Shown: positions 1 to 64,000 of the stretch, in pieces
Layout of the letters: every line of letters begins with the position of its first letter
Position numbering within the stretch: position 1 is the stretch's first letter
Assembly: GCF_011758655.1 (NCBI RefSeq)
Contig: NZ_JAAMPA010000002.1
Location: 62,001-126,000 of the forward strand
Direction: 5' to 3'
Source: Modestobacter marinus
Lineage (GTDB): Bacteria > Actinomycetota > Actinomycetes > Mycobacteriales > Geodermatophilaceae
DNA length: 64,000 nucleotides
The notes under the pieces: generated by a model
Told to the model about the DNA's origin: nothing
Seen by the model: the letters and a program-made list of their open reading frames with translations, nothing else
Database searches by the model: none
Translations under genes and position numbers: made by a program

Positions 1-1390
1 GGCGCACCGGGTCGAGCTCGGGGAGCGGGGTGCTGCGGCCGGGCCGGTCCCCGGGCCAGTCGACGGCCGAGCGGTGCACCAGCCGTCCCTCCCGGGTGAC
101 CCGGACGCTCAGCGCCGGGCCGTCCTCGGTGGTGGTCGCCGGGACGACGGCCACGCCCTCGACCGCCTCGACCGGCGTGTAGCCGCGGCCGACGGTGCCG
201 CGCGGGCCGACCCGCAGCCGGTCGGAGACCTCGATCGTGTCGCCCGGTGCGGTGACCACCACCAGCGACGCCGCACCCGGCCCGCCCAGCAGCAGGGCGA
301 CCGGCCGGCTGCGGCCCAGCCCCCGCGGGAATTGGGGGACGAGCGCGTCCGCGGATGCCCCGGTCGGCCCGATGAGCCAGGTGCCGCGGAAGTCCTCGTC
401 CACCGTGCCGACGACCAGCGCCGCGCGGCCGGAGGGGGTGTCCCCGGCGAAGACCACGGTCCGGTCCGCGACCGGGGGCGCCGCCAGGCCACCCCAGTCG
501 GCCCGCTGCACCGCGGCGAGGAACGCGGGGTCGTCGGCCAGCGACCCGCGGGCGGGACCGGTGAGGACGGGCGCGGTACGGACGGACGGCTCGTCGGCAG
601 GGGCACCGGCCGACGGCCCGGCGCCCGACGGCCCGGCACCCGACGACGTGCCACCCGACGGCTCGGCGCCCGCCGAGGCGGCAGCCGACGGCCCGGCGGC
701 GGGGTCGGGTCGGTCGGACGCCGGCCGGGTCAGCGCGCCGACCGCACCGGCGAGCAGCACCGCGGCCACCGTGGCCGCGGCCAGCACCCGCCGCCGCAGC
801 CCCGTCCGCCGGTGCCCGACGTCGGCGACGGCCTGCGCGGCGTCCAGCCGCCACCCGCCCGGTGCCCCGGACAGCCGGGCCAGCCCGTCGTGCAGCCGCT
901 GTTCCTCCGTCGCCGGCTGCGCGCGCCGGTAGGGGTCCGGCCGCACGGCCGGGCGCAGCCGCTCGGCACCCTCGGCAGCGGCCGCGTCGGCCGCCGCCGC
1001 CGGGACGCCGAGCACCGCGCCGACGGCGGCCGGGTCGAGGCCGTCGGCGACGCGGAACACCGTCGCGGCGCGGGTCCGCAGGGGGAGCTCCCGCAGCGCG
1101 CGGGCCAGCTCCTCGTCCACCGCCGGGGCGAGCGGATCGGGCAGCTCCTCGATGACCTGCTCGCTGCCCACCCCCCGGCGGCCGGCGCCGGTCACCAGCG
1201 CCCGGCGGGCCGTGGTCAGCGGGTCCGGCGCGGGCCAGGCCCGCCGGGTGCGGGTCAGGGCCCGCTGCACCAGCTCCTCGGCGGTGGCCCGGTCGCCGGT
1301 CAGCAGCAGCGCGGTGCGCAGCAGCCCGGGACGGTGGTCGGTGACGAACCGCGCGAAGCCGACGTCGTCCGGGAGTCCGTCGTCCGCCAC
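1..1390 (-). CDS. Sigma-factor-like protein fused to a transmembrane helix and extracytoplasmic domain (3' end outside window)
   Basis: About 463 codons are visible and the stop lies off the left edge. From the N-terminus there is an ECF/SigE-like region 2 (FARFVTDHRPGLLRTALLLT, about residues 12-31, then a TAEELVQRALTRT helix). Next comes a region-4-like stretch (ELARALRELPLRTRAATVF) whose helix-turn-helix is alanine-rich and lacks the basic residues usual for -35 recognition. One membrane segment (VLAAATVAAVLLAGAVGAL), a Pro/Ser/Gly/Ala-rich linker and a folded-looking extracytoplasmic domain follow. The GTG at 1390 is chosen because GGGAGGTG sits just upstream. The gene begins 18 bp after oleD on the same strand, so it is probably the last gene of the ole operon. 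It may be a membrane-tethered or degenerate sigma factor; its function is not known. Confidence 0.75.
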   Translation of the reverse strand, partial: MADDGLPDDVGFARFVTDHRPGLLRTALLLTGDRATAEELVQRALTRTRRAWPAPDPLTTARRALVTGAGRRGVGSEQVIEELPDPLAPAVDEELARALRELPLRTRAATVFRVADGLDPAAVGAVLGVPAAAADAAAAEGAERLRPAVRPDPYRRAQPATEEQRLHDGLARLSGAPGGWRLDAAQAVADVGHRRTGLRRRVLAAATVAAVLLAGAVGALTRPASDRPDPAAGPSAAASAGAEPSGGTSSGAGPSGAGPSAGAPADEPSVRTAPVLTGPARGSLADDPAFLAAVQRADWGGLAAPPVADRTVVFAGDTPSGRAALVVGTVDEDFRGTWLIGPTGASADALVPQFPRGLGRSRPVALLLGGPGAASLVVVTAPGDTIEVSDRLRVGPRGTVGRGYTPVEAVEGVAVVPATTTEDGPALSVRVTREGRLVHRSAVDWPGDRPGRSTPLPELDPVR

Positions 1391-1408
1391 GCCGCGCACC
1401 TCCCGGCC

Positions 1409-2377
1409 TCAGGCCGCAGCGTAGGCCTGGGTGAGCCGGGTGAAACCGTCGTCCAGCGACACCTGCGGCGTCCAGCGGAGCGCCTCGCGGGTGCGGCGCT
1501 GGTCGAACCAGTGCGCGGTCGCCAGCTGCTCGGCCAGGAACCGGGTCAGCGGGGGAGTGTCCCGCCGCTGGGTGACCATCCAGATCGCCTCGACGAGGCC
1601 GCCGGCGGCCCAGGCCGCCCGGTACGGCACCCGCCGGCGCGGCCCGGGGACGGCGGCGGCGCGGCACAGCCGGTCGATCACCTCGGCGACCGGGCGGGGC
1701 TCGCCGTTGGAGACCACCAGCGCCTCCCCGTGCACCCGGCCGCAGGCGTCGACCGCGGCGATCAGCGCGGCGGCGGCGTTGTCCACGTAGGTGGTGTCGA
1801 TGAGCGCGGCACCCGAGCCGATCACCGGCAGCCGCCCGGCCCGGGCCCGCTCGACGATCCGCTCGACCAGCTGGGTGTCCCCGGGACCCCAGACCAGGTG
1901 CGGGCGCACCGCGAGCACGGCGAGCGCGGCGTCGTCCGCGGCCAGTGCCTCCTGCTCGGCGACGGCCTTGGAGCGGGAGTAGTGCCCGCGGGCCCGCGCC
2001 GGGTCGGCCGGCTGCGCGCCGACCCCGACCAGGGCCGAGCCGCCGTGCGCGACCGACGGCGAGGAGACGTGCACCAGCCGGCCGACCCCGGCGCGCCGGC
2101 AGGCGGCGACCACCGCGCGGGTGCCGTCGATGTTGGCCCGCGCGTACTCCGCCCACCGCCCGGTGACGTCGACCTTGGCGGCCAGGTGCAGCACGGCGTC
2201 CTGCCCGGTCACCGCGCGGGCCACCACGGCCTGGTCGGCGACGTCCCCGCGCACCTCGCGGCAGGGCAGCCCGGCCGGGCGGCGCTGGAGCACGGTGACC
2301 TCGTCGCCCCGGGCCAGCAGGCCGTGCACCGTGGCCCGGCCGAGCATGCCGCTCGCGCCGGTGACCAGCACCCTCAT
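1409..2377 (-). CDS. oleD: OleD, 2-alkyl-3-oxoalkanoate reductase
   Basis: 322 aa, extended SDR of the 3-beta-hydroxysteroid dehydrogenase/epimerase type. The Rossmann motif VTGASGMLGRATV is at the N-terminus and the YSRSK motif (YxxxK) supplies the catalytic Tyr/Lys. In the OleABCD pathway OleD reduces the 2-alkyl-3-ketoacid made by OleA to the 2-alkyl-3-hydroxyacid, using NADPH. The ATG at 2377 overlaps the oleBC stop (ATGA), so translation is coupled. Gene order and product fit the known actinobacterial ole clusters, hence high confidence. Confidence 0.92.
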   Translation of the reverse strand: MRVLVTGASGMLGRATVHGLLARGDEVTVLQRRPAGLPCREVRGDVADQAVVARAVTGQDAVLHLAAKVDVTGRWAEYARANIDGTRAVVAACRRAGVGRLVHVSSPSVAHGGSALVGVGAQPADPARARGHYSRSKAVAEQEALAADDAALAVLAVRPHLVWGPGDTQLVERIVERARAGRLPVIGSGAALIDTTYVDNAAAALIAAVDACGRVHGEALVVSNGEPRPVAEVIDRLCRAAAVPGPRRRVPYRAAWAAGGLVEAIWMVTQRRDTPPLTRFLAEQLATAHWFDQRRTREALRWTPQVSLDDGFTRLTQAYAAA

Positions 2378-4941
2378 CGGGTGCCGGTCCGCGCGCCGGC
2401 GAGCGTGCGGGCCGCCTGCCGGGCCACCTCCCGCCGGTCGATCTTCGACTGGTGCCGGATGTCGACCGGCAGCCTGCCGGTGACCAGGACGGCGGCGACC
2501 TCGGTGCCCGCAGCGTCGCGGACGGCGTCGGCCAGGGCCGGCCCGGCGAGCTCGAGCCGGGCGCGGCGGCGTGCCCCGTCGGCGGGGACGACGACGACCA
2601 CCACGACCTGTGCACCGACCGGCCCCACGCCGACCACGGCCGCGGCGCTGACGTCGTCCAGCAGCTGGACCCGCTGCTCGACGCCGACCGGGGTCACCAC
2701 GCCGGCGGCGGTGGTCACCACGTGCGGCAGCCGGCCCTCGATCCACAGCCGGCCCTCGGCGTCCAGGTGCCCGACGTCACCGGTCCGGTGGAAGCCCGGG
2801 TCGCGGGACGAGGCGCGCTCGGTGGCCCACAGGGCGTCGTAACGGTCCTTGACGTGCGCGGCCCGCACGGCCACCTCACCGGTCGTCCCGGGGGCGTCGG
2901 TGAGCTCGCCGTCGGCCGACCCGGTCGGGGACAGCGGGCTGACCCGGACGTCGACCCCGGGCAGCGGCCGGCCGACGCAGACCCCGTTCCCGGGCCCGGC
3001 GGCCTCGATCTCGGTCGCCGAGACGTCGGTGACCGGCAGCGCCTCGGTCATCCCGTACGGGGTGTGCGCCGCTGCCGCGGGCAGCACCTCGCGCAGTCGC
3101 CGCAGCAACGGCAGCGGCACCGGGGCGCCGGCGGACATGAGCAGGCGCACCCGGCCCAGCGCGGCCCGCTGGGCGTCGCTCAGCTCGCCGGCGGTGGCGG
3201 CGACCCGGCTCAGCGCGGCCGGGGAGGCGAAGACCACCGTGCCGTCGACCGCCGCGGCGGCGTCGGCCAACGCGGCTGCCGTCAGCGACCCGGGCCGGGT
3301 CACGTCGACGTCGGGCACCGCGGAACCGATGCCCAGCGCCGGCCCGAACAGCGCGAACGGCGCGAAGCCGGCGACCAGCCGGTCGTCGGGGGACAGCCCG
3401 TACGTGGCACCGACCAGGTCCAGCTGGGCCATCGCCTGGCGCCGCGTGTAGACGACGCCCTTGGCGGGCCCGGTCGCGCCGGAGGTGAACAGGACGGCGC
3501 AGTCGGTGTCCGGGTCGGCCTCGGGCGGCAGCGGTGCGGTGCTGCCCGCGCGCTCCAGCTCCTCGAGCGTGGTGGCCACCGACAGCGCGCGTGCGGCGGC
3601 GGCGGGCAGCGGCGTGGCGGCGATCCGGGTCGCGGTCAGCCCCATGGCGCGGGCGGCCGCCAGCCCGGGGGCGCCGCCGATGACCGCGTCGACCCGGGCG
3701 CTGCGCAGTGCCCGGCGCATGCCGCGCAGGCCCAGGCCCTTGTCGGCCACGACGATGACGGCGCCGGCCCGCCAGACGGCGTAGACCGCGGCGGTGAGGT
3801 CGGTGGAGGGCTCGACCAGCAGGGCGACCCGCTGCCCCGGCCGGACGCCGGCCTGGCCGAGCCCGGCGGCGAGGTGCTCGACCCGGCGGTGCAGCTGCGC
3901 CCAGCTGACGGTCGCGCCACCGACCTCGACCACGGCCGGGGAGTCGTCACCGGCCCGGTCGGCCAGCGCGGAGCCGAGGCCCCGGGTCTGCGGCGTCGGC
4001 TCGGCCGGGCGGGCGGTGGTGGCGGTGTGCCGGCCGGTGGACAGGTCGCCGACCCACTGGGCGACCGCGGCGGCGTACTGCGGTGCGTCCTCGGGCAGCA
4101 GGTGCGAGGCGCCCTCGTAGCGGTGCAGCTGGGCCTGGGGGAGCCGCGCGCGCAGGTCGGCCAGGTACCGCTCGCCGAAGACCGGGTCGCGCGGGCCCCA
4201 CAGCAGCAGCGCCGGGACGTCGAGGGAGCGGATGCCCTCGGCGATCGCCTCCTGCGCGGCCCGGGAGGGGTGGCCGGTGGAGAAGGGGATGTCGGCCACG
4301 AAGTCCCCGACCGACCGTCGGCGGGCCGCCGTCCGGTAGGGCGCGGCGAAGGCGTCGCGGACGTCGGCCGGCAACCGCGGGGAGGACAGCGCCGTCGTCG
4401 CCCGGACGAACAGCGGCGTGCCGACCGTGGCCACCGACCGGACCCCGGGCGCGTGCGCCAGGCGGATCAGCGCCGGGCCGAGGTCACCGGGCGGCATCGA
4501 GACCGCGGTGTTGCCCAGGACGACGCCGCGCAGCTGGTCCCGGTGCGCCAGCGCCCAGCCCAGCGAGATGACCCCGCCCCAGTCGTGCCCGACGGTGACC
4601 ACCGGGCCGGTGACGCCCAGCGCGGAGGTGAGGTCGCCGAGGTCGGCGACCCGCTGCTCCAACGGCCGGGGCCCGGGGAGCCGCGCCGAGAAGCCCATGC
4701 CCAGCTGGTCCGGGGCGATGACCCGCCACCCGGGTGGGGCCGCGGCGAGCAGCCGGCGCCAGAGGTAGGACCAGGTGGGGTTGCCGTGCACGCACAGCAA
4801 GGTGCCCACCGGGTCGGGAACGCCGTTGTCGAGCAGGTGCCACTCGTGCTTCGTGCCGCCGGCGTCGGCCACGGTGATCCGGCGGGACCAGGCCGGGTCC
4901 AGCCCGGGCAGGCCGGCCGGGAGGTCGGTCGGCGTGCTCAC
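2374..4941 (-). CDS. oleBC: OleBC fusion: beta-lactone decarboxylase (OleB) + beta-lactone synthetase (OleC)
   Basis: 855 aa, two enzymes in one chain. Residues 1 to about 310 are an alpha/beta hydrolase of the haloalkane-dehalogenase type, with HGNPTW (52-57) and the nucleophile elbow GHDWGG (Asp120). In OleB this Asp attacks the cis-beta-lactone and releases CO2 and a cis-alkene. From about residue 330 there is an acyl-CoA-synthetase-like adenylation domain with the ATP loop LFTSGATGPAKG (about 485-496) and an RTGD motif near 717. OleC uses ATP to close the beta-hydroxyacid into the beta-lactone. OleB-OleC fusions are typical of actinobacteria. The GTG start at 4941 overlaps the oleA stop by 4 bp (GTGA), and the stop overlaps oleD. 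Confidence 0.92.
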   Translation of the reverse strand: MSTPTDLPAGLPGLDPAWSRRITVADAGGTKHEWHLLDNGVPDPVGTLLCVHGNPTWSYLWRRLLAAAPPGWRVIAPDQLGMGFSARLPGPRPLEQRVADLGDLTSALGVTGPVVTVGHDWGGVISLGWALAHRDQLRGVVLGNTAVSMPPGDLGPALIRLAHAPGVRSVATVGTPLFVRATTALSSPRLPADVRDAFAAPYRTAARRRSVGDFVADIPFSTGHPSRAAQEAIAEGIRSLDVPALLLWGPRDPVFGERYLADLRARLPQAQLHRYEGASHLLPEDAPQYAAAVAQWVGDLSTGRHTATTARPAEPTPQTRGLGSALADRAGDDSPAVVEVGGATVSWAQLHRRVEHLAAGLGQAGVRPGQRVALLVEPSTDLTAAVYAVWRAGAVIVVADKGLGLRGMRRALRSARVDAVIGGAPGLAAARAMGLTATRIAATPLPAAAARALSVATTLEELERAGSTAPLPPEADPDTDCAVLFTSGATGPAKGVVYTRRQAMAQLDLVGATYGLSPDDRLVAGFAPFALFGPALGIGSAVPDVDVTRPGSLTAAALADAAAAVDGTVVFASPAALSRVAATAGELSDAQRAALGRVRLLMSAGAPVPLPLLRRLREVLPAAAAHTPYGMTEALPVTDVSATEIEAAGPGNGVCVGRPLPGVDVRVSPLSPTGSADGELTDAPGTTGEVAVRAAHVKDRYDALWATERASSRDPGFHRTGDVGHLDAEGRLWIEGRLPHVVTTAAGVVTPVGVEQRVQLLDDVSAAAVVGVGPVGAQVVVVVVVPADGARRRARLELAGPALADAVRDAAGTEVAAVLVTGRLPVDIRHQSKIDRREVARQAARTLAGARTGTR

Positions 4942-5963
4942 CAGGCGATCTCGAGGCAGGAGGCGTTGAGGCCCGAGCCGATGCCCATGAGCAGCACCCG
5001 GTCGCCGTCGACCAGCTCGTGCTGGGCGTTGGCCAGGGTGTAGGGCACCGACGCCGGGCCCAGGTTGCCGCGGGTGGGGAAGGTCTTGGGCACCCGGGTC
5101 TCGTCGATGCCGAACCGCTCGCACATGGCGGCCGTGTGCACCTTGGACACCTGGTGGATCACGTAGCGGTCCATGCCGCGCTGCCAGTCGAAGTCCGCGG
5201 CGGCCTCCTCCCACATGTCCATCGACAGGTCCAGGCCCGCTTCCAGCAGGCCCTTGAGGTCGGTGCGCATCTCGTCGTTGTCGCCGGTGCACAGCTCGTG
5301 GTGCTCCGTGCCGGCCCGGCTGACGGAGCCGACCAGCCGGTGGCCCTCCGGGTGCTGGTCGGACCGGCCGAGCACCATGGCCACGGCACCGGACCCCAGG
5401 GTCAGGGTCGCGAACTGGGCGATCACGTCACGGGCGGTCGTGTCGGGCTGGTTGAGCCGGTCGATGGTGCGGTCCTGGACCGTCTGGGCGTCCTCCCCGT
5501 TGACGATCACGGCGTGCTCGATCATCCCGGAGTCGATCATCGCCGCGGCCAGCTCCATGCCGTTGACGAAGCCGAGGCAGGCGTTGGTCACGTCGAAGTT
5601 CTGCGCCGACCGCGGCAGCCCCAGCGCGTGGTGGACGGCGACGGCCGTCGAGGGCTCCAGGTACCGGCGGCTGACCGAGGTGTTGATCATCAGGCCGATG
5701 CCGGCCGGGTCGACGCCGCTCTCGCTGATCGCCTTCGCCCCGGCCATGGCGGCGCCGTCGGTGAAGGTGACGCCGTCCTCCCACCACCGGCGCTCGCGGA
5801 TGCCGGCCAGCCGTTCGAGCAGGCCAGGGCGCAGCCCGACCCGCTTGTAGGTGTCGGCGAGCCGCTCGTCGATGGCGTCGGAGGTGACGACTCGGGAGGC
5901 ATCTGCCGTCTGCACGGTCAGGATGCTGGTGTTGCTGAAGCGGTGCGTGGCGTTTCCACTCAT
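4938..5963 (-). CDS. oleA: OleA, thiolase-fold head-to-head fatty acyl-CoA condensing enzyme
   Basis: 341 aa, beta-ketoacyl-ACP synthase III/thiolase superfamily. The active-site cysteine lies in VTNACLGF (Cys129), the catalytic His in VIHQVSK and the Asn in TRGNLGPAS. OleA performs a non-decarboxylative Claisen condensation of two fatty acyl-CoAs to a 2-alkyl-3-ketoacid, the first step to long-chain olefins. It is the first gene of oleA-oleBC-oleD; the 139 bp upstream probably hold the operon promoter. GAGGAC about 13 nt before the ATG is a weak, distant Shine-Dalgarno site. Confidence 0.93.
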   Translation of the reverse strand: MSGNATHRFSNTSILTVQTADASRVVTSDAIDERLADTYKRVGLRPGLLERLAGIRERRWWEDGVTFTDGAAMAGAKAISESGVDPAGIGLMINTSVSRRYLEPSTAVAVHHALGLPRSAQNFDVTNACLGFVNGMELAAAMIDSGMIEHAVIVNGEDAQTVQDRTIDRLNQPDTTARDVIAQFATLTLGSGAVAMVLGRSDQHPEGHRLVGSVSRAGTEHHELCTGDNDEMRTDLKGLLEAGLDLSMDMWEEAAADFDWQRGMDRYVIHQVSKVHTAAMCERFGIDETRVPKTFPTRGNLGPASVPYTLANAQHELVDGDRVLLMGIGSGLNASCLEIAW

Positions 5964-6102
5964 GGGCGGGGTCCAGTCCTCGAGAGGGGGCCGACTCTTC
6001 CATGTGTGTCGCCGGCGTTCCGTTGGGCACTACCCGACGAGGACACCGGTATGCCGTCGGACGTCCACCGGCGGCACAGCTCACACCGCCCCGGCGGAGC
6101 GC

Positions 6103-7548
6103 TCAGAACCGGACGGGCAGCTCGTCCAGGCCGTAGACGAAGGACAGCTCGCGGAAGGACAGCTCCCGCTGCGGCACGGCCAGCGCGAGGTCGGGGAAGC
6201 GGCGGAGCAGCGCGGGCAGCACGACCCGCAGCTCCATCCGGGCCAGCTCCGCGCCGATGCACCGGTGGATGCCGTGACCGAAGGCCAGGTGGCCGGAGAC
6301 CGGTCGCCGCAGCGGGTCGAAGGTCTCCGGCTGGTCCCCGGCCGACCGCGGGTCGCGGTTCGCGCCGCTGAGCGAGGCGAGCACGACGTCCCCGGCCTTC
6401 AGCGGGACGCCGAAGAGGTCCAGGTCGTGCCGGGCGAACCGGGGGAACGCCAGCTGCACGACCGACAGGTGCCGCAGCAGCTCCTCGACCACCCGGTCGA
6501 CGTCCGCGCGTGAGCCGTCGCGCACCAGCGCGGCGTGGGCCGGGTCGCGCAGCAGCACCATGGTGCTCAGCGAGATCATCCCGGCGGTCGTCTCGTAGCC
6601 GCCGGTGAAGACGCCGTCGGCCAGGCCGGCGAGGTCGACGTCGGAGATCCGGTCGCCCTCGTCCCGGATGATCTGGCCGATCAACCCGGGGCCGGGCTCG
6701 GCGCGCTGCCGGGCGACGGCGTCGAAGAGGAACTCGCGCTGGGCCGAGACCGCACCGAAGGCCGCGGCGGCGCCGGCGGTCGCGTCGAAGCGCTGGACGC
6801 CGAGCCGGGCGAACGCGTCCCGGTCCTCCAGCTCCAGGCCCAGCAGCGCGCAGATGGTCTGGAACGGCACCGGGAAGGAGACCAGCCGGGCCAGGTCGGC
6901 CGGGGACCCGGTCGCGGCCAGGGCGTCGAGCCGCTCCGCCACGATGGTCTCGATCATCGGCTCGAGCCGGGCCAGCCGGCGCATCGTGAACTCCGGCGTG
7001 ATGATCTTGCGCAGCCGGGTGTGCAGGGGCGGGTCGGTGAAGCCCAGGCCACCGACCTCCTCGGCGCTGCTCGGACCGGCGCCCGGCAGCAGGTGCCGGA
7101 TGTCGTTGCTCCAGCTGTCCCGGTCGGCCAGCACGGCCCGGACGTGCTCCGCGCCGGTGACCAGGTACACGGAGAAGGCGAACGGCAGCTTGAGCCGGTG
7201 CACCGGGTCCTGATCCCGGAGCTCCGCCAGCCGGGGGACGGGGTCGATGCCGTCCCGCTGCAGGGGCACCTTGGTGCGTTCGGGGATGAAGGTCAGGCTG
7301 GAGAGGTCGATGCCGCGCTTCTGGATGCGGCGGGCCAGCAGCTTGCCGGTCCAGGCACGCGCCCGGGCCCGGACCCCGGCGCCCGCCCGCGCGCCGACCG
7401 GCGGCCGGGGCGTGGGGACGGGGTACCTGGAGAGTGCGGGGACACCGGGCGCGGGGGGACGGGGTGCGGGGTCCGTGACCCCTCCCGCCGGCTTGTGGTC
7501 GATGGCGTCTTCGTACTCCAGGACGGCGTTGTCGATCAAGGCCGCCAC
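6103..7548 (-). CDS. Cytochrome P450
   Basis: About 481 aa if the GTG at 7548 (GGTGGA upstream) is the start. That is some 60 residues longer than most soluble bacterial P450s, and the extra N-terminus is Pro/Ala-rich, so a later start is possible. The heme-ligand loop is FGHGIHRCIG (Cys about 430), the ExxR pair is EELLR and the oxygen-activating I-helix is GGYETT, where Thr is in the usual place. Substrate and redox partner are unknown. It reads the same way as oleABCD, ends 139 bp before oleA, and is divergent from the aldehyde oxidoreductase genes. A role in modifying olefins or fatty acids is inference from position only. Confidence 0.88.
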   Translation of the reverse strand: MAALIDNAVLEYEDAIDHKPAGGVTDPAPRPPAPGVPALSRYPVPTPRPPVGARAGAGVRARARAWTGKLLARRIQKRGIDLSSLTFIPERTKVPLQRDGIDPVPRLAELRDQDPVHRLKLPFAFSVYLVTGAEHVRAVLADRDSWSNDIRHLLPGAGPSSAEEVGGLGFTDPPLHTRLRKIITPEFTMRRLARLEPMIETIVAERLDALAATGSPADLARLVSFPVPFQTICALLGLELEDRDAFARLGVQRFDATAGAAAAFGAVSAQREFLFDAVARQRAEPGPGLIGQIIRDEGDRISDVDLAGLADGVFTGGYETTAGMISLSTMVLLRDPAHAALVRDGSRADVDRVVEELLRHLSVVQLAFPRFARHDLDLFGVPLKAGDVVLASLSGANRDPRSAGDQPETFDPLRRPVSGHLAFGHGIHRCIGAELARMELRVVLPALLRRFPDLALAVPQRELSFRELSFVYGLDELPVRF

Positions 7549-7666
7549 GCGCCGTCCACCAGAGCGTTCACCTCGGCGTCCCTGTCGTCGCCCCTGTCGT
7601 CGCCCGCCCGCCCGCCGCGCCGGGGCCGTGGTTTGCCGGGCGGCAGCGGTCGGGCACCAGCGGCCC

Positions 7667-8173
7667 ATGGACGCCGAGATCACGTTGCGGGTCGACGGCG
7701 AGGCGCACCGCCTCACCGTCGACACCCGCACCTCCCTGCTGGACGCGCTGCGCGAGCGGCTGGGCAACACCAGCCCGAAGAAGGGGTGCGACCACGGACA
7801 GTGCGGGGCCTGCACCGTGCTGCTGGACGGCGACCGGGCGCTGACCTGCCTCGCCCTGGCGGTGGCGCACGACGGCGCGGAGATCACCACGGCCGACGGG
7901 CTGGCCCCGGCCGGGGAGCTGCACCCGGTACAGCAGGCGTTCCTCGACCAGGACGCCTTCCAGTGCGGCTACTGCACCCCGGGCCAGGTCTGCTCGGCGG
8001 TCGGCGTGCTCGACGAGGTGGGCCGGGGCTGGCCCAGCCACGTCACCGAGGACCTCACCGGGGAACCGGAGCTGACCCACGACGAGGTGGCCGAGCGGAT
8101 GAGCGGCAACCTCTGCCGCTGCGCGGCGTACGTGAACATCACCCCCGCGGTGCAGCAGGCGGCCCGGTCGTGA
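7667..8173 (+). CDS. Aldehyde oxidoreductase, [2Fe-2S] subunit (PaoA/xanthine dehydrogenase small-subunit type)
   Basis: 168 aa. The plant-type [2Fe-2S] site is KKGCDHGQCGACTV with a further Cys in LTCLA. The second site is CGYCTPGQ with CRC near the C-terminus. This is the canonical two-cluster small subunit of xanthine-oxidase-family molybdenum enzymes. It passes electrons from the molybdenum cofactor to FAD. No twin-arginine signal is visible, so this version looks cytoplasmic, unlike E. coli PaoA. First gene of a three-gene, stop/start-overlapping operon. Confidence 0.93.
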   Translation: MDAEITLRVDGEAHRLTVDTRTSLLDALRERLGNTSPKKGCDHGQCGACTVLLDGDRALTCLALAVAHDGAEITTADGLAPAGELHPVQQAFLDQDAFQCGYCTPGQVCSAVGVLDEVGRGWPSHVTEDLTGEPELTHDEVAERMSGNLCRCAAYVNITPAVQQAARS

Positions 8174-9189
8174 AGCCGTTCGCCTACGCGCACCCCGGCG
8201 ACGTCGCCGAGGCCGTGCGCGACGTGGCCGCCGAGCCGCACGCGGTGTTCCTCGCCGGCGGCACCAACCTGGTCGACCACCTCCGGCTCGGGGTGGCCCG
8301 GCCGGACCTGGTGGTCGACGTCCGCACGCTGACCTCGCGGGAGGTCACCGACACCCCGGACGGCGGGCTGCGGCTGGGTGCGGCCTCCACCAACAGCGCG
8401 GTCGCCGCCGACCGGCGGGTCCGCGAGCGCTACCCGGTGCTGGCCCAGGCGCTGCTGGCCGGTGCGACCGGCCAGCTGCGCAACATGGCCACCACCGGCG
8501 GCAACCCGCTGCAGCGCACCCGGTGCGTCTACTTCGCCGACGTCACCACCCCCTGCAACAAGCGCGAGCCCGGCACCGGGTGCTCCGCGGTCGGCGGCTA
8601 CACCCGCCACCACGCCGTGCTCGGCACCCCGGGCGCGCTGCCGGACCCGACGGCGCCGGAGACCTGCATCGCCACCCATCCCTCGGACATGGCGGTCGCG
8701 CTGGCCGCCCTGGACGCGCAGGTGCAGGTGCTCGGCCCGGCCGGTGAGCGCACGATCCCCTTCGTCGACCTGCACCGGCTGCCCGGCGACGACCCGTCCC
8801 GGGACACGGTGCTCGAGCACGGCGAGCTGATCACCGCGATCGACCTCCCCGCGCTGCCGGCCGGCACCCGCTCGGCCTACCGCAAGGTCCGCGACCGGGC
8901 CTCCTACGCCTTCGCGCTGGTCTCGGTGGCGGCGGTCCTGCGCCCGGACGGCGACCTCCGGCTGGCCCTCGGCGGCGTCGCGCACAAGCCGTGGCGGGCC
9001 AGCCGGGCCGAGGAGGTCCTCCGCGGGCAGGAGCTCACCGAGGACGCCGTCCGCGCCGCGATGGCCGCCGAGCTGGCGGCCGCCCAGCCGCAGCCCGGCG
9101 TCGGCGGCGGCAACGGCTTCAAGATCCCCCTCGTCTCCCGGACGGTGCTGGCCACCGTGCGGGGCCTTCTCCCGGAGGAGCAGTCATGA
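8170..9189 (+). CDS. Aldehyde oxidoreductase, FAD-binding subunit with extra [4Fe-4S] site (PaoB type)
   Basis: 339 aa, FAD-binding domain of molybdopterin dehydrogenases (FLAGGTNLVD; TTGGNPLQ). A cysteine-rich insert with Cys119, Cys129, Cys138 and Cys166 follows TTGGN. PaoB-like subunits carry an additional [4Fe-4S] cluster here, which separates them from ordinary xanthine dehydrogenase FAD subunits. The GTG at 8170 overlaps the previous stop (GTGA) and the 3' end overlaps the next gene (ATGA). Confidence 0.92.
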   Translation: MKPFAYAHPGDVAEAVRDVAAEPHAVFLAGGTNLVDHLRLGVARPDLVVDVRTLTSREVTDTPDGGLRLGAASTNSAVAADRRVRERYPVLAQALLAGATGQLRNMATTGGNPLQRTRCVYFADVTTPCNKREPGTGCSAVGGYTRHHAVLGTPGALPDPTAPETCIATHPSDMAVALAALDAQVQVLGPAGERTIPFVDLHRLPGDDPSRDTVLEHGELITAIDLPALPAGTRSAYRKVRDRASYAFALVSVAAVLRPDGDLRLALGGVAHKPWRASRAEEVLRGQELTEDAVRAAMAAELAAAQPQPGVGGGNGFKIPLVSRTVLATVRGLLPEEQS

Positions 9190-11273
9190 CCGACCTGCTG
9201 GAGCCGCGCGCCATCGGCCAGGCCCTGGTCCGCCGGGACGGGGAGCAGAAGGTCCGCGGCACCGCGACCTACGCCTACGAGACGCCGGTCGAGCACCCGG
9301 CCTACTGCTCCGCCGTGCAGGCCACGATCGCCCGCGGGCGGGTCACCGCGATGGACACCACGGCGGCCGAGGCCCTGGACGGGGTGCTCGCCGTGCTCAC
9401 GCCGTTCAACGCGGAGCGGCTGGCCGACGACTCCGACGCCGAGTACGCCGTCCTGCAGGGGCCGGAGGTCGGCTTCCGCGGGCAGCTGATCGGGGTGGTG
9501 GTCGCCGAGACCTCCGAGCTGGCCCGGCAGGCCGCCGACGCGATCGAGGTCGGCTACGCCGAGCAGCCGCACGACACGACGCTGTCCGCCGACCGGGACG
9601 ACCTCTACGCCCCCGAGCAGGTCAACGCCGGCCACGAGACCGACACCGCGGAGGGCGACGTCGCCGCGGCGATGTCCACCGCCGAGGTCACCGTCGAGCA
9701 CACCTACGCCACCGCGATGTACCACAACAACCCGCTGGAGCCGCACGCCACGACGGCGCTGTGGGAGCCGGCGGGCGAGGGCTCGCTGACCCTGTGGGAC
9801 TCCACCCAGGGGGTGCACCCCGACCGCGCCGCGGTGTGCCAGGTCTTCGGGCTGGAGCAGGAGCAGGTGCGGGTCGTCTGCCCCTACGTGGGCGGGGGAT
9901 TCGGCTCCAAGGGGCTGCCGCACGCCAACGTGATGCTCACCGCGCTGGCCGCCCGGGCGCTGCCCGGCCGGCCGGTGAAGCTGGCGCTCACCCGGCAGCA
10001 GATGTTCTCCCTGGCCGGGTACCGCACGCCGACCATCCAGCGGGTGCAGCTGGCCGCCGACCACCGGGGCCGGCTGTCGGCGGTCGCGATCGACGTGGTC
10101 GAGCAGACCTCGCGGATCAAGGAGTTCGCGGAGCAGACCGGGGTGCCCGCCCGGATGATGTACGCCGCCCCGAACCGGCGCACCACGCACCGGCTGGCCG
10201 CCCTCGACGTCCCGGTCCCGTCGTGGATGCGGGCACCCGGCGAGTGCCCGGGCATGTTCGGGCCCGAGGTCGCGATGGACGAGCTGGCCGAGGAGCTCGG
10301 CATCGACCCGATCGAGCTGCGCGTCCGCAACGAGCCCGAGGTCGACCCGGAGACCGGCAAGCCCTGGTCCAGCCGCAACCTGGTGCGCTGCCTGCGCGAG
10401 GGCGCCGAGCGGTTCGGCTGGTCCGGGCCACGGGCGCACCGGGACGGCGACTGGCTGGTCGGCACCGGCGTCGCCTCCTCGGTCTACCCGACGATGCGCC
10501 AGGCCACCTCCACGGCCGAGCTGCGCTACGAGGGCGGTCGCTACGTCGCCGAGACCGGGGCTGCGGACCTGGGCACCGGCGCCTGGACGGTGCTGCCGCA
10601 GATCACCGCGGACGCCCTGGGCGTCGACGTCGCCGACGTCGAGGTGCGGATCGGGGACACCCGGTACCCGGTCGCCTCGGTGGCCGGGGGCTCCTCGGGC
10701 ACCAACACCTGGGGATCGGCGCTGGTGGTCGCGGCCCGGGAGTTCCGCACCAAGTACGGCACCGACCCGAGCGACGGCGACACGGCCAGCGGGGACGTCG
10801 ACCAGGCGGCCACCGACGACGCGCACGCCCCGTACGCGTTCGGCGCCCAGTTCGTCGAGGCGCGGGTCAACGCCGACACCGGGGAGGTCCGGGTGCCGCG
10901 GCTGCTCGGCGTCTTCGGCGTCGGCCGCGTGATCAACCCGCGCACGGCGCGCTCGCAGCTCATCGGCGGGATGACCATGGGGCTGTCGATGGCGCTGCAC
11001 GAGGACAGCGTCTGGGACCCGCAGGTGGCCCAGGTGGCCAACCACGACCTGGCCGAGTACCACATCACGGTCAACGCCGACGTCGGCGAGATCGAGGCGC
11101 ACTGGATCGACGAGCACGACCCCTGGGTCAACGCGATGGGCTCCAAGGGCATCGGCGAGATCGGCATCGTGGGCACCGCGGCGGCCGTGGTGAACGCCGT
11201 GCACGCCGCCACCGGCGTCCGCGTCCGGCACCTGCCGGTCACCCTGGACAAGCTGCTGCCCGCGCTGCCGTAG
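9186..11273 (+). CDS. Aldehyde oxidoreductase, molybdenum cofactor-binding subunit (PaoC type)
   Basis: 695 aa, large subunit of the xanthine oxidase family. The cofactor-binding loop GGGFGSKG is present and the catalytic base is the Glu in GSKGIGEIG (about residue 658). With the two preceding subunits it should oxidise aldehydes to acids by hydroxylation. It is about 35 residues shorter than E. coli PaoC as I recall it. The missing segment seems to lie after GSALVVAAREF, where a short Asp/Gly/Ser-rich stretch (YGTDPSDGDTASGDVD) replaces the usual helix. No cofactor-insertion chaperone (XdhC/PaoD type) is encoded next to it. Confidence 0.9.
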   Translation: MTDLLEPRAIGQALVRRDGEQKVRGTATYAYETPVEHPAYCSAVQATIARGRVTAMDTTAAEALDGVLAVLTPFNAERLADDSDAEYAVLQGPEVGFRGQLIGVVVAETSELARQAADAIEVGYAEQPHDTTLSADRDDLYAPEQVNAGHETDTAEGDVAAAMSTAEVTVEHTYATAMYHNNPLEPHATTALWEPAGEGSLTLWDSTQGVHPDRAAVCQVFGLEQEQVRVVCPYVGGGFGSKGLPHANVMLTALAARALPGRPVKLALTRQQMFSLAGYRTPTIQRVQLAADHRGRLSAVAIDVVEQTSRIKEFAEQTGVPARMMYAAPNRRTTHRLAALDVPVPSWMRAPGECPGMFGPEVAMDELAEELGIDPIELRVRNEPEVDPETGKPWSSRNLVRCLREGAERFGWSGPRAHRDGDWLVGTGVASSVYPTMRQATSTAELRYEGGRYVAETGAADLGTGAWTVLPQITADALGVDVADVEVRIGDTRYPVASVAGGSSGTNTWGSALVVAAREFRTKYGTDPSDGDTASGDVDQAATDDAHAPYAFGAQFVEARVNADTGEVRVPRLLGVFGVGRVINPRTARSQLIGGMTMGLSMALHEDSVWDPQVAQVANHDLAEYHITVNADVGEIEAHWIDEHDPWVNAMGSKGIGEIGIVGTAAAVVNAVHAATGVRVRHLPVTLDKLLPALP

Positions 11274-11345
11274 CGGCCGTCGGGGCGTCCTGGATCGAGG
11301 GCGCGTCCACGGTGGACGGCGGGCCGGCGAACGAAGGAGGAGCGC

Positions 11346-11444
11346 GTGACGGGACAGGTCGTGACGGACACATGGGCGGGGGTCGGGCGGGGCACCGTCG
11401 CCGCCGGTCCCGGTGCCGCACCCCGGCGCGGCGGTCGCCGGTGA
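11346..11444 (+). CDS. Small ORF (32 aa) with a strong ribosome-binding site, coupled to the next gene
   Basis: GTG start at 11346 preceded by AAGGAGGAG (11335-11343). The product begins MTGQVVTDTWAGVGRG and ends in an Arg/Gly-rich tail. Its TGA (11442-11444) overlaps the GTG of the following membrane-protein gene, a GTGA coupling. It resembles no family I know. It may be a leader peptide that sets translation of the downstream gene. The alternative is that the membrane protein uses an upstream start and this frame is accidental. Confidence 0.4.
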   Translation: MTGQVVTDTWAGVGRGTVAAGPGAAPRRGGRR

Positions 11445-11809
11445 ACAGCCGCCGTCGGCGCCGGGCGCTGGCCCGGGCGCTCGCCGCCCCGCTGGCCGTG
11501 GGGGGAGTGGTGCTGCTCGTGCGCCCGGAACAGGTCGCCCGGGCGGTCAGCGGGCGTGGGCGCGAGCCGAGCGCCTGGGTGGTCCGGGTGTTCGGCGGCC
11601 GGATGCTCGTCCAGCACACCGCCGTCCTCCTGCACCCGACCCGCGGCCTGGTGCTGGCGGGGGTGGCCGCGGACGCGCTGCACGCGGCCAGCATGGTGCC
11701 CACCGCACTGGCCTCGGCGGCCTACCGCCGCCCCGCCTGGGTCAGCGGCGCCTTCGCCGCCGGCTCGGCGGTCCTTGCCGCCGCGGTCAGTCCCCGGCCC
11801 GGGGACTGA
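11441..11809 (+). CDS. Small membrane protein of unknown function
   Basis: 122 aa with an Arg-rich N-terminus (NSRRRRRALARALAAP), then a hydrophobic segment (LAVGGVVLLV) and further hydrophobic stretches around residues 62-88 and 95-115, suggesting three or four short helices. The GTG at 11441 overlaps the stop of the 32-aa ORF. Convergent with the zinc alcohol dehydrogenase, whose stop is 20 bp away. No function is assigned. Confidence 0.6.
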   Translation: MNSRRRRRALARALAAPLAVGGVVLLVRPEQVARAVSGRGREPSAWVVRVFGGRMLVQHTAVLLHPTRGLVLAGVAADALHAASMVPTALASAAYRRPAWVSGAFAAGSAVLAAAVSPRPGD

Positions 11810-11829
11810 CCGCACCGACTGCCCGCGGG

Positions 11830-13038
11830 TCAGGGGGCGATGACCGCCTTCGTCCAGCCGCTCTCCCGGTGGTCGAAGGTCTCGTAGGCCTGCAACACGG
11901 TGGGCATGTCCTCGACCTGAGTCAGCACCGTGGCCGGGTCCACCGCCCCGGTGCGCACCAGCTCCAGCAGGTGCGGGATGTAGCGCCGGTGGTTGCAGTT
12001 GCCCATCTTGATGCTGAGGTTCTTGTTCATCGCCGCGCCGGTCGGGAAGGCGGTCAGCTGCGGTGGGTAGACGCCGATGACCCCGATGCTGCCGGCCTTG
12101 GCGACGGCCTGGACCGCCCACTCCAGCGACTGGCTGGGCGCGTCACCCGGGACGAAGGTGTCCCCGTGCGGGTTCTGCTCCGGGGCCACCTGGTCACGCT
12201 CGGCGTCGAACTGCGCCGCCTCCTGCTCGGCCTTCTCCGCGGCCGGTCCGGTCTTCGGCCGCTGGGCGTCCACGCCGACGGCGTCGATCACCCGGTCGAC
12301 CCCGATGCCGCCGGTGAGCTCCTTCACCACCTCGACCGGGTCCTCGGTGTTGAAGTCGATCGCCTCCGCACCCCGGCGCCGGGCCTGGTCCAGCCGGCTG
12401 GTGATGCCGTCGACGACGAGCACCCGGCCGGCGCCCTGCTGGAAGGCGCTGGTCACCGCGAACTGGCCCACCGGGCCCGCGCCCAGCACGAGGACGGTGT
12501 CACCGTCGGACACGTCGGCCAGCCGCGCGCCGAACCAGGCGGTCGGGTAGATGTCGGACAGCATCAGCGCCGCGTCGTCGCCCACCTCGTCGGGGAGCCA
12601 CACCGGGCCGACGTTGGCGTACGGGATCCGGGCGTACTGGGCCTGCAGGCCGTCGACCGGTCCGGTGGTCTGCGGGCCGCCGAAGAAGCAGGTGCCGGCG
12701 GCGGCCCCGTTGGGGTTCGCGTTGTCGCACTGCGCGTAGTAGCCGGCCCGGCAGTAGGAGCACCAGCCGCAGCCGACTGTCGAGGGGACCACCACCCGGT
12801 CTCCGGGGCGCAGGTTCCGCACGCCCGGGCCGGTCTCCCGCACGATGCCCACCGCCTCGTGGCCGAGGATCGTGCCCTCGACCATGCCGGACATCGTGCC
12901 CCGGACGAAGTGCAGGTCGGTGCCGCAGATGCCGCTCGCGGTCACCTCGATGATCGCGTCGGTGGGGTCCTGGATGGTCGGGTCCGGGACGTCGTCGAGC
13001 CGGATGTCCCCGACGCCGTGCCACACGACTGCCTTCAT
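11830..13038 (-). CDS. Zinc-dependent alcohol dehydrogenase, glutathione-independent formaldehyde dehydrogenase-like
   Basis: 402 aa, medium-chain dehydrogenase. The catalytic zinc site includes Cys in GICGTDLHF and GHEAVG; the structural zinc lobe has CGWCSYCRAGYYAQC. The NAD fold is VLGAGPVGQ. A charged segment of about 45 residues (AQRPKTGPAAEKAEQEAAQF onward) is inserted in the cofactor domain, as in the formaldehyde dehydrogenase-like branch. Good ribosome site (GGAGG) before the ATG. A paralogue lies at 43304-44452. Substrate is unproven; aldehyde or alcohol detoxification is likely. Confidence 0.85.
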   Translation of the reverse strand: MKAVVWHGVGDIRLDDVPDPTIQDPTDAIIEVTASGICGTDLHFVRGTMSGMVEGTILGHEAVGIVRETGPGVRNLRPGDRVVVPSTVGCGWCSYCRAGYYAQCDNANPNGAAAGTCFFGGPQTTGPVDGLQAQYARIPYANVGPVWLPDEVGDDAALMLSDIYPTAWFGARLADVSDGDTVLVLGAGPVGQFAVTSAFQQGAGRVLVVDGITSRLDQARRRGAEAIDFNTEDPVEVVKELTGGIGVDRVIDAVGVDAQRPKTGPAAEKAEQEAAQFDAERDQVAPEQNPHGDTFVPGDAPSQSLEWAVQAVAKAGSIGVIGVYPPQLTAFPTGAAMNKNLSIKMGNCNHRRYIPHLLELVRTGAVDPATVLTQVEDMPTVLQAYETFDHRESGWTKAVIAP

Positions 13039-13087
13039 GGTGCCTCCTGCGGATGAGCGGACGCCGCGCTGTGGACCTGGGCTCGGT

Positions 13088-13105
13088 CCGACGGCGTCCC
13101 GTCGG
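13088..13105. terminator. Hairpin 3' of the nuo operon
   Basis: Perfect inverted repeat CCGACGG-CGTC-CCGTCGG lying 55 bp beyond the nuoN stop and upstream of the alcohol dehydrogenase start. There is no T-run, as is usual in very GC-rich genomes. It could end nuo transcription. Confidence 0.4.
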
Positions 13106-13159
13106 CCCCTACCCGGTCGTGCCCCGTCCACCCGCCCGACGCGGTGCGGGTCCGACGGC

Positions 13160-14572
13160 TCAGCCGAGGGTGCCGTCGCCGACCAGCGCGGTCACCAGGC
13201 CGGCACCGAGACCGACCGCCAGCACGCCCAGGGCCCCGGCCACCGCCGCCGCGTGCGGCCAGCCGGCCGTCGCTGCGGGCTCGCCGGGCCGGAACGCCTC
13301 GACCAGCCACCGCAGGTAGTAGAAGAGGCTGACCACGGTGTTCACCGCGGCGACCACCACCAGCCAGGCCAGACCGCCGTCCCACGCGGCGGTGAAGACG
13401 GTCAGCTTCCCGAGGAAGACCGCCGTCGGCGGGGTGCCGACCAGGCTGAGCAGGCTGATCACCAGCGCGGCGGCCAGCGCCGGTCGCTGCCGGGCGAGGC
13501 CGCGGAAGTCGGTCAGCGACCGGGCGCCGGGCACCGCGGCGAGCACCGCGAAGGCGGTCAGGTTGGTGACCGCGTAGCCGGCCAGGTAGACCAGCAGCGC
13601 CGGGGTCGCGGCGGAGGTGCTGGTGACGACGGCGACCGGCATGAGCAGGTAGCCGACCTGGCTGACCGTCGACCAGCCGAGCAGCCGGCGGGCGTCGGTC
13701 TGGGCGAGCGCGGCCAGGTTGCCCAGCGTCATGGTGGCGGCGGCGAGCAGGCCGACCAGCAGCGGCCAGGGCAGCGAGCCCGGCAGCACGTCGACCAGCC
13801 GCGCGGCGGCGACCAGGGCCCCGAGCTTGGGCACGGTGGTGAGGAAGGCGGCGGCCGCGGTGCCGGCGCCCTGGGTGGCGTCGGGCACCCACTGGTGCAG
13901 CGGGACGCCGCCGGCCTCGAACAGCAGCCCGGCCAGCACGGCCAGCGCCCCGACGGCCACCGCGGCGGCCGGTGCAGCCGCCAGGCCGGTGGCCAGGTCG
14001 GCGTAGGCGGTGCCACCGGCGATGCCGGACAGCACGGTGGCCCCCAGCAGCAGGAGGATGCCCGACAGGGCGCCCAGCAGGTACGTCTTCAGCGCCGCCT
14101 CGGCCGCGCCGGGGGAGCGGACCATCCCGACCAGGGCGTACACCGGGATGCTGGCCAGCAGGAACCCGACGGCGAGGGTCAGCAGGTCGTCGGTGGCGGC
14201 CAGCACGATCGCGCCCAGCCCGCCGAGCAGCAGCAGCGTGTAGGTCTCGCTCTCCCGGGCCTGCCCGGCCAGCTCGTCGACGCCGAGGCCGATGACCAGC
14301 AGCACCGCCGCGACCACCACCAGCCGGGTGACCCCCGTGGCGGTGTCCAGCACGAAGGCCCCGAACACCGTCTCCGTGACCCCGCCGAGAGGGGCGTCCC
14401 GAGGGAAGGCCAGGGCGGCGGAGACACCGGCGACCAGCAGCGCTGCGACGGCGACCAGCCGGGCGACCCACTGCCGTTGCCGGGGCAGGAAGGAGCCGGC
14501 CAGCAGGGTGACCACCGCGCCGCCGAGCAGGCAGAGCTCGGGCAGCAGCGCCAGTGGCGACTGCTCCATCAC
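13160..14572 (-). CDS. nuoN: NuoN, antiporter-like membrane subunit of a complex I-like system
   Basis: 470 aa counting from the GTG at 14572, which overlaps the nuoM stop; an ATG follows directly at 14569. Proton_antipo_M family, about 14 membrane helices. In ordinary NuoN the fifth helix has a glutamate in a G-I-E-L pattern two residues after a glycine. Here the matching stretch is VGFLLASIPVY and the position is Leu138, so the key acid is missing. Lysines of the central helices, for example in ALKTYLLG, remain. Last gene of the reduced nuo operon. Confidence 0.88.
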   Translation of the reverse strand: MMEQSPLALLPELCLLGGAVVTLLAGSFLPRQRQWVARLVAVAALLVAGVSAALAFPRDAPLGGVTETVFGAFVLDTATGVTRLVVVAAVLLVIGLGVDELAGQARESETYTLLLLGGLGAIVLAATDDLLTLAVGFLLASIPVYALVGMVRSPGAAEAALKTYLLGALSGILLLLGATVLSGIAGGTAYADLATGLAAAPAAAVAVGALAVLAGLLFEAGGVPLHQWVPDATQGAGTAAAAFLTTVPKLGALVAAARLVDVLPGSLPWPLLVGLLAAATMTLGNLAALAQTDARRLLGWSTVSQVGYLLMPVAVVTSTSAATPALLVYLAGYAVTNLTAFAVLAAVPGARSLTDFRGLARQRPALAAALVISLLSLVGTPPTAVFLGKLTVFTAAWDGGLAWLVVVAAVNTVVSLFYYLRWLVEAFRPGEPAATAGWPHAAAVAGALGVLAVGLGAGLVTALVGDGTLG

Positions 14573-16056
14573 CTGCCCACCAGGTCGACCAGGACGGCGG
14601 ACGCCGGGGTGATCAGGTCCAGCAGCAGCCAGGGCAGGACGCCGATCGCCAGGGAGAGCAGCAGCAGCCCGGTGACCGGCACCGCCTCGACCGCCCGGAC
14701 GTCGGAGAAGCCGATCGACCGGCCGCCGGGCAGCCCGGTGACCAGCAACTGCAGCGCCCGGAGGAACAGCGCCGCGGTGATCAGGATCCCGGGGAGCGCG
14801 ATCGCCGCCCAGGCCGTGGTGCCGATGCTCCCGGCGAAGACCTGGAACTCGGCGATGAACCCGCTGAACGCCGGGATGCCCAGCGAGGCGAACGCCGCGA
14901 CCGCGAAGAGCCCGGACCAGACCGGTGCGCTGCGCGCCAGCCCGCCGTAGTCGCGCATCGCGTAGCTGCCGGTCCGGTCGTGCAGCACCCCGGCCAGCAG
15001 GAACAGCGCACCGGTGATCAGGCCGTGGCTGACCATCTGGGTGACCGCGCCGGTCACGGCCAGCTCGCGGGCCGCCGTCCCGGTGCCGAGCAGGCCGGCC
15101 GCGCCGACGGCGAGCACCACGTAGCCCATGTGGTTGATCGAGGTGTAGGCGATCATCCGCTTGACGTCGGTCTGCGCCAGGGCGACCAGCGCGCCGTACA
15201 GCACCGAGGCGATGCCGACGGCGAGCACCACCCAGGCCGCCCCGCGCCAGGCGTCCGGCATCGCGGGCATGGCGATCCGGACGAAGCCGTAGGTGCCCAT
15301 CTTCAGCAGCACCGCGGCCAGCACCGCCGAGCCGATCGCCGAGGCGTCGGTGTGCGCCGGCGGCAGCCAGGTGTGGAACGGGATCGTCGGCGTCTTCACC
15401 GCGAGCCCCAGCAGCAGGGCGGCCAGCACGAAACCACCGGCGACCGGGTGGTCCTGCAGGGGTGCGGCGGCAACCAGCTCGGGGATGTCGAAGGTGTGCG
15501 GGTCGGCGGCCAGGTAGAGGCCGATGAAGCCGAGCAGCAGCGCCAGGCTGCCCAGGAACGTGTACAGGAAGAACTGCAGCGCCGAGCGGCCGGCGTCCCT
15601 GCCGTGCCCCCAGCCGGCGATGGCGGCGTACATGCCGACGATCGACAGGTCGAAGAAGACGAAGAAGACGATCAGGTCCTGGGCGGCGAACAGCCCCATG
15701 CAGGTGGACTGCAGGGCGAGGAAGAGGGCGGCGTGCTGGCGCGGGCGCCGGTCCTCGCGCAGCCCGTAGACCGCGCAGGCGCTGAACACCACCGCGGTCA
15801 GCGCCAGCAGCGGCACCGATAGCCCATCGACCCCGACGTGCCAGCTGCTGTTGACCGACGGGATCCAGCGCGCGCGCTCCTCGAACGCGAGGTCGCCGTC
15901 GGCGGGCGTCTCGTACCGCGCGATCAGCACGCCGACGAGCACGACCTCGGCGGCGGTGACCGCGATCCAGGTCCAGCGGGCGACCCGGTCGGGCACCGCG
16001 GGCACGGCCAGCAGGGCCCCGGCGACGAGGGGCAGGAAGATGATCGAACTGAGCAC
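14569..16056 (-). CDS. nuoM: NuoM, antiporter-like membrane subunit of a complex I-like system
   Basis: 495 aa, proton-pumping module with the family motifs KTPTIPFHTWLPPAH and GLAVK. The TM5 glutamate of NuoM (FFLFWELMLIP in E. coli, Glu144) is an aspartate here (FFVFFDLSIVGMY, Asp136), so the charge is kept but the side chain is shorter. The gene ends overlapping nuoN and starts 4 nt after nuoL. Membrane-embedded; expected to move protons. Confidence 0.9.
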   Translation of the reverse strand: MLSSIIFLPLVAGALLAVPAVPDRVARWTWIAVTAAEVVLVGVLIARYETPADGDLAFEERARWIPSVNSSWHVGVDGLSVPLLALTAVVFSACAVYGLREDRRPRQHAALFLALQSTCMGLFAAQDLIVFFVFFDLSIVGMYAAIAGWGHGRDAGRSALQFFLYTFLGSLALLLGFIGLYLAADPHTFDIPELVAAAPLQDHPVAGGFVLAALLLGLAVKTPTIPFHTWLPPAHTDASAIGSAVLAAVLLKMGTYGFVRIAMPAMPDAWRGAAWVVLAVGIASVLYGALVALAQTDVKRMIAYTSINHMGYVVLAVGAAGLLGTGTAARELAVTGAVTQMVSHGLITGALFLLAGVLHDRTGSYAMRDYGGLARSAPVWSGLFAVAAFASLGIPAFSGFIAEFQVFAGSIGTTAWAAIALPGILITAALFLRALQLLVTGLPGGRSIGFSDVRAVEAVPVTGLLLLSLAIGVLPWLLLDLITPASAVLVDLVGR

Positions 16057-16060
16057 GGAG

Positions 16061-17998
16061 CTACCTCACTGCCAGCAGGAGGGCCAGCGCGGCGGCGAGC
16101 ACCACGGCGGCCGAGACGTAGTACTGGTGCAGCTGGCCGGTCTGGGTGCGCCGGGCCCAGCCCCCCAGCCAGCGGGTGCCGGCGGCCAGCGACCGCACGG
16201 CGGCGTCCGGACCGGCCAGGTCGGCCCGGCCCGCGGCGTCGGCGAGCCGGACCGTGCCGGCCGACGAGGCGCGCACCCCGCGGTCCAGCCGGTCGTCGTC
16301 GAACCGGGCGGCCCCGGCGGCCAGGTGCAGGGCACCGCGGGCGGTGCCGTGCACGGCGGGGGTCAGTCGCCGGTCGTCGAACCGGGCCAGCGCCTCGGCG
16401 GCGCGCAGCACCGGCCGGACGACGACCAGGTCGGTCGCCCGGGCCAGGCCGAGCCAGCCGGTGAACCAGCTGCCCACCCGGCCCCAGGAGACGCGCCTGA
16501 CCCGCGCGGAGGCCATCACCAGCACCCCGCCGATCGCCAGCAGGGCAGAAATGGCCATTTCTGCCCAGGAGGCGGTGGGGGCGCCGGTCTCGCCGAGGAG
16601 CCGGTGCAGCGCCTCGCCCACCGGGGGGAGGGCCAGCAGACCCAGCACGGCGGCGCCGACGGCGAGCACGACCAGCGGGGCCCGCTCCAGCGGCCCCACC
16701 CGGCGGGTGCCGTCCTCCTCGGTGTCATAGCCCTCCTCGGCCCGCGCGGGCAGCGGCCGCCAGACCAGCCACAGCACCTTCCCGGCGTAGGCCGCCGAGA
16801 GCGCGGCCGCTGCCAGTCCGGCCAGGTAGAGCGCGAGGGACTCCTCCAGGGCCCCGGCCAGCACCTCGTCCTTGGTCGCCCACAGCGACAGCGGGACGAC
16901 GCCGGCCAGCGCCAGCGCGCCGATCGCGGCGCACACCCCGACCAGCGGCCACAGCCGGGCCGCACCACGCAGCGCGGCCAGCTGCTTGGTGCCCAGCGCG
17001 CTCAGCCACGCCCCGGCCACCAGGAACAGCAGCGCCTTGGTGGCCGCGTGCGCCACCAGGTGCGCCGTGCCGCCGGCGACCGACCCGACCCCGGCGCCGA
17101 GCACGACGAACCCCAGCTGCGCCGCGGTGGAGGCGGCCAGCAGCTGCTTGAGGTCGCGCTGCGCGACCGCGACCGCGCCCAGCAGCAGGGCGGTCAGCAC
17201 CCCGGCCCAGGCGGTCACCGGCCCCGCCCAGCCGGTGGCCGCCAGCAGCGGAGCGGTGCGCAGCAGCAGGTAGCCGCCCATCGCGACCATCGCCGCGGAG
17301 TGCAGCAGCGCGCTGACCGGGCTCGGCCCCTGCATGGCGGCGGACAGCCAGGCGGTGAACGGCAGCTGGGCGGCCTTGCCGAGGGCGGCCACCAGCACGC
17401 CGGCCGCCACGACGTGCAGCCAGCCGCCGTCGGCGCCGGCCAGCTCGTCCAGCGCCAGGCCGGTGCCGCCGGCCAGCGCCGCCCCGGCGGCCAGGTACAG
17501 CCCCAGGTCGGCGGTGCGGGTGGTCAGGAAGGCCGTCAGCCCGGCGCCGACCCGGTGCTCCTCCTGCCAGCGGAAGCCGATCAGCGCGTAGGACGTCGCG
17601 CCCATCACCTCCCAGGCGAACAGCAGCGTCGGCAGCGTCGTCGCGGTGACGGTGACGACCACCGCGGCGGCGAACAGCAGCATCAACCCGGTGAACCGGG
17701 CCCGCGCCCCCTCGACGTCCCCGGCGGAGAAGACCAGCACCAGCAGGGTCACCGCGGTCACCGCCGGCAGCACCACCGCGGCGAGCGGGTCGACCGCCAG
17801 CCCGAAGCCGGCGGCCGGCAGGAACGGTGCCTGCACCGCCGGCCGCTCCAGCGCCACGGCGATCGACAGCGCCAGGACGACGGCCGCCGTCCCGATGCCG
17901 GTCGCGGGCGCGGCCCGGTCGGCCCGCCGGCCGAGCACGCACAGCAGCGCCCCGACGGCGGCCGGCAGGACGGCGACGGCCCACAGCAGGCCGGTCAC
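16061..17998 (-). CDS. nuoL: NuoL, distal antiporter-like membrane subunit
   Basis: 645 aa, normal NuoL length. Family residues are intact: the TM5 glutamate in LLFAWEVMGATSYALIGF and the TM7 lysine in GKAAQLPFTAWL, followed by AMQGPSPVSALLHSA. The C-terminal amphipathic helix region and final membrane anchor (YYVSAAVVLAAALALLLAV) are present. The GTG at 17998 overlaps the nuoK stop by 4 bp. Unlike NuoM and NuoN this pump module looks fully equipped. Confidence 0.92.
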   Translation of the reverse strand: MTGLLWAVAVLPAAVGALLCVLGRRADRAAPATGIGTAAVVLALSIAVALERPAVQAPFLPAAGFGLAVDPLAAVVLPAVTAVTLLVLVFSAGDVEGARARFTGLMLLFAAAVVVTVTATTLPTLLFAWEVMGATSYALIGFRWQEEHRVGAGLTAFLTTRTADLGLYLAAGAALAGGTGLALDELAGADGGWLHVVAAGVLVAALGKAAQLPFTAWLSAAMQGPSPVSALLHSAAMVAMGGYLLLRTAPLLAATGWAGPVTAWAGVLTALLLGAVAVAQRDLKQLLAASTAAQLGFVVLGAGVGSVAGGTAHLVAHAATKALLFLVAGAWLSALGTKQLAALRGAARLWPLVGVCAAIGALALAGVVPLSLWATKDEVLAGALEESLALYLAGLAAAALSAAYAGKVLWLVWRPLPARAEEGYDTEEDGTRRVGPLERAPLVVLAVGAAVLGLLALPPVGEALHRLLGETGAPTASWAEMAISALLAIGGVLVMASARVRRVSWGRVGSWFTGWLGLARATDLVVVRPVLRAAEALARFDDRRLTPAVHGTARGALHLAAGAARFDDDRLDRGVRASSAGTVRLADAAGRADLAGPDAAVRSLAAGTRWLGGWARRTQTGQLHQYYVSAAVVLAAALALLLAVR

Positions 17999-18297
17999 TG
18001 GGCGAGGTCCGTGGCCATGTCGGTCATGTCGGACTGGCGGGACCGGTGCAGCAGGGTGGCCACGGCGAAGCCCATCGCCATCTCCACCGTCATCGCGGTG
18101 ATCACCACGAGCAGCAGCACCTGGCCGTCGGGGGTGGGGGAGAGGAACCACCAGAACGCCGCCGCGGCGAGGATGACGCCGTTGAGCATCAGCTCCAGGC
18201 CCATCATCACCATGACCACGACCTGCTGGGAGATGGCCCCGTAGAGGCCCACGCTGAACAGCGCGGCCGCGACCAGCAGCATCGTCTGCAGGGTCAT
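17995..18297 (-). CDS. nuoK: NuoK, membrane subunit
   Basis: 100 aa, three helices. Both conserved membrane glutamates are present: Glu35 in MMGLELMLNGV and Glu72 in TAMTVEMAMGF, matching Glu36 and Glu72 of E. coli NuoK. ATG overlaps the nuoJ stop (ATGA). Confidence 0.93.
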   Translation of the reverse strand: MTLQTMLLVAAALFSVGLYGAISQQVVVMVMMGLELMLNGVILAAAAFWWFLSPTPDGQVLLLVVITAMTVEMAMGFAVATLLHRSRQSDMTDMATDLAQ

Positions 18298-18845
18298 CGC
18301 CGGGACCCCCCGCGCAGGGCGGTGCCCTTCAGGTCGTCGCCGAGCCGGTCGTAGCGGCCCCGCGGCAGCGCCAGCACCAGGGCGGCGACGATCGTGGCGA
18401 AGAGGACCGGCGAGACGGTCATCATCACCAGCATCTTCGACTCCATGATCGCCTCGCCGAGCGAGGTGACCAGGCCCGCGGCCGGGGCGCCGCGGCGGGT
18501 CGGCCACGGGACGAGCAGCGCCCCGGCGGCCAGGACGACGAACGTGCCCAGCGAGACCGCCAGGGCGGGGCGCTTGCCGTGCACCATGCTCATCGGCATC
18601 AGCGCGGGGTTCATCCCCATGAACATGATCATGTAGATGCCCATGACGGCCATCTCCATGGTCATCATCAGCACGGTGATGACGCCCAGGAACTCCAGGT
18701 CGACCAGCAGCAGCACCAGGCCGACGGCGATGAACGACGCGGCCAGCGCGTAGGTCGCCCGGGCCATCGAGTCGACCCGGAAGACGGCGACGCCGGCGGC
18801 CACCGCCACGACGGCGAGCACCCAGAACACGATCCCGGTCAGCAA
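18294..18845 (-). CDS. nuoJ: NuoJ, membrane subunit
   Basis: 183 aa, five predicted helices, with the family stretch LLLVDLEFLGVITVLMMT. It is unusually methionine-rich in helices 3 and 4 (MGIYMIMFMGMNPALMPMSM). The start is a TTG at 18845, chosen because GAGGAGGGAGGG lies immediately upstream and no ATG or GTG fits the family N-terminus. The 13-bp gap to nuoH leaves no room for nuoI. Confidence 0.88.
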   Translation of the reverse strand: MLTGIVFWVLAVVAVAAGVAVFRVDSMARATYALAASFIAVGLVLLLVDLEFLGVITVLMMTMEMAVMGIYMIMFMGMNPALMPMSMVHGKRPALAVSLGTFVVLAAGALLVPWPTRRGAPAAGLVTSLGEAIMESKMLVMMTVSPVLFATIVAALVLALPRGRYDRLGDDLKGTALRGGSRR

Positions 18846-18858
18846 CGTCCCTCCCTCC

Positions 18859-19791
18859 TCAGGCCTGGACCACGACGACGACGGACACGACCAACACCTG
18901 CAGCAGCACCAGCGGGAGGGCGACCAGCCAGGCCGGGGCCGCGAACTGCTCCGGGCGGATCACCGGGAGCACTCGCCGCAGCGCGACGAGCGCCGCGAGC
19001 AACCCGGCGGTCTTGACCAGCAGCCACAGCCAGGCCGGCAGCAGCGGACCGTGCCCGCCGCCGAGGAAGGCGGTCGCCCCGAAGGCGGCCCCGGCGGTGA
19101 GCAGCGCGTACCGCCCGGTGCTGAGCAGCCAGCGGTCGACCCCGGACGCCTCGACGAGCACCCCGCCGGCCGTCGTCGCGCCGGTGGGCGCGGAGAGCGG
19201 CCCCCAGACGGAGAACCCGGCCACCGCGACGCAGAAGACGGCGAAGGCCACCGGCATCCAGACGACGAACCACAGCCCGGACTGCGCGGCCACCACGTCC
19301 CCCAGCCGGAGGCTGCCGGCGGCGACCGCCGGTGCGGTGAGCGCGAACATCAACGGCAGCTCGTAGGACAGCGCCTGGGCCAGGCACCGGTAGCCGCCGA
19401 CCAGGGCGTGCGCGCTGTTCGGGCCCCAGCCGGCCAGCCAGACCGCCGCCCACACCAGCACGTCCATCGCGTTGAACCAGACGACGCCCACCGTCAGGTC
19501 GGCCACGGTCCACCGGCCGAACGGGACGACGGCGATCATCAGCAGCGCGGCGGTGAGCAGCCCGGCACCGCCGATCCGCTGCAACGGGAGGTCCGCGGCC
19601 ACGGTGGTCCGGCGGCGCTGGCCGAACAGCCGGGCCGTCTCCGCGACCGGGGCGAGCAGGCCACCGCCCAGCGGCTGCCCGGCCGACCGCGCGGCCAGCG
19701 CGCCGTCCAGGCTCGCCGCGGCGGCTGCGACCAGGAGGAGCAGCGCGGCCGCCACCGGCACCCAGCCGACCGAGACCTCGGTGACGGTCAC
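18859..19791 (-). CDS. nuoH: NuoH-like membrane subunit with a degenerate quinone loop
   Basis: 310 aa, recognisable by LSYELPLMFALT and the surrounding helices. In normal NuoH a cytoplasmic loop reads roughly R-x-P-F-D-x-P-E-A-E-x-E-L and lines the quinone chamber. The aligned segment here is GPLSAPTGATTAGGVLVEAS (about residues 197-216). Nearly all the acids are gone; only the Glu equivalent to that of EYSG (Glu214) remains. GTG at 19791 overlaps the previous stop. The subunit probably anchors the membrane arm but should not bind or reduce quinone in the usual way. Confidence 0.85.
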   Translation of the reverse strand: MTVTEVSVGWVPVAAALLLLVAAAAASLDGALAARSAGQPLGGGLLAPVAETARLFGQRRRTTVAADLPLQRIGGAGLLTAALLMIAVVPFGRWTVADLTVGVVWFNAMDVLVWAAVWLAGWGPNSAHALVGGYRCLAQALSYELPLMFALTAPAVAAGSLRLGDVVAAQSGLWFVVWMPVAFAVFCVAVAGFSVWGPLSAPTGATTAGGVLVEASGVDRWLLSTGRYALLTAGAAFGATAFLGGGHGPLLPAWLWLLVKTAGLLAALVALRRVLPVIRPEQFAAPAWLVALPLVLLQVLVVSVVVVVQA

Positions 19792-20951
19792 GAGCCTGCC
19801 CCCACCGGCACGGTCACCCGGTCGGCGGTGTCCAGGTCGAGCGAGGCCACCACCAGCCGGGCGGTGGCCAGGTCCAGCCCGGTGACCAGCTCGGCCACCG
19901 CGCTCAGCTCGGTCGACCGGCGCTGCCCGGTGCCGGTCAGCCAGTGCCGCAGCCGGTCGTGCGCATCGCCCTCGGGCAGCCGGCCCAGGCCGCGCAGCGA
20001 CCAGCGGAGCAGTCGGGAGCGGGTGATCCGGCGGGTCAGCCGCTCGGCCTCCGGCGGCTGTCCGCCGGCCAGCAGGCCGTCGCGGACCCGCGCGGCCCGG
20101 ACGGCGGCGTCGTCCCAGCCGGCCAGGACCAGCAGGGTGGCCACCGCGTCCCACCGACCGGCGGGGGTGCCGTGCACCGGCGGGTCGGGCGGGGCGTCGT
20201 CGGCCGGCAGCAGGACCTCGGCCCGGGCGGCGACGACCAGGTCGCCCTGCAGCGTGGTGTGCAGCAGCAGGCCGGCCGGCCAGTGCGGCAGCACCGGCCC
20301 CAGCGGGACGTGCAGCACGTCCATGTCCAGGCCGTCGGGGTCGGGGAGCTGGTCGTCGCCGCCGGCGCCGGCCAGGCCGATGCCGGCGGGCATCGGCATG
20401 TCCATGTCCATGTCCATGTCGCCGTCGCCGGAGTCGTCGCCGCCGCCTTCGCCGGAGTCGTCGTCCATGTCCATGTCGCCGTCGCCGGAGGCGTGGTCCC
20501 CGTCGGCGTCGCCCGGGTCGTCGTCCATGTCCATGTCGCCCGAGTGGCCGGAGTCGCCGTCCATGTCCATGTCGCCCATGCCGTCGTCGCCCGCGGCGGT
20601 GGTCCCCGGTTCCGGATCGGCCGGCCGGCCGGCGGCGTCGCGCCGCTGGGCTGCGCCGTCGGCGAGCTCGGCCGCCGCACCGTCCAGGACGGCCGGGACG
20701 TCGTCGGCGGTGGTGACCTCCGCCCGGGCGCGGGGGCCGGGCAGCTGGCTCCAGACGTGGTCGACCGCGGCGGTCAGCCGGGCGCCGGGGCGCCCGCACA
20801 CCACCAGCAGGTCGGCGTCGGCGGGGGAGCCGGCCAGCCGCCAGCCGCGGGCCCGCACGTCCTGCTCGAGCGCGCACCGGGTGCGGCTCCAGCCCGGGAC
20901 CTCCACCGCCAGCACCGCGGTGCGCCGGGCGGCCAGCCGCGTCAGGTCCAC
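19788..20951 (-). CDS. NuoB-like/NuoD-like degenerate fusion with an Asp-Met repeat linker
   Basis: 387 aa from the GTG at 20951 (10-bp overlap with nuoA). Residues 1-80 resemble NuoB: GSPADADLLVVCGRPGARLT then VWSQLPGPR, matching NuoB S-P-x-x-A-D-x-x-x-V-x-G and V-W-x-Q-M-P-x-P. The tandem cysteines that bind cluster N2 are absent and only Cys26 and Cys52 occur. Residues 125-188 are an Asp/Gly/Met linker with repeated DMDMD units. Residues 213-245 resemble the NuoD N-terminal strands (PLGPVLPHWPAGLLLHTTLQ, then GDLVVAA), but the quinone-site His is missing. PPEAERLTRRITRSRLLRW (about 284-302) matches the NuoD helix PPRAETIRVILNELSRLAS. The rest of NuoD is not seen. Probably a structural cap on the membrane arm, not a redox protein; the linker may bind metal ions. 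Homology is from memory of the family sequences. Confidence 0.65.
   Translation of the reverse strand: MDLTRLAARRTAVLAVEVPGWSRTRCALEQDVRARGWRLAGSPADADLLVVCGRPGARLTAAVDHVWSQLPGPRARAEVTTADDVPAVLDGAAAELADGAAQRRDAAGRPADPEPGTTAAGDDGMGDMDMDGDSGHSGDMDMDDDPGDADGDHASGDGDMDMDDDSGEGGGDDSGDGDMDMDMDMPMPAGIGLAGAGGDDQLPDPDGLDMDVLHVPLGPVLPHWPAGLLLHTTLQGDLVVAARAEVLLPADDAPPDPPVHGTPAGRWDAVATLLVLAGWDDAAVRAARVRDGLLAGGQPPEAERLTRRITRSRLLRWSLRGLGRLPEGDAHDRLRHWLTGTGQRRSTELSAVAELVTGLDLATARLVVASLDLDTADRVTVPVGAGS
20388..20579 (-). repeat. Imperfect coding repeat for Asp-Met units
   Basis: On the plus strand, runs of GTCCAT (for example GTCCATGTCCATGTCCATG near 20397-20417) recur in four clusters separated by GTCGCCGTCGCCGGAG-type units. 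They lie within the frame of the NuoB/NuoD-like gene, keep it open, and encode DMDMD separated by Gly/Ser/Asp. Copy number probably varies between strains by slippage. Confidence 0.7.
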
Positions 20952-21289
20952 CGCAGTGCACCCTCGCGCCAGGCCCAGAGCACGCCGGTCATCAGCACGC
21001 CGAGCAGCACGAACATCTCGACGATCGCCGAGGTCCCGATCGAGGCGACCACGGTCGCCCACGGGTACATGTAGAGCATCTCCACGTCGAAGGCGAGGAA
21101 CAGCAGGGTCATCGGGTAGTACCGCGCCTCGAACCGGGACAGGGCGTGCTCGGCGGGCCGCCAGCCGGAGAGGAAGGGCAGGCTCGCCACCGCATCCGGC
21201 GCCACCGCGGTCCGCCGGTGCAGCAGGTACGCCAGCAGCACGCCGCTGACGGCGAGGCCGAACATGGCGGCGAGACTCAGGTAGGCCAC
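20942..21289 (-). CDS. nuoA: NuoA, membrane subunit
   Basis: 115 aa from the GTG at 21289, preceded by GAGGGGGA; an ATG at 21346 would add 19 non-conserved residues. Three helices with the family signature SRFEARYYPMTLLFLAFDVE followed by MLYMYPWA. First gene of the reduced operon nuoA-(B/D-like)-H-J-K-L-M-N. Divergent from the ArsR gene, with about 90 bp between the starts. Confidence 0.9.
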   Translation of the reverse strand: MAYLSLAAMFGLAVSGVLLAYLLHRRTAVAPDAVASLPFLSGWRPAEHALSRFEARYYPMTLLFLAFDVEMLYMYPWATVVASIGTSAIVEMFVLLGVLMTGVLWAWREGALRWT

Positions 21290-21378
21290 CCCGGGTTCCC
21301 CCTCGTCCGTTCCGCCTGAGGCCGTGGTCTGACCGCGACCGCGCATACCCGTGCGACCGTCCGGGTAACCGCCTCACC

Positions 21379-21753
21379 GTGGCAGATCACCCCCATCCGG
21401 TCGACCCCGTGCGTGTGGCCTCGGCGAGGGCGCGCGTGCCGAGCCGGGAGGACGCCGCGAGCCTGTCGGCGATGCTGAGCCTGCTGGCCGACCCGACCCG
21501 CTCCCGGGTGCTCTACGCCCTGGACGTGGTCGACGAACTCTGCGTGGGCGACCTGGCGATGGCGCTGGAGGCGACGGAGGACGCGGTCGGCTACGCGCTG
21601 CGGCTGCTGCGCACCGCCGGCTTCGTGACCAGCCGGAAGGACGGGCGGGTCGTCTTCTACCGGCTGGCCGACGGCTTCCCGGGGCCGCTGCGGGAGCACT
21701 GCCTGCGGCAGCTGGTCGAGCTCTCCCGCCAGGTCGCCGACGCGGAGGGCTGA
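21379..21753 (+). CDS. ArsR/SmtB-family winged-helix regulator
   Basis: 124 aa. Winged helix with ADPTRSRVLYALDVVDELCV, then GDLAMALE and VGYALRLLRTAGFV. The ELCVGDL box holds a Cys (about residue 55) at the place of the ArsR/CadC metal-binding motif ELCVCDL, but with one Cys only. The N-terminus ADHPHPV is His-rich, as in NmtR-type nickel/cobalt sensors. GTG start at 21379. It is divergent from nuoA and a likely regulator of the reduced nuo operon, by position; ligand unknown. Confidence 0.82.
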   Translation: MADHPHPVDPVRVASARARVPSREDAASLSAMLSLLADPTRSRVLYALDVVDELCVGDLAMALEATEDAVGYALRLLRTAGFVTSRKDGRVVFYRLADGFPGPLREHCLRQLVELSRQVADAEG

Positions 21754-21760
21754 CCCCGGC

Positions 21761-22510
21761 TCAGCTGCTGCGCGCGACCGTCTCCAGGTGCTCGCTGTAC
21801 GTCCGCCGGCCGTGGACGTACGGCTCGGCCGGGACGAGCGCCCCGCCGGTCATCGCCGCACCCACCCGGCCGGGGAGCCGCACCGGGACGACGAGCCGGC
21901 GCTGCCCGGTGGCCCGCAGCAGCCGCCGGACCAGGTCGACCATGTCGTGGTCCTCCGGCCCCGCGATCGGCTGGGCGACCCCCTGGGGTGCACCGTGGGC
22001 CAGCTCGACGAGGTGCGCGGCGACCTCGGCGGCGGCCACCGGCCGGCTGGCCATCCGGGGGACGACGACGAGCGGGCGTGGCGAGCGGTCGACCAGCTGG
22101 CCGGCGAGCTCGTGGAACTGGGTGGCCCGCAGCAGCGTCCAGGGCACCGGACCGGCGGCCAGCAGCTCCTCCTGCCGCCGCTTGCCCAGGTAGTAGCCGA
22201 AGTCGACGGTGTCGGCGCCGACGATCGACGCCGTGACGACGTGCCCCGCGCCGGCCCGGGCGGCCGCGGCGAGCAGCTGGGTCGTGGCCGCGGTGAAGAA
22301 GGCCACCGACCGGCGCCGGCTGGCCGTGGTCACGTTCGCGACGTCGACCACCGCGTCGACGCCGTCGAGGGCGGCCGCCAGGCCGGTGCCGTCGGTCAGG
22401 TCGACGCCGCGGGACCGGGCGAGCACGACCGGGTCGTCGCCCTGCCGCGCCAGCTCGGCGACCACCAGCGCACCCAGCAGGCCGGTGCCACCGGCCACCG
22501 CGATCCTCAC
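21761..22510 (-). CDS. NmrA/SDR-like NAD(P)-binding protein
   Basis: 249 aa, atypical short-chain dehydrogenase fold. The N-terminal GGTGLLGALVVAELARQGDD gives the dinucleotide site; the later VTASIVGADTVDFGYYLGK carries a Y-x-x-x-K-like pattern. Similar proteins are annotated as NAD(P)H-binding or sugar-nucleotide epimerase-like sensors. Starts at GTG 22510. Convergent with the ArsR gene (7-bp gap). Substrate unknown. Confidence 0.75.
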   Translation of the reverse strand: MRIAVAGGTGLLGALVVAELARQGDDPVVLARSRGVDLTDGTGLAAALDGVDAVVDVANVTTASRRRSVAFFTAATTQLLAAAARAGAGHVVTASIVGADTVDFGYYLGKRRQEELLAAGPVPWTLLRATQFHELAGQLVDRSPRPLVVVPRMASRPVAAAEVAAHLVELAHGAPQGVAQPIAGPEDHDMVDLVRRLLRATGQRRLVVPVRLPGRVGAAMTGGALVPAEPYVHGRRTYSEHLETVARSS

Positions 22511-22539
22511 GCGCCCATCCTGGCCGATGCCCGGGGCGC

Positions 22540-23730
22540 TCAGCGGGCAGGCGCCTCCGGGCCGAGGGCGATGGTCAGCTGCAGCACCGTCTGCGGGTCC
22601 TCGAGGCGGTCGCCGTACAGGTCGCGGAGCTGCCCCATCCGGTATCGCACGGTCTGCGGGTGCACGAACAGCTCGGCGGCGACCTGCTCGCGCCGCCCGT
22701 GGTGCAGCAGCCAGGAGCGCAGGGTGGCGGCCAGCTTCTCCCGGGTGGCCGGGGTCAGGCCGTCCAGCGGGGCGAGGGCGGCGGCCCGCAGGTCGGCCAG
22801 GGCGTCCTCGTCGGCCCGCAGCACCAGCTCCGGGAGCCGCTGCTCGGTGTCCAGCGGCGCCGGGCCGGTGGCGCGCAGCCCGAGCCCCAGGGCGCGCAGG
22901 GCACGGGCGTAGGACCCGGCGACCGCGGTCCAGGGGCGAGCGGGGCCGACCACCGCGGACCGCCCGTCGAGGGCACGCAGCAGGGCGACCCGGGCGCCCT
23001 CGCCGGCGTCGGGCACCAGCAGCACGCTGAGCTCCAGGGCCGGGTCCAGTCCGGGCGGGTCGTCGTCCAGCTGCAGGGTGCGCGGGTCCAGCAGCGCGAC
23101 GGCGCCGCGGGCCCGGACCTCCGGGAGCAGCACGGCGGTCAGCGTCCGCGGGGGGAGCCAGCCGGCCCGGTCGGCCGCGGGGGTGAGATCGTGCAGCGGG
23201 CGCCCGGCGAGCAGCAGCGCGCCCAGCCGCTCGCGGTGGTGCCGGCGGACCCGGCCGGTGGTCTCCAGCTCGTCGGTGTGCCCGGCCACGCTGGCGGCCG
23301 ACAGCTGGTCGATGTAGGCGAACACCAGCTCGGCGAAGCGGGCCAGCGCCCCGACCGAGAGGCCGGCGCCCACCGCGGTGTCGCTCATGTGCCGCCAGGA
23401 CACCCGGGCGCCGACCCGGTAGGCGGCCAGCAGCGCGTCCATCGACCGCCCGCTGCGCGCCTCGCCCCGGCCCAGCGAGTAGGCGCCCTCCAGGGCGGGA
23501 CCGATCGGCCGGCTCGCGTCGGCGCCCCCGGCCGTGGTGGCCAGCTCCAGGAACCCGCCCAGGGCCAGCTGGACGGCGTTGGAGATCGCCCGGCCCATCT
23601 GGCCGGCGAAGGCGTCGGCGTAGCTGGGCACCTCGACGACGATGCTGGCCACGGTCTGCTCGGCGACGGCGGGGAGCTGGGCCTGCATCGCGGCCACCAC
23701 CGACGGTGGGAAGGTCACCTGGTCGCTCAT
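22540..23730 (-). CDS. PucR-family transcriptional regulator
   Basis: 396 aa. The C-terminus ELFVHPQTVRYRMGQLRDLY is the PucR helix-turn-helix (HTH_30). A GGDEF-like central region and an alpha-helical N-terminal sensor (RsbT co-antagonist-like) precede it. GGAGGTG upstream fixes the ATG at 23730. It is divergent from the ferredoxin-reductase/desaturase pair with 98 bp between starts. In mycobacteria and relatives desaturase pairs are often flanked by regulators, so control of that operon is likely but not shown. Confidence 0.82.
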   Translation of the reverse strand: MSDQVTFPPSVVAAMQAQLPAVAEQTVASIVVEVPSYADAFAGQMGRAISNAVQLALGGFLELATTAGGADASRPIGPALEGAYSLGRGEARSGRSMDALLAAYRVGARVSWRHMSDTAVGAGLSVGALARFAELVFAYIDQLSAASVAGHTDELETTGRVRRHHRERLGALLLAGRPLHDLTPAADRAGWLPPRTLTAVLLPEVRARGAVALLDPRTLQLDDDPPGLDPALELSVLLVPDAGEGARVALLRALDGRSAVVGPARPWTAVAGSYARALRALGLGLRATGPAPLDTEQRLPELVLRADEDALADLRAAALAPLDGLTPATREKLAATLRSWLLHHGRREQVAAELFVHPQTVRYRMGQLRDLYGDRLEDPQTVLQLTIALGPEAPAR

Positions 23731-23828
23731 CGTCCGCACCTCCACGTTGTTCGCCGAGGATAGAACTCGGCGTCCGATTCACGTCATCGGCACAGTTCTT
23801 CGCCCCTCGCGCGGGTAAGACTCAGTAC

Positions 23829-24935
23829 ATGACCGCCACTGTTCCGCGCCCGTCGACGGCCCGTCCCGTGCTGACCACGCTGCGCGACCGGGTGCTCAAG
23901 GTGGCCGAGCTCGTCACGACGCCGCTGCTGCCCGCCGACTACCTGGACCTGGTCGACCCGCTGCGCTCCGGTGCCGCGCTGCGCGGCCGGATCGAGGCGG
24001 TGCACCGGGAGACCCGGGACACCGCCAGCATCGTGATCCGCCCGGGCCGCGACTGGCTGCCGCACACCCCCGGCCAGTACGTCCGGATCGGCATCGACAT
24101 CGACGGGGTGCGGCTGTGGCGCGCCTACTCGATCACCTCGGTGCTCGGCCGCGCCGACGGCTGCTTCAGCATCACCGTGAAGGCGATCCCCGACGGCAAG
24201 GTCAGCAACCACCTGGTGCACCGCGCCCGGCCGGGCACCGTCGTCCAGTTGGACCAGGCCACCGGAGACTTCGTCCTCCCCGAGGCGCGGCCGGCCAAGG
24301 CGCTGTTCGTGACCGCCGGTTCCGGCATCACGCCGGTGATGGGCATCCTGCGCAACCTGGGCGAGGACGCCGGGTGCGACGTCGTCCTGGTGCACTCCGC
24401 GCCCACGCCCGAGGACGTCATCTTCGGCGCCGAGCTGCGCGAGCTGGCCGCGGCCGGCCGGATCCGGCTGGTCGAGCACCACACCGAGGCCGCCGGCCTG
24501 CTGGACGCCGAGGCGATCGCCGACCTGGTGCCCGACCTGGCCGAGCGGGCCACCTGGGCCTGCGGCCCGGTCGGCCTGCTCGAGGCGCTGGAGGAGCACT
24601 GGGCGGCCCAGGGCATCGACGACCAGCTCTACACCGAGCGCTTCCGCCCCCGGGTGCTGGTCACCGGCGAGGGCGGCACCGTCACGTTCGCGAAGTCCGG
24701 CCGCACGCTGGAGGCCGACGGCGCGACCCCGATCCTGGACGCCGCCGAGGAGGCCGGGCTGCTCATGCCCAGCGGCTGCCGGATGGGGATCTGCTACGGC
24801 TGCGTGCTGCCGCTGCGCGAGGGCGCCGTCCGTGACCTGCGCAACGGGGAGCTGACCACCGCCGCCCCCGGTGACGGCGTCCTGATCCAGACCTGCGTCA
24901 GCGCCGCCGCTGACGCCTGCGACATCGACCACTGA
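23829..24935 (+). CDS. Ferredoxin reductase-like electron-transfer partner of the desaturase
   Basis: 368 aa. FAD domain (RAYSITS), NAD(P)H domain (FVTAGSGITPVMG; ACGPVGLLEALE) and a C-terminal plant-type [2Fe-2S] domain (PSGCRMGICYGC ... QTCVS). This is the layout of M. tuberculosis Rv3230c, which feeds electrons from NADPH to the acyl-CoA delta-9 desaturase DesA3. The desaturase gene follows 30 bp downstream. Start is the ATG at 23829. Confidence 0.9.
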   Translation: MTATVPRPSTARPVLTTLRDRVLKVAELVTTPLLPADYLDLVDPLRSGAALRGRIEAVHRETRDTASIVIRPGRDWLPHTPGQYVRIGIDIDGVRLWRAYSITSVLGRADGCFSITVKAIPDGKVSNHLVHRARPGTVVQLDQATGDFVLPEARPAKALFVTAGSGITPVMGILRNLGEDAGCDVVLVHSAPTPEDVIFGAELRELAAAGRIRLVEHHTEAAGLLDAEAIADLVPDLAERATWACGPVGLLEALEEHWAAQGIDDQLYTERFRPRVLVTGEGGTVTFAKSGRTLEADGATPILDAAEEAGLLMPSGCRMGICYGCVLPLREGAVRDLRNGELTTAAPGDGVLIQTCVSAAADACDIDH

Positions 24936-24965
24936 CCCCCGCACCCCAGAGCTGAGGAGCCGCAC

Positions 24966-26177
24966 ATGACCGTCCTGCAGAAGAAGCCCGACAACCCGAT
25001 CGCCCACCTCTCCGAGGCCGACATCGAGGCCATCGGCCGCGAGCTCGACGCCATCCGGCAGAGCGTCGTGGACAGCCGTGGCGAGGACGACGCGGCCTAC
25101 ATCCGCCGGGTCATCGACGTGCAGCGCAAGATGGAGCTGGCCAGCCGGGCCGTGCTGCTGTTCTCCAAGTTCCCGCCGGCCTGGGTGCTGGGCACCATGG
25201 GGCTCTCGGTCGCCAAGATCCTGGAGAACATGGAGATCGGGCACAACATCCTGCACGGGCAGTGGGACTGGATGCGTGACCCGAAGATCCACTCCACGAC
25301 CTGGGAGTGGGACATGGCCAGCCCGGCCGAGCAGTGGAAGCACTCGCACAACGTGCTCCACCACACGTACACGAACGTGATCGGCAAGGACAACGACCTC
25401 GGCTACGGCATCATGCGCGTCGACGAGGACCAGAAGTGGGTGCCGCTGTACCTGCTGCAGCCGGTGTGGAACTTCGTCAACGCCTGCTTCTTCGAGTACG
25501 GCATCGCCGCCTACGACCTGGAGCTGGGCAAGAACCTGGCCACCAAGGAGCGGCGGGCCGACCCCGGCTTCCGCGCCCGCGGCAAGCAGGTGCTGAAGAA
25601 GATCGGCAAGCAGATGACCAAGGACTACGTCGTCCACCCGGCGCTGTCGGGTCCGTCGTTCCTGCCGACCCTGGCGGCCAACTTCACCGCCAACGTGGTG
25701 CGCAACCTCTGGTCGCACTCGGTGATCATGTGCGGGCACTTCCCGGAGGGCGTGGAGACCTTCGAGAAGAAGTCGATCGACGGCGAGACCCGCGGTGAGT
25801 GGTACCTGCGCCAGATGCTCGGCTCGGCCAACATCTCCGGCAGCAAGGCCATGCACATCATGACCGGGAACCTGTCCCACCAGGTCGAGCACCACCTGTT
25901 CCCGGACCTGCCGAGCAACCGGTACGCCGAGATCGCGCCGCAGATCCGCGACCTGTTCGCCCGCTACGGGCTGCGGTACCACACCGCGTCGCTCCCGCGT
26001 CAGGTCGGCTCGGCATGGCACAAGGTGCTCCGGCTCTCGCTGCCCAACGGCTGGCTGGCCCAGACCACCCCGGCCAACGCCCCGGCGCAGGTCGTCAAGC
26101 TCTACAAGATGACCACCGGCGGGCCGAAGGTCCGCCGCCAGCTGCAGGGCGCCGCCTGGAACCAGGTCGCTGCCTGA
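24966..26177 (+). CDS. Membrane fatty acid desaturase (DesA3-like)
   Basis: 403 aa. The three di-iron histidine boxes are HNILHGQ (about 93-99), HSHNVLHHTY (about 125-134) and QVEHHLFP (about 306-313). Family role: introduces a double bond, typically delta-9, into stearoyl-CoA. Electrons come from the preceding reductase. Unsaturated acyl chains from this enzyme could also feed OleA at the left of the window. The transcript ends at a perfect hairpin 27 bp downstream. Confidence 0.92.
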   Translation: MTVLQKKPDNPIAHLSEADIEAIGRELDAIRQSVVDSRGEDDAAYIRRVIDVQRKMELASRAVLLFSKFPPAWVLGTMGLSVAKILENMEIGHNILHGQWDWMRDPKIHSTTWEWDMASPAEQWKHSHNVLHHTYTNVIGKDNDLGYGIMRVDEDQKWVPLYLLQPVWNFVNACFFEYGIAAYDLELGKNLATKERRADPGFRARGKQVLKKIGKQMTKDYVVHPALSGPSFLPTLAANFTANVVRNLWSHSVIMCGHFPEGVETFEKKSIDGETRGEWYLRQMLGSANISGSKAMHIMTGNLSHQVEHHLFPDLPSNRYAEIAPQIRDLFARYGLRYHTASLPRQVGSAWHKVLRLSLPNGWLAQTTPANAPAQVVKLYKMTTGGPKVRRQLQGAAWNQVAA

Positions 26178-26203
26178 CCCAGCTCCACAGCTCGACAGCG
26201 CTC

Positions 26204-26250
26204 ACACGACGGAGCCCGCCAGGCAGGTCGCCTGGCGGGCTCCGTCGTGT
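26204..26250. terminator. Perfect 21-bp stem hairpin between convergent genes
   Basis: Arms 26204-26224 and 26230-26250 are exact reverse complements with a 5-nt loop (AGGTC). It sits between the desaturase stop and the stop of the uspA-like gene on the other strand, so it can terminate both transcripts. No U-tract. Confidence 0.85.
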
Positions 26251-26260
26251 CCGGGGTGGT

Positions 26261-26665
26261 TCAGCCGGCGCTGGGGTGCGGCTTGACCGCGAGCACCGGC
26301 CGGTCGGCGTCCAGCAGGATCCGCTGGGCGCTGCTGCCCATCAGCAGCTTGCCGACGGGGGAGCGGCGGCGCAGCCCGATCACGATCAGTGAGGCATCGG
26401 CCTCCTCGGCCACCCGGAGCACCGAGTCGGCCAGGTCGCCGGTGTGCGGGGTCTGCCGCACCTCCAGGGCCACCCCGTCGGTGCGGCTGCGCTCGGTGAG
26501 CTGGGCGACCAGCTCCGGCGGGGCGACGTCGGCGCTGACCGGCGCGCCGCCGCGGGGGCTGTTGAGCACCAGCAGGTCCTCGCCCCGGCGGCGGGCCTCG
26601 GCCAGGCCGGCCGCGAAGGCCGCCTCGCCCTCGGGGGTGGGGAGGAAACCGACGAGGACGGTCAC
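26261..26665 (-). CDS. Universal stress protein (UspA family)
   Basis: 134 aa. The ATP-binding signature G-x2-G-x9-G-[ST] fits around LRRRSPVGKLLMGSSAQR, followed by ADRPVLAV. GTG at 26665 overlaps the tctA stop (GTGA), so it is the last gene of the tctCBA operon. Usp proteins are often coupled to tripartite transporters, where they may sense ATP or substrate state; the exact role here is open. Confidence 0.88.
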   Translation of the reverse strand: MTVLVGFLPTPEGEAAFAAGLAEARRRGEDLLVLNSPRGGAPVSADVAPPELVAQLTERSRTDGVALEVRQTPHTGDLADSVLRVAEEADASLIVIGLRRRSPVGKLLMGSSAQRILLDADRPVLAVKPHPSAG

Positions 26666-28191
26666 ACGAGCTCCTTGGGGGTGGTGGTGTCGGAGTGGTC
26701 GGCGGAGGTGCCCCGCCGCCGGGCCAACGCGCTGCGGATCGGCGGCAGCAGGGCCACGACCACGAAGACGACCAGCAGTGTGCCGGAGATCGGGCGGGTG
26801 AAGAAACCGGTGGTGTCGCCGTCGAAGATCAGCAGCGACCGGCGCAGCGAGTCCTCCAGCAGGGTGCCCAGGACGAAGGCCAGCAACAGCGGCCCCGGGT
26901 CGAAGCCGACCTTCTTCATCAGGTAGCCGAGCACGCCGAAGACGATGACCAGGACGATGTCGAACGTGCTGTTGTTGACCGTGTAGACGCCGATCAGCGT
27001 GATCAGCACCGTGATCGGCGCCAGGACGGCCGGCCGCACCCGGAGGATCTTCACGAACAGCCCCACCAGCGGGATGCTCATGATCAGCAACAGGATGTTG
27101 CCGATGTACATCGAGTTGACCACGCCCCAGAAGAGCTCCGGCTCGTCGGTGACCAGCCGCGGGCCGGGGGAGACGCCCGAGACGAGCAGCGCACCGAAGA
27201 TGACCGCCATGGTCGCGTTGGCCGGGATGCCCAGCGTGAGCAGCGGGATGAAGGACGACGTCGCGGCCGCGTTGTTCGCCGTCTCCGGGCCGGCCACCCC
27301 CTCGACCGCGCCCTTGCCGAACCGCTCGGGGGTCTTGGAGCGCCGCTTCTCCACCGCGTAGGCGGCCAGCGAGGAGAGCGTCGCCCCGCCGCCGGGCAGG
27401 ATGCCGAGGACGAAGCCGAGCACCGAGCCACGACCGATCGCCCCGGAGGACCGGCGCAGGTCGGCGCGCGAGGGCCACACGTTGGCCACCTTCGCCGGCG
27501 CGTGGACGGCGTTGTGCCGCTCCTCCAGGTTGTAGAGGATCTCGCCGAGGCCGAACAGGCCCATCGCGATCGGGACGAAGTCCAGCCCGTCGGCCAGGTT
27601 CAGGTTGCCGAAGGTGAACCGCTCGCCCCCGGTGAACGCGTCCCGGCCGACCGTGGCGAGCAGCAGGCCGATGCAGGCGGCGATGACCGCCTTGAGCCGG
27701 CTGCCGCTGCTCACGGTCGCGACCAGGAGGATGCCGAGCAGCGCCAGCGCGGTGTACTCCGGCGGCCCGAAGTCGAGGGCGAAGCCGGCCACGACGGGGG
27801 CGAGGAAGGACAGGGCGACGATCGAGATCGTGCCGCCGACGAACGAGCCGATCGCCGCGATGCCCAGCGCGGTGCCGGCCTTGCCCTGGCGGGCCAGGGC
27901 GTGGCCGTCGAACACCGTGACCACCGAGGAGGCCTCACCCGGCAGCTTGAGCAGCACCGAGGTGATCGTGCCGCCGTACTGGGCGCCGTAGAAGATCCCG
28001 GCCAGCATGATGATCGAGGTCACCGGCTCCAGGCCGATGGTGATCGGCAGCAGGATCGCGATGGTCGCGGCGGGCCCGAGGCCGGGCAGCACGCCGACGA
28101 GCATGCCGACGACGACGCCGATCAGGCAGTACAGCAGGTTGGTGGGTTCCAGGACGACGGCGAAGCCGTCGAGCACCGGGGCGACGTCCAC
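26662..28191 (-). CDS. tctA: TctA-family large transmembrane permease
   Basis: 509 aa, DUF112/TctA, about 12 helices. Conserved glycine-rich motifs GVLPGLGPAATIAILLP near the N-terminus and ILPGGGATLSSLAAY mid-protein are typical of this sodium- or proton-driven permease. It works with TctB and the binding protein TctC to import carboxylates. GTG start at 28191 with GGAGGG upstream. Confidence 0.93.
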   Translation of the reverse strand: MDVAPVLDGFAVVLEPTNLLYCLIGVVVGMLVGVLPGLGPAATIAILLPITIGLEPVTSIIMLAGIFYGAQYGGTITSVLLKLPGEASSVVTVFDGHALARQGKAGTALGIAAIGSFVGGTISIVALSFLAPVVAGFALDFGPPEYTALALLGILLVATVSSGSRLKAVIAACIGLLLATVGRDAFTGGERFTFGNLNLADGLDFVPIAMGLFGLGEILYNLEERHNAVHAPAKVANVWPSRADLRRSSGAIGRGSVLGFVLGILPGGGATLSSLAAYAVEKRRSKTPERFGKGAVEGVAGPETANNAAATSSFIPLLTLGIPANATMAVIFGALLVSGVSPGPRLVTDEPELFWGVVNSMYIGNILLLIMSIPLVGLFVKILRVRPAVLAPITVLITLIGVYTVNNSTFDIVLVIVFGVLGYLMKKVGFDPGPLLLAFVLGTLLEDSLRRSLLIFDGDTTGFFTRPISGTLLVVFVVVALLPPIRSALARRRGTSADHSDTTTPKELV

Positions 28192-28203
28192 TCAGACCCT
28201 CCT

Positions 28204-28872
28204 TCAGAACAGGTGCGGGATGGGGACCGAGAGGGCGGCCACGAAGACCAGGTAGAACGCGACCACCACGCCGAGGCTGACGAGCACCGACGAGCGCCAG
28301 GTCTCCCCGCCGAGGAAGCGCAGCCAGACGAAGGCGAGCAGCGCGGCGGGGATCTCGAAGCCGATGACCTCGATGACCGCGACGAAGACGACCATCGTCG
28401 CCAGGCCGGCCACCACCAGCCAGGACGAGCGGGAGAAGCGCTCGGCGTCCGAGGTGCTGGTATCGGGGGCGCCGGCGTCCGGCGAGGTGGTGCGCGCGTC
28501 GAGCGCGAGCGCGAGGCCCAGGACGACGATGACGACGCCCAGCACCATGGGCCAGGTGCCCGAGCCCGGGTTGCCGGCGCTGCCGGCCCCGAGCGAGAGG
28601 GAGCCGACCACCGCGGCGACGCCGAGCGCCACCACCAGGACGGCGACGACCACGTTCGTGGTCGTGCCGGCCGGCGGGGGCCGGTGCTCGGCCTCCACCT
28701 CGACCTGGTGGGCGTCCTCCTCGACGTCGTGCAGCGTGGAGGCGTGCGGTCCGACGGGGTGCGCCGGCCCGGCCGTCGAGGTCGAGCCGGCGTCCTCCCG
28801 GGGGGTGGCCCCGGCGGCCGTGCTGCCGCCGGGGTGCCCCGGGGTGGTCGCCCCGTCGTGCGCAGAGGTCAC
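28204..28872 (-). CDS. tctB: TctB-family small transmembrane subunit
   Basis: 222 aa. A hydrophilic, low-complexity N-terminus of about 70 residues precedes four membrane helices; known TctB proteins are usually near 150-180 aa, so the N-terminal tail is an addition. GTG at 28872 overlaps the tctC stop. Couples with TctA in the tripartite tricarboxylate transporter. Confidence 0.85.
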   Translation of the reverse strand: MTSAHDGATTPGHPGGSTAAGATPREDAGSTSTAGPAHPVGPHASTLHDVEEDAHQVEVEAEHRPPPAGTTTNVVVAVLVVALGVAAVVGSLSLGAGSAGNPGSGTWPMVLGVVIVVLGLALALDARTTSPDAGAPDTSTSDAERFSRSSWLVVAGLATMVVFVAVIEVIGFEIPAALLAFVWLRFLGGETWRSSVLVSLGVVVAFYLVFVAALSVPIPHLF

Positions 28873-29882
28873 TGCTCTCCACCGAGGTCGATGTCGTACT
28901 CCTCGACCACGCTGCGGTACCGGTCCAGGTTCTCCGTCCACAGGTCCCGGATCTCCTCACCGTCGAGCTCGTTCGGGGTGAGCAGGTTGTCCTCGTTGAA
29001 CTGCTGGTAGGCCTCCTCCTCGAAGGCCGCCTGGAACCCGTCGCGCAGCGTCTGCATGACGTCGTCCGGCACGCCCTGCGGGGCGAAGACGGCGCGCGAC
29101 TGCTGGACCGGCACGTCGTAACCGGCCTCGACGGCGGTCGGGGTGTCGGGGAGGTAGCTGGGCCGCTCCTCGGCGAAGGTCACGATCGGGGTCAGCTCGC
29201 CGGCCTCGATCTGCTCGATCGCCTCGCCGAGCTGGATCGAGCCGACGTCCACCTGGCCACCCAGCACGGCGGTCAGGGTGGGGGAGCCGCCGTCGAAGGG
29301 GACGGCGGTGGCGTCGATGCCGGACTGGGCGAAGAGCAGCTCCTGGGAGAGCTGGCTGCCGGTGCCCACGCCCGTGGTGCCGAAGGTGATCGGGCGCCCG
29401 GCGGCAGCGAGGTCCTCGACCGTGGTGAAGCCGGAGCCGGGCGCGGTCACCAGGACGTAGTCGTCCAGCGAGAGGCCGGTGACGATGTCGAAGTCCGCGA
29501 TGTCCGGCGCCTCGCCCTCACCCACCGCGAGCGGGGTGATGTAGGCCAGGCTGCCGTTGTAGACCATCAGCGTGTGGCCGTCGGGCTCCTCGCCGGCCAG
29601 CTCCTGGGCGGCCAGCGCACCGTTGGCGCCGGGCTGGTTCTCCACCGTGACCGGGACGCCCAGCTCGTCGGACAGGCCCTCGGCCGCCGCGCGGGCGATG
29701 AGGTCGGTGCTGCCGCCGGGGTCCTGGCCCACCAGCACGGTGATCGGGTCGTCGCCGGGGAAGTCCGCGGCGTCGGCGTCCGAGCCGCCGCCCACGTTGC
29801 CGCCGCAGGCCGCGACCGAGAAGGTCAGAGCCAGCCCGAGACCGGTCACCGTCCAGGGGCGCGCGCCGAAGTGCTTGTCCAT
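28869..29882 (-). CDS. tctC: TctC-family solute-binding lipoprotein
   Basis: 337 aa. Lipobox VAAC (Cys26) followed by a Gly/Ser/Asp linker, then the Bug/TctC fold (VGQDPGGSTDLIAR; VENQPGANGALAAQELA). It captures an organic acid outside the membrane. Given the divergent catabolic operon, an aldarate such as glucarate or galactarate is the likely ligand; that is inference. AGAGGAGAAC precedes the ATG. Confidence 0.9.
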   Translation of the reverse strand: MDKHFGARPWTVTGLGLALTFSVAACGGNVGGGSDADAADFPGDDPITVLVGQDPGGSTDLIARAAAEGLSDELGVPVTVENQPGANGALAAQELAGEEPDGHTLMVYNGSLAYITPLAVGEGEAPDIADFDIVTGLSLDDYVLVTAPGSGFTTVEDLAAAGRPITFGTTGVGTGSQLSQELLFAQSGIDATAVPFDGGSPTLTAVLGGQVDVGSIQLGEAIEQIEAGELTPIVTFAEERPSYLPDTPTAVEAGYDVPVQQSRAVFAPQGVPDDVMQTLRDGFQAAFEEEAYQQFNEDNLLTPNELDGEEIRDLWTENLDRYRSVVEEYDIDLGGEQ

Positions 29883-29957
29883 GTCGTTCTCCTCTTCGAG
29901 AAGCCGGCGGTCCGGCTGCAGGCGCTGTGAGTGCGGTCACGCACCGAGCCAGGGCAG

Positions 29958-29990
29958 CGTAAGAACGACCGGCGATGCCTGTCCAAGAGC
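29958..29990 (-). promoter_or_regulatory. Predicted tctC promoter sharing an 18-bp motif with the kdgD promoter
   Basis: Read on the minus strand: GCTCTTGGACAGGCATCG (29990-29973), in which TTGGAC is a -35-like hexamer, followed 17 nt later by CTTACG (29963-29958). The same 18 bp occur in the opposite orientation at 30944-30961, ahead of the catabolic genes, also 17 nt before a -10-like box. A small palindrome (ATGCAGCAT, 29992-30000) lies just upstream of the -35. Confidence 0.6.
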
Positions 29991-30019
29991 GATGCAGCAT
30001 TGATTGATACCTTGCCGAC

Positions 30020-30913
30020 ATGGCGTTCACGCTGGAGCAGTTGCGCGGTTTCGTGGCGGTCGCCGACGAGCTGCACTTCGGCCGGGCGGCGGCCCGGCTG
30101 GCCATGACCCAGCCCCCGCTGAGCCGCCAGATCCAGAAGCTGGAGCGGGCCGTGGGCGCCCAGTTGCTGGAGCGGGACAACCGCCGGGTCAGCCTCACCG
30201 CGGCCGGCGAGGTGTTCCTGGTGGAGGCCCGCCGGCTGCTCACGCTGGCCGACGGTGCGCCCGAGCTCGCGCGCCGGGTGTCCTCGGGCTCCAGCGGCGT
30301 GCTGCGGATCGGGTTCACCGCCGCCTCCACCTACGGCCTGCTCGGCCGCTTGCTCGACGACCTGGCCCGCGACCTGCCCGACGTCGACGTCGACCTGGCC
30401 GAGATGGTCACCCGCGAGCAGGTGGCCGGCCTGCTGGCGGAGGAGATCGACCTGGGGCTGGCCCGGCCGCCCTTCGACGAGGAGCGGTTCGGCTCCCGGC
30501 TGCTGCACCGGGAGGCGCTGCTGGTCGCGGCCCCGCGGGGGCACCGGTTGCTCGAGCTGGGGCGCCCGGTCGAGCCGGCGGACCTGGCCGGCGAGCCGGT
30601 CGTCATGCACTCGCCGACGAAGGCCCGGTACTTCTACGACCTGGTGGTCGGGTTCGTGCCGGTGGCGTCGGAGAACACCGTGCACACGGTGAGCCAGGTG
30701 CTGACCATGCTGTGGCTGGTGGCCGCCGGGCGCGGGATCGCGTTCGTGCCGGAGTCGGCGGCCGGGCTGACCATCGAGGGGGTCGGTCTGGTGCGGTTGC
30801 AGACCCCCGTCCCCCGGCCGGTCGAGCTGCACCTGCTCTGGGCCCGGGAGTCGAAGAACCCCGCACTGTGGCGCGCACTGGCCGGTCTCACCGCTGGGCA
30901 AGCGCTTTCATGA
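30020..30913 (+). CDS. LysR-family regulator of the aldarate locus
   Basis: 297 aa. N-terminal winged helix (LHFGRAAARLAMTQPPLSRQ, about 19-38) and a periplasmic-binding-like effector domain. It sits between tctCBA and the kdgD operon, divergent from the former and upstream of the latter. The shared promoter motifs on both sides make it the natural activator for both, perhaps responding to a pathway acid. ATG start at 30020. Confidence 0.9.
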   Translation: MAFTLEQLRGFVAVADELHFGRAAARLAMTQPPLSRQIQKLERAVGAQLLERDNRRVSLTAAGEVFLVEARRLLTLADGAPELARRVSSGSSGVLRIGFTAASTYGLLGRLLDDLARDLPDVDVDLAEMVTREQVAGLLAEEIDLGLARPPFDEERFGSRLLHREALLVAAPRGHRLLELGRPVEPADLAGEPVVMHSPTKARYFYDLVVGFVPVASENTVHTVSQVLTMLWLVAAGRGIAFVPESAAGLTIEGVGLVRLQTPVPRPVELHLLWARESKNPALWRALAGLTAGQALS

Positions 30914-30923
30914 TGCGCGGCGA

Positions 30924-30937
30924 GCATCGTTCGATGC
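30924..30937. promoter_or_regulatory. Palindromic operator candidate upstream of the kdgD promoter
   Basis: GCATCG-TT-CGATGC, perfect 6-bp arms with a 2-nt centre, ending 10 bp before the -35-like TTGGAC. LysR proteins bind such sites upstream of -35. Related GATGC/GCAT half-sites occur in the tctC-lysR gap. Confidence 0.5.
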
Positions 30938-30943
30938 GGAACT

Positions 30944-30976
30944 GCTCTTGGACAGGCATCGTCAGCCGTTCCTAGG
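30944..30976 (+). promoter_or_regulatory. Predicted promoter of the aldarate catabolic operon
   Basis: GCTCTTGGACAGGCATCG (30944-30961) with TTGGAC as -35, a 17-nt spacer and CCTAGG (30971-30976) as -10. It leaves a leader of about 72 nt before the kdgD GTG, close to the 75-nt leader predicted for tctC. Confidence 0.55.
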
Positions 30977-31048
30977 GTGACGTCGACCACCGCCCCACGA
31001 CCCCCGGTCGATCGGCGCGCGGACCCGTCGGACCCAAGGACACGCCCC

Positions 31049-31963
31049 GTGACGATGCTGCCCCCGGACGCCCTCGCTGACCGGCTGAAGTCCGGCCTGC
31101 TCTCGTTCCCGGTCACCCACTTCGACGCCGACCTGCAGTTCGACGAGCCCCGCTACCGCGAGCACCTCGCCTGGCAGTCCAGCTTCGACGTGGCCGGCCT
31201 CTTCGCCGCCGGCGGCACCGGGGAGGGCTTCTCGCTCACCCCCGCCGAGATCGACCGGGTGGTCCGGGTCGCCGTCGACGAGGTGGCCGACCGGGTGCCG
31301 GTCATCGCCCCGGCCACCGGGGGCACCGCCGTCTCGGTCGCCCAGGCCCAGGCCGCCCAGGCCGCTGGCGCCTCCGGCCTGCTGCTCTTCCCGCCCTACC
31401 TCACCGAGGCGAGCCAGGCCGGGCTGGTCGAGCACGTCAGCGCCGTCTGCCGGGCCACCGACCTCGGGGTGATCGTCTACAGCCGGGCCAACGCCGTCCT
31501 CGCCGACGTGACCGTCGCCGAGCTCGCCGACCGCAACCCGAACCTGATCGGGCTGAAGGACGGCGTCGGCGACATCGAGCAGATGACCCGCACCTACGCC
31601 AAGGTCGGCGAGCGCCTCATCTACGTCGGCGGGCTGCCCACCGCCGAGACGTTCGCCCTCCCGCTGCTGCAGCTGGGCGTGAGCACCTACTCCTCGGCGC
31701 TGTACAACTTCCTCCCGGAGTTCGCGCTGCGCTTCTACGCCGCCGTGCGCGCCCAGGACCGCCCCGCGGTGTACGGGATGCTCAGCGACTTCGTCCTGCC
31801 CTACCTGGACATCCGCGACCGGGCCCGCGGCTACGCGGTGTCGATCGTCAAGGCCGGGCTGACCGCCGTCGGCCGGGACGGCGGCCGGGTGCGGCCGCCG
31901 CTGACCGACCTGACCGAGTCCGAGCTGGCCGAGCTCACCGCACTGGCCTCCAAGGTCTCCTGA
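31049..31963 (+). CDS. kdgD: 5-dehydro-4-deoxyglucarate dehydratase (KdgD)
   Basis: 304 aa, DapA-like class I aldolase fold. The Schiff-base lysine is in [10 protein letters not shown] (about Lys170) and the Tyr in [10 protein letters not shown]. KdgD dehydrates and decarboxylates 5-keto-4-deoxyglucarate to 2-oxoglutarate semialdehyde. The GTG at 31049, 8 nt after AAGGA, gives the usual family length; an ATG two codons later is an alternative. First gene of the catabolic operon. Confidence 0.93.
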
Positions 31964-31994
31964 GCCCCGACCACCGTCTGCCGAGAGGACCACG

Positions 31995-33326
31995 ATGAGC
32001 GGAAACCCGCCGACCGTCAGCCGCGTCGAGGTGGTGCCCGTCGCCGGGCGGGACAGCATGCTGCTGAACCTCAGCGGCGCCCACGGGCCGTTCTTCACCC
32101 GCAACATCGTGATCGTCACCGACAGCGAGGGCCGTGAGGGCGTCGGCGAGGTGCCCGGCGGCGAGGACATCCGCCGCACGGTGGCCGACGCCGCTCCGCT
32201 GCTCGTGGGGCAGCCGGTGGGGATGTTCGGCCGGCTGCTGCGCTCGGTCGCCGACACCTTCGCCGACCGGGACGCCGGTGGCCGCGGGCTGCAGACCTTC
32301 GACCTGCGCACCACGATCCACGCGGTGACCGGGCTGGAGTCCGCCCTGCTGGACCTGCTCGGCCAGCACCTGGGCGTGCCCGTCGCCGAGCTGCTCGGCG
32401 ACGGGCAGCAGCGGGACGCCGTCCCGATGCTCGGCTACCTCTTCTACGTCGGGGACCGGGCCGCCACCGACCTGCCCTACGCCGCCGAGGCCGACCCGGC
32501 CGACGACTGGGAGCGGCTGCGCCGGGAGCCCGCCCTCACCCCCGAGGCGGTCGTCGCCCTGGCCGAGGCGGCGCAGGCCCGCTACGGCTTCGCCGACTTC
32601 AAGCTCAAGGGCGGGGTGCTCCCCGGGGAGCAGGAGGTCGCCGCCGTCCGGGCGCTGGCGGAGCGGTTCCCCGACGCCCGGGTCACGCTGGACCCCAACG
32701 GCGGGTGGCTGCTGGCCGACGCCGTCCGGCTGCTCGGCGACCTGCACGGCGTGCTCGCCTACGCCGAGGACCCGGTGGGCGCCGAGGGCGGCTTCTCCGG
32801 GCGGGAGGTCATGGCGGAGTTCCGGCAGACCACGGGGCTGCCGACGGCCACGAACATGATCGCCACCGACTGGCGGCAGATGGCCCACGCGGTGCGCTCG
32901 CACGCCGTGGACATCCCGCTGGCCGACCCGCACTTCTGGACCATGCGCGGCTCGGTGCGGGTGGCCCAGCTGTGCGCGGACTTCGGCCTGACCTGGGGCT
33001 CGCACTCGAACAACCACTTCGACGTCTCCCTGGCGATGTTCACCCACGTCGGCGCCGCCGCACCGGGGGAGATCACCGCGCTGGACACCCACTGGATCTG
33101 GCAGGACGGCCAGGCGCTCACCCGGTCGCCGCTGCAGATCCGGGACGGGCAGATCGCCGTGCCGACCGCCCCCGGGCTCGGCGTCGAGCTGGACCGGGAC
33201 GCGCTGGCCGCGGCGCACGAGCTGTACCGGGAGCACGGCCTCGGTGCCCGGGACGACGCGGTCGCCATGCAGTACCTGGTGCCCGACTGGCGCTTCGACC
33301 CCAAGCGCCCCTGCCTGGTCCGCTGA
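31995..33326 (+). CDS. gudD: Glucarate dehydratase (enolase superfamily)
   Basis: 443 aa, the family's usual length. KxK catalytic motif in DFKLKGG (about residues 204-206), metal-binding stretch LDPNGGW, and the His in [19 protein letters not shown]. Converts D-glucarate (or L-idarate) to 5-keto-4-deoxyglucarate, the KdgD substrate. 31 bp after kdgD; ribosome site GAGAGGA. Confidence 0.94.
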
Positions 33327-33352
33327 CCCTCCTCTCTGCGCTGGAGCACCCC

Positions 33353-34522
33353 ATGACGACGACCGCCCCTGCCCCCACCTCCGTCGCACCGGCCGTGCTC
33401 GACCGGATCTCCTCGGTCACGCTCTCCTCGGTCACGCTGCCGCTGCCCAACCCGATCAGCGACGCCAAGGTCTTCACCGGCCGGCAGCGGGCGATGACCG
33501 AGGTCGCCTTCCTGTTCGCCGAGATCCGCACCGAGGGCGGCTTCGAGGGCGTCGGCTTCAGCTACTCCAAGCGGGCCGGTGGCCCGGCCCAGTTCGCCCA
33601 CGCCGGGGAGGTCGCCCCCGACCTGATCGGCGAGGACCCGAACGACATCGCCCGGCTGTGGACCAAGCTCGTCTGGGCCGGGGCCTCGGTGGGCCGCAGC
33701 GGCGCCTCGACGCAGGCGATCGCCGCCATCGACGTCGCGCTGTGGGACCTCAAGGCCAAGCGCGCCGGGCTGCCGCTGGCCAAGCTGCTGGGCGCGCACC
33801 GCGACTCGGTCCGCTGCTACAACACCTCCGGCGGCTTCCTGCACGAGACGATCGAGCAGGTCAAGGACAACGCCACCCGCACCCTGGAGAGCGGCGTCGG
33901 TGGCATCAAGATCAAGGTCGGGCTGCCCGACTCGGCCGAGGACCTGCGCCGGGTGCGCGCCGTCCGCGAGCACCTCGGGGACGGCGTGCCGTTCATGGTC
34001 GACGCCAACCAGCAGTGGGACCGGCCCACGGCCATGCGGGTCAGCCGCCGGCTGGAGGAGTTCGACCTGGTCTGGATCGAGGAGCCGCTGGACGCCTACG
34101 ACGCCGAGGGGCACGCCCAGCTGGCCCGGTCGCTGGACACCGCGATCGCCACCGGTGAGATGCTCACCAGCGTCGCCGAGCACCGGGAGCTGATCCGGGC
34201 CGGCTCGGTCGACATCCTGCAGCCGGACGCCCCGCGGATCGGCGGCATCACCCAGTTCCTCAAGCTGGCCGCGCTGGCCGACGACGCCAACCTGCAGATC
34301 GCCCCGCACTTCGCCATGGAGATCCACGTGCACCTGGCCGCGGCCTACCCGCACGAGCCGTGGGTGGAGCACTTCGACTGGCTGCACCCGCTGTTCAACG
34401 AGCGGCTGGAGACCCGGGACGGCCGGATGCACCTGTCCGACCGCCCCGGCCTCGGCGTCACCCTGACCGAGCAGGCCCGCGCCTGGACCGTGGACCGCGT
34501 CCACGTCGACGCGCCCCGCTGA
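33353..34522 (+). CDS. Mandelate racemase-type acid-sugar dehydratase, likely galactarate/L-talarate dehydratase
   Basis: 389 aa, enolase superfamily but a different subgroup from gudD. Catalytic KxK in GGIKIKVG (about Lys186/Lys188), metal ligands in FMVDANQQW and WIEEPLDAYD, and the His in APHFAMEIHVH (about 319). The context (glucarate dehydratase, KdgD and semialdehyde dehydrogenase) suggests it opens the route from galactarate or talarate. The exact substrate cannot be read from sequence alone. Confidence 0.82.
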   Translation: MTTTAPAPTSVAPAVLDRISSVTLSSVTLPLPNPISDAKVFTGRQRAMTEVAFLFAEIRTEGGFEGVGFSYSKRAGGPAQFAHAGEVAPDLIGEDPNDIARLWTKLVWAGASVGRSGASTQAIAAIDVALWDLKAKRAGLPLAKLLGAHRDSVRCYNTSGGFLHETIEQVKDNATRTLESGVGGIKIKVGLPDSAEDLRRVRAVREHLGDGVPFMVDANQQWDRPTAMRVSRRLEEFDLVWIEEPLDAYDAEGHAQLARSLDTAIATGEMLTSVAEHRELIRAGSVDILQPDAPRIGGITQFLKLAALADDANLQIAPHFAMEIHVHLAAAYPHEPWVEHFDWLHPLFNERLETRDGRMHLSDRPGLGVTLTEQARAWTVDRVHVDAPR

Positions 34523-34551
34523 CCCGTCCACCCCACCCGACAGGAGCAACC

Positions 34552-36066
34552 ATGACCGACGTCATGAGCATCGACCCGCGCACCGGGCAGGCAGCCGAGG
34601 TGGTCGCCCAGGAGACCAGCTCGGCGGAGGTGGCCCGGCTCTGCGAGGCGGCGCTGGCCGCGGCGCCCGCGCTGGAGGAGCTGGGCCGGGACGGCCGCGC
34701 CGCCCTGCTGCGCGCCCTCGCCGACGCACTGGAGGCCCGGCGGGAGGACGTCGTCGCCGTCGCCGACCGGGAGACCGCCCTGGGCACCACCCGGCTGAAC
34801 GGCGAGCTGACCCGCACCGCCTACCAGCTGCGGCTGTTCGCCGAGGTGCTCGACGAGGGCAGCTACCTCGAGGCGACCATCGACCACGCCGGCGACAGCC
34901 CGATGGGCCCGCGCCCGGACCTGCGCCGGATGCTGCTGCCGATCGGTCCGATCGCGGTCTTCGGGGCGAGCAACTTCCCGCTGGCGTTCTCCGTGCCCGG
35001 CGGCGACACCGCCTCCGCGCTGGCCGCCGGCTGCCCCGTGGTGGTCAAGGCGCACGGCTCGCACCCGGCGACCTCCCAGCTGGTGTTCGAGGTCTTCGTC
35101 GAGGCGGCCCGGGCGGCCGGCGCACCGGAGGGCACCCTCGGCCTGGTCCACGGCCTGCAGGCCGGTGCCGACCTGGTCGCCCACCCGGCGATCCGCGCCG
35201 TCGGCTTCACCGGCTCGGTCAACGGCGGCCGCGCGCTGCTGCAGATCATCGAGCAGCGGCCCGACCCGATCCCGTTCTTCGGCGAGCTGAGCAGCCTCAA
35301 CCCGGTCGTGGTCACCCCGCAGGCCGCGGCCGAGCGCGGCACCCAGCTGGGCGGTGAGCTGGTCGGCTCCTTCACCCTGGGCGCCGGGCAGTTCTGCACC
35401 AAGCCCGGGCTGGTGCTGGTGCCCGCCGGCGCCGAGGGCGACCAGGTCGTCGACGCGATGGCCGAGGCCGTGCGCGGCAGCAGCCCGCAGGTGCTGCTCA
35501 ACGAGGGGATCGCGGCGTCGTTCGGGAAGCTGTCGGCCGCGATCGCCGAGGCCCCCGGGGTCACCCCGGTCGCCCGCGGCACCGAGGCGGAGGGCGCCGG
35601 CTTCGCCGCGACGCCGCTGCTGCTGACCACCTCGGCCGACGCGCTGCCCGAGCAGGTCACCGAGGAGGTCTTCGGCCCGGTCACCGTGGTGGTCCGCTAC
35701 GCCGGCGAGCCGGAGCTCTTCGACGCGCTCGGGAAGATGCCGTCCTCGCTCACCGCCACGGTGCTGCGGGGCGCGGGGGAGACCCAGCTGCCGCTGGCGG
35801 TCTCCCAGGAGCTGCGCACCCGGGCCGGCCGGATCGTCTACGACGCCTACCCGACCGGGGTCGCGGTGTCCTGGGCCCAGCACCACGGTGGCCCGTGGCC
35901 GTCGACCAACTCCCAGCACACCTCGGTGGGCACCTCGGCCATCCGCCGGTTCCTGCGCCCGGTCACCTGGCAGGGCGCGCCGGCGGAGGTGCTGCCGGCC
36001 GAGCTGACCGAGGACTTCACCGGCATCCCGCGCCGGGTGGACGGCGTGCTGCAGCTGCCCGCGTGA
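34552..36066 (+). CDS. 2-oxoglutarate semialdehyde dehydrogenase (NADP+)
   Basis: 504 aa, aldehyde dehydrogenase superfamily. Catalytic Cys in GAGQFCTKPG (about 282), Glu in FGELSSLNP and cofactor motif GFTGSVNGGR. This subgroup finishes the glucarate/galactarate pathway, making 2-oxoglutarate for the TCA cycle. Good ribosome site (AGGAG) before the ATG; its stop overlaps the next GTG. Confidence 0.92.
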   Translation: MTDVMSIDPRTGQAAEVVAQETSSAEVARLCEAALAAAPALEELGRDGRAALLRALADALEARREDVVAVADRETALGTTRLNGELTRTAYQLRLFAEVLDEGSYLEATIDHAGDSPMGPRPDLRRMLLPIGPIAVFGASNFPLAFSVPGGDTASALAAGCPVVVKAHGSHPATSQLVFEVFVEAARAAGAPEGTLGLVHGLQAGADLVAHPAIRAVGFTGSVNGGRALLQIIEQRPDPIPFFGELSSLNPVVVTPQAAAERGTQLGGELVGSFTLGAGQFCTKPGLVLVPAGAEGDQVVDAMAEAVRGSSPQVLLNEGIAASFGKLSAAIAEAPGVTPVARGTEAEGAGFAATPLLLTTSADALPEQVTEEVFGPVTVVVRYAGEPELFDALGKMPSSLTATVLRGAGETQLPLAVSQELRTRAGRIVYDAYPTGVAVSWAQHHGGPWPSTNSQHTSVGTSAIRRFLRPVTWQGAPAEVLPAELTEDFTGIPRRVDGVLQLPA

Positions 36067-36926
36067 GCGCGCGGGTCGCGCTGGTCAGCAGCGAGCGGGG
36101 GCTGCGCGTCGACCCGGACCTGCCGATCGCAGCCCCCGCGCTGCGGTCGGCGGGGCTGGCCGTCGACCTGGTCCGGTGGGACGACCCGGACGTCGACTGG
36201 GCCGGGTACGACCTCGCCGTCGTCCGCTCGTGCTGGGACTACGCCTGGCGGCGGGCGGAGTTCCTGGCCTGGGCGGCGGCTGTCCCGCGACTGCGCAACC
36301 CCGCACCCGTGCTCGCCTGGAACACCGACAAGCGGCACCTGCGCGACGTCGCCGCCGCCGGGCTGCCCGTCGTCCCCACCGTCTGGGACCCCACCGAGGC
36401 CGCCCAGCTGCCGGACGCGGGGGAGTGGGTGGTGAAGCCGACGGTCTCCGCCGGCTCCCGGGACACCGCCCGGTGGAGCGATCCGGCCGCGGCGCTCGGG
36501 CACGTCGCCGAGCTGACCGCCGCCGGCCGGACGGCGATGGTGCAGCCCTACCTGCCCAGCGTGGACGACGCCGGGGAGACCGCGATGCTCTTCCTCGGCG
36601 GGCGGTTCTCCCACGCCGTGCGCAAGGGGCCGCTGCTGCAGCGCGGGGAGGGCGTGCGCCAGGACCGGGACAGCCGCGGCGACCTGCGCGCGGTCGACCC
36701 GACGCCGGCGCAGCGGGCGGTGGCGCAGGCGGTGTTCGACGCCGTCCCCGACCTGGTGCCGGGCGCCGAGCCGCCGCTGTACGCCCGGATCGACCTGGTG
36801 GCCGACGCCGCCGGCGACCCGGTGCTGCTCGAGCTGGAGCTCACCGAGCCCAGCCTCTTCCTGCCCCAGGCGCCGGACACGGCGGTGGCGCAGCTGGCCG
36901 GGGCCGTGCAGGACGCGATCGGGTGA
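36063..36926 (+). CDS. ATP-grasp domain protein (RimK/glutathione-synthetase-like)
   Basis: 287 aa. Pattern: LVRWDDPDVDWAGYD then VRSCWDYAWR near the N-terminus, AWNTDKRHLRDVAAAGLPVV, WVVKPTVSAGSRDT (nucleotide lysine) and DPVLLELELTEPSLF (Mg ligands). This is a known but poorly characterised ATP-grasp group with distant similarity to the cyclo-ligase of D-cycloserine synthesis. GTG overlaps the semialdehyde dehydrogenase stop (GTGA), so it is co-translated with aldarate genes for no obvious metabolic reason. Confidence 0.8.
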   Translation: MSARVALVSSERGLRVDPDLPIAAPALRSAGLAVDLVRWDDPDVDWAGYDLAVVRSCWDYAWRRAEFLAWAAAVPRLRNPAPVLAWNTDKRHLRDVAAAGLPVVPTVWDPTEAAQLPDAGEWVVKPTVSAGSRDTARWSDPAAALGHVAELTAAGRTAMVQPYLPSVDDAGETAMLFLGGRFSHAVRKGPLLQRGEGVRQDRDSRGDLRAVDPTPAQRAVAQAVFDAVPDLVPGAEPPLYARIDLVADAAGDPVLLELELTEPSLFLPQAPDTAVAQLAGAVQDAIG

Positions 36927-36954
36927 GGACCGCACCGGTGCGCCGGCCGCCGGC

Positions 36955-37884
36955 GTGACCGCGGTGCTGGGCGGGTTCGCCGCCCTCGCCGCGGTCATCG
37001 CCGTCGGCTGGGTCACCGCGCGCACCGGGGTGCTGGGCGAGGGCGCCACCGGGGTGCTCTCCCGGCTGTCCTACTACGTCGCCACCCCGGCGCTGCTGCT
37101 GCTCACCCTGGCCGACGCCGACCCGGCCACCCTGCTGACCGCGGCCCTGGTCGCCACCGGCGGCAGCGCGCTGGTCGCCGGGCTGCTCTACGCCGGGCTG
37201 GCCCGCTGGTGGTGGCGGCTGGCCCCGGCGCAGCTGGCCACCGGTGCGCTGGCATCGGGCTACGTCAACGCCGGCAACCTCGGCATCCCGATCGCGGTGT
37301 ACGTGCTGGGCGACGCCTCCTACGTCGCCCCCGTCCTGCTGTTCCAGGTGCTGGTGATGGCCCCGGTCGGGCTGTCGGTGCTGGCCGGCTCCCGCGGCCC
37401 GGACGAGGCCGCGCCGTCCCGGTGGCGGGTGGTCACCCAGCCGGTGCGCACCCCGGTGGTGCTGGGCTGCGTGCTCGGGCTGCTGCTGGCCGAGACCGGG
37501 CTGCGGCTGCCCACGCTGGTGCTGCGACCGGTCGAGCTGCTCGCCGCCCTCGCCGTCCCGGCCGCGCTGCTCGCCTTCGGCTCCGGGCTGCGCGGTGCGC
37601 CGCGGCCCGCCTCCGGCGACGGCCGCGGTCAGGTGTGGCTGGCGGTGGGACTCAAGACGCTCGTGCAGCCGACGGTGGCCTACCTGGTCGGCCGGTGGGC
37701 GGTCGACCTGTCCGGGGTGCCGCTGCTCGCGGTCACCCTCACCTCCGCGCTGCCGACCGCGCAGAACGTGTTCGTCTACGCCACCGCCTACGACCGCGGC
37801 ACCGCACTGGCCCGGGACGCCGTCCTGCTGACCACGGTGCTGTCGGTCCCGGTGCTGGTGGGGGTGGCGGTGGTCCTCGGATGA
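36955..37884 (+). CDS. Auxin efflux carrier (AEC) family transporter
   Basis: 309 aa, ten predicted helices in two halves. Family motif SGYVNAGNLGIPIAVYVLG in the first half and TSALPTAQNVFVYA in the second. AEC members export or exchange dicarboxylates such as malate in bacteria. A GTG at 36955 is used. Placed before the malate:quinone oxidoreductase gene, so a C4-dicarboxylate substrate is plausible. Confidence 0.85.
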   Translation: MTAVLGGFAALAAVIAVGWVTARTGVLGEGATGVLSRLSYYVATPALLLLTLADADPATLLTAALVATGGSALVAGLLYAGLARWWWRLAPAQLATGALASGYVNAGNLGIPIAVYVLGDASYVAPVLLFQVLVMAPVGLSVLAGSRGPDEAAPSRWRVVTQPVRTPVVLGCVLGLLLAETGLRLPTLVLRPVELLAALAVPAALLAFGSGLRGAPRPASGDGRGQVWLAVGLKTLVQPTVAYLVGRWAVDLSGVPLLAVTLTSALPTAQNVFVYATAYDRGTALARDAVLLTTVLSVPVLVGVAVVLG

Positions 37885-37928
37885 CGGGAGGACGGCATGA
37901 GGAGGGCGACTTGAGGAAGGGAGCTGCG

Positions 37929-39419
37929 GTGACGGGCACGGAGGAGCGGGACGTCGTCCTGGTGGGCGGCGGGGTGATAAGCGCGACCCTGGGGGTGCTG
38001 CTCAGCGAGCTGGAGCCGAGCTGGACGATCACCGTCGTCGAGCGGCTGGACGCCGCGGGGCTGGAGAGCTCCAGCGCGTGGAACAACGCCGGCACCGGGC
38101 ACGCCGGGCTCTGCGAGTTCAACTACACCCCGCGCCGGCCCGACGGCACGGTCGACCCGACCAGCGCGGTGGAGATCGGCGAGCAGTTCCTCACCTCGCT
38201 GCACCTGTGGGCCCAGCTGACCGAGCGTGGCCTGCTCGGTGCGCCCGGGGACTTCATCCGCTCGGTGCCGCACATGGGCTTCGGCCGGGGCGCCGACGGG
38301 GTGGCCTACCTGCGTGCCCGCTGGGCGGCCCTGGCCGACCACCCGCTCTTCGCCGGTCAGGAGTTCTCCGACGACCCCGCGGTGCTCGCCCGGTGGCTGC
38401 CGCTGGTGTTCGACCAGCGGCCGGCCGGTGAGCCGGTGGCGGCCACCCGCTCGGCGCAGGGCACCGACGTGGACTTCGGCGTGCTCACCCGGCGGCTGCT
38501 GGACGTGCTGGCCGGCCGCGGCGCGGACGTGCGGTTCGGCCAGGAGGTGCGCGCGCTGCGCCGGCACGGCGACCGCTGGCACCTCGACGTCCGGGACCGC
38601 CGCACCGGCGCACGCCGGCGGCTGCGGACGCCCTACGTCTTCGTCGGCGCCGGGGGCGGCACCCTGCCGCTGCTGCAGTCGGCCCGGGTGCCGGAGGTGC
38701 GCAGCCACGGCGTCTTCCCGATCAGCGGCCAGTTCCTGCGCACCGACCGCCCGGAGCTGGTGGCTGCGCACGGCGCCAAGCTCTACGGCCACGCGGCGCC
38801 CGGCGCGCCGCCGATCTCGGTGCCGCACCTGGACCGCCGGGTCGTCGACGGCCGGGAGCACCTGCTCTTCGGCCCGTTCGCCGCCTTCTCCCCGCGGTTC
38901 CTCACCCAGGGCCGGCTCACCGACCTGGTGCGCTCGGTGCGGCCGGGCAACCTGCCGACCCTGCTGGCCGCGGCCCGGGACAACCGCGCCCTGATGGCCT
39001 ACCTGGTGCGCCAGCTGCGGCAGACAGGTGAGGACAAGATCGCGGCGCTGGCGGAGTTCGTGCCCTCGGTGCGCGCCGAGGACTGGGAGCTGGTCACCGC
39101 CGGCCAGCGGGTGCAGGTGCTCAAGACCGCCGACGGCCGGGGCAGCATGGTCGGCTTCGGCACCGAGCTGCTGACGTCGGCCGGCGGCTCGCTGGCCGCG
39201 CTGCTCGGTGCCTCGCCGGGTGCCTCGACCGCCGCCGCGACGATGGTCGACGTGCTGGCGGCCAGCTTCCCGGGGCGGATGGCCGGCTGGGCGCCGCAAC
39301 TGGACGAGCTGGCCCCCGCCGCCGGCACCGTCCGCGGCTGGGACGCCGACCGGCTCGCCGCGACCGTGGCCTCCGCCCGCGCGGTGCTGCAGCTGACCCC
39401 CGGAGGAGACCCCGCATGA
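37929..39419 (+). CDS. mqo: Malate:quinone oxidoreductase
   Basis: 496 aa. FAD fold VLVGGGVISATLGVLLSELE, family stretch ESSSAWNNAGTGHAGLCEFN, and the C-terminal LLGASPGASTAAATM. Peripheral membrane flavoprotein oxidising malate to oxaloacetate and passing electrons to menaquinone. The GTG at 37929 follows AAGGGAG and matches the mycobacterial N-terminus. An ATG at 37881, overlapping the AEC stop, would add 16 residues in frame. Stop overlaps the next ATG. Confidence 0.92.
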   Translation: MTGTEERDVVLVGGGVISATLGVLLSELEPSWTITVVERLDAAGLESSSAWNNAGTGHAGLCEFNYTPRRPDGTVDPTSAVEIGEQFLTSLHLWAQLTERGLLGAPGDFIRSVPHMGFGRGADGVAYLRARWAALADHPLFAGQEFSDDPAVLARWLPLVFDQRPAGEPVAATRSAQGTDVDFGVLTRRLLDVLAGRGADVRFGQEVRALRRHGDRWHLDVRDRRTGARRRLRTPYVFVGAGGGTLPLLQSARVPEVRSHGVFPISGQFLRTDRPELVAAHGAKLYGHAAPGAPPISVPHLDRRVVDGREHLLFGPFAAFSPRFLTQGRLTDLVRSVRPGNLPTLLAAARDNRALMAYLVRQLRQTGEDKIAALAEFVPSVRAEDWELVTAGQRVQVLKTADGRGSMVGFGTELLTSAGGSLAALLGASPGASTAAATMVDVLAASFPGRMAGWAPQLDELAPAAGTVRGWDADRLAATVASARAVLQLTPGGDPA

Positions 39420-40840
39420 CCGCCACCGACACCCTCCTCCCCGCACTGCGCGCGGCCCTGGGGCCGGCCGGGCTGGTCACCGACCCCGACCAGATCGGGA
39501 GCTACCTCACCGACTGGCGGGGTGCCTGGTCCGGCGCGGCGGCCGCGGTGGTGCGGCCGGGCAGCACCGCGGAGGTCGCCGCGGTGCTGCGGCTGTGCCG
39601 GGACGCCGGGGTCGCCGTCGTCCCGCAGGGCGGCAACACCGGCCTGTGCGGCGGGGCGGTGCCCGACGCCTCGGGCCGGCAGGTCGTGCTGTCGCTGGGC
39701 CGGATGCGCCGGGTACGTGAGCTCGACCCGGCCAACCAGACGATCACCGTGGAGGCCGGCGCGGTGCTGCAGTCGGTGCAGGAGGCCGCGGCCGCCGCCG
39801 GCCGGCTGTTCCCGCTGTCGCTGGGCTCGGAGGGCAGCGCCACGATCGGCGGCACCCTGGCCACCAACGCCGGCGGCACCGCGGTGCTGCGCTACGGCAC
39901 CATGCGCGACCTGGTGCTGGGCCTGGAGGTGGTGCTCCCGGACGGCCGGGTGTGGCACGGGCTGCGCGGCCTGCGCAAGGACAACACCGGCTACGACCTC
40001 AAGCACCTGTTCGTCGGCGCGGAGGGCACGCTCGGGGTGATCACCGCGGCGGTGCTGAAGCTGTTCCCCGCCGTCCGCAGCCGGGCCACCGCCTGGGTGG
40101 CGCTGCCCGGGCCCGCGGCGGCGGTCGAGCTGATCGAGGTGGTGCGCGCGCTGGCCGGCGACCGGCTCACCGGGTTCGAGGTGATGAGCCGGCAGAGCGT
40201 GGCGTTCGTGCTCGCGCACGCGGCCGGGGTCCGCGACCCGTTTCCCGCACCGCACCCCTGGTACGCCCTGGTCGAGCTGAGCGACACGCTGCCCGGCGCC
40301 GGGCTGGCCGAGGTGCTGGAGACCGCGCTGGGGGAGGCGTTCGACCGCGACCTCGCCCGCGACGCGGTGATCGGGTCCGGCTCGGCCCAGGTCGCTTCAC
40401 TCTGGGCACTGCGGGAGGGGATATCGGAGGCGCAGAACGCCGAGGGGCCCAGCCTCAAGCACGACGTGACGGTGCCGGTCAGCCGCATCCCGGAGTTCGT
40501 CGAGCGGACCGACCGGGCGCTGGCCGCGGCGCTGCCCGGCATCCGGGTCGTGGCCTACGGGCACGTCGGCGACGGCAACCTGCACTACAACCTGAGCAAG
40601 CCGGTGGGCTCGGCGGACGCCGCGTTCCGGGCCCGGGCCGACGAGCTGGCCCGGGTCGTCTACGACTCGACGGCCGCCTTCGCCGGCAGCATCAGCGCGG
40701 AGCACGGCATCGGCCAGGCCAAGCGGGACCTGCTCGCCGACTACGAGGACCCCCTGGAGCTGGAGCTGATGCGCGGGGTGAAGGCCCTGCTCGACCCCGC
40801 CGGGCTGATGAACCCGGGCAAGGTGCTGCCGGCGGGGTGA
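39416..40840 (+). CDS. FAD-linked 2-hydroxyacid dehydrogenase (D-lactate/D-2-hydroxyglutarate type)
   Basis: 474 aa. FAD-binding PCMH domain with PQGGNTGLCGGAVPD and TIGGTLATNAGGTAVLRYGT. C-terminal catalytic half with the metal-site motif YGHVGDGNLHYN and SAEHGIGQAKRDLL. The group includes D-lactate, glycolate and D-2-hydroxyglutarate dehydrogenases. Coupled to mqo by an ATGA overlap and downstream of a 2-oxoglutarate-producing pathway, so D-2-hydroxyglutarate is a reasonable guess, no more. Confidence 0.88.
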   Translation: MTATDTLLPALRAALGPAGLVTDPDQIGSYLTDWRGAWSGAAAAVVRPGSTAEVAAVLRLCRDAGVAVVPQGGNTGLCGGAVPDASGRQVVLSLGRMRRVRELDPANQTITVEAGAVLQSVQEAAAAAGRLFPLSLGSEGSATIGGTLATNAGGTAVLRYGTMRDLVLGLEVVLPDGRVWHGLRGLRKDNTGYDLKHLFVGAEGTLGVITAAVLKLFPAVRSRATAWVALPGPAAAVELIEVVRALAGDRLTGFEVMSRQSVAFVLAHAAGVRDPFPAPHPWYALVELSDTLPGAGLAEVLETALGEAFDRDLARDAVIGSGSAQVASLWALREGISEAQNAEGPSLKHDVTVPVSRIPEFVERTDRALAAALPGIRVVAYGHVGDGNLHYNLSKPVGSADAAFRARADELARVVYDSTAAFAGSISAEHGIGQAKRDLLADYEDPLELELMRGVKALLDPAGLMNPGKVLPAG

Positions 40841-40849
40841 GCCGGCGCA

Positions 40850-40879
40850 GTCCGGTCCCGGGGGCACCCGGGACCGGAC
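40850..40879. terminator. Hairpin between convergent transcripts
   Basis: Perfect 13-bp stem GTCCGGTCCCGGG / CCCGGGACCGGAC with loop GGCA, starting 10 bp after the dehydrogenase stop and ending 9 bp before the stop of the opposing esterase-like gene. Confidence 0.8.
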
Positions 40880-40888
40880 GGCGGGGGG

Positions 40889-42130
40889 TCAGCGGGCGCG
40901 GCCGCCGCGGGCGTTGATCGACGCCAGGGCCGGGTCGACCTGCAGGTCCTCGTCGAGCTGGATGACGACGTGCTCGTTGTCGTCGGGCACCCCGGCGGTG
41001 CGCCCGGCCGAGCCCGGGTAGTTGTTGTCGTTGCCGACGATGATGTGGTGGTCGTCCAGCACGGCGATCTGCTCGATCGTGACGAACGGGAAGGTGAAGT
41101 AGCCGCCCTTCGCGCCACCGACGCCCTGCGGGTCCGGGATGGCCATCAGGTTGGATAGCAGCCGCTTGTCGGCGTAGCCGTCCCGGTCGATGTCCCGGGT
41201 GTCGACGAGGTAGACGGCCTTGAGCTGCGCCGTCGGGCCCTGGCCGTTGTCCCGCTCCAGGACGAGGAAGCGGTTCTGGTCCAGCGCGACCATGTCGCCG
41301 AGGGCGTTGCCCGGCACCTCGAAGCGCACCTTGGCCTTGAGGCCGGTGTAGACGCCGCGGCGGGTGTCGAAGGAGTAGATGCGGCGGGTGGCCGGGTCGT
41401 CGCCGGCGACGGCGCCCTCGAGCATCGGGTAGAGAGTGTGGCCGTCGACGCCCAGCGCCATGCCCTCGAAGCCCTTGCTCGACCCCAGCGTCGGAGCGGC
41501 ACCGCCCAGGTCCCACGCCTCGGGGGCGCGGACGCCCTCGGGCTGGACCGGCGCGGACAGCACCCGGCCCTGCGCGTCGACGTGCACCACGCTGGGGCCG
41601 AACTCCTCACCGATCCAGAACGTGCCGTCGGGCATCCGCTGGAAGGACTCCGGGTCCAGGTCGGCGCCGGTGAGCCGGCGGTCGCTGCGGGTCAGCGGGA
41701 AGGGGAGCTTGCCGTCGGGGTCGGAGAGGCTGAAGCCGCCGTCGAGCACCGTCGTCTGCTGGGTGGTGGTGTCGATGTGCACCCGGATGACGCGCAGCAG
41801 GAAGTCGGCGCTGTTGGCCTTGGTGCCGTAGCCGTTGTCCTCCAGCACCAGCCAGTCGTCGCCGTCCCGCAGCAGGCCGGAGAAGCCCTGGATCGGCTGG
41901 GCGGGGAACGGCGGGGTGACCCCGTTGGCGGGGCTCGCCAGCGCGCCGGAGGAGACCTGCTCGCCGAAGGTGGCCGAGGGCAGGACCGAGCGGCCGACCA
42001 GCTCGGCCTGCTGGCTGCCGTTGCCCTGGGGCACGGTGGGGGAGCCGCCGGCGAACGCCGGGACGGCGACGGCGGTCAGCAGACCGGCAGCGGTGAGGGT
42101 CAGGGCGACACGGCGGGACGGTCGGCGCAC
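40889..42130 (-). CDS. Secreted esterase/phytase-like beta-propeller protein
   Basis: 413 aa from GTG 42130 (AGGAGAG upstream). Signal peptide: RRPSRRVALTLTAAGLLTAV followed by AVPAFAGG, probably cut after AFA. The mature part fits the phytase-like (esterase-like activity of phytase) family: FSGLLRDGDDWLVLEDNGYG, PESFQRMPDGTFWIGEEFGP, NRFLVLERDNGQG. Likely an exported phosphoesterase or hydrolase; family members are little studied. Single gene between two transcription-ending hairpins. Confidence 0.85.
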   Translation of the reverse strand: MRRPSRRVALTLTAAGLLTAVAVPAFAGGSPTVPQGNGSQQAELVGRSVLPSATFGEQVSSGALASPANGVTPPFPAQPIQGFSGLLRDGDDWLVLEDNGYGTKANSADFLLRVIRVHIDTTTQQTTVLDGGFSLSDPDGKLPFPLTRSDRRLTGADLDPESFQRMPDGTFWIGEEFGPSVVHVDAQGRVLSAPVQPEGVRAPEAWDLGGAAPTLGSSKGFEGMALGVDGHTLYPMLEGAVAGDDPATRRIYSFDTRRGVYTGLKAKVRFEVPGNALGDMVALDQNRFLVLERDNGQGPTAQLKAVYLVDTRDIDRDGYADKRLLSNLMAIPDPQGVGGAKGGYFTFPFVTIEQIAVLDDHHIIVGNDNNYPGSAGRTAGVPDDNEHVVIQLDEDLQVDPALASINARGGRAR

Positions 42131-42304
42131 GGGGGCTCTCCTGGGTCGGGCGGTGGAGCGGGCCGGCTGACCGTGTCGCGGCGAGGCAGCCGCCGGTCGG
42201 CGTCCCCATGACCGTTCTGTGAGCCCACCGTGAACGTGCCGGGTCGGTGGCCCGCGGGCCCGGCGCGCGGGTTGGCCGGGCGCCGTCCGGGCTACTGGGG
42301 ACCG

Positions 42305-42910
42305 GTGACGACGCGGCTGCGCTTCGACGGCTGGATCCTGGGCACCGGCACCACCTCCGGCACCCGGGTGGTGCTCGGGCACTGGCCGTCCTCGCCGCTG
42401 GGCGCCTTCTCCGACGTGATGGTGCAGCGGCCCGACGGCCACCGGGTGCTGCTCGCCCCGAGCGAGGAGGTCGCCGAGTTCGTCGGCTCGACCTACACCT
42501 TCGACGAGGTACGGCTGACCGGCGTCGAGGTCGCCCGGCCGGACGAGCGGACCTGGTCACTGCACGCCGGGCCGCTGCGGCTGACCGCCCGGGTCGGCCG
42601 CCGTCCCGCGCTCGGTCTCCTGCTCCGCGCCGTGCCGGCCCCGCTGGCCCGCACGCCGGCCTGGGTCGGGTTGCTCGACCCGCCGGCGCGGCTGCTCACC
42701 GGGCTGCGCACCACCGGCTCGGCCGGCAACGGGCGCACCGAGCACTACGGCGTCCAGGACCTGCACCGGCTGGCCGCCGTCGAGGCCGGCTGGGACGGCG
42801 AGCCGCTGGGCGACCTCGCCCCGGTGCGTCCCCCGGTCACCTTCGGGTTCGGCTCGGTGCCGCCGGAGCCCTCGGTGGTCCGGGTGACCACCACCGTCCG
42901 CCTGCCCTGA
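42305..42910 (+). CDS. Hypothetical protein
   Basis: 201 aa from GTG 42305. No signal peptide; one weakly hydrophobic stretch (LGLLLRAVPAPLARTPAWVG). Sequence features such as LRFDGWILGTGTTSGTRVVL and VMVQRPDGHRVLLAPSEEVA suggest a beta-rich fold. I do not recognise a family. Lies alone between a gap of 175 bp and a hairpin that includes its stop codon. Confidence 0.6.
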   Translation: MTTRLRFDGWILGTGTTSGTRVVLGHWPSSPLGAFSDVMVQRPDGHRVLLAPSEEVAEFVGSTYTFDEVRLTGVEVARPDERTWSLHAGPLRLTARVGRRPALGLLLRAVPAPLARTPAWVGLLDPPARLLTGLRTTGSAGNGRTEHYGVQDLHRLAAVEAGWDGEPLGDLAPVRPPVTFGFGSVPPEPSVVRVTTTVRLP

Positions 42911-42943
42911 CCTCACCTCCGCCGGGACGGGCGCGAGGTCAGG
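42906..42943. terminator. Hairpin spanning both stop codons of convergent genes
   Basis: CCTGACCTC (42906-42914) pairs with GAGGTCAGG (42935-42943). The arms contain the TGA of the upstream plus-strand gene and the TGA of the YCII-like gene on the minus strand. Confidence 0.5.
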
Positions 42944-43223
42944 TCGCCGGAGCGTCCCCCACGACGACGTTCCACGGCCGGATCGTCCACCCGGTCACCA
43001 GGCCGTGGACGACGTAGGGGTCGGCCTCGACGAACCGCTCGACGACCTCCCGCGGCGCGGTCCAGACCAGCAGTGCGCGGTCGAAGGGGTCCGGCAGGGC
43101 GCCGGCCAGCAGCAGCTCGCCGCGCTCGTGGGCGGCCCGGGCCAGCTCCAGGTGGTCCGAGCGCAGCGCCGTCCGGCGCTCCAGGTAGTCCTCGGCCAGC
43201 GTGTACTCCAGCAGCAGGTGCAT
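42939..43223 (-). CDS. YCII-related protein
   Basis: 94 aa, dimeric alpha/beta-barrel type. Family features: LLLEYTLAEDYLERRTALRS, the DH pair in SDHLELARAA, GELLLAGALPDP and FVEADPYVVHGLV. YciI-like proteins are small putative hydrolases or lyases of unknown substrate. ATG at 43223. Divergent from the alcohol dehydrogenase. Confidence 0.8.
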   Translation of the reverse strand: MHLLLEYTLAEDYLERRTALRSDHLELARAAHERGELLLAGALPDPFDRALLVWTAPREVVERFVEADPYVVHGLVTGWTIRPWNVVVGDAPAT

Positions 43224-43303
43224 GGCCGCCACCCTCACACACCGGCGGTTGCCGACGCCGCGCACGGGGCACCCCCCGGCCGACGAGCTGCCCAGGAGGC
43301 ACC

Positions 43304-44452
43304 ATGCGCGCGATGACGTACCGAGGCCCGTACAAGATCAGGGTCGAGGAGAAGGACCGGCCCCGGATCGAGCACCCGAACGACGCGATCGTCCGGGTGA
43401 CGCTGGCCGCGATCTGCGGTTCGGACCTGCACCTCTACCACGGGCTGATGCCGGACACCCGGGTCGGCCACACTTTCGGCCACGAGTTCATCGGCGTCGT
43501 CGACGAGGTGGGCCCGTCGGTGCAGCACCTGCAGGTCGGCGACCGGGTGATGGTGCCGTTCAACGTCTTCTGCGGCTCGTGCTGGTTCTGCGCCCGCGGT
43601 CTGTACTCCAACTGCCACAACGTGAACCCGAACGCCACCGCGGTCGGTGGCATCTACGGCTACTCGCACACCACGGGCGGTTACGACGGCGGGCAGGCCG
43701 AGTACGTGCGGGTGCCCTTCGCCGACGTCGGGCCGGTGAAGATCCCCGACTGGATGCACGACGAGGACGCCGTGCTGCTCACCGACGCCGCCGCCACCGG
43801 GTACTTCGGGGCGCAGCTGGGCGAGATCGTCGAGGGCGACACCGTGGTGGTCCTGGGTGCCGGGCCGGTGGGCCTGATCGCCGCCCAGTCGTCCTGGCTG
43901 ATGGGCGCCGGCCGGGTGATCGTCGTCGACCACCTCACCGAGCGGCTGGCCAAGGCCCGGGAGATGGCCCACGCCGAGACCCTCGACTACGACCAGCTGG
44001 ACGACGTCGTGGTCGAGCTGAAGCAGCAGACCGACTTCCTCGGCGCCGACGTCGTCATCGACGCGGTCGGTGCCGAGGCCGACGGCAACGCCCTCCAGCA
44101 GATCACCGGGCCGAAGCTCAAGCTCCAGGGCGGGTCGGCGACGGCGCTGAACTGGGCGATCGACGCGGCACGCAAGGGCGGCACGATCGCGGTGGTGGGC
44201 GCCTACGGCCCGATCCCGAACGCGGTCAAGTTCGGCGACGCGATGAACAAGGGCCTGACCCTGCGGATGAACCAGACCCCGGTGAAGCGGCAGTGGCCCC
44301 GGATGTTCGAGCACGTGCGCAACGGTCACCTGACCCCGCGGCAGATGGTCACCCACCGGTTCCCGCTGGACGACGTCGCCGAGGCCTACCACGTCTTCTC
44401 CGCCAAGCTCGACGGCTGCATCAAGCCGCTCGTCGTGCCCGGCGCCCACTGA
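43304..44452 (+). CDS. Zinc-dependent alcohol dehydrogenase, glutathione-independent formaldehyde dehydrogenase-like
   Basis: 382 aa. Catalytic zinc residues in AICGSDLHLYHG and GHEFIGVV, structural cysteines in FCGSCWFCARGLYSNC, cofactor motif VLGAGPVGLIA. Same subfamily as the gene at 11830-13038, with which it shares the N-P-N-A/G stretch after the structural lobe and an extra loop in the cofactor domain. GGAGG before the ATG. The 13-bp gap to the next gene suggests an operon. Confidence 0.87.
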   Translation: MRAMTYRGPYKIRVEEKDRPRIEHPNDAIVRVTLAAICGSDLHLYHGLMPDTRVGHTFGHEFIGVVDEVGPSVQHLQVGDRVMVPFNVFCGSCWFCARGLYSNCHNVNPNATAVGGIYGYSHTTGGYDGGQAEYVRVPFADVGPVKIPDWMHDEDAVLLTDAAATGYFGAQLGEIVEGDTVVVLGAGPVGLIAAQSSWLMGAGRVIVVDHLTERLAKAREMAHAETLDYDQLDDVVVELKQQTDFLGADVVIDAVGAEADGNALQQITGPKLKLQGGSATALNWAIDAARKGGTIAVVGAYGPIPNAVKFGDAMNKGLTLRMNQTPVKRQWPRMFEHVRNGHLTPRQMVTHRFPLDDVAEAYHVFSAKLDGCIKPLVVPGAH

Positions 44453-44465
44453 GGGAGCGACCACC

Positions 44466-45047
44466 ATGACCGAGCCCGACGTCCCCACCGCCTACGTCCG
44501 CGACAAGCGGACCCCGCCGCCGAGCCGGGAGGAGCTGCGCGCCCGCATCCCCGGCTGGGGCGTCGACCTCGACCCCGCCGACCGGCCGTCGTCCCCCAAG
44601 CTGCAGTACCCCGCCGACACCGGCGCCCACTGGGACTTCCCGGACCGGCAGCCGGGGTCCGCGGGGCGGGAGCGCTCGATCGAGCACGCGTTCGTGACGC
44701 CGGTGTTCGGCACCGCCCAGCCGCTGCACGGGCCGTCCGGGGCGATCCGCCGGCTGGCCTACGAGCGGTTCAGCGAGGCCCGGCTGGCGCACTGGCTGCT
44801 GCTCGTGGCCGGGGACCGGGTCGACGCCTGGGGTGCGCACCTGGCGTCCTTCGCCTCGCCCCGTCCCGACGTGCCGGCGACCGGGGTGCGCACCGAGCTC
44901 TCGCACGGCGGGCTGCGCTCGCGGTCCGGCCGGTCCGACCGGCGCCACCAGCTGCTGGACCCGGTGCTGGTGGCCGGCCCGTGGGCGGTCGCCGCCGGCG
45001 TCGGCGGGCTCGCCGTCCGACGGCTGGGCCGCGCGCTGCGGCGCTGA
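44466..45047 (+). CDS. Hypothetical protein downstream of the alcohol dehydrogenase
   Basis: 193 aa. Charged N-terminus (YVRDKRTPPPSREELRARIP), Pro-rich middle, then a weak hydrophobic helix (LAHWLLLVAG) and a more convincing C-terminal one (LVAGPWAVAAGVGGLAV) ending in RRLGRALRR, so it may be tail-anchored. No known family. GAGGGAGCG precedes the ATG. Confidence 0.6.
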   Translation: MTEPDVPTAYVRDKRTPPPSREELRARIPGWGVDLDPADRPSSPKLQYPADTGAHWDFPDRQPGSAGRERSIEHAFVTPVFGTAQPLHGPSGAIRRLAYERFSEARLAHWLLLVAGDRVDAWGAHLASFASPRPDVPATGVRTELSHGGLRSRSGRSDRRHQLLDPVLVAGPWAVAAGVGGLAVRRLGRALRR

Positions 45048-45059
45048 CCCGCCGCCCGG

Positions 45060-45671
45060 TCAGGTGGTGGGGCTGGCCGTCGGGGTGAGCAGCAGCTCGT
45101 AGTCGGTGGCCGACAGGGGCCGGGAGGTCAGCTCACCCGAGGGCAGCGGGGCCTCGACCGGCTGCCCGGCCCGGGTCAGCAGCACCGTCTCGACCTCCGG
45201 GAGGCTGGTCGCGGTCAGCACGATCTGGGCCACCGCCCGGCGGCTCTCCTGCCCCGCCGGCGCCTCGGCGTCCCCGCCCAGGTCGATGGTCACCCTCCCG
45301 TCGGACAGCTCGTCGACCGCGAGCGACGTCTCCGGCCGCAGCGCGGTGGACAGCCGGTCGGTCAGCTCGCCGGTGGTCGGGCCGGTCGCCAGGTCGTCGA
45401 GCAGCTGGTCGAGCCGGTCCTCCAGCGGGCCGGCCTCCAGCGACCGGCCGCGGGGGACCAGTGCGCCGTCCTCGGCCACCAGGTAGACGCGCGGCTCGTC
45501 CAGGCGCGCGTCGGCCGAGGGGGCGCCGGTGGCGGTCGGGCTGGGGGAGGCCAGGTCGTAGGGGACCTGCGAGGTGGGGATCGGCTCGGGGGCGCCGCCG
45601 GTCGGGACCCCGCAGCCGCCCAGCGCGCCGGCCAGCAGCAGCGCGCAGCACGTCGCGTGCACCCGGTTCAC
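45060..45671 (-). CDS. Short GerMN-domain lipoprotein (LpqB-like N-terminal part)
   Basis: 203 aa. Lipobox LGGC (Cys20) and a GerMN domain (VYLVAEDGALVPRGRSLEAG; VTIDLGGDAEAP; LTATSLPEVETVLL). It follows a response regulator and histidine kinase as lpqB follows mtrAB in actinobacteria, but it lacks the long C-terminal propeller of LpqB (about 580 aa). GTG at 45671 overlaps the kinase stop (GTGA). Confidence 0.82.
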   Translation of the reverse strand: MNRVHATCCALLLAGALGGCGVPTGGAPEPIPTSQVPYDLASPSPTATGAPSADARLDEPRVYLVAEDGALVPRGRSLEAGPLEDRLDQLLDDLATGPTTGELTDRLSTALRPETSLAVDELSDGRVTIDLGGDAEAPAGQESRRAVAQIVLTATSLPEVETVLLTRAGQPVEAPLPSGELTSRPLSATDYELLLTPTASPTT

Positions 45672-47041
45672 TGCGAGGCGCCGGGGAGGGAGAGGGTGAA
45701 GCGCGCGCCGCCGAAGGGGCTCTCCGAGCACCAGGCGCCCCCGCCGTGCCCGGTCGCGGTCTCCTCCACGATCGCCAGGCCCAGGCCCGCGCCGGGCAGC
45801 GACCCGCGGGCGGCCCGCGGGCCGCGGGCGAACCGCTCGAACACCCGCTCCCGCTCGACGAGCGGCACCCCGGGACCGGCGTCGTCGACGATGACGACCA
45901 CCGAGCCCTCCCGGCGTTCCACCAGCACCGCCGCCGCCCCGCCGGCGTGCCGGTCGGCGTTGTCCAGCAGGTTGGTCACGGCCCGCTCCAACCGGTTCTT
46001 GTCACCCTGTACGACCGTCTCCTCGTCCGGGTCGGCGGAGAGCACGACCTCCGGTCCGCCGCGGTGCGCCAGCACCTCGCGGACGAGGGCGCCCAGCGAG
46101 ACGGGCTCGTCCCGCGCCGTCACCGGGTCCCCGTCCACCCGGGCCAGCTCCAGCAGGTCGTCGAGCATCCGGCGGAACCGGCCGAGCTCGCCCTGGATCA
46201 GCGTCAGCGCCTGCTGGCCGCGCTCCGAGAGCTCCTCCCGGCGGGCGCCCAGCACCTCGACGCTGGTGACCAGGCTGGTCAGCGGGCTGCGCAGCTCGTG
46301 GCTGACGTCGCCGACGAACCGGGTGTCCCGCTCGATCCGGGAGGCCAGCGCGTCGACCATGCTGTTGAAGCTGGCGACGATGGCCAGCAGGTCGGGGTCC
46401 TCGGTGGGCGGCAGCCGGATGTCCAGCTCACCCCCGGCGATCCGGGTCGCCGCCCCGGCCACCTGCTCCAGCGGCTGGACGACGCGCCGGCTCGCCCAGG
46501 CCCCGAACAGCGCCCCGGCCAGCGTGGCGGTCGCCGCGCCGGCGCCCAGCACCGCGGCCAGCGTGCGCAGTGCGGTCTGCAGCTCGACCAGCGGGGCGAC
46601 CTCGTAGAACTCGATGCCCGCCGCGGCGACCGGGATGCCGATCACCAGGTGCGGGCCGGTCGGGGTGTCGACCCGGGCGGTGCCGGGCGAGCCGGCGGCC
46701 ACCAGCTCCTGCAACGCGCCCGGGACGTCGCGGGCGCCGACGTCCAGGCGCGAGGAGTACCAGGCGCCGTCGCTGCGCACCACGACGTCGGCGCCGCCGG
46801 AGGGCACGAGGTCGTCGAGCTCGTCGCCGACCTCGCTGCCCGCCGTGGACAGCCGGCTGGCCAGCACGTTGGCGTCGGTGAACGCCTGCCGGGTGGCGGC
46901 GCTCTCCCGCTGGTCCAGCAGGTAGCTGCGGGCCAGCGCGAACGTGGTGGCCACCAGGACGGCGGAGACCAGCAGCGCACCGACGGCGAAGGCGAGCACG
47001 ATCCGCGCCCGCAGCCGTCTCGGCGCGAGCGCCAGCCTCAC
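45668..47041 (-). CDS. Sensor histidine kinase (MtrB-like)
   Basis: 457 aa. First membrane helix near residues 14-34 (VLAFAVGALLVSAVLVATTF), an extracytoplasmic sensor of about 130 residues, a second helix (LAAVLGAGAATATLAGALFG), a HAMP domain, then HisKA with the phospho-acceptor in FVGDVSHELRSPLTSLV and HATPase with NLLDNADRHAGG and GAGLGLAIVEE. GTG at 47041 overlaps the regulator stop. Signal unknown; MtrB homologues respond to cell-wall and division cues. Confidence 0.9.
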   Translation of the reverse strand: MRLALAPRRLRARIVLAFAVGALLVSAVLVATTFALARSYLLDQRESAATRQAFTDANVLASRLSTAGSEVGDELDDLVPSGGADVVVRSDGAWYSSRLDVGARDVPGALQELVAAGSPGTARVDTPTGPHLVIGIPVAAAGIEFYEVAPLVELQTALRTLAAVLGAGAATATLAGALFGAWASRRVVQPLEQVAGAATRIAGGELDIRLPPTEDPDLLAIVASFNSMVDALASRIERDTRFVGDVSHELRSPLTSLVTSVEVLGARREELSERGQQALTLIQGELGRFRRMLDDLLELARVDGDPVTARDEPVSLGALVREVLAHRGGPEVVLSADPDEETVVQGDKNRLERAVTNLLDNADRHAGGAAAVLVERREGSVVVIVDDAGPGVPLVERERVFERFARGPRAARGSLPGAGLGLAIVEETATGHGGGAWCSESPFGGARFTLSLPGASQ

Positions 47042-47754
47042 TGCGGGTCCAGCCGGTACCCCAGCCCCCGCACGGTCACCACCAGGGTCGGCGCACCCGG
47101 GTCCCGCTCGACCTTGGTCCGCAGCCGGCGCACGTGCACGTCCACGAGTCGTTCGTCGCCGAAGAACCCGTGCTCCCAGACCCGCTCCAGCAGGGCCTGC
47201 CGGCTGAGCACCCGGCCGGGGGAGGCGGCCAGCTCGCACAGCAGCCGGAACTCGGTCAGCGTCAGGTGCAGCTGCTCGGTGCCGCGGTGCACCGTGCCCC
47301 GGTCCGGCCGGAGCACCAGCGGTGTCTCGGGGTGGTTGTCCAGGACCAGCTCCTGCGGTCGCTCGTCCACCCCCGCGCTGGCGCTGATCCGGCGACGCAG
47401 GGCGCGCAGCCGCGCGGTGATCTCCTTGACCTGGAACGGCTTGGTCACGTAGTCGTCGGCGCCGGCCTCGAGCGCGGCCACGATGTCGTGGGTGTCGGCC
47501 CGGGCGCTGACCACCACGATCGGCAGGTCGTTGGCGCGGCGGACCTCGCGGATGACGGCGTAGCCGTCCATCGCACCGAGCATCAGGTCGACGATCATCA
47601 GGTCGGGCGCGGCGATGGCCACCTGCCGGCAGGCGTCCTCGCCGCTGGCCGCCTCGGCGACCTCGTAGCCCTCGTCCTCGAGGGCCCAGCGCAGGGGCAT
47701 GCGGATGTGGTCGTCGTCCTCGACCAGCAGCAGACGCGGCGACACGCGGCCCAT
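47038..47754 (-). CDS. OmpR-family response regulator (MtrA-like)
   Basis: 238 aa. Receiver with acidic pocket VEDDDH and phospho-acceptor Asp56 in IVDLMLGAMDGY, Lys in YVTKPF, and a C-terminal winged helix (LTEFRLLCELAASPGRVLSR; VDVHVRRLRTKVERD). First gene of the regulator-kinase-lipoprotein operon; all three are coupled by GTGA overlaps. ATG at 47754. Confidence 0.93.
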   Translation of the reverse strand: MGRVSPRLLLVEDDDHIRMPLRWALEDEGYEVAEAASGEDACRQVAIAAPDLMIVDLMLGAMDGYAVIREVRRANDLPIVVVSARADTHDIVAALEAGADDYVTKPFQVKEITARLRALRRRISASAGVDERPQELVLDNHPETPLVLRPDRGTVHRGTEQLHLTLTEFRLLCELAASPGRVLSRQALLERVWEHGFFGDERLVDVHVRRLRTKVERDPGAPTLVVTVRGLGYRLDPQ

Positions 47755-47896
47755 GCTGCCATCGCCCCGGCGCGCGCCCGGCGCCGGTCGGGCAGCCGTC
47801 ACAGGATCGCAAACCAACGGGGGGTCGATCGCAAGGTGCGGCACCGATGCTCGGAGGTGACCACCCGACCACGCAGAGCCGCGGGGAGCACTGCCG

Positions 47897-48265
47897 ATGA
47901 CCGTCACCGCCGTCCACCGTCCACCGACGGGAACGGACGCCGTCCCCGTGCGTCCCGGTCGGGACGGGCAGGTGGTCGTGCGGCTGTCCGACGACCTGCT
48001 GGCCGACGGGCTCGCGGACCTGCGGTGGCTGCTGCGCGACGCGCTGCTGTCCGGGGCGCGCCGGCTGGTCGTGGACCTCACCGACGTCCGGCAGCTGTCC
48101 AGCACCGCGGTGGCCAGCTTCCTGTGGGCGCACCGCACCTGCCGGGCCCGCGGTGGCGCCGTCGTCCTGCGCGGGGTGAACCGGCGCACCGAGGACCTGC
48201 TGCACCGCACCGGTCTGTGGCGGGTCATGCAGCTGGAGGACCCGGCCGAGCACCCCGGGCACTGA
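47897..48265 (+). CDS. STAS-domain protein (anti-sigma factor antagonist-like)
   Basis: 122 aa. Core ARRLVVDLTDVRQLSSTAVA, where Ser sits at the place of the phosphorylated residue of SpoIIAA/RsbV, then LRGVNRRTEDLLHRTGL. Probably partners with an unlinked anti-sigma kinase. Divergent from the MtrA-like regulator. A second STAS protein is at 49689-49988. Confidence 0.82.
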   Translation: MTVTAVHRPPTGTDAVPVRPGRDGQVVVRLSDDLLADGLADLRWLLRDALLSGARRLVVDLTDVRQLSSTAVASFLWAHRTCRARGGAVVLRGVNRRTEDLLHRTGLWRVMQLEDPAEHPGH

Positions 48266-48317
48266 CCGCCCCCGTGCCCTCCCGCCCTCGGGGGACGGGG
48301 TGCGGGACACTCCCGGC

Positions 48318-49676
48318 ATGCCCACTTCCGACTCCCACCGGGGCGGCCCGCTGAGCGTGCTGGTCGGCCGGGTCCGCGGCGCCCTCTGGCCGATCCCGGC
48401 GCTGGGCATCCTGCTGGCCATCGTCCTGGGCACCACGCTCCCCGAGCTGGACCAGCACTGGGCGACCCGGGAGCACCCGCTGACCTTCGCCTTCGGAGGC
48501 GGGGCATCCGCCGCGCGGGACCTGCTGGCCGCGATCGCCGGTTCGCTGATCTCGGTGACCGGCGTGACCTTCTCGCTCACCGTCGTCGCCCTGCAGCTGA
48601 GCAGCAGCCAGTTCACGCCGCGGCTGCTGCAGACCTTCTCCACCGACCGCACGGTGCAGCTCACCCTGGCCCAGCTGGTGCTGACCTTCACCTACGCCCT
48701 CACGGTGCTGCGGACGGTCCGCACCGAGAGCGCCACGGAGGACGACGACGCGTTCGTGCCGCGGTTGTCCATCACGGTGGCCTACCTGCTGACGCTGGGC
48801 AGCGTGCTGGCGCTGGTCCTGTTTTTGGGTCACCTCTCCCGGCTGCTGCGGGTGGAGACGATGCTGCGCGACGTGCACGACGAGGCCACCCAGACCCTCG
48901 CCCGGGAGCTCGACGAGCCCGACGGTGCGGCGCGCGACGCGGCGGACCACCGCAGCGCAGGGCCACCGGTGCCGCTGGTGGCCCGGTCCAGCGGCTTCCT
49001 GACCGTGGTCGACGAGCGGGCAGCGGTCGCCGCGGCCCGCGAGGCCGGCGTGGTCGTCGAGCTGGCCGTGCGGATCGGTGACTCCGTCGTCGAGGGGACG
49101 CCGGTGGCCCACGCCTGGTCGCTCGCGCCCGGTGGCAGCCCGGACACCGCGAGGTTGGAGGAGGCGCTGGACCGCAGCTTCCAGCTCTACTACGAGCGCA
49201 CGCCCGACCGGGACCTCGCCTACGGGCTGCGCAAGGTGGTCGACATCTGCGTCCGGGCGCTGTCCCCGGGCACGAACGACCCGACCACGGCGGTGCACGC
49301 CCTCTCGCACGCCTCCTCGCTGCTCGGCCGGTTCGCCGAGCGCCCCGACGAGCCCCGGGTCTGCCGGGACGAGGAACAGCGGGTCCGGCTCGTGGTGCCG
49401 CCCTGGGAGCTGCCCGCGCTCCTGCAGCTGGCCGTCGAGGAGCCACTGCAGTTCGCCGAGGGGCAGCCCACGGTGCTCCGCCGGCTGGCGGGGCTGCTGC
49501 GGGAGTTCGCCTGGCGCGCCCAGGGGCGTTCCGTCGACGACCTGGTCTGCCGCTACGTCGACGCGGTGGCCGAGCGGGCGCTGGAGTCCACCGCCGTGGC
49601 GGAGTCCGAGACCCGGGCGTGGCGGCAGCAGGTCCGCCAGGCGCTGGCCGGGAGCTGGCCGGCCGAGGTCGGCTGA
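48318..49676 (+). CDS. DUF2254 membrane protein
   Basis: 452 aa. Four membrane helices in the first 180 residues (PIPALGILLAIVLGT; LLAAIAGSLISVTGVTFSLT; LVLTFTYALTV; SITVAYLLTLGSVLALVLFL). The family motif SSSQFTPRLLQTF lies between them. A soluble C-terminal half has RALSPGTNDPTTAVHAL. Function of the family is unknown; often linked to stress genes. Confidence 0.85.
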   Translation: MPTSDSHRGGPLSVLVGRVRGALWPIPALGILLAIVLGTTLPELDQHWATREHPLTFAFGGGASAARDLLAAIAGSLISVTGVTFSLTVVALQLSSSQFTPRLLQTFSTDRTVQLTLAQLVLTFTYALTVLRTVRTESATEDDDAFVPRLSITVAYLLTLGSVLALVLFLGHLSRLLRVETMLRDVHDEATQTLARELDEPDGAARDAADHRSAGPPVPLVARSSGFLTVVDERAAVAAAREAGVVVELAVRIGDSVVEGTPVAHAWSLAPGGSPDTARLEEALDRSFQLYYERTPDRDLAYGLRKVVDICVRALSPGTNDPTTAVHALSHASSLLGRFAERPDEPRVCRDEEQRVRLVVPPWELPALLQLAVEEPLQFAEGQPTVLRRLAGLLREFAWRAQGRSVDDLVCRYVDAVAERALESTAVAESETRAWRQQVRQALAGSWPAEVG

Positions 49677-49688
49677 CCCGCCCCGGCG

Positions 49689-49988
49689 TCACCCGACGGC
49701 GGTCTCCCGCGGCGCGTTCCGGACGAGCAGCTCGTCGCCGGAGGCCCGCATGGTGGTGCGCAGGTCCGAGAGGACGTGCAGACCGACGGCGTCGGCGGCC
49801 TGCACGTCGGCCAGGTCCAGGACCACGGTGGAGTGCCCGAGCCGGCGGAGGCCCTCCACGGTGCCCCGCAGCAGGTCGGCGCCCTGGGGGGTGAGGTGCC
49901 CGCTGACCCGGACCCGGCCGGTGTGGCCGTCGACCACCTCGGTGAGCGAGGGGCCGGGGAGCGGGTGCGGTGCGCGCTGGGCGGTCAC
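49689..49988 (-). CDS. STAS-domain protein
   Basis: 99 aa from GTG 49988, which has GGAGG five nt upstream; an ATG at 50009 lacks a ribosome site. Core HSTVVLDLADVQAADAVGLH: Asp/Ala replace the phosphorylatable Ser/Thr of RsbV-type antagonists, so regulation by phosphorylation is unlikely at that residue. Convergent with the DUF2254 gene (12-bp gap). Confidence 0.78.
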   Translation of the reverse strand: MTAQRAPHPLPGPSLTEVVDGHTGRVRVSGHLTPQGADLLRGTVEGLRRLGHSTVVLDLADVQAADAVGLHVLSDLRTTMRASGDELLVRNAPRETAVG

Positions 49989-50278
49989 GTCGTCCTCCGG
50001 GGTCGGCATCGGTCGGGTCGCTGGGGCGGAGGGCGGCGGTGGTGACCACCCGACCCGCGTCGCCGGGACCCGAGAGTGGCAGCCGGGAGGCGCAGCCGAC
50101 AGGTCTGCGGGCAGACCGTCACGGACCCGTCACATTGCCGCGGCGGCCCACGTGTTTCCGGCCGGCGGGGGCTGGCTAGGGGCAGCGGGATCAGCCGGAC
50201 GCAGCAGATGCGTTCCTGCGAACCCCGCATCGGGAGGGGAGCGGGCCGAGCGGGCGAGCGCGACGAGGAGAGAGCGTC
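49989..50278. other. 290-bp gene-free divergent region
   Basis: Between a minus-strand STAS gene and the plus-strand DUF421 gene. It holds GGTGACCACCCGACC (50041-50055), also found at 47856-47870 before the other STAS gene. A GTTTCC box (50153-50158) lies upstream of GGCTAG (50173-50178) with a 14-nt spacer, which resembles stress-sigma (SigB-type) promoters. No RNA gene or ORF of note. Confidence 0.4.
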
Positions 50279-50818
50279 ATGTGGTTCGACTCATGGGCGG
50301 ACCTGGGCAGGATCCTGGCGGTGGGGGCGGCGGCCTACGTCACCGTCGTCGTCGTGCTCCGGACCTCCGGCAAGCGGACGCTGGCCAAGCTGAACGCCTA
50401 CGACCTGGTCGTCACGGTGGCGCTCGGCTCGACCCTGGCCACCATCCTGCTCAGCTCCGACGTCTCGTGGGCCGACGGCGCGGTGGCGCTGGCCCTGCTG
50501 GCGGGGCTGCAGATGCTCGTGGCCTGGGTGTCGGTGCACTGGGGGGGCGTGCGCAGCGTCGTGACCGCACGGCCCACCCTGCTGTTCAGCGAGGGCCGGC
50601 CGCTGCCGGAGGCCCTGCGGGAACAGCGGACGACGCTGGACGAGGTGCGGCAGGCGGTGCGCGCCGCCGGCTCCGGCGACCTCGCCGACATCGCCGCCGT
50701 GGTGCTGGAGACCGACGGCACCCTCAGCGTCATCCCGCGCAGCAAGATCGGGGACTGGTCGGCGCTGGAACGGGTCGCCGGGGCGGAGCGCGGCGCCGCG
50801 GGGGACCGGGCGGCCTGA
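50279..50818 (+). CDS. DUF421 (YetF/YcaP-like) membrane protein
   Basis: 179 aa. N-terminal helices (ILAVGAAAYVTVVVVLRTSG; VALALLAGLQMLVAWVSVHW), family motif GKRTLAKLNAYDLVVTVALG, then the soluble YetF domain (RPTLLFSEGRPLPEALREQR). Role unknown; several members are stress-induced in sporulating Gram-positives. Ribosome site GGAGAG before the ATG. Confidence 0.87.
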   Translation: MWFDSWADLGRILAVGAAAYVTVVVVLRTSGKRTLAKLNAYDLVVTVALGSTLATILLSSDVSWADGAVALALLAGLQMLVAWVSVHWGGVRSVVTARPTLLFSEGRPLPEALREQRTTLDEVRQAVRAAGSGDLADIAAVVLETDGTLSVIPRSKIGDWSALERVAGAERGAAGDRAA

Positions 50819-50922
50819 GCGCCGACGGGATGGGCCTCGGTATCTCTTACGATCCTGTGACGGTTCGCTGACTCGCAGCTCCTGGCCTGTCGCCCGCGCG
50901 GTTCATCACCCAGGGTGTCCGC

Positions 50923-51216
50923 ATGGTCTCCGTCTGGATCCAGTCCCTGCACAACCTCCACTGCCCGGAGTGCGACACCCGGCTCATCGAGCGCGCCGGC
51001 CGGTTCGACGTGCCCGGCCGCCCGCGGCCGGTCCTGGTGGGGGAGGTCGGCACCCTGTGCTGCCGGGGTGGCCACCCGCTGCCCGGCCGCCCCGAGCTGT
51101 ACGCGCACCGGGAGCAGCGCGGCCACGCCCGGACGGCTGCCGTCCGGGAGGTCGCGCCGCCGACCTCCGTCGACGTCCAGCTGGTGGCGGCCGGCGCGCC
51201 GCTGGCCGACGCGTGA
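50923..51216 (+). CDS. Small zinc-ribbon-like protein
   Basis: 97 aa. CPEC (Cys14, Cys17) near the N-terminus and a CCRGGH cluster (Cys46, Cys47, His51) could form one zinc site. The C-terminal third is Ala/Val/Pro-rich. No family recognised. It ends 7 bp before the next zinc-ribbon gene, so the two are probably co-transcribed. Confidence 0.55.
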   Translation: MVSVWIQSLHNLHCPECDTRLIERAGRFDVPGRPRPVLVGEVGTLCCRGGHPLPGRPELYAHREQRGHARTAAVREVAPPTSVDVQLVAAGAPLADA

Positions 51217-51223
51217 GCCGGCG

Positions 51224-51436
51224 ATGACGCTGTCGATCGCGCCGGCGGCGCCGGCCACCACCGACCGTGCGCGGCGGCCCGGGAGCCGGCCGGGTGGCGC
51301 GCTCGCCGCCCTGCTGCGGTGCCCCGGCTGCTCGTCCCGCGACCTGGTGGACGCCACGCAGCCGACCGAGGACGACAGCTGGTGGGCGACCATGCTGTGC
51401 CGCAGCTGCGGGCACGAGTGGATCGCCCGCTCCTGA
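51224..51436 (+). CDS. Small zinc-ribbon protein
   Basis: 70 aa. LLRCPGCSSRDLVDATQPTE, then CRSCGHEW give a regular four-cysteine ribbon in the last 40 residues. No enzyme domain. Likely a nucleic-acid- or protein-binding adaptor; unknown. Confidence 0.6.
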   Translation: MTLSIAPAAPATTDRARRPGSRPGGALAALLRCPGCSSRDLVDATQPTEDDSWWATMLCRSCGHEWIARS

Positions 51437-51466
51437 CCACCCCCGGTCGGCGGCGTGCCGGGCGGC

Positions 51467-51874
51467 TCAGCCCAGCGAACTGAGCAGCTGGCGGCAGGCC
51501 TGCTCGCAGCGGCGGCAGGACTCGGCGCACACCCGGCAGTGCTCGTGCATGTCGGCGTGGCCACCGCACTCGTCCCCGCAGGCCTTGCAGGCGGCCGCGC
51601 ACGCCTCGAGGACCGCGCGGACCACGTCCGCGTCGTGCCCGGTGCGCCGGGACAGCACCCGCCCGGTGGCCTCGCAGACGTCGGCGCAGTCCAGGTTGGT
51701 CCGGATGCAGGTCCGCAGGTCGGCGACCATGTCCTCGGCCAGGCAGGCGTCCGCGCAGGCGGTGCAGGCCTGCGCGCACTCCACGCACGCCTCGATGCAG
51801 GCGACGAGCGCCTCCCGGTCGATGCCCCCCTGGTCCTGCGGGTGGGTCTCCAGCATCTGGGCTGCGGCGGTCAT
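51467..51874 (-). CDS. Cytosolic copper-storage protein (Csp/DUF326 four-helix bundle)
   Basis: 135 aa with 18 cysteines, spaced as CxxxC and CxxC along four helices (ACIEACVECAQACTACADAC; LEACAAACKACGDECGGH; CRVCAESCRRCEQAC). This is the Csp fold, in which the bundle core is filled with thiolates binding many Cu(I) ions. No Tat or Sec signal, so the cytosolic Csp3-like branch. Strong GGAGGAC site before the ATG at 51874. No copper regulator or exporter is adjacent. Confidence 0.9.
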   Translation of the reverse strand: MTAAAQMLETHPQDQGGIDREALVACIEACVECAQACTACADACLAEDMVADLRTCIRTNLDCADVCEATGRVLSRRTGHDADVVRAVLEACAAACKACGDECGGHADMHEHCRVCAESCRRCEQACRQLLSSLG

Positions 51875-52124
51875 GGCGAGTCCTCCTGGTCGTCCGGGGC
51901 GGCCCGTCGCCGCCCTCCCTGCCTCCGCCCTACCCACCGCCGACGGCGGGGGCACGTGCGTCACGGGGTCGTGATCCGGCACCGCCGGTCCCGCTGCCGG
52001 GGCACGGCCCCGCGCACGCCACCGGCCTGCCCCTAGATTCGCTGCCGGCGGCGTGCGTCGGAGCGCGCCGGCACCGACGACCTCGCCGCGTCGTGACGGC
52101 CCGGCGGACAGCAGGAGGTACCGC

Positions 52125-52802
52125 GTGACCACGGAGGCTGCGCCCGCTCCCATCCGGGTGTTCCTGCTCGACGACCACGAGATCGTCCGGCGCGGTGTCG
52201 CCGACGTCCTGGAGACCGACCCGGGCATCACCGTGGTCGGCGAGGCGAAGAACGCCGCCGAGGCGCTGGCCCGGGTGCCGGCGCTGCGGCCCGACGTCGC
52301 TCTCCTGGACGTGCGGCTGCCCGACGGCGACGGCGTCGCCGTCTGCCGGGAGCTGCGCTCCCGGCTGCCCGACCTCAGGGCCGTGATGCTGACCAGCTAC
52401 AGCGACGACGAGGCGCTGTTCGAGGCGGTCATGGCCGGCGCCTCGGGGTACCTGCTGAAGCAGATCCTGGGGCAGGACCTGGTCAGCGCGGTGCGCACGG
52501 TGGCCGCCGGCGGGTCGCTGCTGGACCCGGCCGCGGCGGCGGCGGCTGTGCAGCGGATGCGCCGGGCGGCCGAGCCCAGCGGCCCGCTGGCCAAGCTCAG
52601 CGACCAGGAGCGGACGGTGCTGGAGCTCATCGGGGAGGGGCTGACCAACCGGCAGATCGGCGAGCGGATGTTCCTGGCCGAGAAGACGGTCAAGAACTAC
52701 GTCTCGCACCTGCTGGCCAAGCTCGGGCTGGAGCGGCGCACCCAGGCCGCGATCCTGGCCACCGAGCTCCGCCGCCCGGGTCCGGCCGCACCCCGGGGCT
52801 GA
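52125..52802 (+). CDS. LuxR/NarL-type response regulator (DevR/DosR-like)
   Basis: 225 aa. Receiver with [15 protein letters not shown], phospho-acceptor Asp62 in [11 protein letters not shown], and the Lys in [10 protein letters not shown]-terminal LuxR helix-turn-helix ([20 protein letters not shown]). This is the DevR (DosR) pattern. GTG at 52125 follows AGGAGG. Convergent with the DevS-like kinase (27 bp between stops). Confidence 0.9.
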
Positions 52803-52816
52803 CCCCCGCGGTGGCC

Positions 52817-52829
52817 GAGGGTGATGCCC

Positions 52830-52831
<2 letters not shown>
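52817..52831. terminator. Short hairpin between the convergent devR- and devS-like genes
   Basis: GAGGG-TGATG-CCCTC, inside an outer CCCCGC...GCGGGG pairing. Weak by itself, but it occupies the whole gap and the last codon of the kinase. Confidence 0.35.
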
Positions 52832-55229
<2,398 letters not shown>

Positions 55230-55291
55230 CTAGCCTGTGGCGGACTTCGAACAGAGCGCTCGATCATCGAGCTGCGGTCAAAGGAGACCTC

Positions 55292-56494
55292 ATGGGACGA
55301 AGGACCGCGACGACGCGTACCGCTGCACTCCTCGCAGCGATGACCCTCAGCCTGGCGGCCTGCGCCGAGTCCGACGACGGCGGTGGCGGCGGCGGCGGGG
55401 CCGGCGCCGACGAGACCGGCCCGATCAAGATCGGCGCGGTCCTCGACATCACCGGTGCCGGAGCGTCCCTCGGTGTCCCCGAGCGCCAGGCCCTCGAGCT
55501 GCTCGCCGGGCAGCTGGAGGAGGAGGGCGGCATCGACGGCCGCGAGGTCGAGCTGATCATCGAGGACAACCAGTCCACCGAGGACGGCGCCGCCAAGGCG
55601 ATGAACAAGCTGGTGAACGAGGACGAGGTCGACATCGTCCTGGGCGCCAGCCGCACCGGTCCGAGCCTGGCGATGCGGCCGATCGCGGAGTCCACCGAGA
55701 CGCCGATGATCTCCCTGGCCGCGAACCAGGCGATCGTCGAGGGCTCGGAGTGGGTCTTCAAGACCGCGCAGAACGACCGGGTCGTGATCGAGCGCATGAT
55801 CGACTACATGGCCGAGCAGGGCTGGACGACCGTCGGCCTGGCCCGGGACGCCTCCGGCTTCGGCGAGGGCGTCGCGGAGATGTTCGACGAGATCGGCGCC
55901 GAGCAGGGCATCTCCGTCGTCGCGACGGAGAAGTTCGCCCCGGACGCCACCGACTTCACCGCACAGATGGTCAACCTGCGTGACGCCGGTGCCGACGTGA
56001 ACGTGATCTGGGGTATCCCGCCGGCCGCCGGTCTGGCGCAGCGGGCCTACGACCAGCTGGGCATCGAGACGCCGGTGATGCAGAGCCACGGCATCGGCAA
56101 CCAGGTCTTCCTGGACACCGCCGGGGACGCCGCCGAGGGCATGGTCGCGCCGCTGGGCCGCCTCGTCGTCGCCGACCAGCTGCCCGCCGACGACCCGCAG
56201 AAGGAGATCATCACCTCCTTCATCGACGACTACACCGCCGAGTACGGCGCCGGGCCCTCCACCTTCTCCGGGCACGCCTACGACGCCTGGCAGCTGGCCA
56301 TCGACGCCCTGAGCGAGGAGGGGACCGACCCCCAGGCCATCCGCGAGCACCTGGAGGGCGTCACCGACTTCACCGGGATCAGCGGCATCTTCACGATGAC
56401 CCCGGAGGACCACGCGGGGCTGCCGAAGGAGGCGCTCGCGCTGGTCACCGTGGAGGGCGGTCAGTGGAAGCTCGTCCCGGACGAGGGCAACTGA
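55292..56494 (+). CDS. Branched-chain amino-acid type ABC transporter, substrate-binding lipoprotein
   Basis: 400 aa. Lipobox LAAC (Cys24), an Asp/Gly-rich linker, then the type I periplasmic-binding fold (IGAVLDITGAGASLGVPERQ; VDIVLGASRTGPSL). AAAGGAGA before the ATG. The actual ligand may be an amino acid, an organic acid or an aromatic acid; the coupled 2-hydroxyacid oxidase favours an acid. Confidence 0.9.
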   Translation: MGRRTATTRTAALLAAMTLSLAACAESDDGGGGGGGAGADETGPIKIGAVLDITGAGASLGVPERQALELLAGQLEEEGGIDGREVELIIEDNQSTEDGAAKAMNKLVNEDEVDIVLGASRTGPSLAMRPIAESTETPMISLAANQAIVEGSEWVFKTAQNDRVVIERMIDYMAEQGWTTVGLARDASGFGEGVAEMFDEIGAEQGISVVATEKFAPDATDFTAQMVNLRDAGADVNVIWGIPPAAGLAQRAYDQLGIETPVMQSHGIGNQVFLDTAGDAAEGMVAPLGRLVVADQLPADDPQKEIITSFIDDYTAEYGAGPSTFSGHAYDAWQLAIDALSEEGTDPQAIREHLEGVTDFTGISGIFTMTPEDHAGLPKEALALVTVEGGQWKLVPDEGN

Positions 56495-56575
56495 CGGCGC
56501 CGTGAGCGTCGCCGTCTGTTCCTGCACGGGGGCCCTGCTCCCGGTCCGGCCGGCGGACGGGTGCGAGGTGGGTCG

Positions 56576-57445
56576 GTGACCGACCTGCTGCAGCTGCTGT
56601 TCGCCGGGCTCAGCCAGGGTGCGGTCTACGCACTCGTCGCCATCGGCTTCGTCGCGATCTTCACCGTCAGCGGGGTCATCAACCTCGCCCAGGGCGAGTT
56701 CGCGGCGCTGGCCGGGCTGGTGGCCATCTCCGCGGTGGGCAGCGGGCTCCCGCTGCTCGCCGCGGTGGTCCTCGCCGTGGTGTCGGTCGCGCTGGTCGCC
56801 GTGATCATGGAGCGGCTGGTCATCTTCCCGGTCAAGCGGATGACGACCCTCGTGTCGCTGATCCTCACGCTGGGTGTCTCCACCGGGCTCAAGGCCCTGA
56901 TGCTGCTGGTCTACGGCCCCAACGCGGAGGGGCTGACCCCGCTCACCCCGGGCGGCTTCTCCGTCGCCGGGGTCAGCATCCGGTACCAGGAGCTGTGGAT
57001 CCTGCTGATCGCCGGGCTGGTCTCGCTGGCGGTCTACTGGTTCTACGAGCGGACCCTGGCCGGCAAGTCGCTGCGCGCCTGCGCGGAGCAGCCGGTGGCC
57101 GCCCGGCTGGTCGGCATCTCGCTGACCAAGGCCTCGCTGATCAGCTTCCTGATCGCCGGGACCGTGGGCGCGATCGCCGGCGTGCTGGCCAGCCCGATCT
57201 ACTTCACCTCCTGGGAGTCCGGGCTCACCCTCGGGCTCAAGGGCTTCGTCGCGGCCACCCTGGGCGGGCTGATCTCGGTGCGGGGCGCCGTGCTCGGCGG
57301 CCTCCTGCTGGGCGTGCTCGAGACGCTCACCGCCGGCTACATCAGCACCGGCCTGCGCGACGCGGTGGCCTTCCTGCTCCTGATCATCGTGCTCGTCGCC
57401 CGGCCCGCCGGGATCTTCGGGCGTACCGCGGAAGCGAGGGTCTGA
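56576..57445 (+). CDS. livH: ABC transporter permease (LivH type)
   Basis: 289 aa, eight or nine helices. Family features GLSQGAVYALVAIGFVAIF, GVINLAQGEFAALAG and the EAA-like loop RACAEQPVAARLVGIS. GTG at 56576 with GAGGTGG upstream. 3 bp before the livM-livG fusion. Confidence 0.92.
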   Translation: MTDLLQLLFAGLSQGAVYALVAIGFVAIFTVSGVINLAQGEFAALAGLVAISAVGSGLPLLAAVVLAVVSVALVAVIMERLVIFPVKRMTTLVSLILTLGVSTGLKALMLLVYGPNAEGLTPLTPGGFSVAGVSIRYQELWILLIAGLVSLAVYWFYERTLAGKSLRACAEQPVAARLVGISLTKASLISFLIAGTVGAIAGVLASPIYFTSWESGLTLGLKGFVAATLGGLISVRGAVLGGLLLGVLETLTAGYISTGLRDAVAFLLLIIVLVARPAGIFGRTAEARV

Positions 57446-57448
57446 CCC

Positions 57449-59359
57449 ATGGCCGGTCGACCGGTCCGTCGACTGCCCCGGATCGGGGCCCGCAGCCGCC
57501 GCAGTCGCCGCGGCGACGTCATCGGCATCGCCGTCGTGGCGCTGCTGATGCTGGCGCTGCCCCTGGTCGCCTCCTCCAGCGTCATCAACGTCGGGGTCTA
57601 CGCGCTCATCTACGCCCTCGCCGCGCTCGGGCTCTCCCTGCTGATGGGCCTGGCCGGCCAGGTCAGCCTGGGCCAGGCCGGCTTCTTCGCGATCGGGGCC
57701 TACACGCAGGCGGTGCTCGTCACCCGCTACGAGTGGAGCGGGCTGCCGGCGTCGGTGCTGGCGGTCGCGGTGACGATGCTGGCGGCCCTGCTGGTGGGGC
57801 TCCCGCTGCTGCGGCTGCGCGGCCACTACCTCGCCCTGGCCACCCTCGGCTTCGGCGTGATCGTCACCGTGCTGGCCACCGAGTCCGACTTCCTGGGCGC
57901 CACCTCCGGCATCTACGGCATCACCAAGCCGGAGATGAACGGCCGCACCTACAACTCCCCGACCGAGTACTACCTGCTGCTGGTCCCGGTCGTGCTGCTG
58001 GGCCTGTGGCTGGCCCGCAACATCGTGGAGAGCCGCATCGGCCGCGCGCTGGGCGCGGTCAACGACTCGGAGGTCGCCGCCGAGTCCCTCGGCGTGGACA
58101 CCTTCCGGCTGCGGGTGCAGGTCTTCGTGCTCTCGGCCGCCTACGCCAGCGTCGCCGGGACGGCGTTCGCCCACTGGCTGGGGGTCATCAACCCGAACGC
58201 GGCCAACTTCCCGCTGTCGGTGAAGTTCCTGCTGATGGCCGTGCTCGGCGGCGTGGGCAGCGTCTACGGCGCGGTCGTCGGGGCCTTCGCCGTCGAGGGC
58301 CTGGACGACGGCCTGCGCCGGCTGATCCCCGAGCTGCTGCCCGGTGCGGTCGGTGAGGTGCAGCTGATCGGCTTCGGCATCCTGCTGACCACGATCATGA
58401 TCTTCCTGCCCGGCGGGCTGCACCAGCTGTGGACCGGGGCACGGCGTCGCCTGGCCGGCAGCGCTCCCGAGCCCGCCGACGACGAGGAGGAGATCCACCT
58501 CGAGACGGTGGCCGACGACGTCCCGCTGCTCGCCCGGGAGGGGCGGCCGGCCGCGGGCACGCCACTGCTGGAGGTCCGCGGGCTGACCAAGCGCTTCGGC
58601 GGGGTCACCGCCGTCGACGACTTCGACCTCACCGTCTCGGCGGGGGAGATCGTGGCGCTGATCGGGCCCAACGGCGCCGGCAAGACCACCGCGTTCAACA
58701 TGATCAGCGGGGCGGTCACCCCGACCGCGGGCGAGGTCACCATGGCCGGCACCCGGGTGGAGGGGCGCAAGCCGCACGTGTTCGCCCGGGCCGGGGCGAC
58801 CCGGACGTTCCAGAACCTGCAGATCTTCTCCTCGGCGACCGTGCTGGGGAACGTGATGGTCGGGCGTCACCTGCGCAGCCGCGCCGGGATGCTCGGGGCG
58901 GCACTCGTGCTGCCGGCCCGGCGGGAGGAGCGCGCCGTCGAGGAGTCGGCGCGCGAGCTGCTGGACCTGCTCGGCCTGGGGGAGGACGCCGACCGCCTCG
59001 CCGCCGACCTGCCCTTCGGCCGGCAGCGGCTGGTCGAGATCGCCCGGGCCCTGGCCCTCGACCCCGACCTGCTGCTGCTGGACGAGCCCATGGCCGGCCT
59101 GTCCGGCACGGAGCGGCGCGAGCTGGCCCGGTTGCTGCGCCGGCTGCGGGCCGGCGGCATGGCGATCGTCCTGGTCGAGCACGACGTCGAGGCGGTGCTC
59201 GCCCTCGCCGACCGGGTCGCCGTGCTGGAGGACGGCGTCCGGATCGCGCTCGGCACGCCCGACGAGGTGCGGCACGACCCGGCGGTGGTGGCGGCCTACC
59301 TGGGCGTCGAGCCGGAGGACGGTGCCGCGGCCGCGGTCGCCGAGGCGGGCGCACCGTGA
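57449..59359 (+). CDS. LivM-LivG fusion: permease joined to ATPase
   Basis: 636 aa. Residues 1 to about 330 are LivM (GLAGQVSLGQAGFFAIGAYT; AAESLGVDTFRLRVQVFVLS). A linker rich in Glu/Asp (PADDEEEIHLE) leads to a LivG ATPase from about 370: Walker A GPNGAGKTT (about 406), signature LPFGRQRLVEIARAL, Walker B LLLLDEPMAG, H-loop EHDVEAV. Separate genes are the rule in E. coli, but such fusions exist in actinobacteria and proteobacteria. Confidence 0.92.
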   Translation: MAGRPVRRLPRIGARSRRSRRGDVIGIAVVALLMLALPLVASSSVINVGVYALIYALAALGLSLLMGLAGQVSLGQAGFFAIGAYTQAVLVTRYEWSGLPASVLAVAVTMLAALLVGLPLLRLRGHYLALATLGFGVIVTVLATESDFLGATSGIYGITKPEMNGRTYNSPTEYYLLLVPVVLLGLWLARNIVESRIGRALGAVNDSEVAAESLGVDTFRLRVQVFVLSAAYASVAGTAFAHWLGVINPNAANFPLSVKFLLMAVLGGVGSVYGAVVGAFAVEGLDDGLRRLIPELLPGAVGEVQLIGFGILLTTIMIFLPGGLHQLWTGARRRLAGSAPEPADDEEEIHLETVADDVPLLAREGRPAAGTPLLEVRGLTKRFGGVTAVDDFDLTVSAGEIVALIGPNGAGKTTAFNMISGAVTPTAGEVTMAGTRVEGRKPHVFARAGATRTFQNLQIFSSATVLGNVMVGRHLRSRAGMLGAALVLPARREERAVEESARELLDLLGLGEDADRLAADLPFGRQRLVEIARALALDPDLLLLDEPMAGLSGTERRELARLLRRLRAGGMAIVLVEHDVEAVLALADRVAVLEDGVRIALGTPDEVRHDPAVVAAYLGVEPEDGAAAAVAEAGAP

Positions 59360-59411
59360 GCCGGTCGCGCCCGGGCGGACCGGCCGCCGGCGAGTCCGGG
59401 GAGGGACGGTC

Positions 59412-60224
59412 ATGAGCCTGGAGGTCCGCGGACTGCACGCCGGGTACGGCCGGCTGGCCGTGCTGCACGGCATCGACCTCACCGCCGGGGAGGGCGAGCT
59501 GGTCGCCGTCATCGGCGCGAACGGGGCGGGCAAGACGACGCTGCTGCGGGCGCTGTCCGGGCTGCTGCCGGTCACCGCCGGCACGGTGCACCTGGCCGGC
59601 ACCGACGTCACCGGGTACGGGCCGGAGAAGCTGGCCCGCACCGGGCTGGCGCACGTGCCGGAGAACCGGCTGGTGTTCCCGTCGCTGACCGTGGTCGACA
59701 ACCTGGTGCTGGGGGGCTACACCCGCCGGCGCGGGCCGGCGGCCGACCGGGCGCAGGCCCGCGACCGGGCGATGGCGCTGTTCCCGCGGCTGGAGCCGCG
59801 GCTGGAGCAGGCCGCCGGGACGCTGTCCGGCGGTGAGCAGCAGATGCTGGCCATCGCCCGTGGGCTGATGGCCCAGCCGCGCGTGCTGGTGCTCGACGAG
59901 CCCAGCGTCGGGCTGGCGCCGCGGCTGGTGGGGGAGATCTTCTCCGCCCTCGGCAAGCTCCGCGACGACGGCCTGACCCTGGTGGTCGTGGAGCAGAACG
60001 CCCGCGCCGCCTTCGCCGTCGCCGACCGGGTCTCGGTGATGGACCGCGGCCGGGTCGTGCTCGAGGGCGACCCGGCGGCGCTGTCGACCGACCCGCGGGT
60101 GTCCGGGGGCTTCCTCGGCGGCGGCTTCGCGGCCGACGCCGACGCCGAGGCGTCTGCCGGGCCGGCGGCACCCGCGGTGCCGCGCGCCGGCAGCGGGGCG
60201 ACCCGGGCGACCGAGCGGCCGTGA
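59412..60224 (+). CDS. livF: ABC transporter ATPase (LivF type)
   Basis: 270 aa. Walker A GANGAGKTTLL, signature LSGGEQQMLAIARGL, Walker B VLVLDEPSVGLAP. A 30-residue Ala/Gly/Pro tail after FLGGGFAAD extends past the usual end. Pairs with the LivG half of the preceding fusion to drive import. Stop overlaps the next GTG. Confidence 0.92.
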   Translation: MSLEVRGLHAGYGRLAVLHGIDLTAGEGELVAVIGANGAGKTTLLRALSGLLPVTAGTVHLAGTDVTGYGPEKLARTGLAHVPENRLVFPSLTVVDNLVLGGYTRRRGPAADRAQARDRAMALFPRLEPRLEQAAGTLSGGEQQMLAIARGLMAQPRVLVLDEPSVGLAPRLVGEIFSALGKLRDDGLTLVVVEQNARAAFAVADRVSVMDRGRVVLEGDPAALSTDPRVSGGFLGGGFAADADAEASAGPAAPAVPRAGSGATRATERP

Positions 60225-61435
60225 GCCCCGCGGAGATGGTCGCGCTGCTGCGCGTCCGGCGCCCGGAGCTGGACGGCGACCGGCGCCGGCTGGCCCGCTG
60301 CCACACGGTGGCGGACCTGCGGACCACCGCCCGCCGGCGGCTGCCGCGGGCGGTCTTCGACTACGTCGACGGCGCGGCCGAGGACGAGGTCACGATGCGC
60401 CGCAACCGGGCCGCCTTCGACGAGTGGGAGCTGGTGCCCTCGGTGCTCCGCGACGTGGGGGAGGTGGAGCTCGGCACCGAGGTGCTCGGTGCCCGCACCG
60501 CGCTGCCGATGGTGCTGGGGCCCACCGGCTTCACCCGGATGGTGCACCCGGACGGCGAGCTGGCCGTGGCCCGGGCGGCCGCGGCCCGCGGCATCCCGTA
60601 CACCGCGGCCACGATGGGCACCACGTCGCTGGAGGACGTCGCAGCCGAGGTCGCTGCCGCGGCAGGCGGCCCGACGCAGTGGTTCCAGCTCTACGTGTGG
60701 CGCGACCGCGGGCTGTGCAAGGAGCTGATCAGCCGCGCCCGCGAGGCCGGCTACCGGGCCCTGGTGCTGACCGTGGACACCCCCGTGCCCGGGGCCCGCG
60801 AGCGGGACCTGCGCAACGGCCTGACGATCCCGCCGGAGCTCGGCCTGCGCACGCTGGCCGACGGCGCCCGCCGGCCGCACTGGTGGTGGGGCCTGCTCCG
60901 CTCGGAGGCGGTCACCTTCGCCAACGTGCAGCACGTGGCCGGCGGTCCGCAGGCGGTGATGGAGTTCGTGGGCCGGCAGTTCGACCCGACCGTCACCTGG
61001 GACGACATCGCGTGGATGGTCGAGGCCTGGGGCGGGCCGTTCGTGGTCAAGGGCGTGCTGACCGCGGCCGACGCGCGGCGGGCGGCGGCGGCCGGGGTGG
61101 ACGCGGTCGTGGTCTCCAACCACGGCGGCCGCCAGCTCGACCACGTCGGGGCGACGCTGACCGCGCTGACCGAGGTCGTGGACGCCGTCGGCGCCGACCT
61201 GGAGGTGCTCGTCGACTCCGGGTTCCGGCGGGGCACCGACATCGCCACGGCGCTCGCGCTCGGTGCCCGCGCGGTGCTGCTGGGCCGGCCGCAGCTGTAC
61301 GGCCTGGCCGTCGGCGGGCAGGCCGGCGTCGAGCGGGCGGTCGACCTGCTCGCCGCCGAGCTGCGCCGAGCGCTCCAGCTGCTCGGGGTCACCGACGTGG
61401 CCCAGCTCGACCGCTCGGTGCTGCGCCACCGCTGA
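60221..61435 (+). CDS. FMN-dependent alpha-hydroxyacid oxidase/dehydrogenase (LldD/lactate oxidase family)
   Basis: 404 aa, TIM barrel. Catalytic His in VVSNHGGRQLD (about 301) with the adjacent Arg, FMN motifs VLVDSGFRRGTDIATALALG and AVLLGRP, and N-terminal FDYVDGAAEDEVTMRRN. Oxidises L-2-hydroxyacids such as lactate, mandelate or hydroxyisocaproate. The GTG overlaps the livF stop, tying the enzyme to the transporter. Confidence 0.9.
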   Translation: MSPAEMVALLRVRRPELDGDRRRLARCHTVADLRTTARRRLPRAVFDYVDGAAEDEVTMRRNRAAFDEWELVPSVLRDVGEVELGTEVLGARTALPMVLGPTGFTRMVHPDGELAVARAAAARGIPYTAATMGTTSLEDVAAEVAAAAGGPTQWFQLYVWRDRGLCKELISRAREAGYRALVLTVDTPVPGARERDLRNGLTIPPELGLRTLADGARRPHWWWGLLRSEAVTFANVQHVAGGPQAVMEFVGRQFDPTVTWDDIAWMVEAWGGPFVVKGVLTAADARRAAAAGVDAVVVSNHGGRQLDHVGATLTALTEVVDAVGADLEVLVDSGFRRGTDIATALALGARAVLLGRPQLYGLAVGGQAGVERAVDLLAAELRRALQLLGVTDVAQLDRSVLRHR

Positions 61436-61443
61436 CCCGCCCG

Positions 61444-61531
61444 GGCCCCGCCGCCGGGGCCTCTGGCGCCGCCGCGCCCGGTCCCGCCGCTGGGCCTGGG
61501 GCCGCTGCCGAGGTGTGGGCTCGGCGGCGGC
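61444..61531. terminator. Two hairpins between convergent genes
   Basis: GGCCCCG-CCGC-CGGGGCC at 61444-61461. A 12-bp stem with one wobble, GCCGCTGCCGAG / CTCGGCGGCGGC with a 7-nt loop, lies at 61501-61531. They sit between the oxidase stop and the thioesterase stop. Confidence 0.65.
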
Positions 61532-61534
61532 AGC

Positions 61535-61960
61535 TCAGCCGCGGGCCGCCCGCGCGGCCGGGCCGATCCGCTGCTCCAGCAGGTCCTCGGGCAGCACCAC
61601 CTGCACCGTCGTCCCGCGGCCCAGCTCCCGGCCCCGGGCGTCGGTGGCGGTGCAGGCGCAGGTCAGCCGGTTGCCCGAGACCTCCGTGCAGCGGGCCACG
61701 ACGGTGACGCCGTCCCCGACCCACGCCGGCCCCAGGTGCTCGACCGCCACCGACCGGCCGATCCCCGCGTGACCGGGCTGGAGGTGCTGCAGCAGCAGCT
61801 TGCGGCCGGCCTCCTCGAAGTGCTTGGCCATGCTGTAGGTCGCGTAGACCGGGTGCACGGGGCCGAGCTCGTCGAAGTGCACGGTGAGCTCGTGGGTGAC
61901 CACGACGTCCAGCGTCGCGGTCGCGCCCACGGGGATGTCGAGCGGCGGGACGTCGGGCAC
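61535..61960 (-). CDS. Hot-dog thioesterase, FlK (fluoroacetyl-CoA thioesterase)-like
   Basis: 141 aa from GTG 61960 (GAGGAGG upstream). Single hot-dog domain. Thr41 (VYATYSMAKH), Glu49 (HFEEAGRK) and His75 (VAVEHLG) fall at the same spacing as the Thr42/Glu50/His76 triad of Streptomyces cattleya FlK. The partner genes encode a branched-chain 2-oxoacid dehydrogenase, so a short acyl-CoA is the likelier natural substrate; fluoroacetyl-CoA specificity is not shown. Confidence 0.78.
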   Translation of the reverse strand: MPDVPPLDIPVGATATLDVVVTHELTVHFDELGPVHPVYATYSMAKHFEEAGRKLLLQHLQPGHAGIGRSVAVEHLGPAWVGDGVTVVARCTEVSGNRLTCACTATDARGRELGRGTTVQVVLPEDLLEQRIGPAARAARG

Positions 61961-62035
61961 GGTGTCCTCCTCAGGTCGCCGGCCCGGCGGGGACCGGGGA
62001 GGTCCCCGCCGGGCGGGTGGGCAGCGGTCGGCGGG

Positions 62036-63472
62036 TCAGAGCCGGGGGATGGCGGACGCCGGGTCCTCGATCGCGTCGGCCACCGCCCGGATGAAGCCGG
62101 AGGCGGTCCCGCCGTCGCAGACCCGGTGGTCGAAGACGAACGACATCTGGGTGATCTTCCGGACCACGATCTCGCCGTCGACCACCCACGGCCGGTCGAG
62201 GATGCGGCCGAAGCCGAGGATCGCCACCTGCGGGTGGTTGATGATCGCCGCGCTGCCGTCGACCCGGAAGCCGCCGTAGTTGTTCAGCGTGAAGGTGCCC
62301 GCGCTGAGCTCCTCGGCGCTCGCCCGGCCCTCGCGCGCCCGGGCGGTGAGCGCGCGGATCTCCCGGTCCAGCTGCTCGGTGGTCATCGTCTCCGCGCCCA
62401 GCACCGCCGGGACGACGAGCCCGCGGTCGCTCTGCACGGCCAGGCCCAGGTTGACCCGGTCGTGCTCCACGATCTCCTGACGCTCGGTGTCCAGCCGGGA
62501 GTTCAGCACCGGGTACTGGCGCAGCGCCGCGACGACGAACCGGGCCAGGTAGGCCAGCAGCCCCGGCCCGGGGTCGGTCGCGGTGCGCGCGCTCTCCCGC
62601 AGCTCGACCAGCGGGGTGGCGTCCACGTCGACCCAGACGGTCGCCTCGGGGATCTCCGACCGGCTGCGGGACAGCGCGGCCGACACCGCCCGCCGGAACC
62701 CGTTGAGCGGGATCCGGCGCTCGCCGTCGACCGGCGCGGTGGGGGGCGCGGTGGTGGGCGCGGCGGACGACGCGGCGGACGGCTCCGGCGTCGTGGCCTC
62801 GGCGTCGGCCGGCGCGCTGGAGGCCAGCTCGACGTGGGCCCGGGTGATCACCCCGCCGCCGTGGGCTGCAGCCAGCTCGTGCAGGTCCACGCCCTTCTCC
62901 CGCGCCAGCCGCCGGACCAGCGGGGAGACGACCTGCAGCACCCCGCGACGGCCACCGGGCTCCTCGGCAGCAACGGCGGCCGGTGCGTCCGCCGGTGCGG
63001 CGGCCGGTGCGGGAGCGGGAGCCGGGGGCTGGGCGGCGGTGGCCGGCGCGGCGGCGGGCTGCCCGGCCGACCGGGGGCGGCGCCGTCGTCCTGACCCGCT
63101 GCTGGCCGTCGTGCCGTAGCCGATGAGCACGTTGCCCGAGCCGGCCTGCTCCTCCTCGCGGTAGGCCGCGGCCGCGGGGGAGTCGGCGGCGTCCGGCTGG
63201 ACCGGCGCCGCGGCCGGCTCGGGCGCGGACTCCGCCGCGGCCACGGTGATCAGCGGGCTGCCGGTCAGCACGGTCTCGCCCTCGCCGGCGTGCAGCGTGG
63301 CCACCCGCCCGGCGAACGGGGTGGGCACGTCGACGACCGACTTCGCCGTCTCGACCTCCACCACGATCTGGTCGACGGCCACGACGTCGCCCTCGGCCAC
63401 CAGCCAGCGGACCACCTCGACGTCGGTGAGGCCCTCGCCCAGGTCGGGGAGCAGGAAGGTCTCGGTGCTCAC
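62036..63472 (-). CDS. Dihydrolipoamide acyltransferase E2 of a branched-chain 2-oxoacid dehydrogenase
   Basis: 478 aa. Lipoyl domain with the modified lysine in ETAKSVVDVP (about Lys42), an Ala/Pro linker, the peripheral-subunit-binding domain (VSPLVRRLAREKGVDLHELA), a second linker, and a catalytic domain ending with DHRVCDGGTASGF (HxxxDG site, about 449). Transfers the acyl group from lipoate to CoA. GTG at 63472 overlaps the E1-beta stop. Confidence 0.92.
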   Translation of the reverse strand: MSTETFLLPDLGEGLTDVEVVRWLVAEGDVVAVDQIVVEVETAKSVVDVPTPFAGRVATLHAGEGETVLTGSPLITVAAAESAPEPAAAPVQPDAADSPAAAAYREEEQAGSGNVLIGYGTTASSGSGRRRRPRSAGQPAAAPATAAQPPAPAPAPAAAPADAPAAVAAEEPGGRRGVLQVVSPLVRRLAREKGVDLHELAAAHGGGVITRAHVELASSAPADAEATTPEPSAASSAAPTTAPPTAPVDGERRIPLNGFRRAVSAALSRSRSEIPEATVWVDVDATPLVELRESARTATDPGPGLLAYLARFVVAALRQYPVLNSRLDTERQEIVEHDRVNLGLAVQSDRGLVVPAVLGAETMTTEQLDREIRALTARAREGRASAEELSAGTFTLNNYGGFRVDGSAAIINHPQVAILGFGRILDRPWVVDGEIVVRKITQMSFVFDHRVCDGGTASGFIRAVADAIEDPASAIPRL

Positions 63473-64000
63473 GACAGGTCCCACTGCAGGTCGTCGACGG
63501 CGTCGAGCACCCGGTCGACCCCGGGCAGCTGGACGTGTTCGAGCTTGGGCGACGGGAAGGGGATGTCGAAGCCGACGGCCCGGCGGACCGGTGCGGCCAG
63601 GGAGTGGAAGCAGCGCTCGGTGACCCGGGCGACGATCTCGGAGGCGACGCTGGCGAAGCCGGGGGCCTCGGCGACCACGACGGCGCGCCCGGTGGACCGC
63701 ACCGCGGCGCAGACCGTCTCGTCGTCGAAGGGCACGATCGAGCGGAGGTCGACGACCTGCAGGCTGCGCCCCTCCTGGGCGGCGACCTCGGCGGCCTCCA
63801 GGGCGACCGGGACGGACGGTCCGTAGGCGATCAGCGTGGCGTCGGTGCCCTCGCGGCGGACCACCGCCTGCCCGATGCCGGGCACCTCCGCGCCGAGGTC
63901 GACCTCCTCCTTGGTCCAGTAGAGCTTCTTGGGCTCCATGAACACGACCGGGTCCGGGGAGGCGATGGCCGCGCGCAGCAGCCGGTGGGCGTCCGCTGCG
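63469..64000 (-). CDS. E1-beta subunit of a branched-chain 2-oxoacid dehydrogenase (5' end outside window)
   Basis: About 176 C-terminal residues are visible. VVFMEPKKLYW and the transketolase C-terminal domain (TDATLIAYGPSVPVALEAAE; VVDLRSIVPFDDETV; DIPFPSPKLEHVQLPGVDRV) match E1-beta. It pairs with E1-alpha, presumably just beyond the right edge, to decarboxylate branched-chain 2-oxoacids and acylate the E2 lipoyl group. Stop overlaps the E2 start. Confidence 0.92.
   Translation of the reverse strand, partial: AADAHRLLRAAIASPDPVVFMEPKKLYWTKEEVDLGAEVPGIGQAVVRREGTDATLIAYGPSVPVALEAAEVAAQEGRSLQVVDLRSIVPFDDETVCAAVRSTGRAVVVAEAPGFASVASEIVARVTERCFHSLAAPVRRAVGFDIPFPSPKLEHVQLPGVDRVLDAVDDLQWDLS

Follow-up and report, generated by a model that had tools for sequence, protein, structure and literature searches.

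Gene X lies in an operon with the genes of a complex I-like membrane arm, within the 64,000-nucleotide stretch of Modestobacter marinus DNA analysed here (the window). Its identity as a NuoB-linker-NuoD fusion that has lost the redox-cofactor ligands is well supported by sequence comparison. The system looks remade for copper or silver, not electrons, because copper-gene neighbours and a ladder of membrane methionines occur in many relatives. Such a redox-dead complex I would probably move Cu(I)/Ag(I) by ion flow, as part of copper resistance. The fuller proposal, that complex I was remade as an ion-motive-force Cu(I)/Ag(I) pump and spread among Actinomycetota and Pseudomonadota, partly on copper-resistance plasmids, may as easily prove right as wrong.

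Locus and conservation

The operon has the order A-X-H-J-K-L-M-N and contains the following genes, the GTG start codon of X overlapping the nuoA stop:

20942..21289 (start possibly up to 21346), minus strand: NuoA homologue (PF00507, E=1.2e-24)
19788..20951, minus strand: X, 387 aa, a NuoB-like domain, a metal-binding-type linker and a condensed NuoD-like domain
18859..19791, minus strand: NuoH homologue with changed quinone-site residues (PF00146, E=1.5e-41)
18294..18845, minus strand: NuoJ homologue with a methionine ladder (PF00499, E=1.5e-10)
17995..18297, minus strand: NuoK homologue in which E35 and E72 (window numbering) are retained, from residue comparison
16061..17998, minus strand: NuoL homologue, ion-path residues kept, from family models and residue comparison
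14569..16056, minus strand: NuoM homologue, ion-path residues kept with E144 changed to Asp, from family models and residue comparison
13160..14569, minus strand: NuoN homologue, K247 and K395 kept, K217 replaced by Glu in the window copy and E133 lost

X was found in seven of the 20 genomes of the nearest set and, across the class, in 28 of 394 genomes belonging to 18 of 138 genera (the window's own genome counted in both). The family is widespread, with members in Actinomycetota and Pseudomonadota, and partly plasmid-borne; H-J-K-L-M-N follow in this order at 36 of 39 loci. Some copies are damaged, one by an IS3 element and others by shrinkage to nuoA plus part of X. The reading of X as a dead gene or random repeats was rejected because both the gene and the operon order are conserved.

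The two halves of X

The first-pass annotation described X as a cofactor-less NuoB/NuoD hybrid, which is borne out by profile comparison and an intermediate family and, more weakly, by predicted folds. HHpred- and Foldseek-type comparison of the halves, on which that description stood or fell, placed each near NuoB or NuoD. The protein divides as follows:

20622..20951, minus strand: NuoB-like domain without N2 ligands, residues 1-110 (profile matches, hhalign, Foldseek)
20343..20621, minus strand: Asp/Met-rich repeat linker, residues 111-203 (mostly low confidence in the model)
19791..20342, minus strand: condensed NuoD-like domain, residues 204-387, which lacks the quinone His along with a large part of the NuoD middle (hhalign and bridge family)

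The NuoB signature that had been read in the N-terminal part (S-P-x-x-A-D...V-W-x-Q-L-P-x-P) is present as S-P-A-D-A-D...V-W-S-Q-L-P-G-P-R at residues 42-74. A profile search of the PDB with this part returned 41 sequences, 40 of them NuoB family (best E=1.2e-5), some of these entries being taken to be NuoB. Alignment to NuoB by hhalign gave a probability of 95.6 and a score of 53.4; across 100 column shuffles the score never exceeded 17.8. With the full-length model as query, Foldseek listed NuoB-family chains in rows 1-23 (best E 0.013, none at or below 0.001). The NuoB core, in sequence and fold, is present only around residues 29-86.

The X family lacks the four-cysteine N2 ligand set of NuoB, as the annotation had noticed for the window copy. 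In 52 members, 50 of them informative (L136 and L145 begin late as annotated), the initial 110 residues hold no CC pair and the initial 150 no PGC[PD]; a stray Cys lies near the third N2 position in six of the 50 members with a readable motif.

Taken by itself, the window family gives the C-terminal half a weak likeness to NuoD, which bridging homologues make firm at the level of sequence profiles. A Pfam scan of window X itself gave no match, and only three of 38 relatives match PF00346 (best E 0.013); single-sequence searches therefore cannot prove the NuoD half, and a bridge family is needed. The whole C-part scored against NuoD was equalled by one of 100 shuffles and for this reason is not relied on alone, while its sub-parts XC1 and XC2 scored above all 100. 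The bridge consists of alphaproteobacterial and Rubrobacter X proteins whose linkers contain heavy-metal-binding domains (HMBD). Their C-domain aligns with the window type (hhalign probability 99.2, E=1.6e-19) and with NuoD (99.4, E=1.4e-21). Six HMBD-type X proteins score 40.2-62.6 bits against PF00346 (Pfam cut-off 24), and all seven HMBD-type and Halomonas X proteins scanned exceed that cut-off. Among the 50 rows listed of 185 Foldseek matches to the C-domain, 45 are NuoD or hydrogenase large-subunit chains, classed by chain names and lengths (best E 0.13).

The strands assigned to NuoD (G-P-x-x-P...L-x-G-D) were found as L-G-P-V-L-P...Q-G-D. The helix P-P-x-A-E...R-L, also assigned to NuoD, aligns with it only through the bridge family and was not found to be a NuoD motif in itself. 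In NuoD, the His of the N-terminal loop GP-Q-H-P-S-T-H-G binds quinone. Its reported absence from X holds: the aligned loop reads GP-V-L-P-H-W-P-A-G in the window and GP-F-F-P-G-L-P-A-G in Sulfitobacter X, where the quinone His is missing too.

The linker

The stretch of about 64 residues annotated as DMDMD repeats corresponds to Asp/Met repeats at about residues 122-186, and the underlying DNA repeats were confirmed (TRF score up to 196). They share their reading frame with the linkers of relatives, whose length and composition differ. The window linker holds 12 Met, two His and 32 acidic residues among the 92 measured and is of a putative soft-metal-binding kind. The near absence of His from this copy is a local trait, the closest relatives having MDHGDMDHG repeats.

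Across the family the linkers range from 15 to 374 residues and contain MDHG/GHEG repeats or Pfam HMBD domains. PF19335 (HMBD) was found in the linkers of six of six scanned HMBD-type X proteins, in one to five stretches each, and by Pfam scan is absent from window X. The relatives' soluble stump has putative Cys/His/Met metal sites. In the 48 linkers that could be measured (of 52), the median Met plus His content is 19.2%, versus 2.9% in the C-domains, and it falls below 10% in one.

The membrane arm and its methionines

The proposal that X forms a stump on an ion-pumping arm is consistent with its genetic setting: X is encoded with genes for a predicted ion-translocating membrane arm, in which the conserved Lys/Glu residues of the NuoL, NuoM and NuoN ion path are largely kept. 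The NuoL, NuoM and NuoN homologues of the window score best against the NuoL, NuoM and NuoN models. In the family, NuoL keeps E144, K229 and K399 (37/37) and NuoM keeps K234, K265 and E407, with Asp in place of E144 (38/38 each). NuoN retains K247 and K395 (37/37), K217 in only 28 of 37 copies and E133 in none. NuoK has E36 in 39/39 and E72 in 38/39, and NuoA has D79/E81 (E. coli numbering) in 36/36.

The quinone site is changed. NuoH residues have quinone-site roles in complex I, and the set is not preserved here: E241 is Arg in 57/57 and R291, K303 and E71 are missing from 39/39, while E228 is kept. E157 is kept in 38 of 39 actinobacterial copies and lost in 9/9 HMBD/Halomonas copies, which retain R291. 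No gene for subunits C, E, F, G or I was found in the A-to-N stretch of the window, which consists of eight genes only, the flanks being checked by eye. The canonical complex I of this genome is on another contig.

The NuoJ homologue has a ladder of methionines, the core of which is near-invariant among 44 members:

18579..18668, minus strand: ladder core, NuoJ M60, M61, E64, M65, M68, M72, M76, M78, M85, M87 and H89

Eleven NuoJ columns have Met in 44/44 members versus at most one of 32 canonical rows each. The canonical comparison comprises 30 loci, the best-scoring among the matches listed, and among its 32 NuoJ/NuoK rows the copy from the genome of the window appears twice (L227, L135). 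Set A2 excludes row L017 because of an assembly gap, and rows L049 and L064 because X is partial or uncertain in them. Further conserved methionines lie beyond NuoJ: Met29, Met69 and Met73 of NuoK are family-specific and surround E35 and E72 (Met32 is common in canonical NuoK too), and Met71, Met74 and Met92 of NuoA are conserved. Met-rich helices could serve another role.

Genomic neighbourhood

Copper genes lie near 16 of 35 chromosomal copies of the operon versus one of 52 control regions (p=4e-7). Eight of the 35 loci are from genomes without a control region; restricted to the 27 loci with controls, the counts are 12/27 versus 1/52. Loci L009-L013, near copies of the window, were excluded. 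At the other 19 of the 35 loci none of the copper genes searched for was found in the stretch examined, nor was any of them found in the 64 kb of the window; both markers of the copper-resistance trait (HMBD, copper neighbours) are seen in relatives and absent from the window copy. Multicopper oxidases lie near six of the 35 loci.

Plasmid regions were viewed for 9 of 13, 5 of 170 and 8 of 24 records of three listings, and 16 of these 22 have copper or heavy-metal genes by annotation, a count with no control set. The other six are from Rhodococcus, Pseudarthrobacter, Gordonia, Streptomyces (only nuoA and X matched), Thioclava and Vreelandella (all genes but one annotated as hypothetical).

A regulator gene and a putative operator lie beside nuoA:

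21379..21753, plus strand: divergent ArsR/SmtB-family regulator (NF033788, 69.9 bits, cut-off 55)
21346..21367, no strand: palindrome TACCCG-N10-CGGGTA, putative operator between arsR and nuoA

An ArsR homologue is near 10 of 39 operon loci, and two Cys are common to the window protein and the seven homologues compared. The palindrome is the sole match in the window, yet six of 100 shuffles also gave one. It matches 14 of 210 loci, all of them X operons, at eight distinct places; three of 11 places with an ArsR gene are without it.

Proposed mechanism and alternatives

On a membrane arm built from NuoA, H, J, K, L, M and N, X would stand where complex I has its redox arm. Its cytoplasmic stump (NuoB-HMBD/Met-His-NuoD) may act as a metal-loading arm that gathers metal. 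The methionines of NuoJ, NuoK and NuoA could form a thioether path next to conserved acidic residues of what was once the E-channel. A flow of protons (or sodium) via NuoL/M/N would power passage of the metal through the membrane, export being the likeliest direction. In this scheme we infer the assembly of the subunits, metal binding by the linker, metal carriage by the ladder, the choice of Cu(I)/Ag(I), outward transport and the ion to which it is coupled.

The ion-path residues that L, M, N, K and A retain would also suit a metal-gated cation/proton antiporter, performing Mrp-like Na+/H+ or K+/H+ exchange for pH, salt or osmotic balance, with X only sensing metal or plugging the arm. Published work, as far as its account of the operon goes, places it among marine adaptation genes as a proton or sodium pump. 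However, such exchange predicts neither eleven invariant NuoJ methionines with a Glu and a His nor tandem HMBD and copper-gene neighbours, and we consider it unlikely. It is more doubtful still that X is a mere metal sponge or assembly cap, with drifting repeats and an arm left over without a transport task. Repeat linkers, variable in length, expand easily, and broken or shrunken copies exist, but gene order, ion-path residues and ladder are kept over great divergence. Least probable of all is copper redox chemistry, in which stump metal gives or takes electrons and powers pumping, copper replacing the iron-sulfur chain. The metal sites of the relatives' stump and the occasional multicopper oxidase neighbours would fit; against this stand the missing N2 ligand pair in all 50 informative members, the lost NuoD quinone His, the NuoH Arg at E241 with the other quinone-site changes, and an A-to-N stretch of only eight genes.

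Relation to known systems

Judged by gene order, the X operon is very probably the 'partial nuoAHJKLMN' operon of marine actinobacteria, described as nuoA, a hypothetical protein and nuoH-J-K-L-M-N (Penn and Jensen 2012, PMC3314556; PMC6676996). The passages on this operon interpret it as a seawater-linked proton or sodium pump in marine or osmotic adaptation, draw no link to metal and give the hypothetical protein no identity (PMC3314556; PMC6676996), whereas here the gene in that place is the NuoB-NuoD fusion X. New here are the metal-binding linkers, the copper-gene neighbourhood, the NuoJ/K/A methionine ladder and the combination of a kept ion path with lost redox residues.

The system resembles complex I (NDH-1) in its NuoA, H, J, K, L, M and N homologues, its NuoB- and NuoD-derived domains and its Lys/Glu ion path. 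Unlike complex I, it lacks the N2 ligands, the quinone His and C/E/F/G/I genes between A and N, has B and D fused via a metal-binding-type linker, and carries the J/K/A ladder. Mrp antiporters and Ehr complexes likewise have complex I-like membrane subunits and no working redox centre; Mrp is not known to have a NuoB/D-like stump, nor is either known to contain HMBD or a methionine ladder. HMBD proteins, RND adaptors and heavy-metal P-type ATPases for example, were among the matches of the HMBD region in searches and have PF19335 in common with the relatives' linkers, where the domain is embedded in a subunit derived from complex I. Like the X system, the Met-lined Cu(I)/Ag(I) transporters CTR1 and CusA have rows of conserved Met in their membrane helices, probable ligands for soft metals; their folds are unrelated to the X system, the energy of which would derive from NuoL/M/N-type ion flow.

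An operon in print since 2012 and assigned by gene order to marine adaptation would thereby gain a testable role, copper or silver handling. If this is true, the system would be the first, as far as we know, among complex I relatives to move metal rather than use electrons. The X operon is also a natural experiment on a central coupling question of complex I, the working of a membrane arm without redox chemistry.

Relationship of X to NuoB and NuoD

X, the 387-residue protein encoded between nuoA and nuoHJKLMN (19788-20951, minus strand), had been described in the first-pass annotation as a NuoB/NuoD hybrid without cofactor ligands. A Pfam scan of the window protein gave no match up to E=10, and NCBIfam gave a faint NuoB match to residues 29-74. 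Of 41 PDB sequences matched by a profile of 38 X proteins (alignment A2; best E=1.2e-5), 40 belong to the NuoB family, and hhalign aligns the N-terminal part with NuoB over 37 columns (probability 95.6, E=1.2e-8; score 53.4, with none of 100 column shuffles above 17.8). In a Foldseek search with the AlphaFold model of X (mean pLDDT 69.8), rows 1-23 are NuoB-family chains (best E 0.013). These profile, hhalign and structure matches bear out the NuoB-like nature of the N-terminal half.

The NuoD-like nature of the C-terminal half is weak from the window-type X alone, the actinobacterial kind with an Asp/Met- or Met/His-repeat linker. Its hhalign matches are short and weak; they fall, collinearly, at the start of NuoD, at an inner stretch and at its end. 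Two sub-parts outscore 100 of 100 shuffles, and the whole part is equalled by one in 100. A model of this part alone has a pLDDT of 67.3, and 45 of 50 rows in the structure search with it are, on our own reading, NuoD-type chains, with weak E-values (0.13 and above). The assignment holds by way of the HMBD-type X, relatives with a heavy metal binding domain (HMBD, PF19335) in the linker: the two C-terminal parts match each other at 99.2% (E=1.6e-19) and the HMBD-type part matches NuoD at 99.4% (E=1.4e-21). The N-terminal parts match each other at 96.9%, and that of the HMBD type matches NuoB at 96.7%.

A tblastn search of X against plasmids retrieved 13 records, all from actinobacterial genera; a search with the window NuoH led to a Halomonas and an alphaproteobacterial plasmid whose operon has an identical gene order, and one with the Sulfitobacter X to further plasmids, two from Rubrobacter among them. 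All seven bridging X proteins scanned exceed the Complex1_49kDa (PF00346) cut-off of 24 bits (Halomonas 30.4 bits, others 40.2-62.6). Six, all but Halomonas, exceed the PF19335 cut-off in one to five stretches each, HMBD presence being partly by choice because the set was found through an annotated HMBD protein. Since the Rubrobacter X carries HMBD and MDHG-like repeats together, the repeats seem either to have succeeded the HMBD module or to accompany it.

Redox ligands and ion path

The proposed loss of both redox features is confirmed: the CC ligand pair is absent from 52 X proteins (50 informative), and the NuoD loop of the quinone histidine is altered in window-type and HMBD-type X alike. 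For the other subunits, we assume residue roles and E. coli numbering for the NuoH, L, M, N, K and A positions. Arg replaces E241 in all 57 NuoH copies, and R291, K303 and E71 are absent from all 39 actinobacterial copies; the HMBD/Halomonas NuoH proteins retain R291 and mostly K303 and E71, with E157 lost in nine of nine. All or almost all members retain the key residues of NuoL, M, N, K and A; the exceptions are N E133, which is lost, N K217, kept in 28 of 37 but Glu in the window copy, and M E144, which is Asp. Four HMBD/Halomonas operons have the same residues at most ion-path positions checked.

A screen for columns occupied by Met, Cys or His in 90% or more of the members, though not in canonical subunits, pointed first to NuoJ and next to NuoK and NuoA. 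In all 44 members Met occupies the same eleven NuoJ columns, each of which is Met in at most one of 32 canonical rows (the 30 best-scoring loci listed, E. coli, and the copy of the window's genome, which is also one of the 30). Over the 15 columns of this methionine ladder the median is 15 Met in members (12 in five HMBD/Halomonas members) versus 1 in canonical rows; these counts are non-independent, as members are related, though the set spans two phyla. Met occupies 11 of 23 near-invariant NuoJ columns, Glu64 and His89 being near-invariant too. NuoK M29, M69 and M73, absent from the 32 canonical rows, flank two conserved glutamates, and NuoA M71, M74 and M92 lie close to conserved Asp/Glu (small canonical comparison set).

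Distribution and copper-gene neighbourhood

In the nearest set, 7 of 20 genomes encode an X homologue; class-wide, 28 of 394 genomes and 18 of 138 genera do, own genome counted each time. Homologues are also present in named Modestobacter, Cryobacterium, Raineyella and Microbacteriaceae records, Modestobacter strains being the closest named relatives of the window's genome. The order H-J-K-L-M-N adjoining X is kept in 36 of 39 neighbourhoods, the exceptions being L014, where gene calling is weak, L058, which lies at a contig end, and L064, with a partial X and nuo genes uncalled; the window nuoK was taken from the gene caller and later alignment. In a NuoM tree, all 55 operon copies form a single clade (100/94) separate from canonical NuoM, represented by two sequences only. 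Two distant operon lineages lie inside the window's genus, which suggests transfer. The window's genome also encodes a canonical complex I on another contig, in an operon that includes nuoB, nuoD and nuoH of its own. One genome has two different operon copies (L040, L041). On a Pseudarthrobacter defluvii plasmid (L139:13944-15764) the X gene is split by an IS3-family transposase gene, and a Xanthobacter autotrophicus Py2 plasmid (L156:8591-9282), as annotated, has only nuoA and the first piece of X, with a bilirubin oxidase gene adjoining.

Penn and Jensen (2012; PMC3314556) list the operon among acquired marine adaptation genes, with sodium or proton pumping proposed. PMC6676996 places a hypothetical protein between nuoA and nuoHJKLMN, the genes white in its figure being hypothetical proteins without UniProt or PDB homologues; PMC8622039, PMC6002675, PMC4018334 and PMC9239103 were also consulted. 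Titles and abstract openings among the matches listed in the open-licence literature contain no copper, HMBD or methionine link.

The copper test covered CsoR, HMA, heavy-metal P-ATPase, multicopper oxidase, DUF305, CopC, CopD, DUF6153 and sulfocyanin. At least one relative occurs in 16 of 35 X neighbourhoods versus 1 of 52 control regions (Fisher p=4e-7; arbitrary positions in 26 genomes, the genomes being related); CopC, CopD, DUF6153 and sulfocyanin gave no match in either, and the 64-kb window contains none of the searched families. Copper or heavy-metal genes are annotated in 16 of 22 plasmid regions viewed, a count with no control set. On these plasmids nuoA starts 81 bases past the end of a heavy-metal ATPase gene in Curtobacterium, follows a multicopper oxidase gene in Arthrobacter FB24 (DUF305 further upstream), diverges from CsoR-type regulator, HMA and ATPase genes in Pseudonocardia, and in Halomonas has copC, copD, azurin, multicopper oxidase and copB upstream of it. 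In Halomonas sp. KO116 (L138:20670-22942) the operon is followed by the ergothioneine biosynthesis genes egtB and egtD; this thiol could bind copper. A DUF6629 gene recurs upstream of nuoA on three alphaproteobacterial plasmids (L150, L151, L157).

Regulator and other genes of the window

A divergent ArsR/SmtB regulator gene adjoins nuoA, and 10 of the 39 operon loci have a homologue nearby. Between nuoA and this regulator gene lies the window's single copy of the palindrome TACCCG-N10-CGGGTA; as 6 of 100 shuffles also give one, its weight lies in conservation across loci rather than in single occurrence. Among 210 loci it is found only at these operons, in eight distinct places, window included, of 11 with the ArsR gene. 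Further genes were recognised by eye, the first group from translations:

7667-11270, three consecutive genes resembling those for the small, medium and large subunits of a molybdenum hydroxylase
23868-26174, adjacent ferredoxin-reductase-like and fatty-acid-desaturase-like genes
26665-29882, tripartite tricarboxylate transporter-like genes (TctA-like)

A PucR-type regulator gene (PF13556) adjoins the reductase/desaturase-like pair, and three Modestobacter relatives (L009-L011) retain the pair as well.

Possible function

Rival readings are an antiporter gated by metal, in which metal would control ion exchange; copper redox, against which stand the missing CC pair and altered quinone loop; and a passive sponge, against which stand the kept ion-path residues. 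In the main reading, that of a transporter, a stump of metal-binding kind would be joined to an arm able to move ions, and the Met-lined inner path would carry Cu(I)/Ag(I), driven by ions. The step from residues to transport is one that we infer from sequence; the stump, the ion-moving arm, the Met-lined path and, for many relatives, the copper-resistance setting fit a single model, a Cu(I)/Ag(I) transporter powered by ions.
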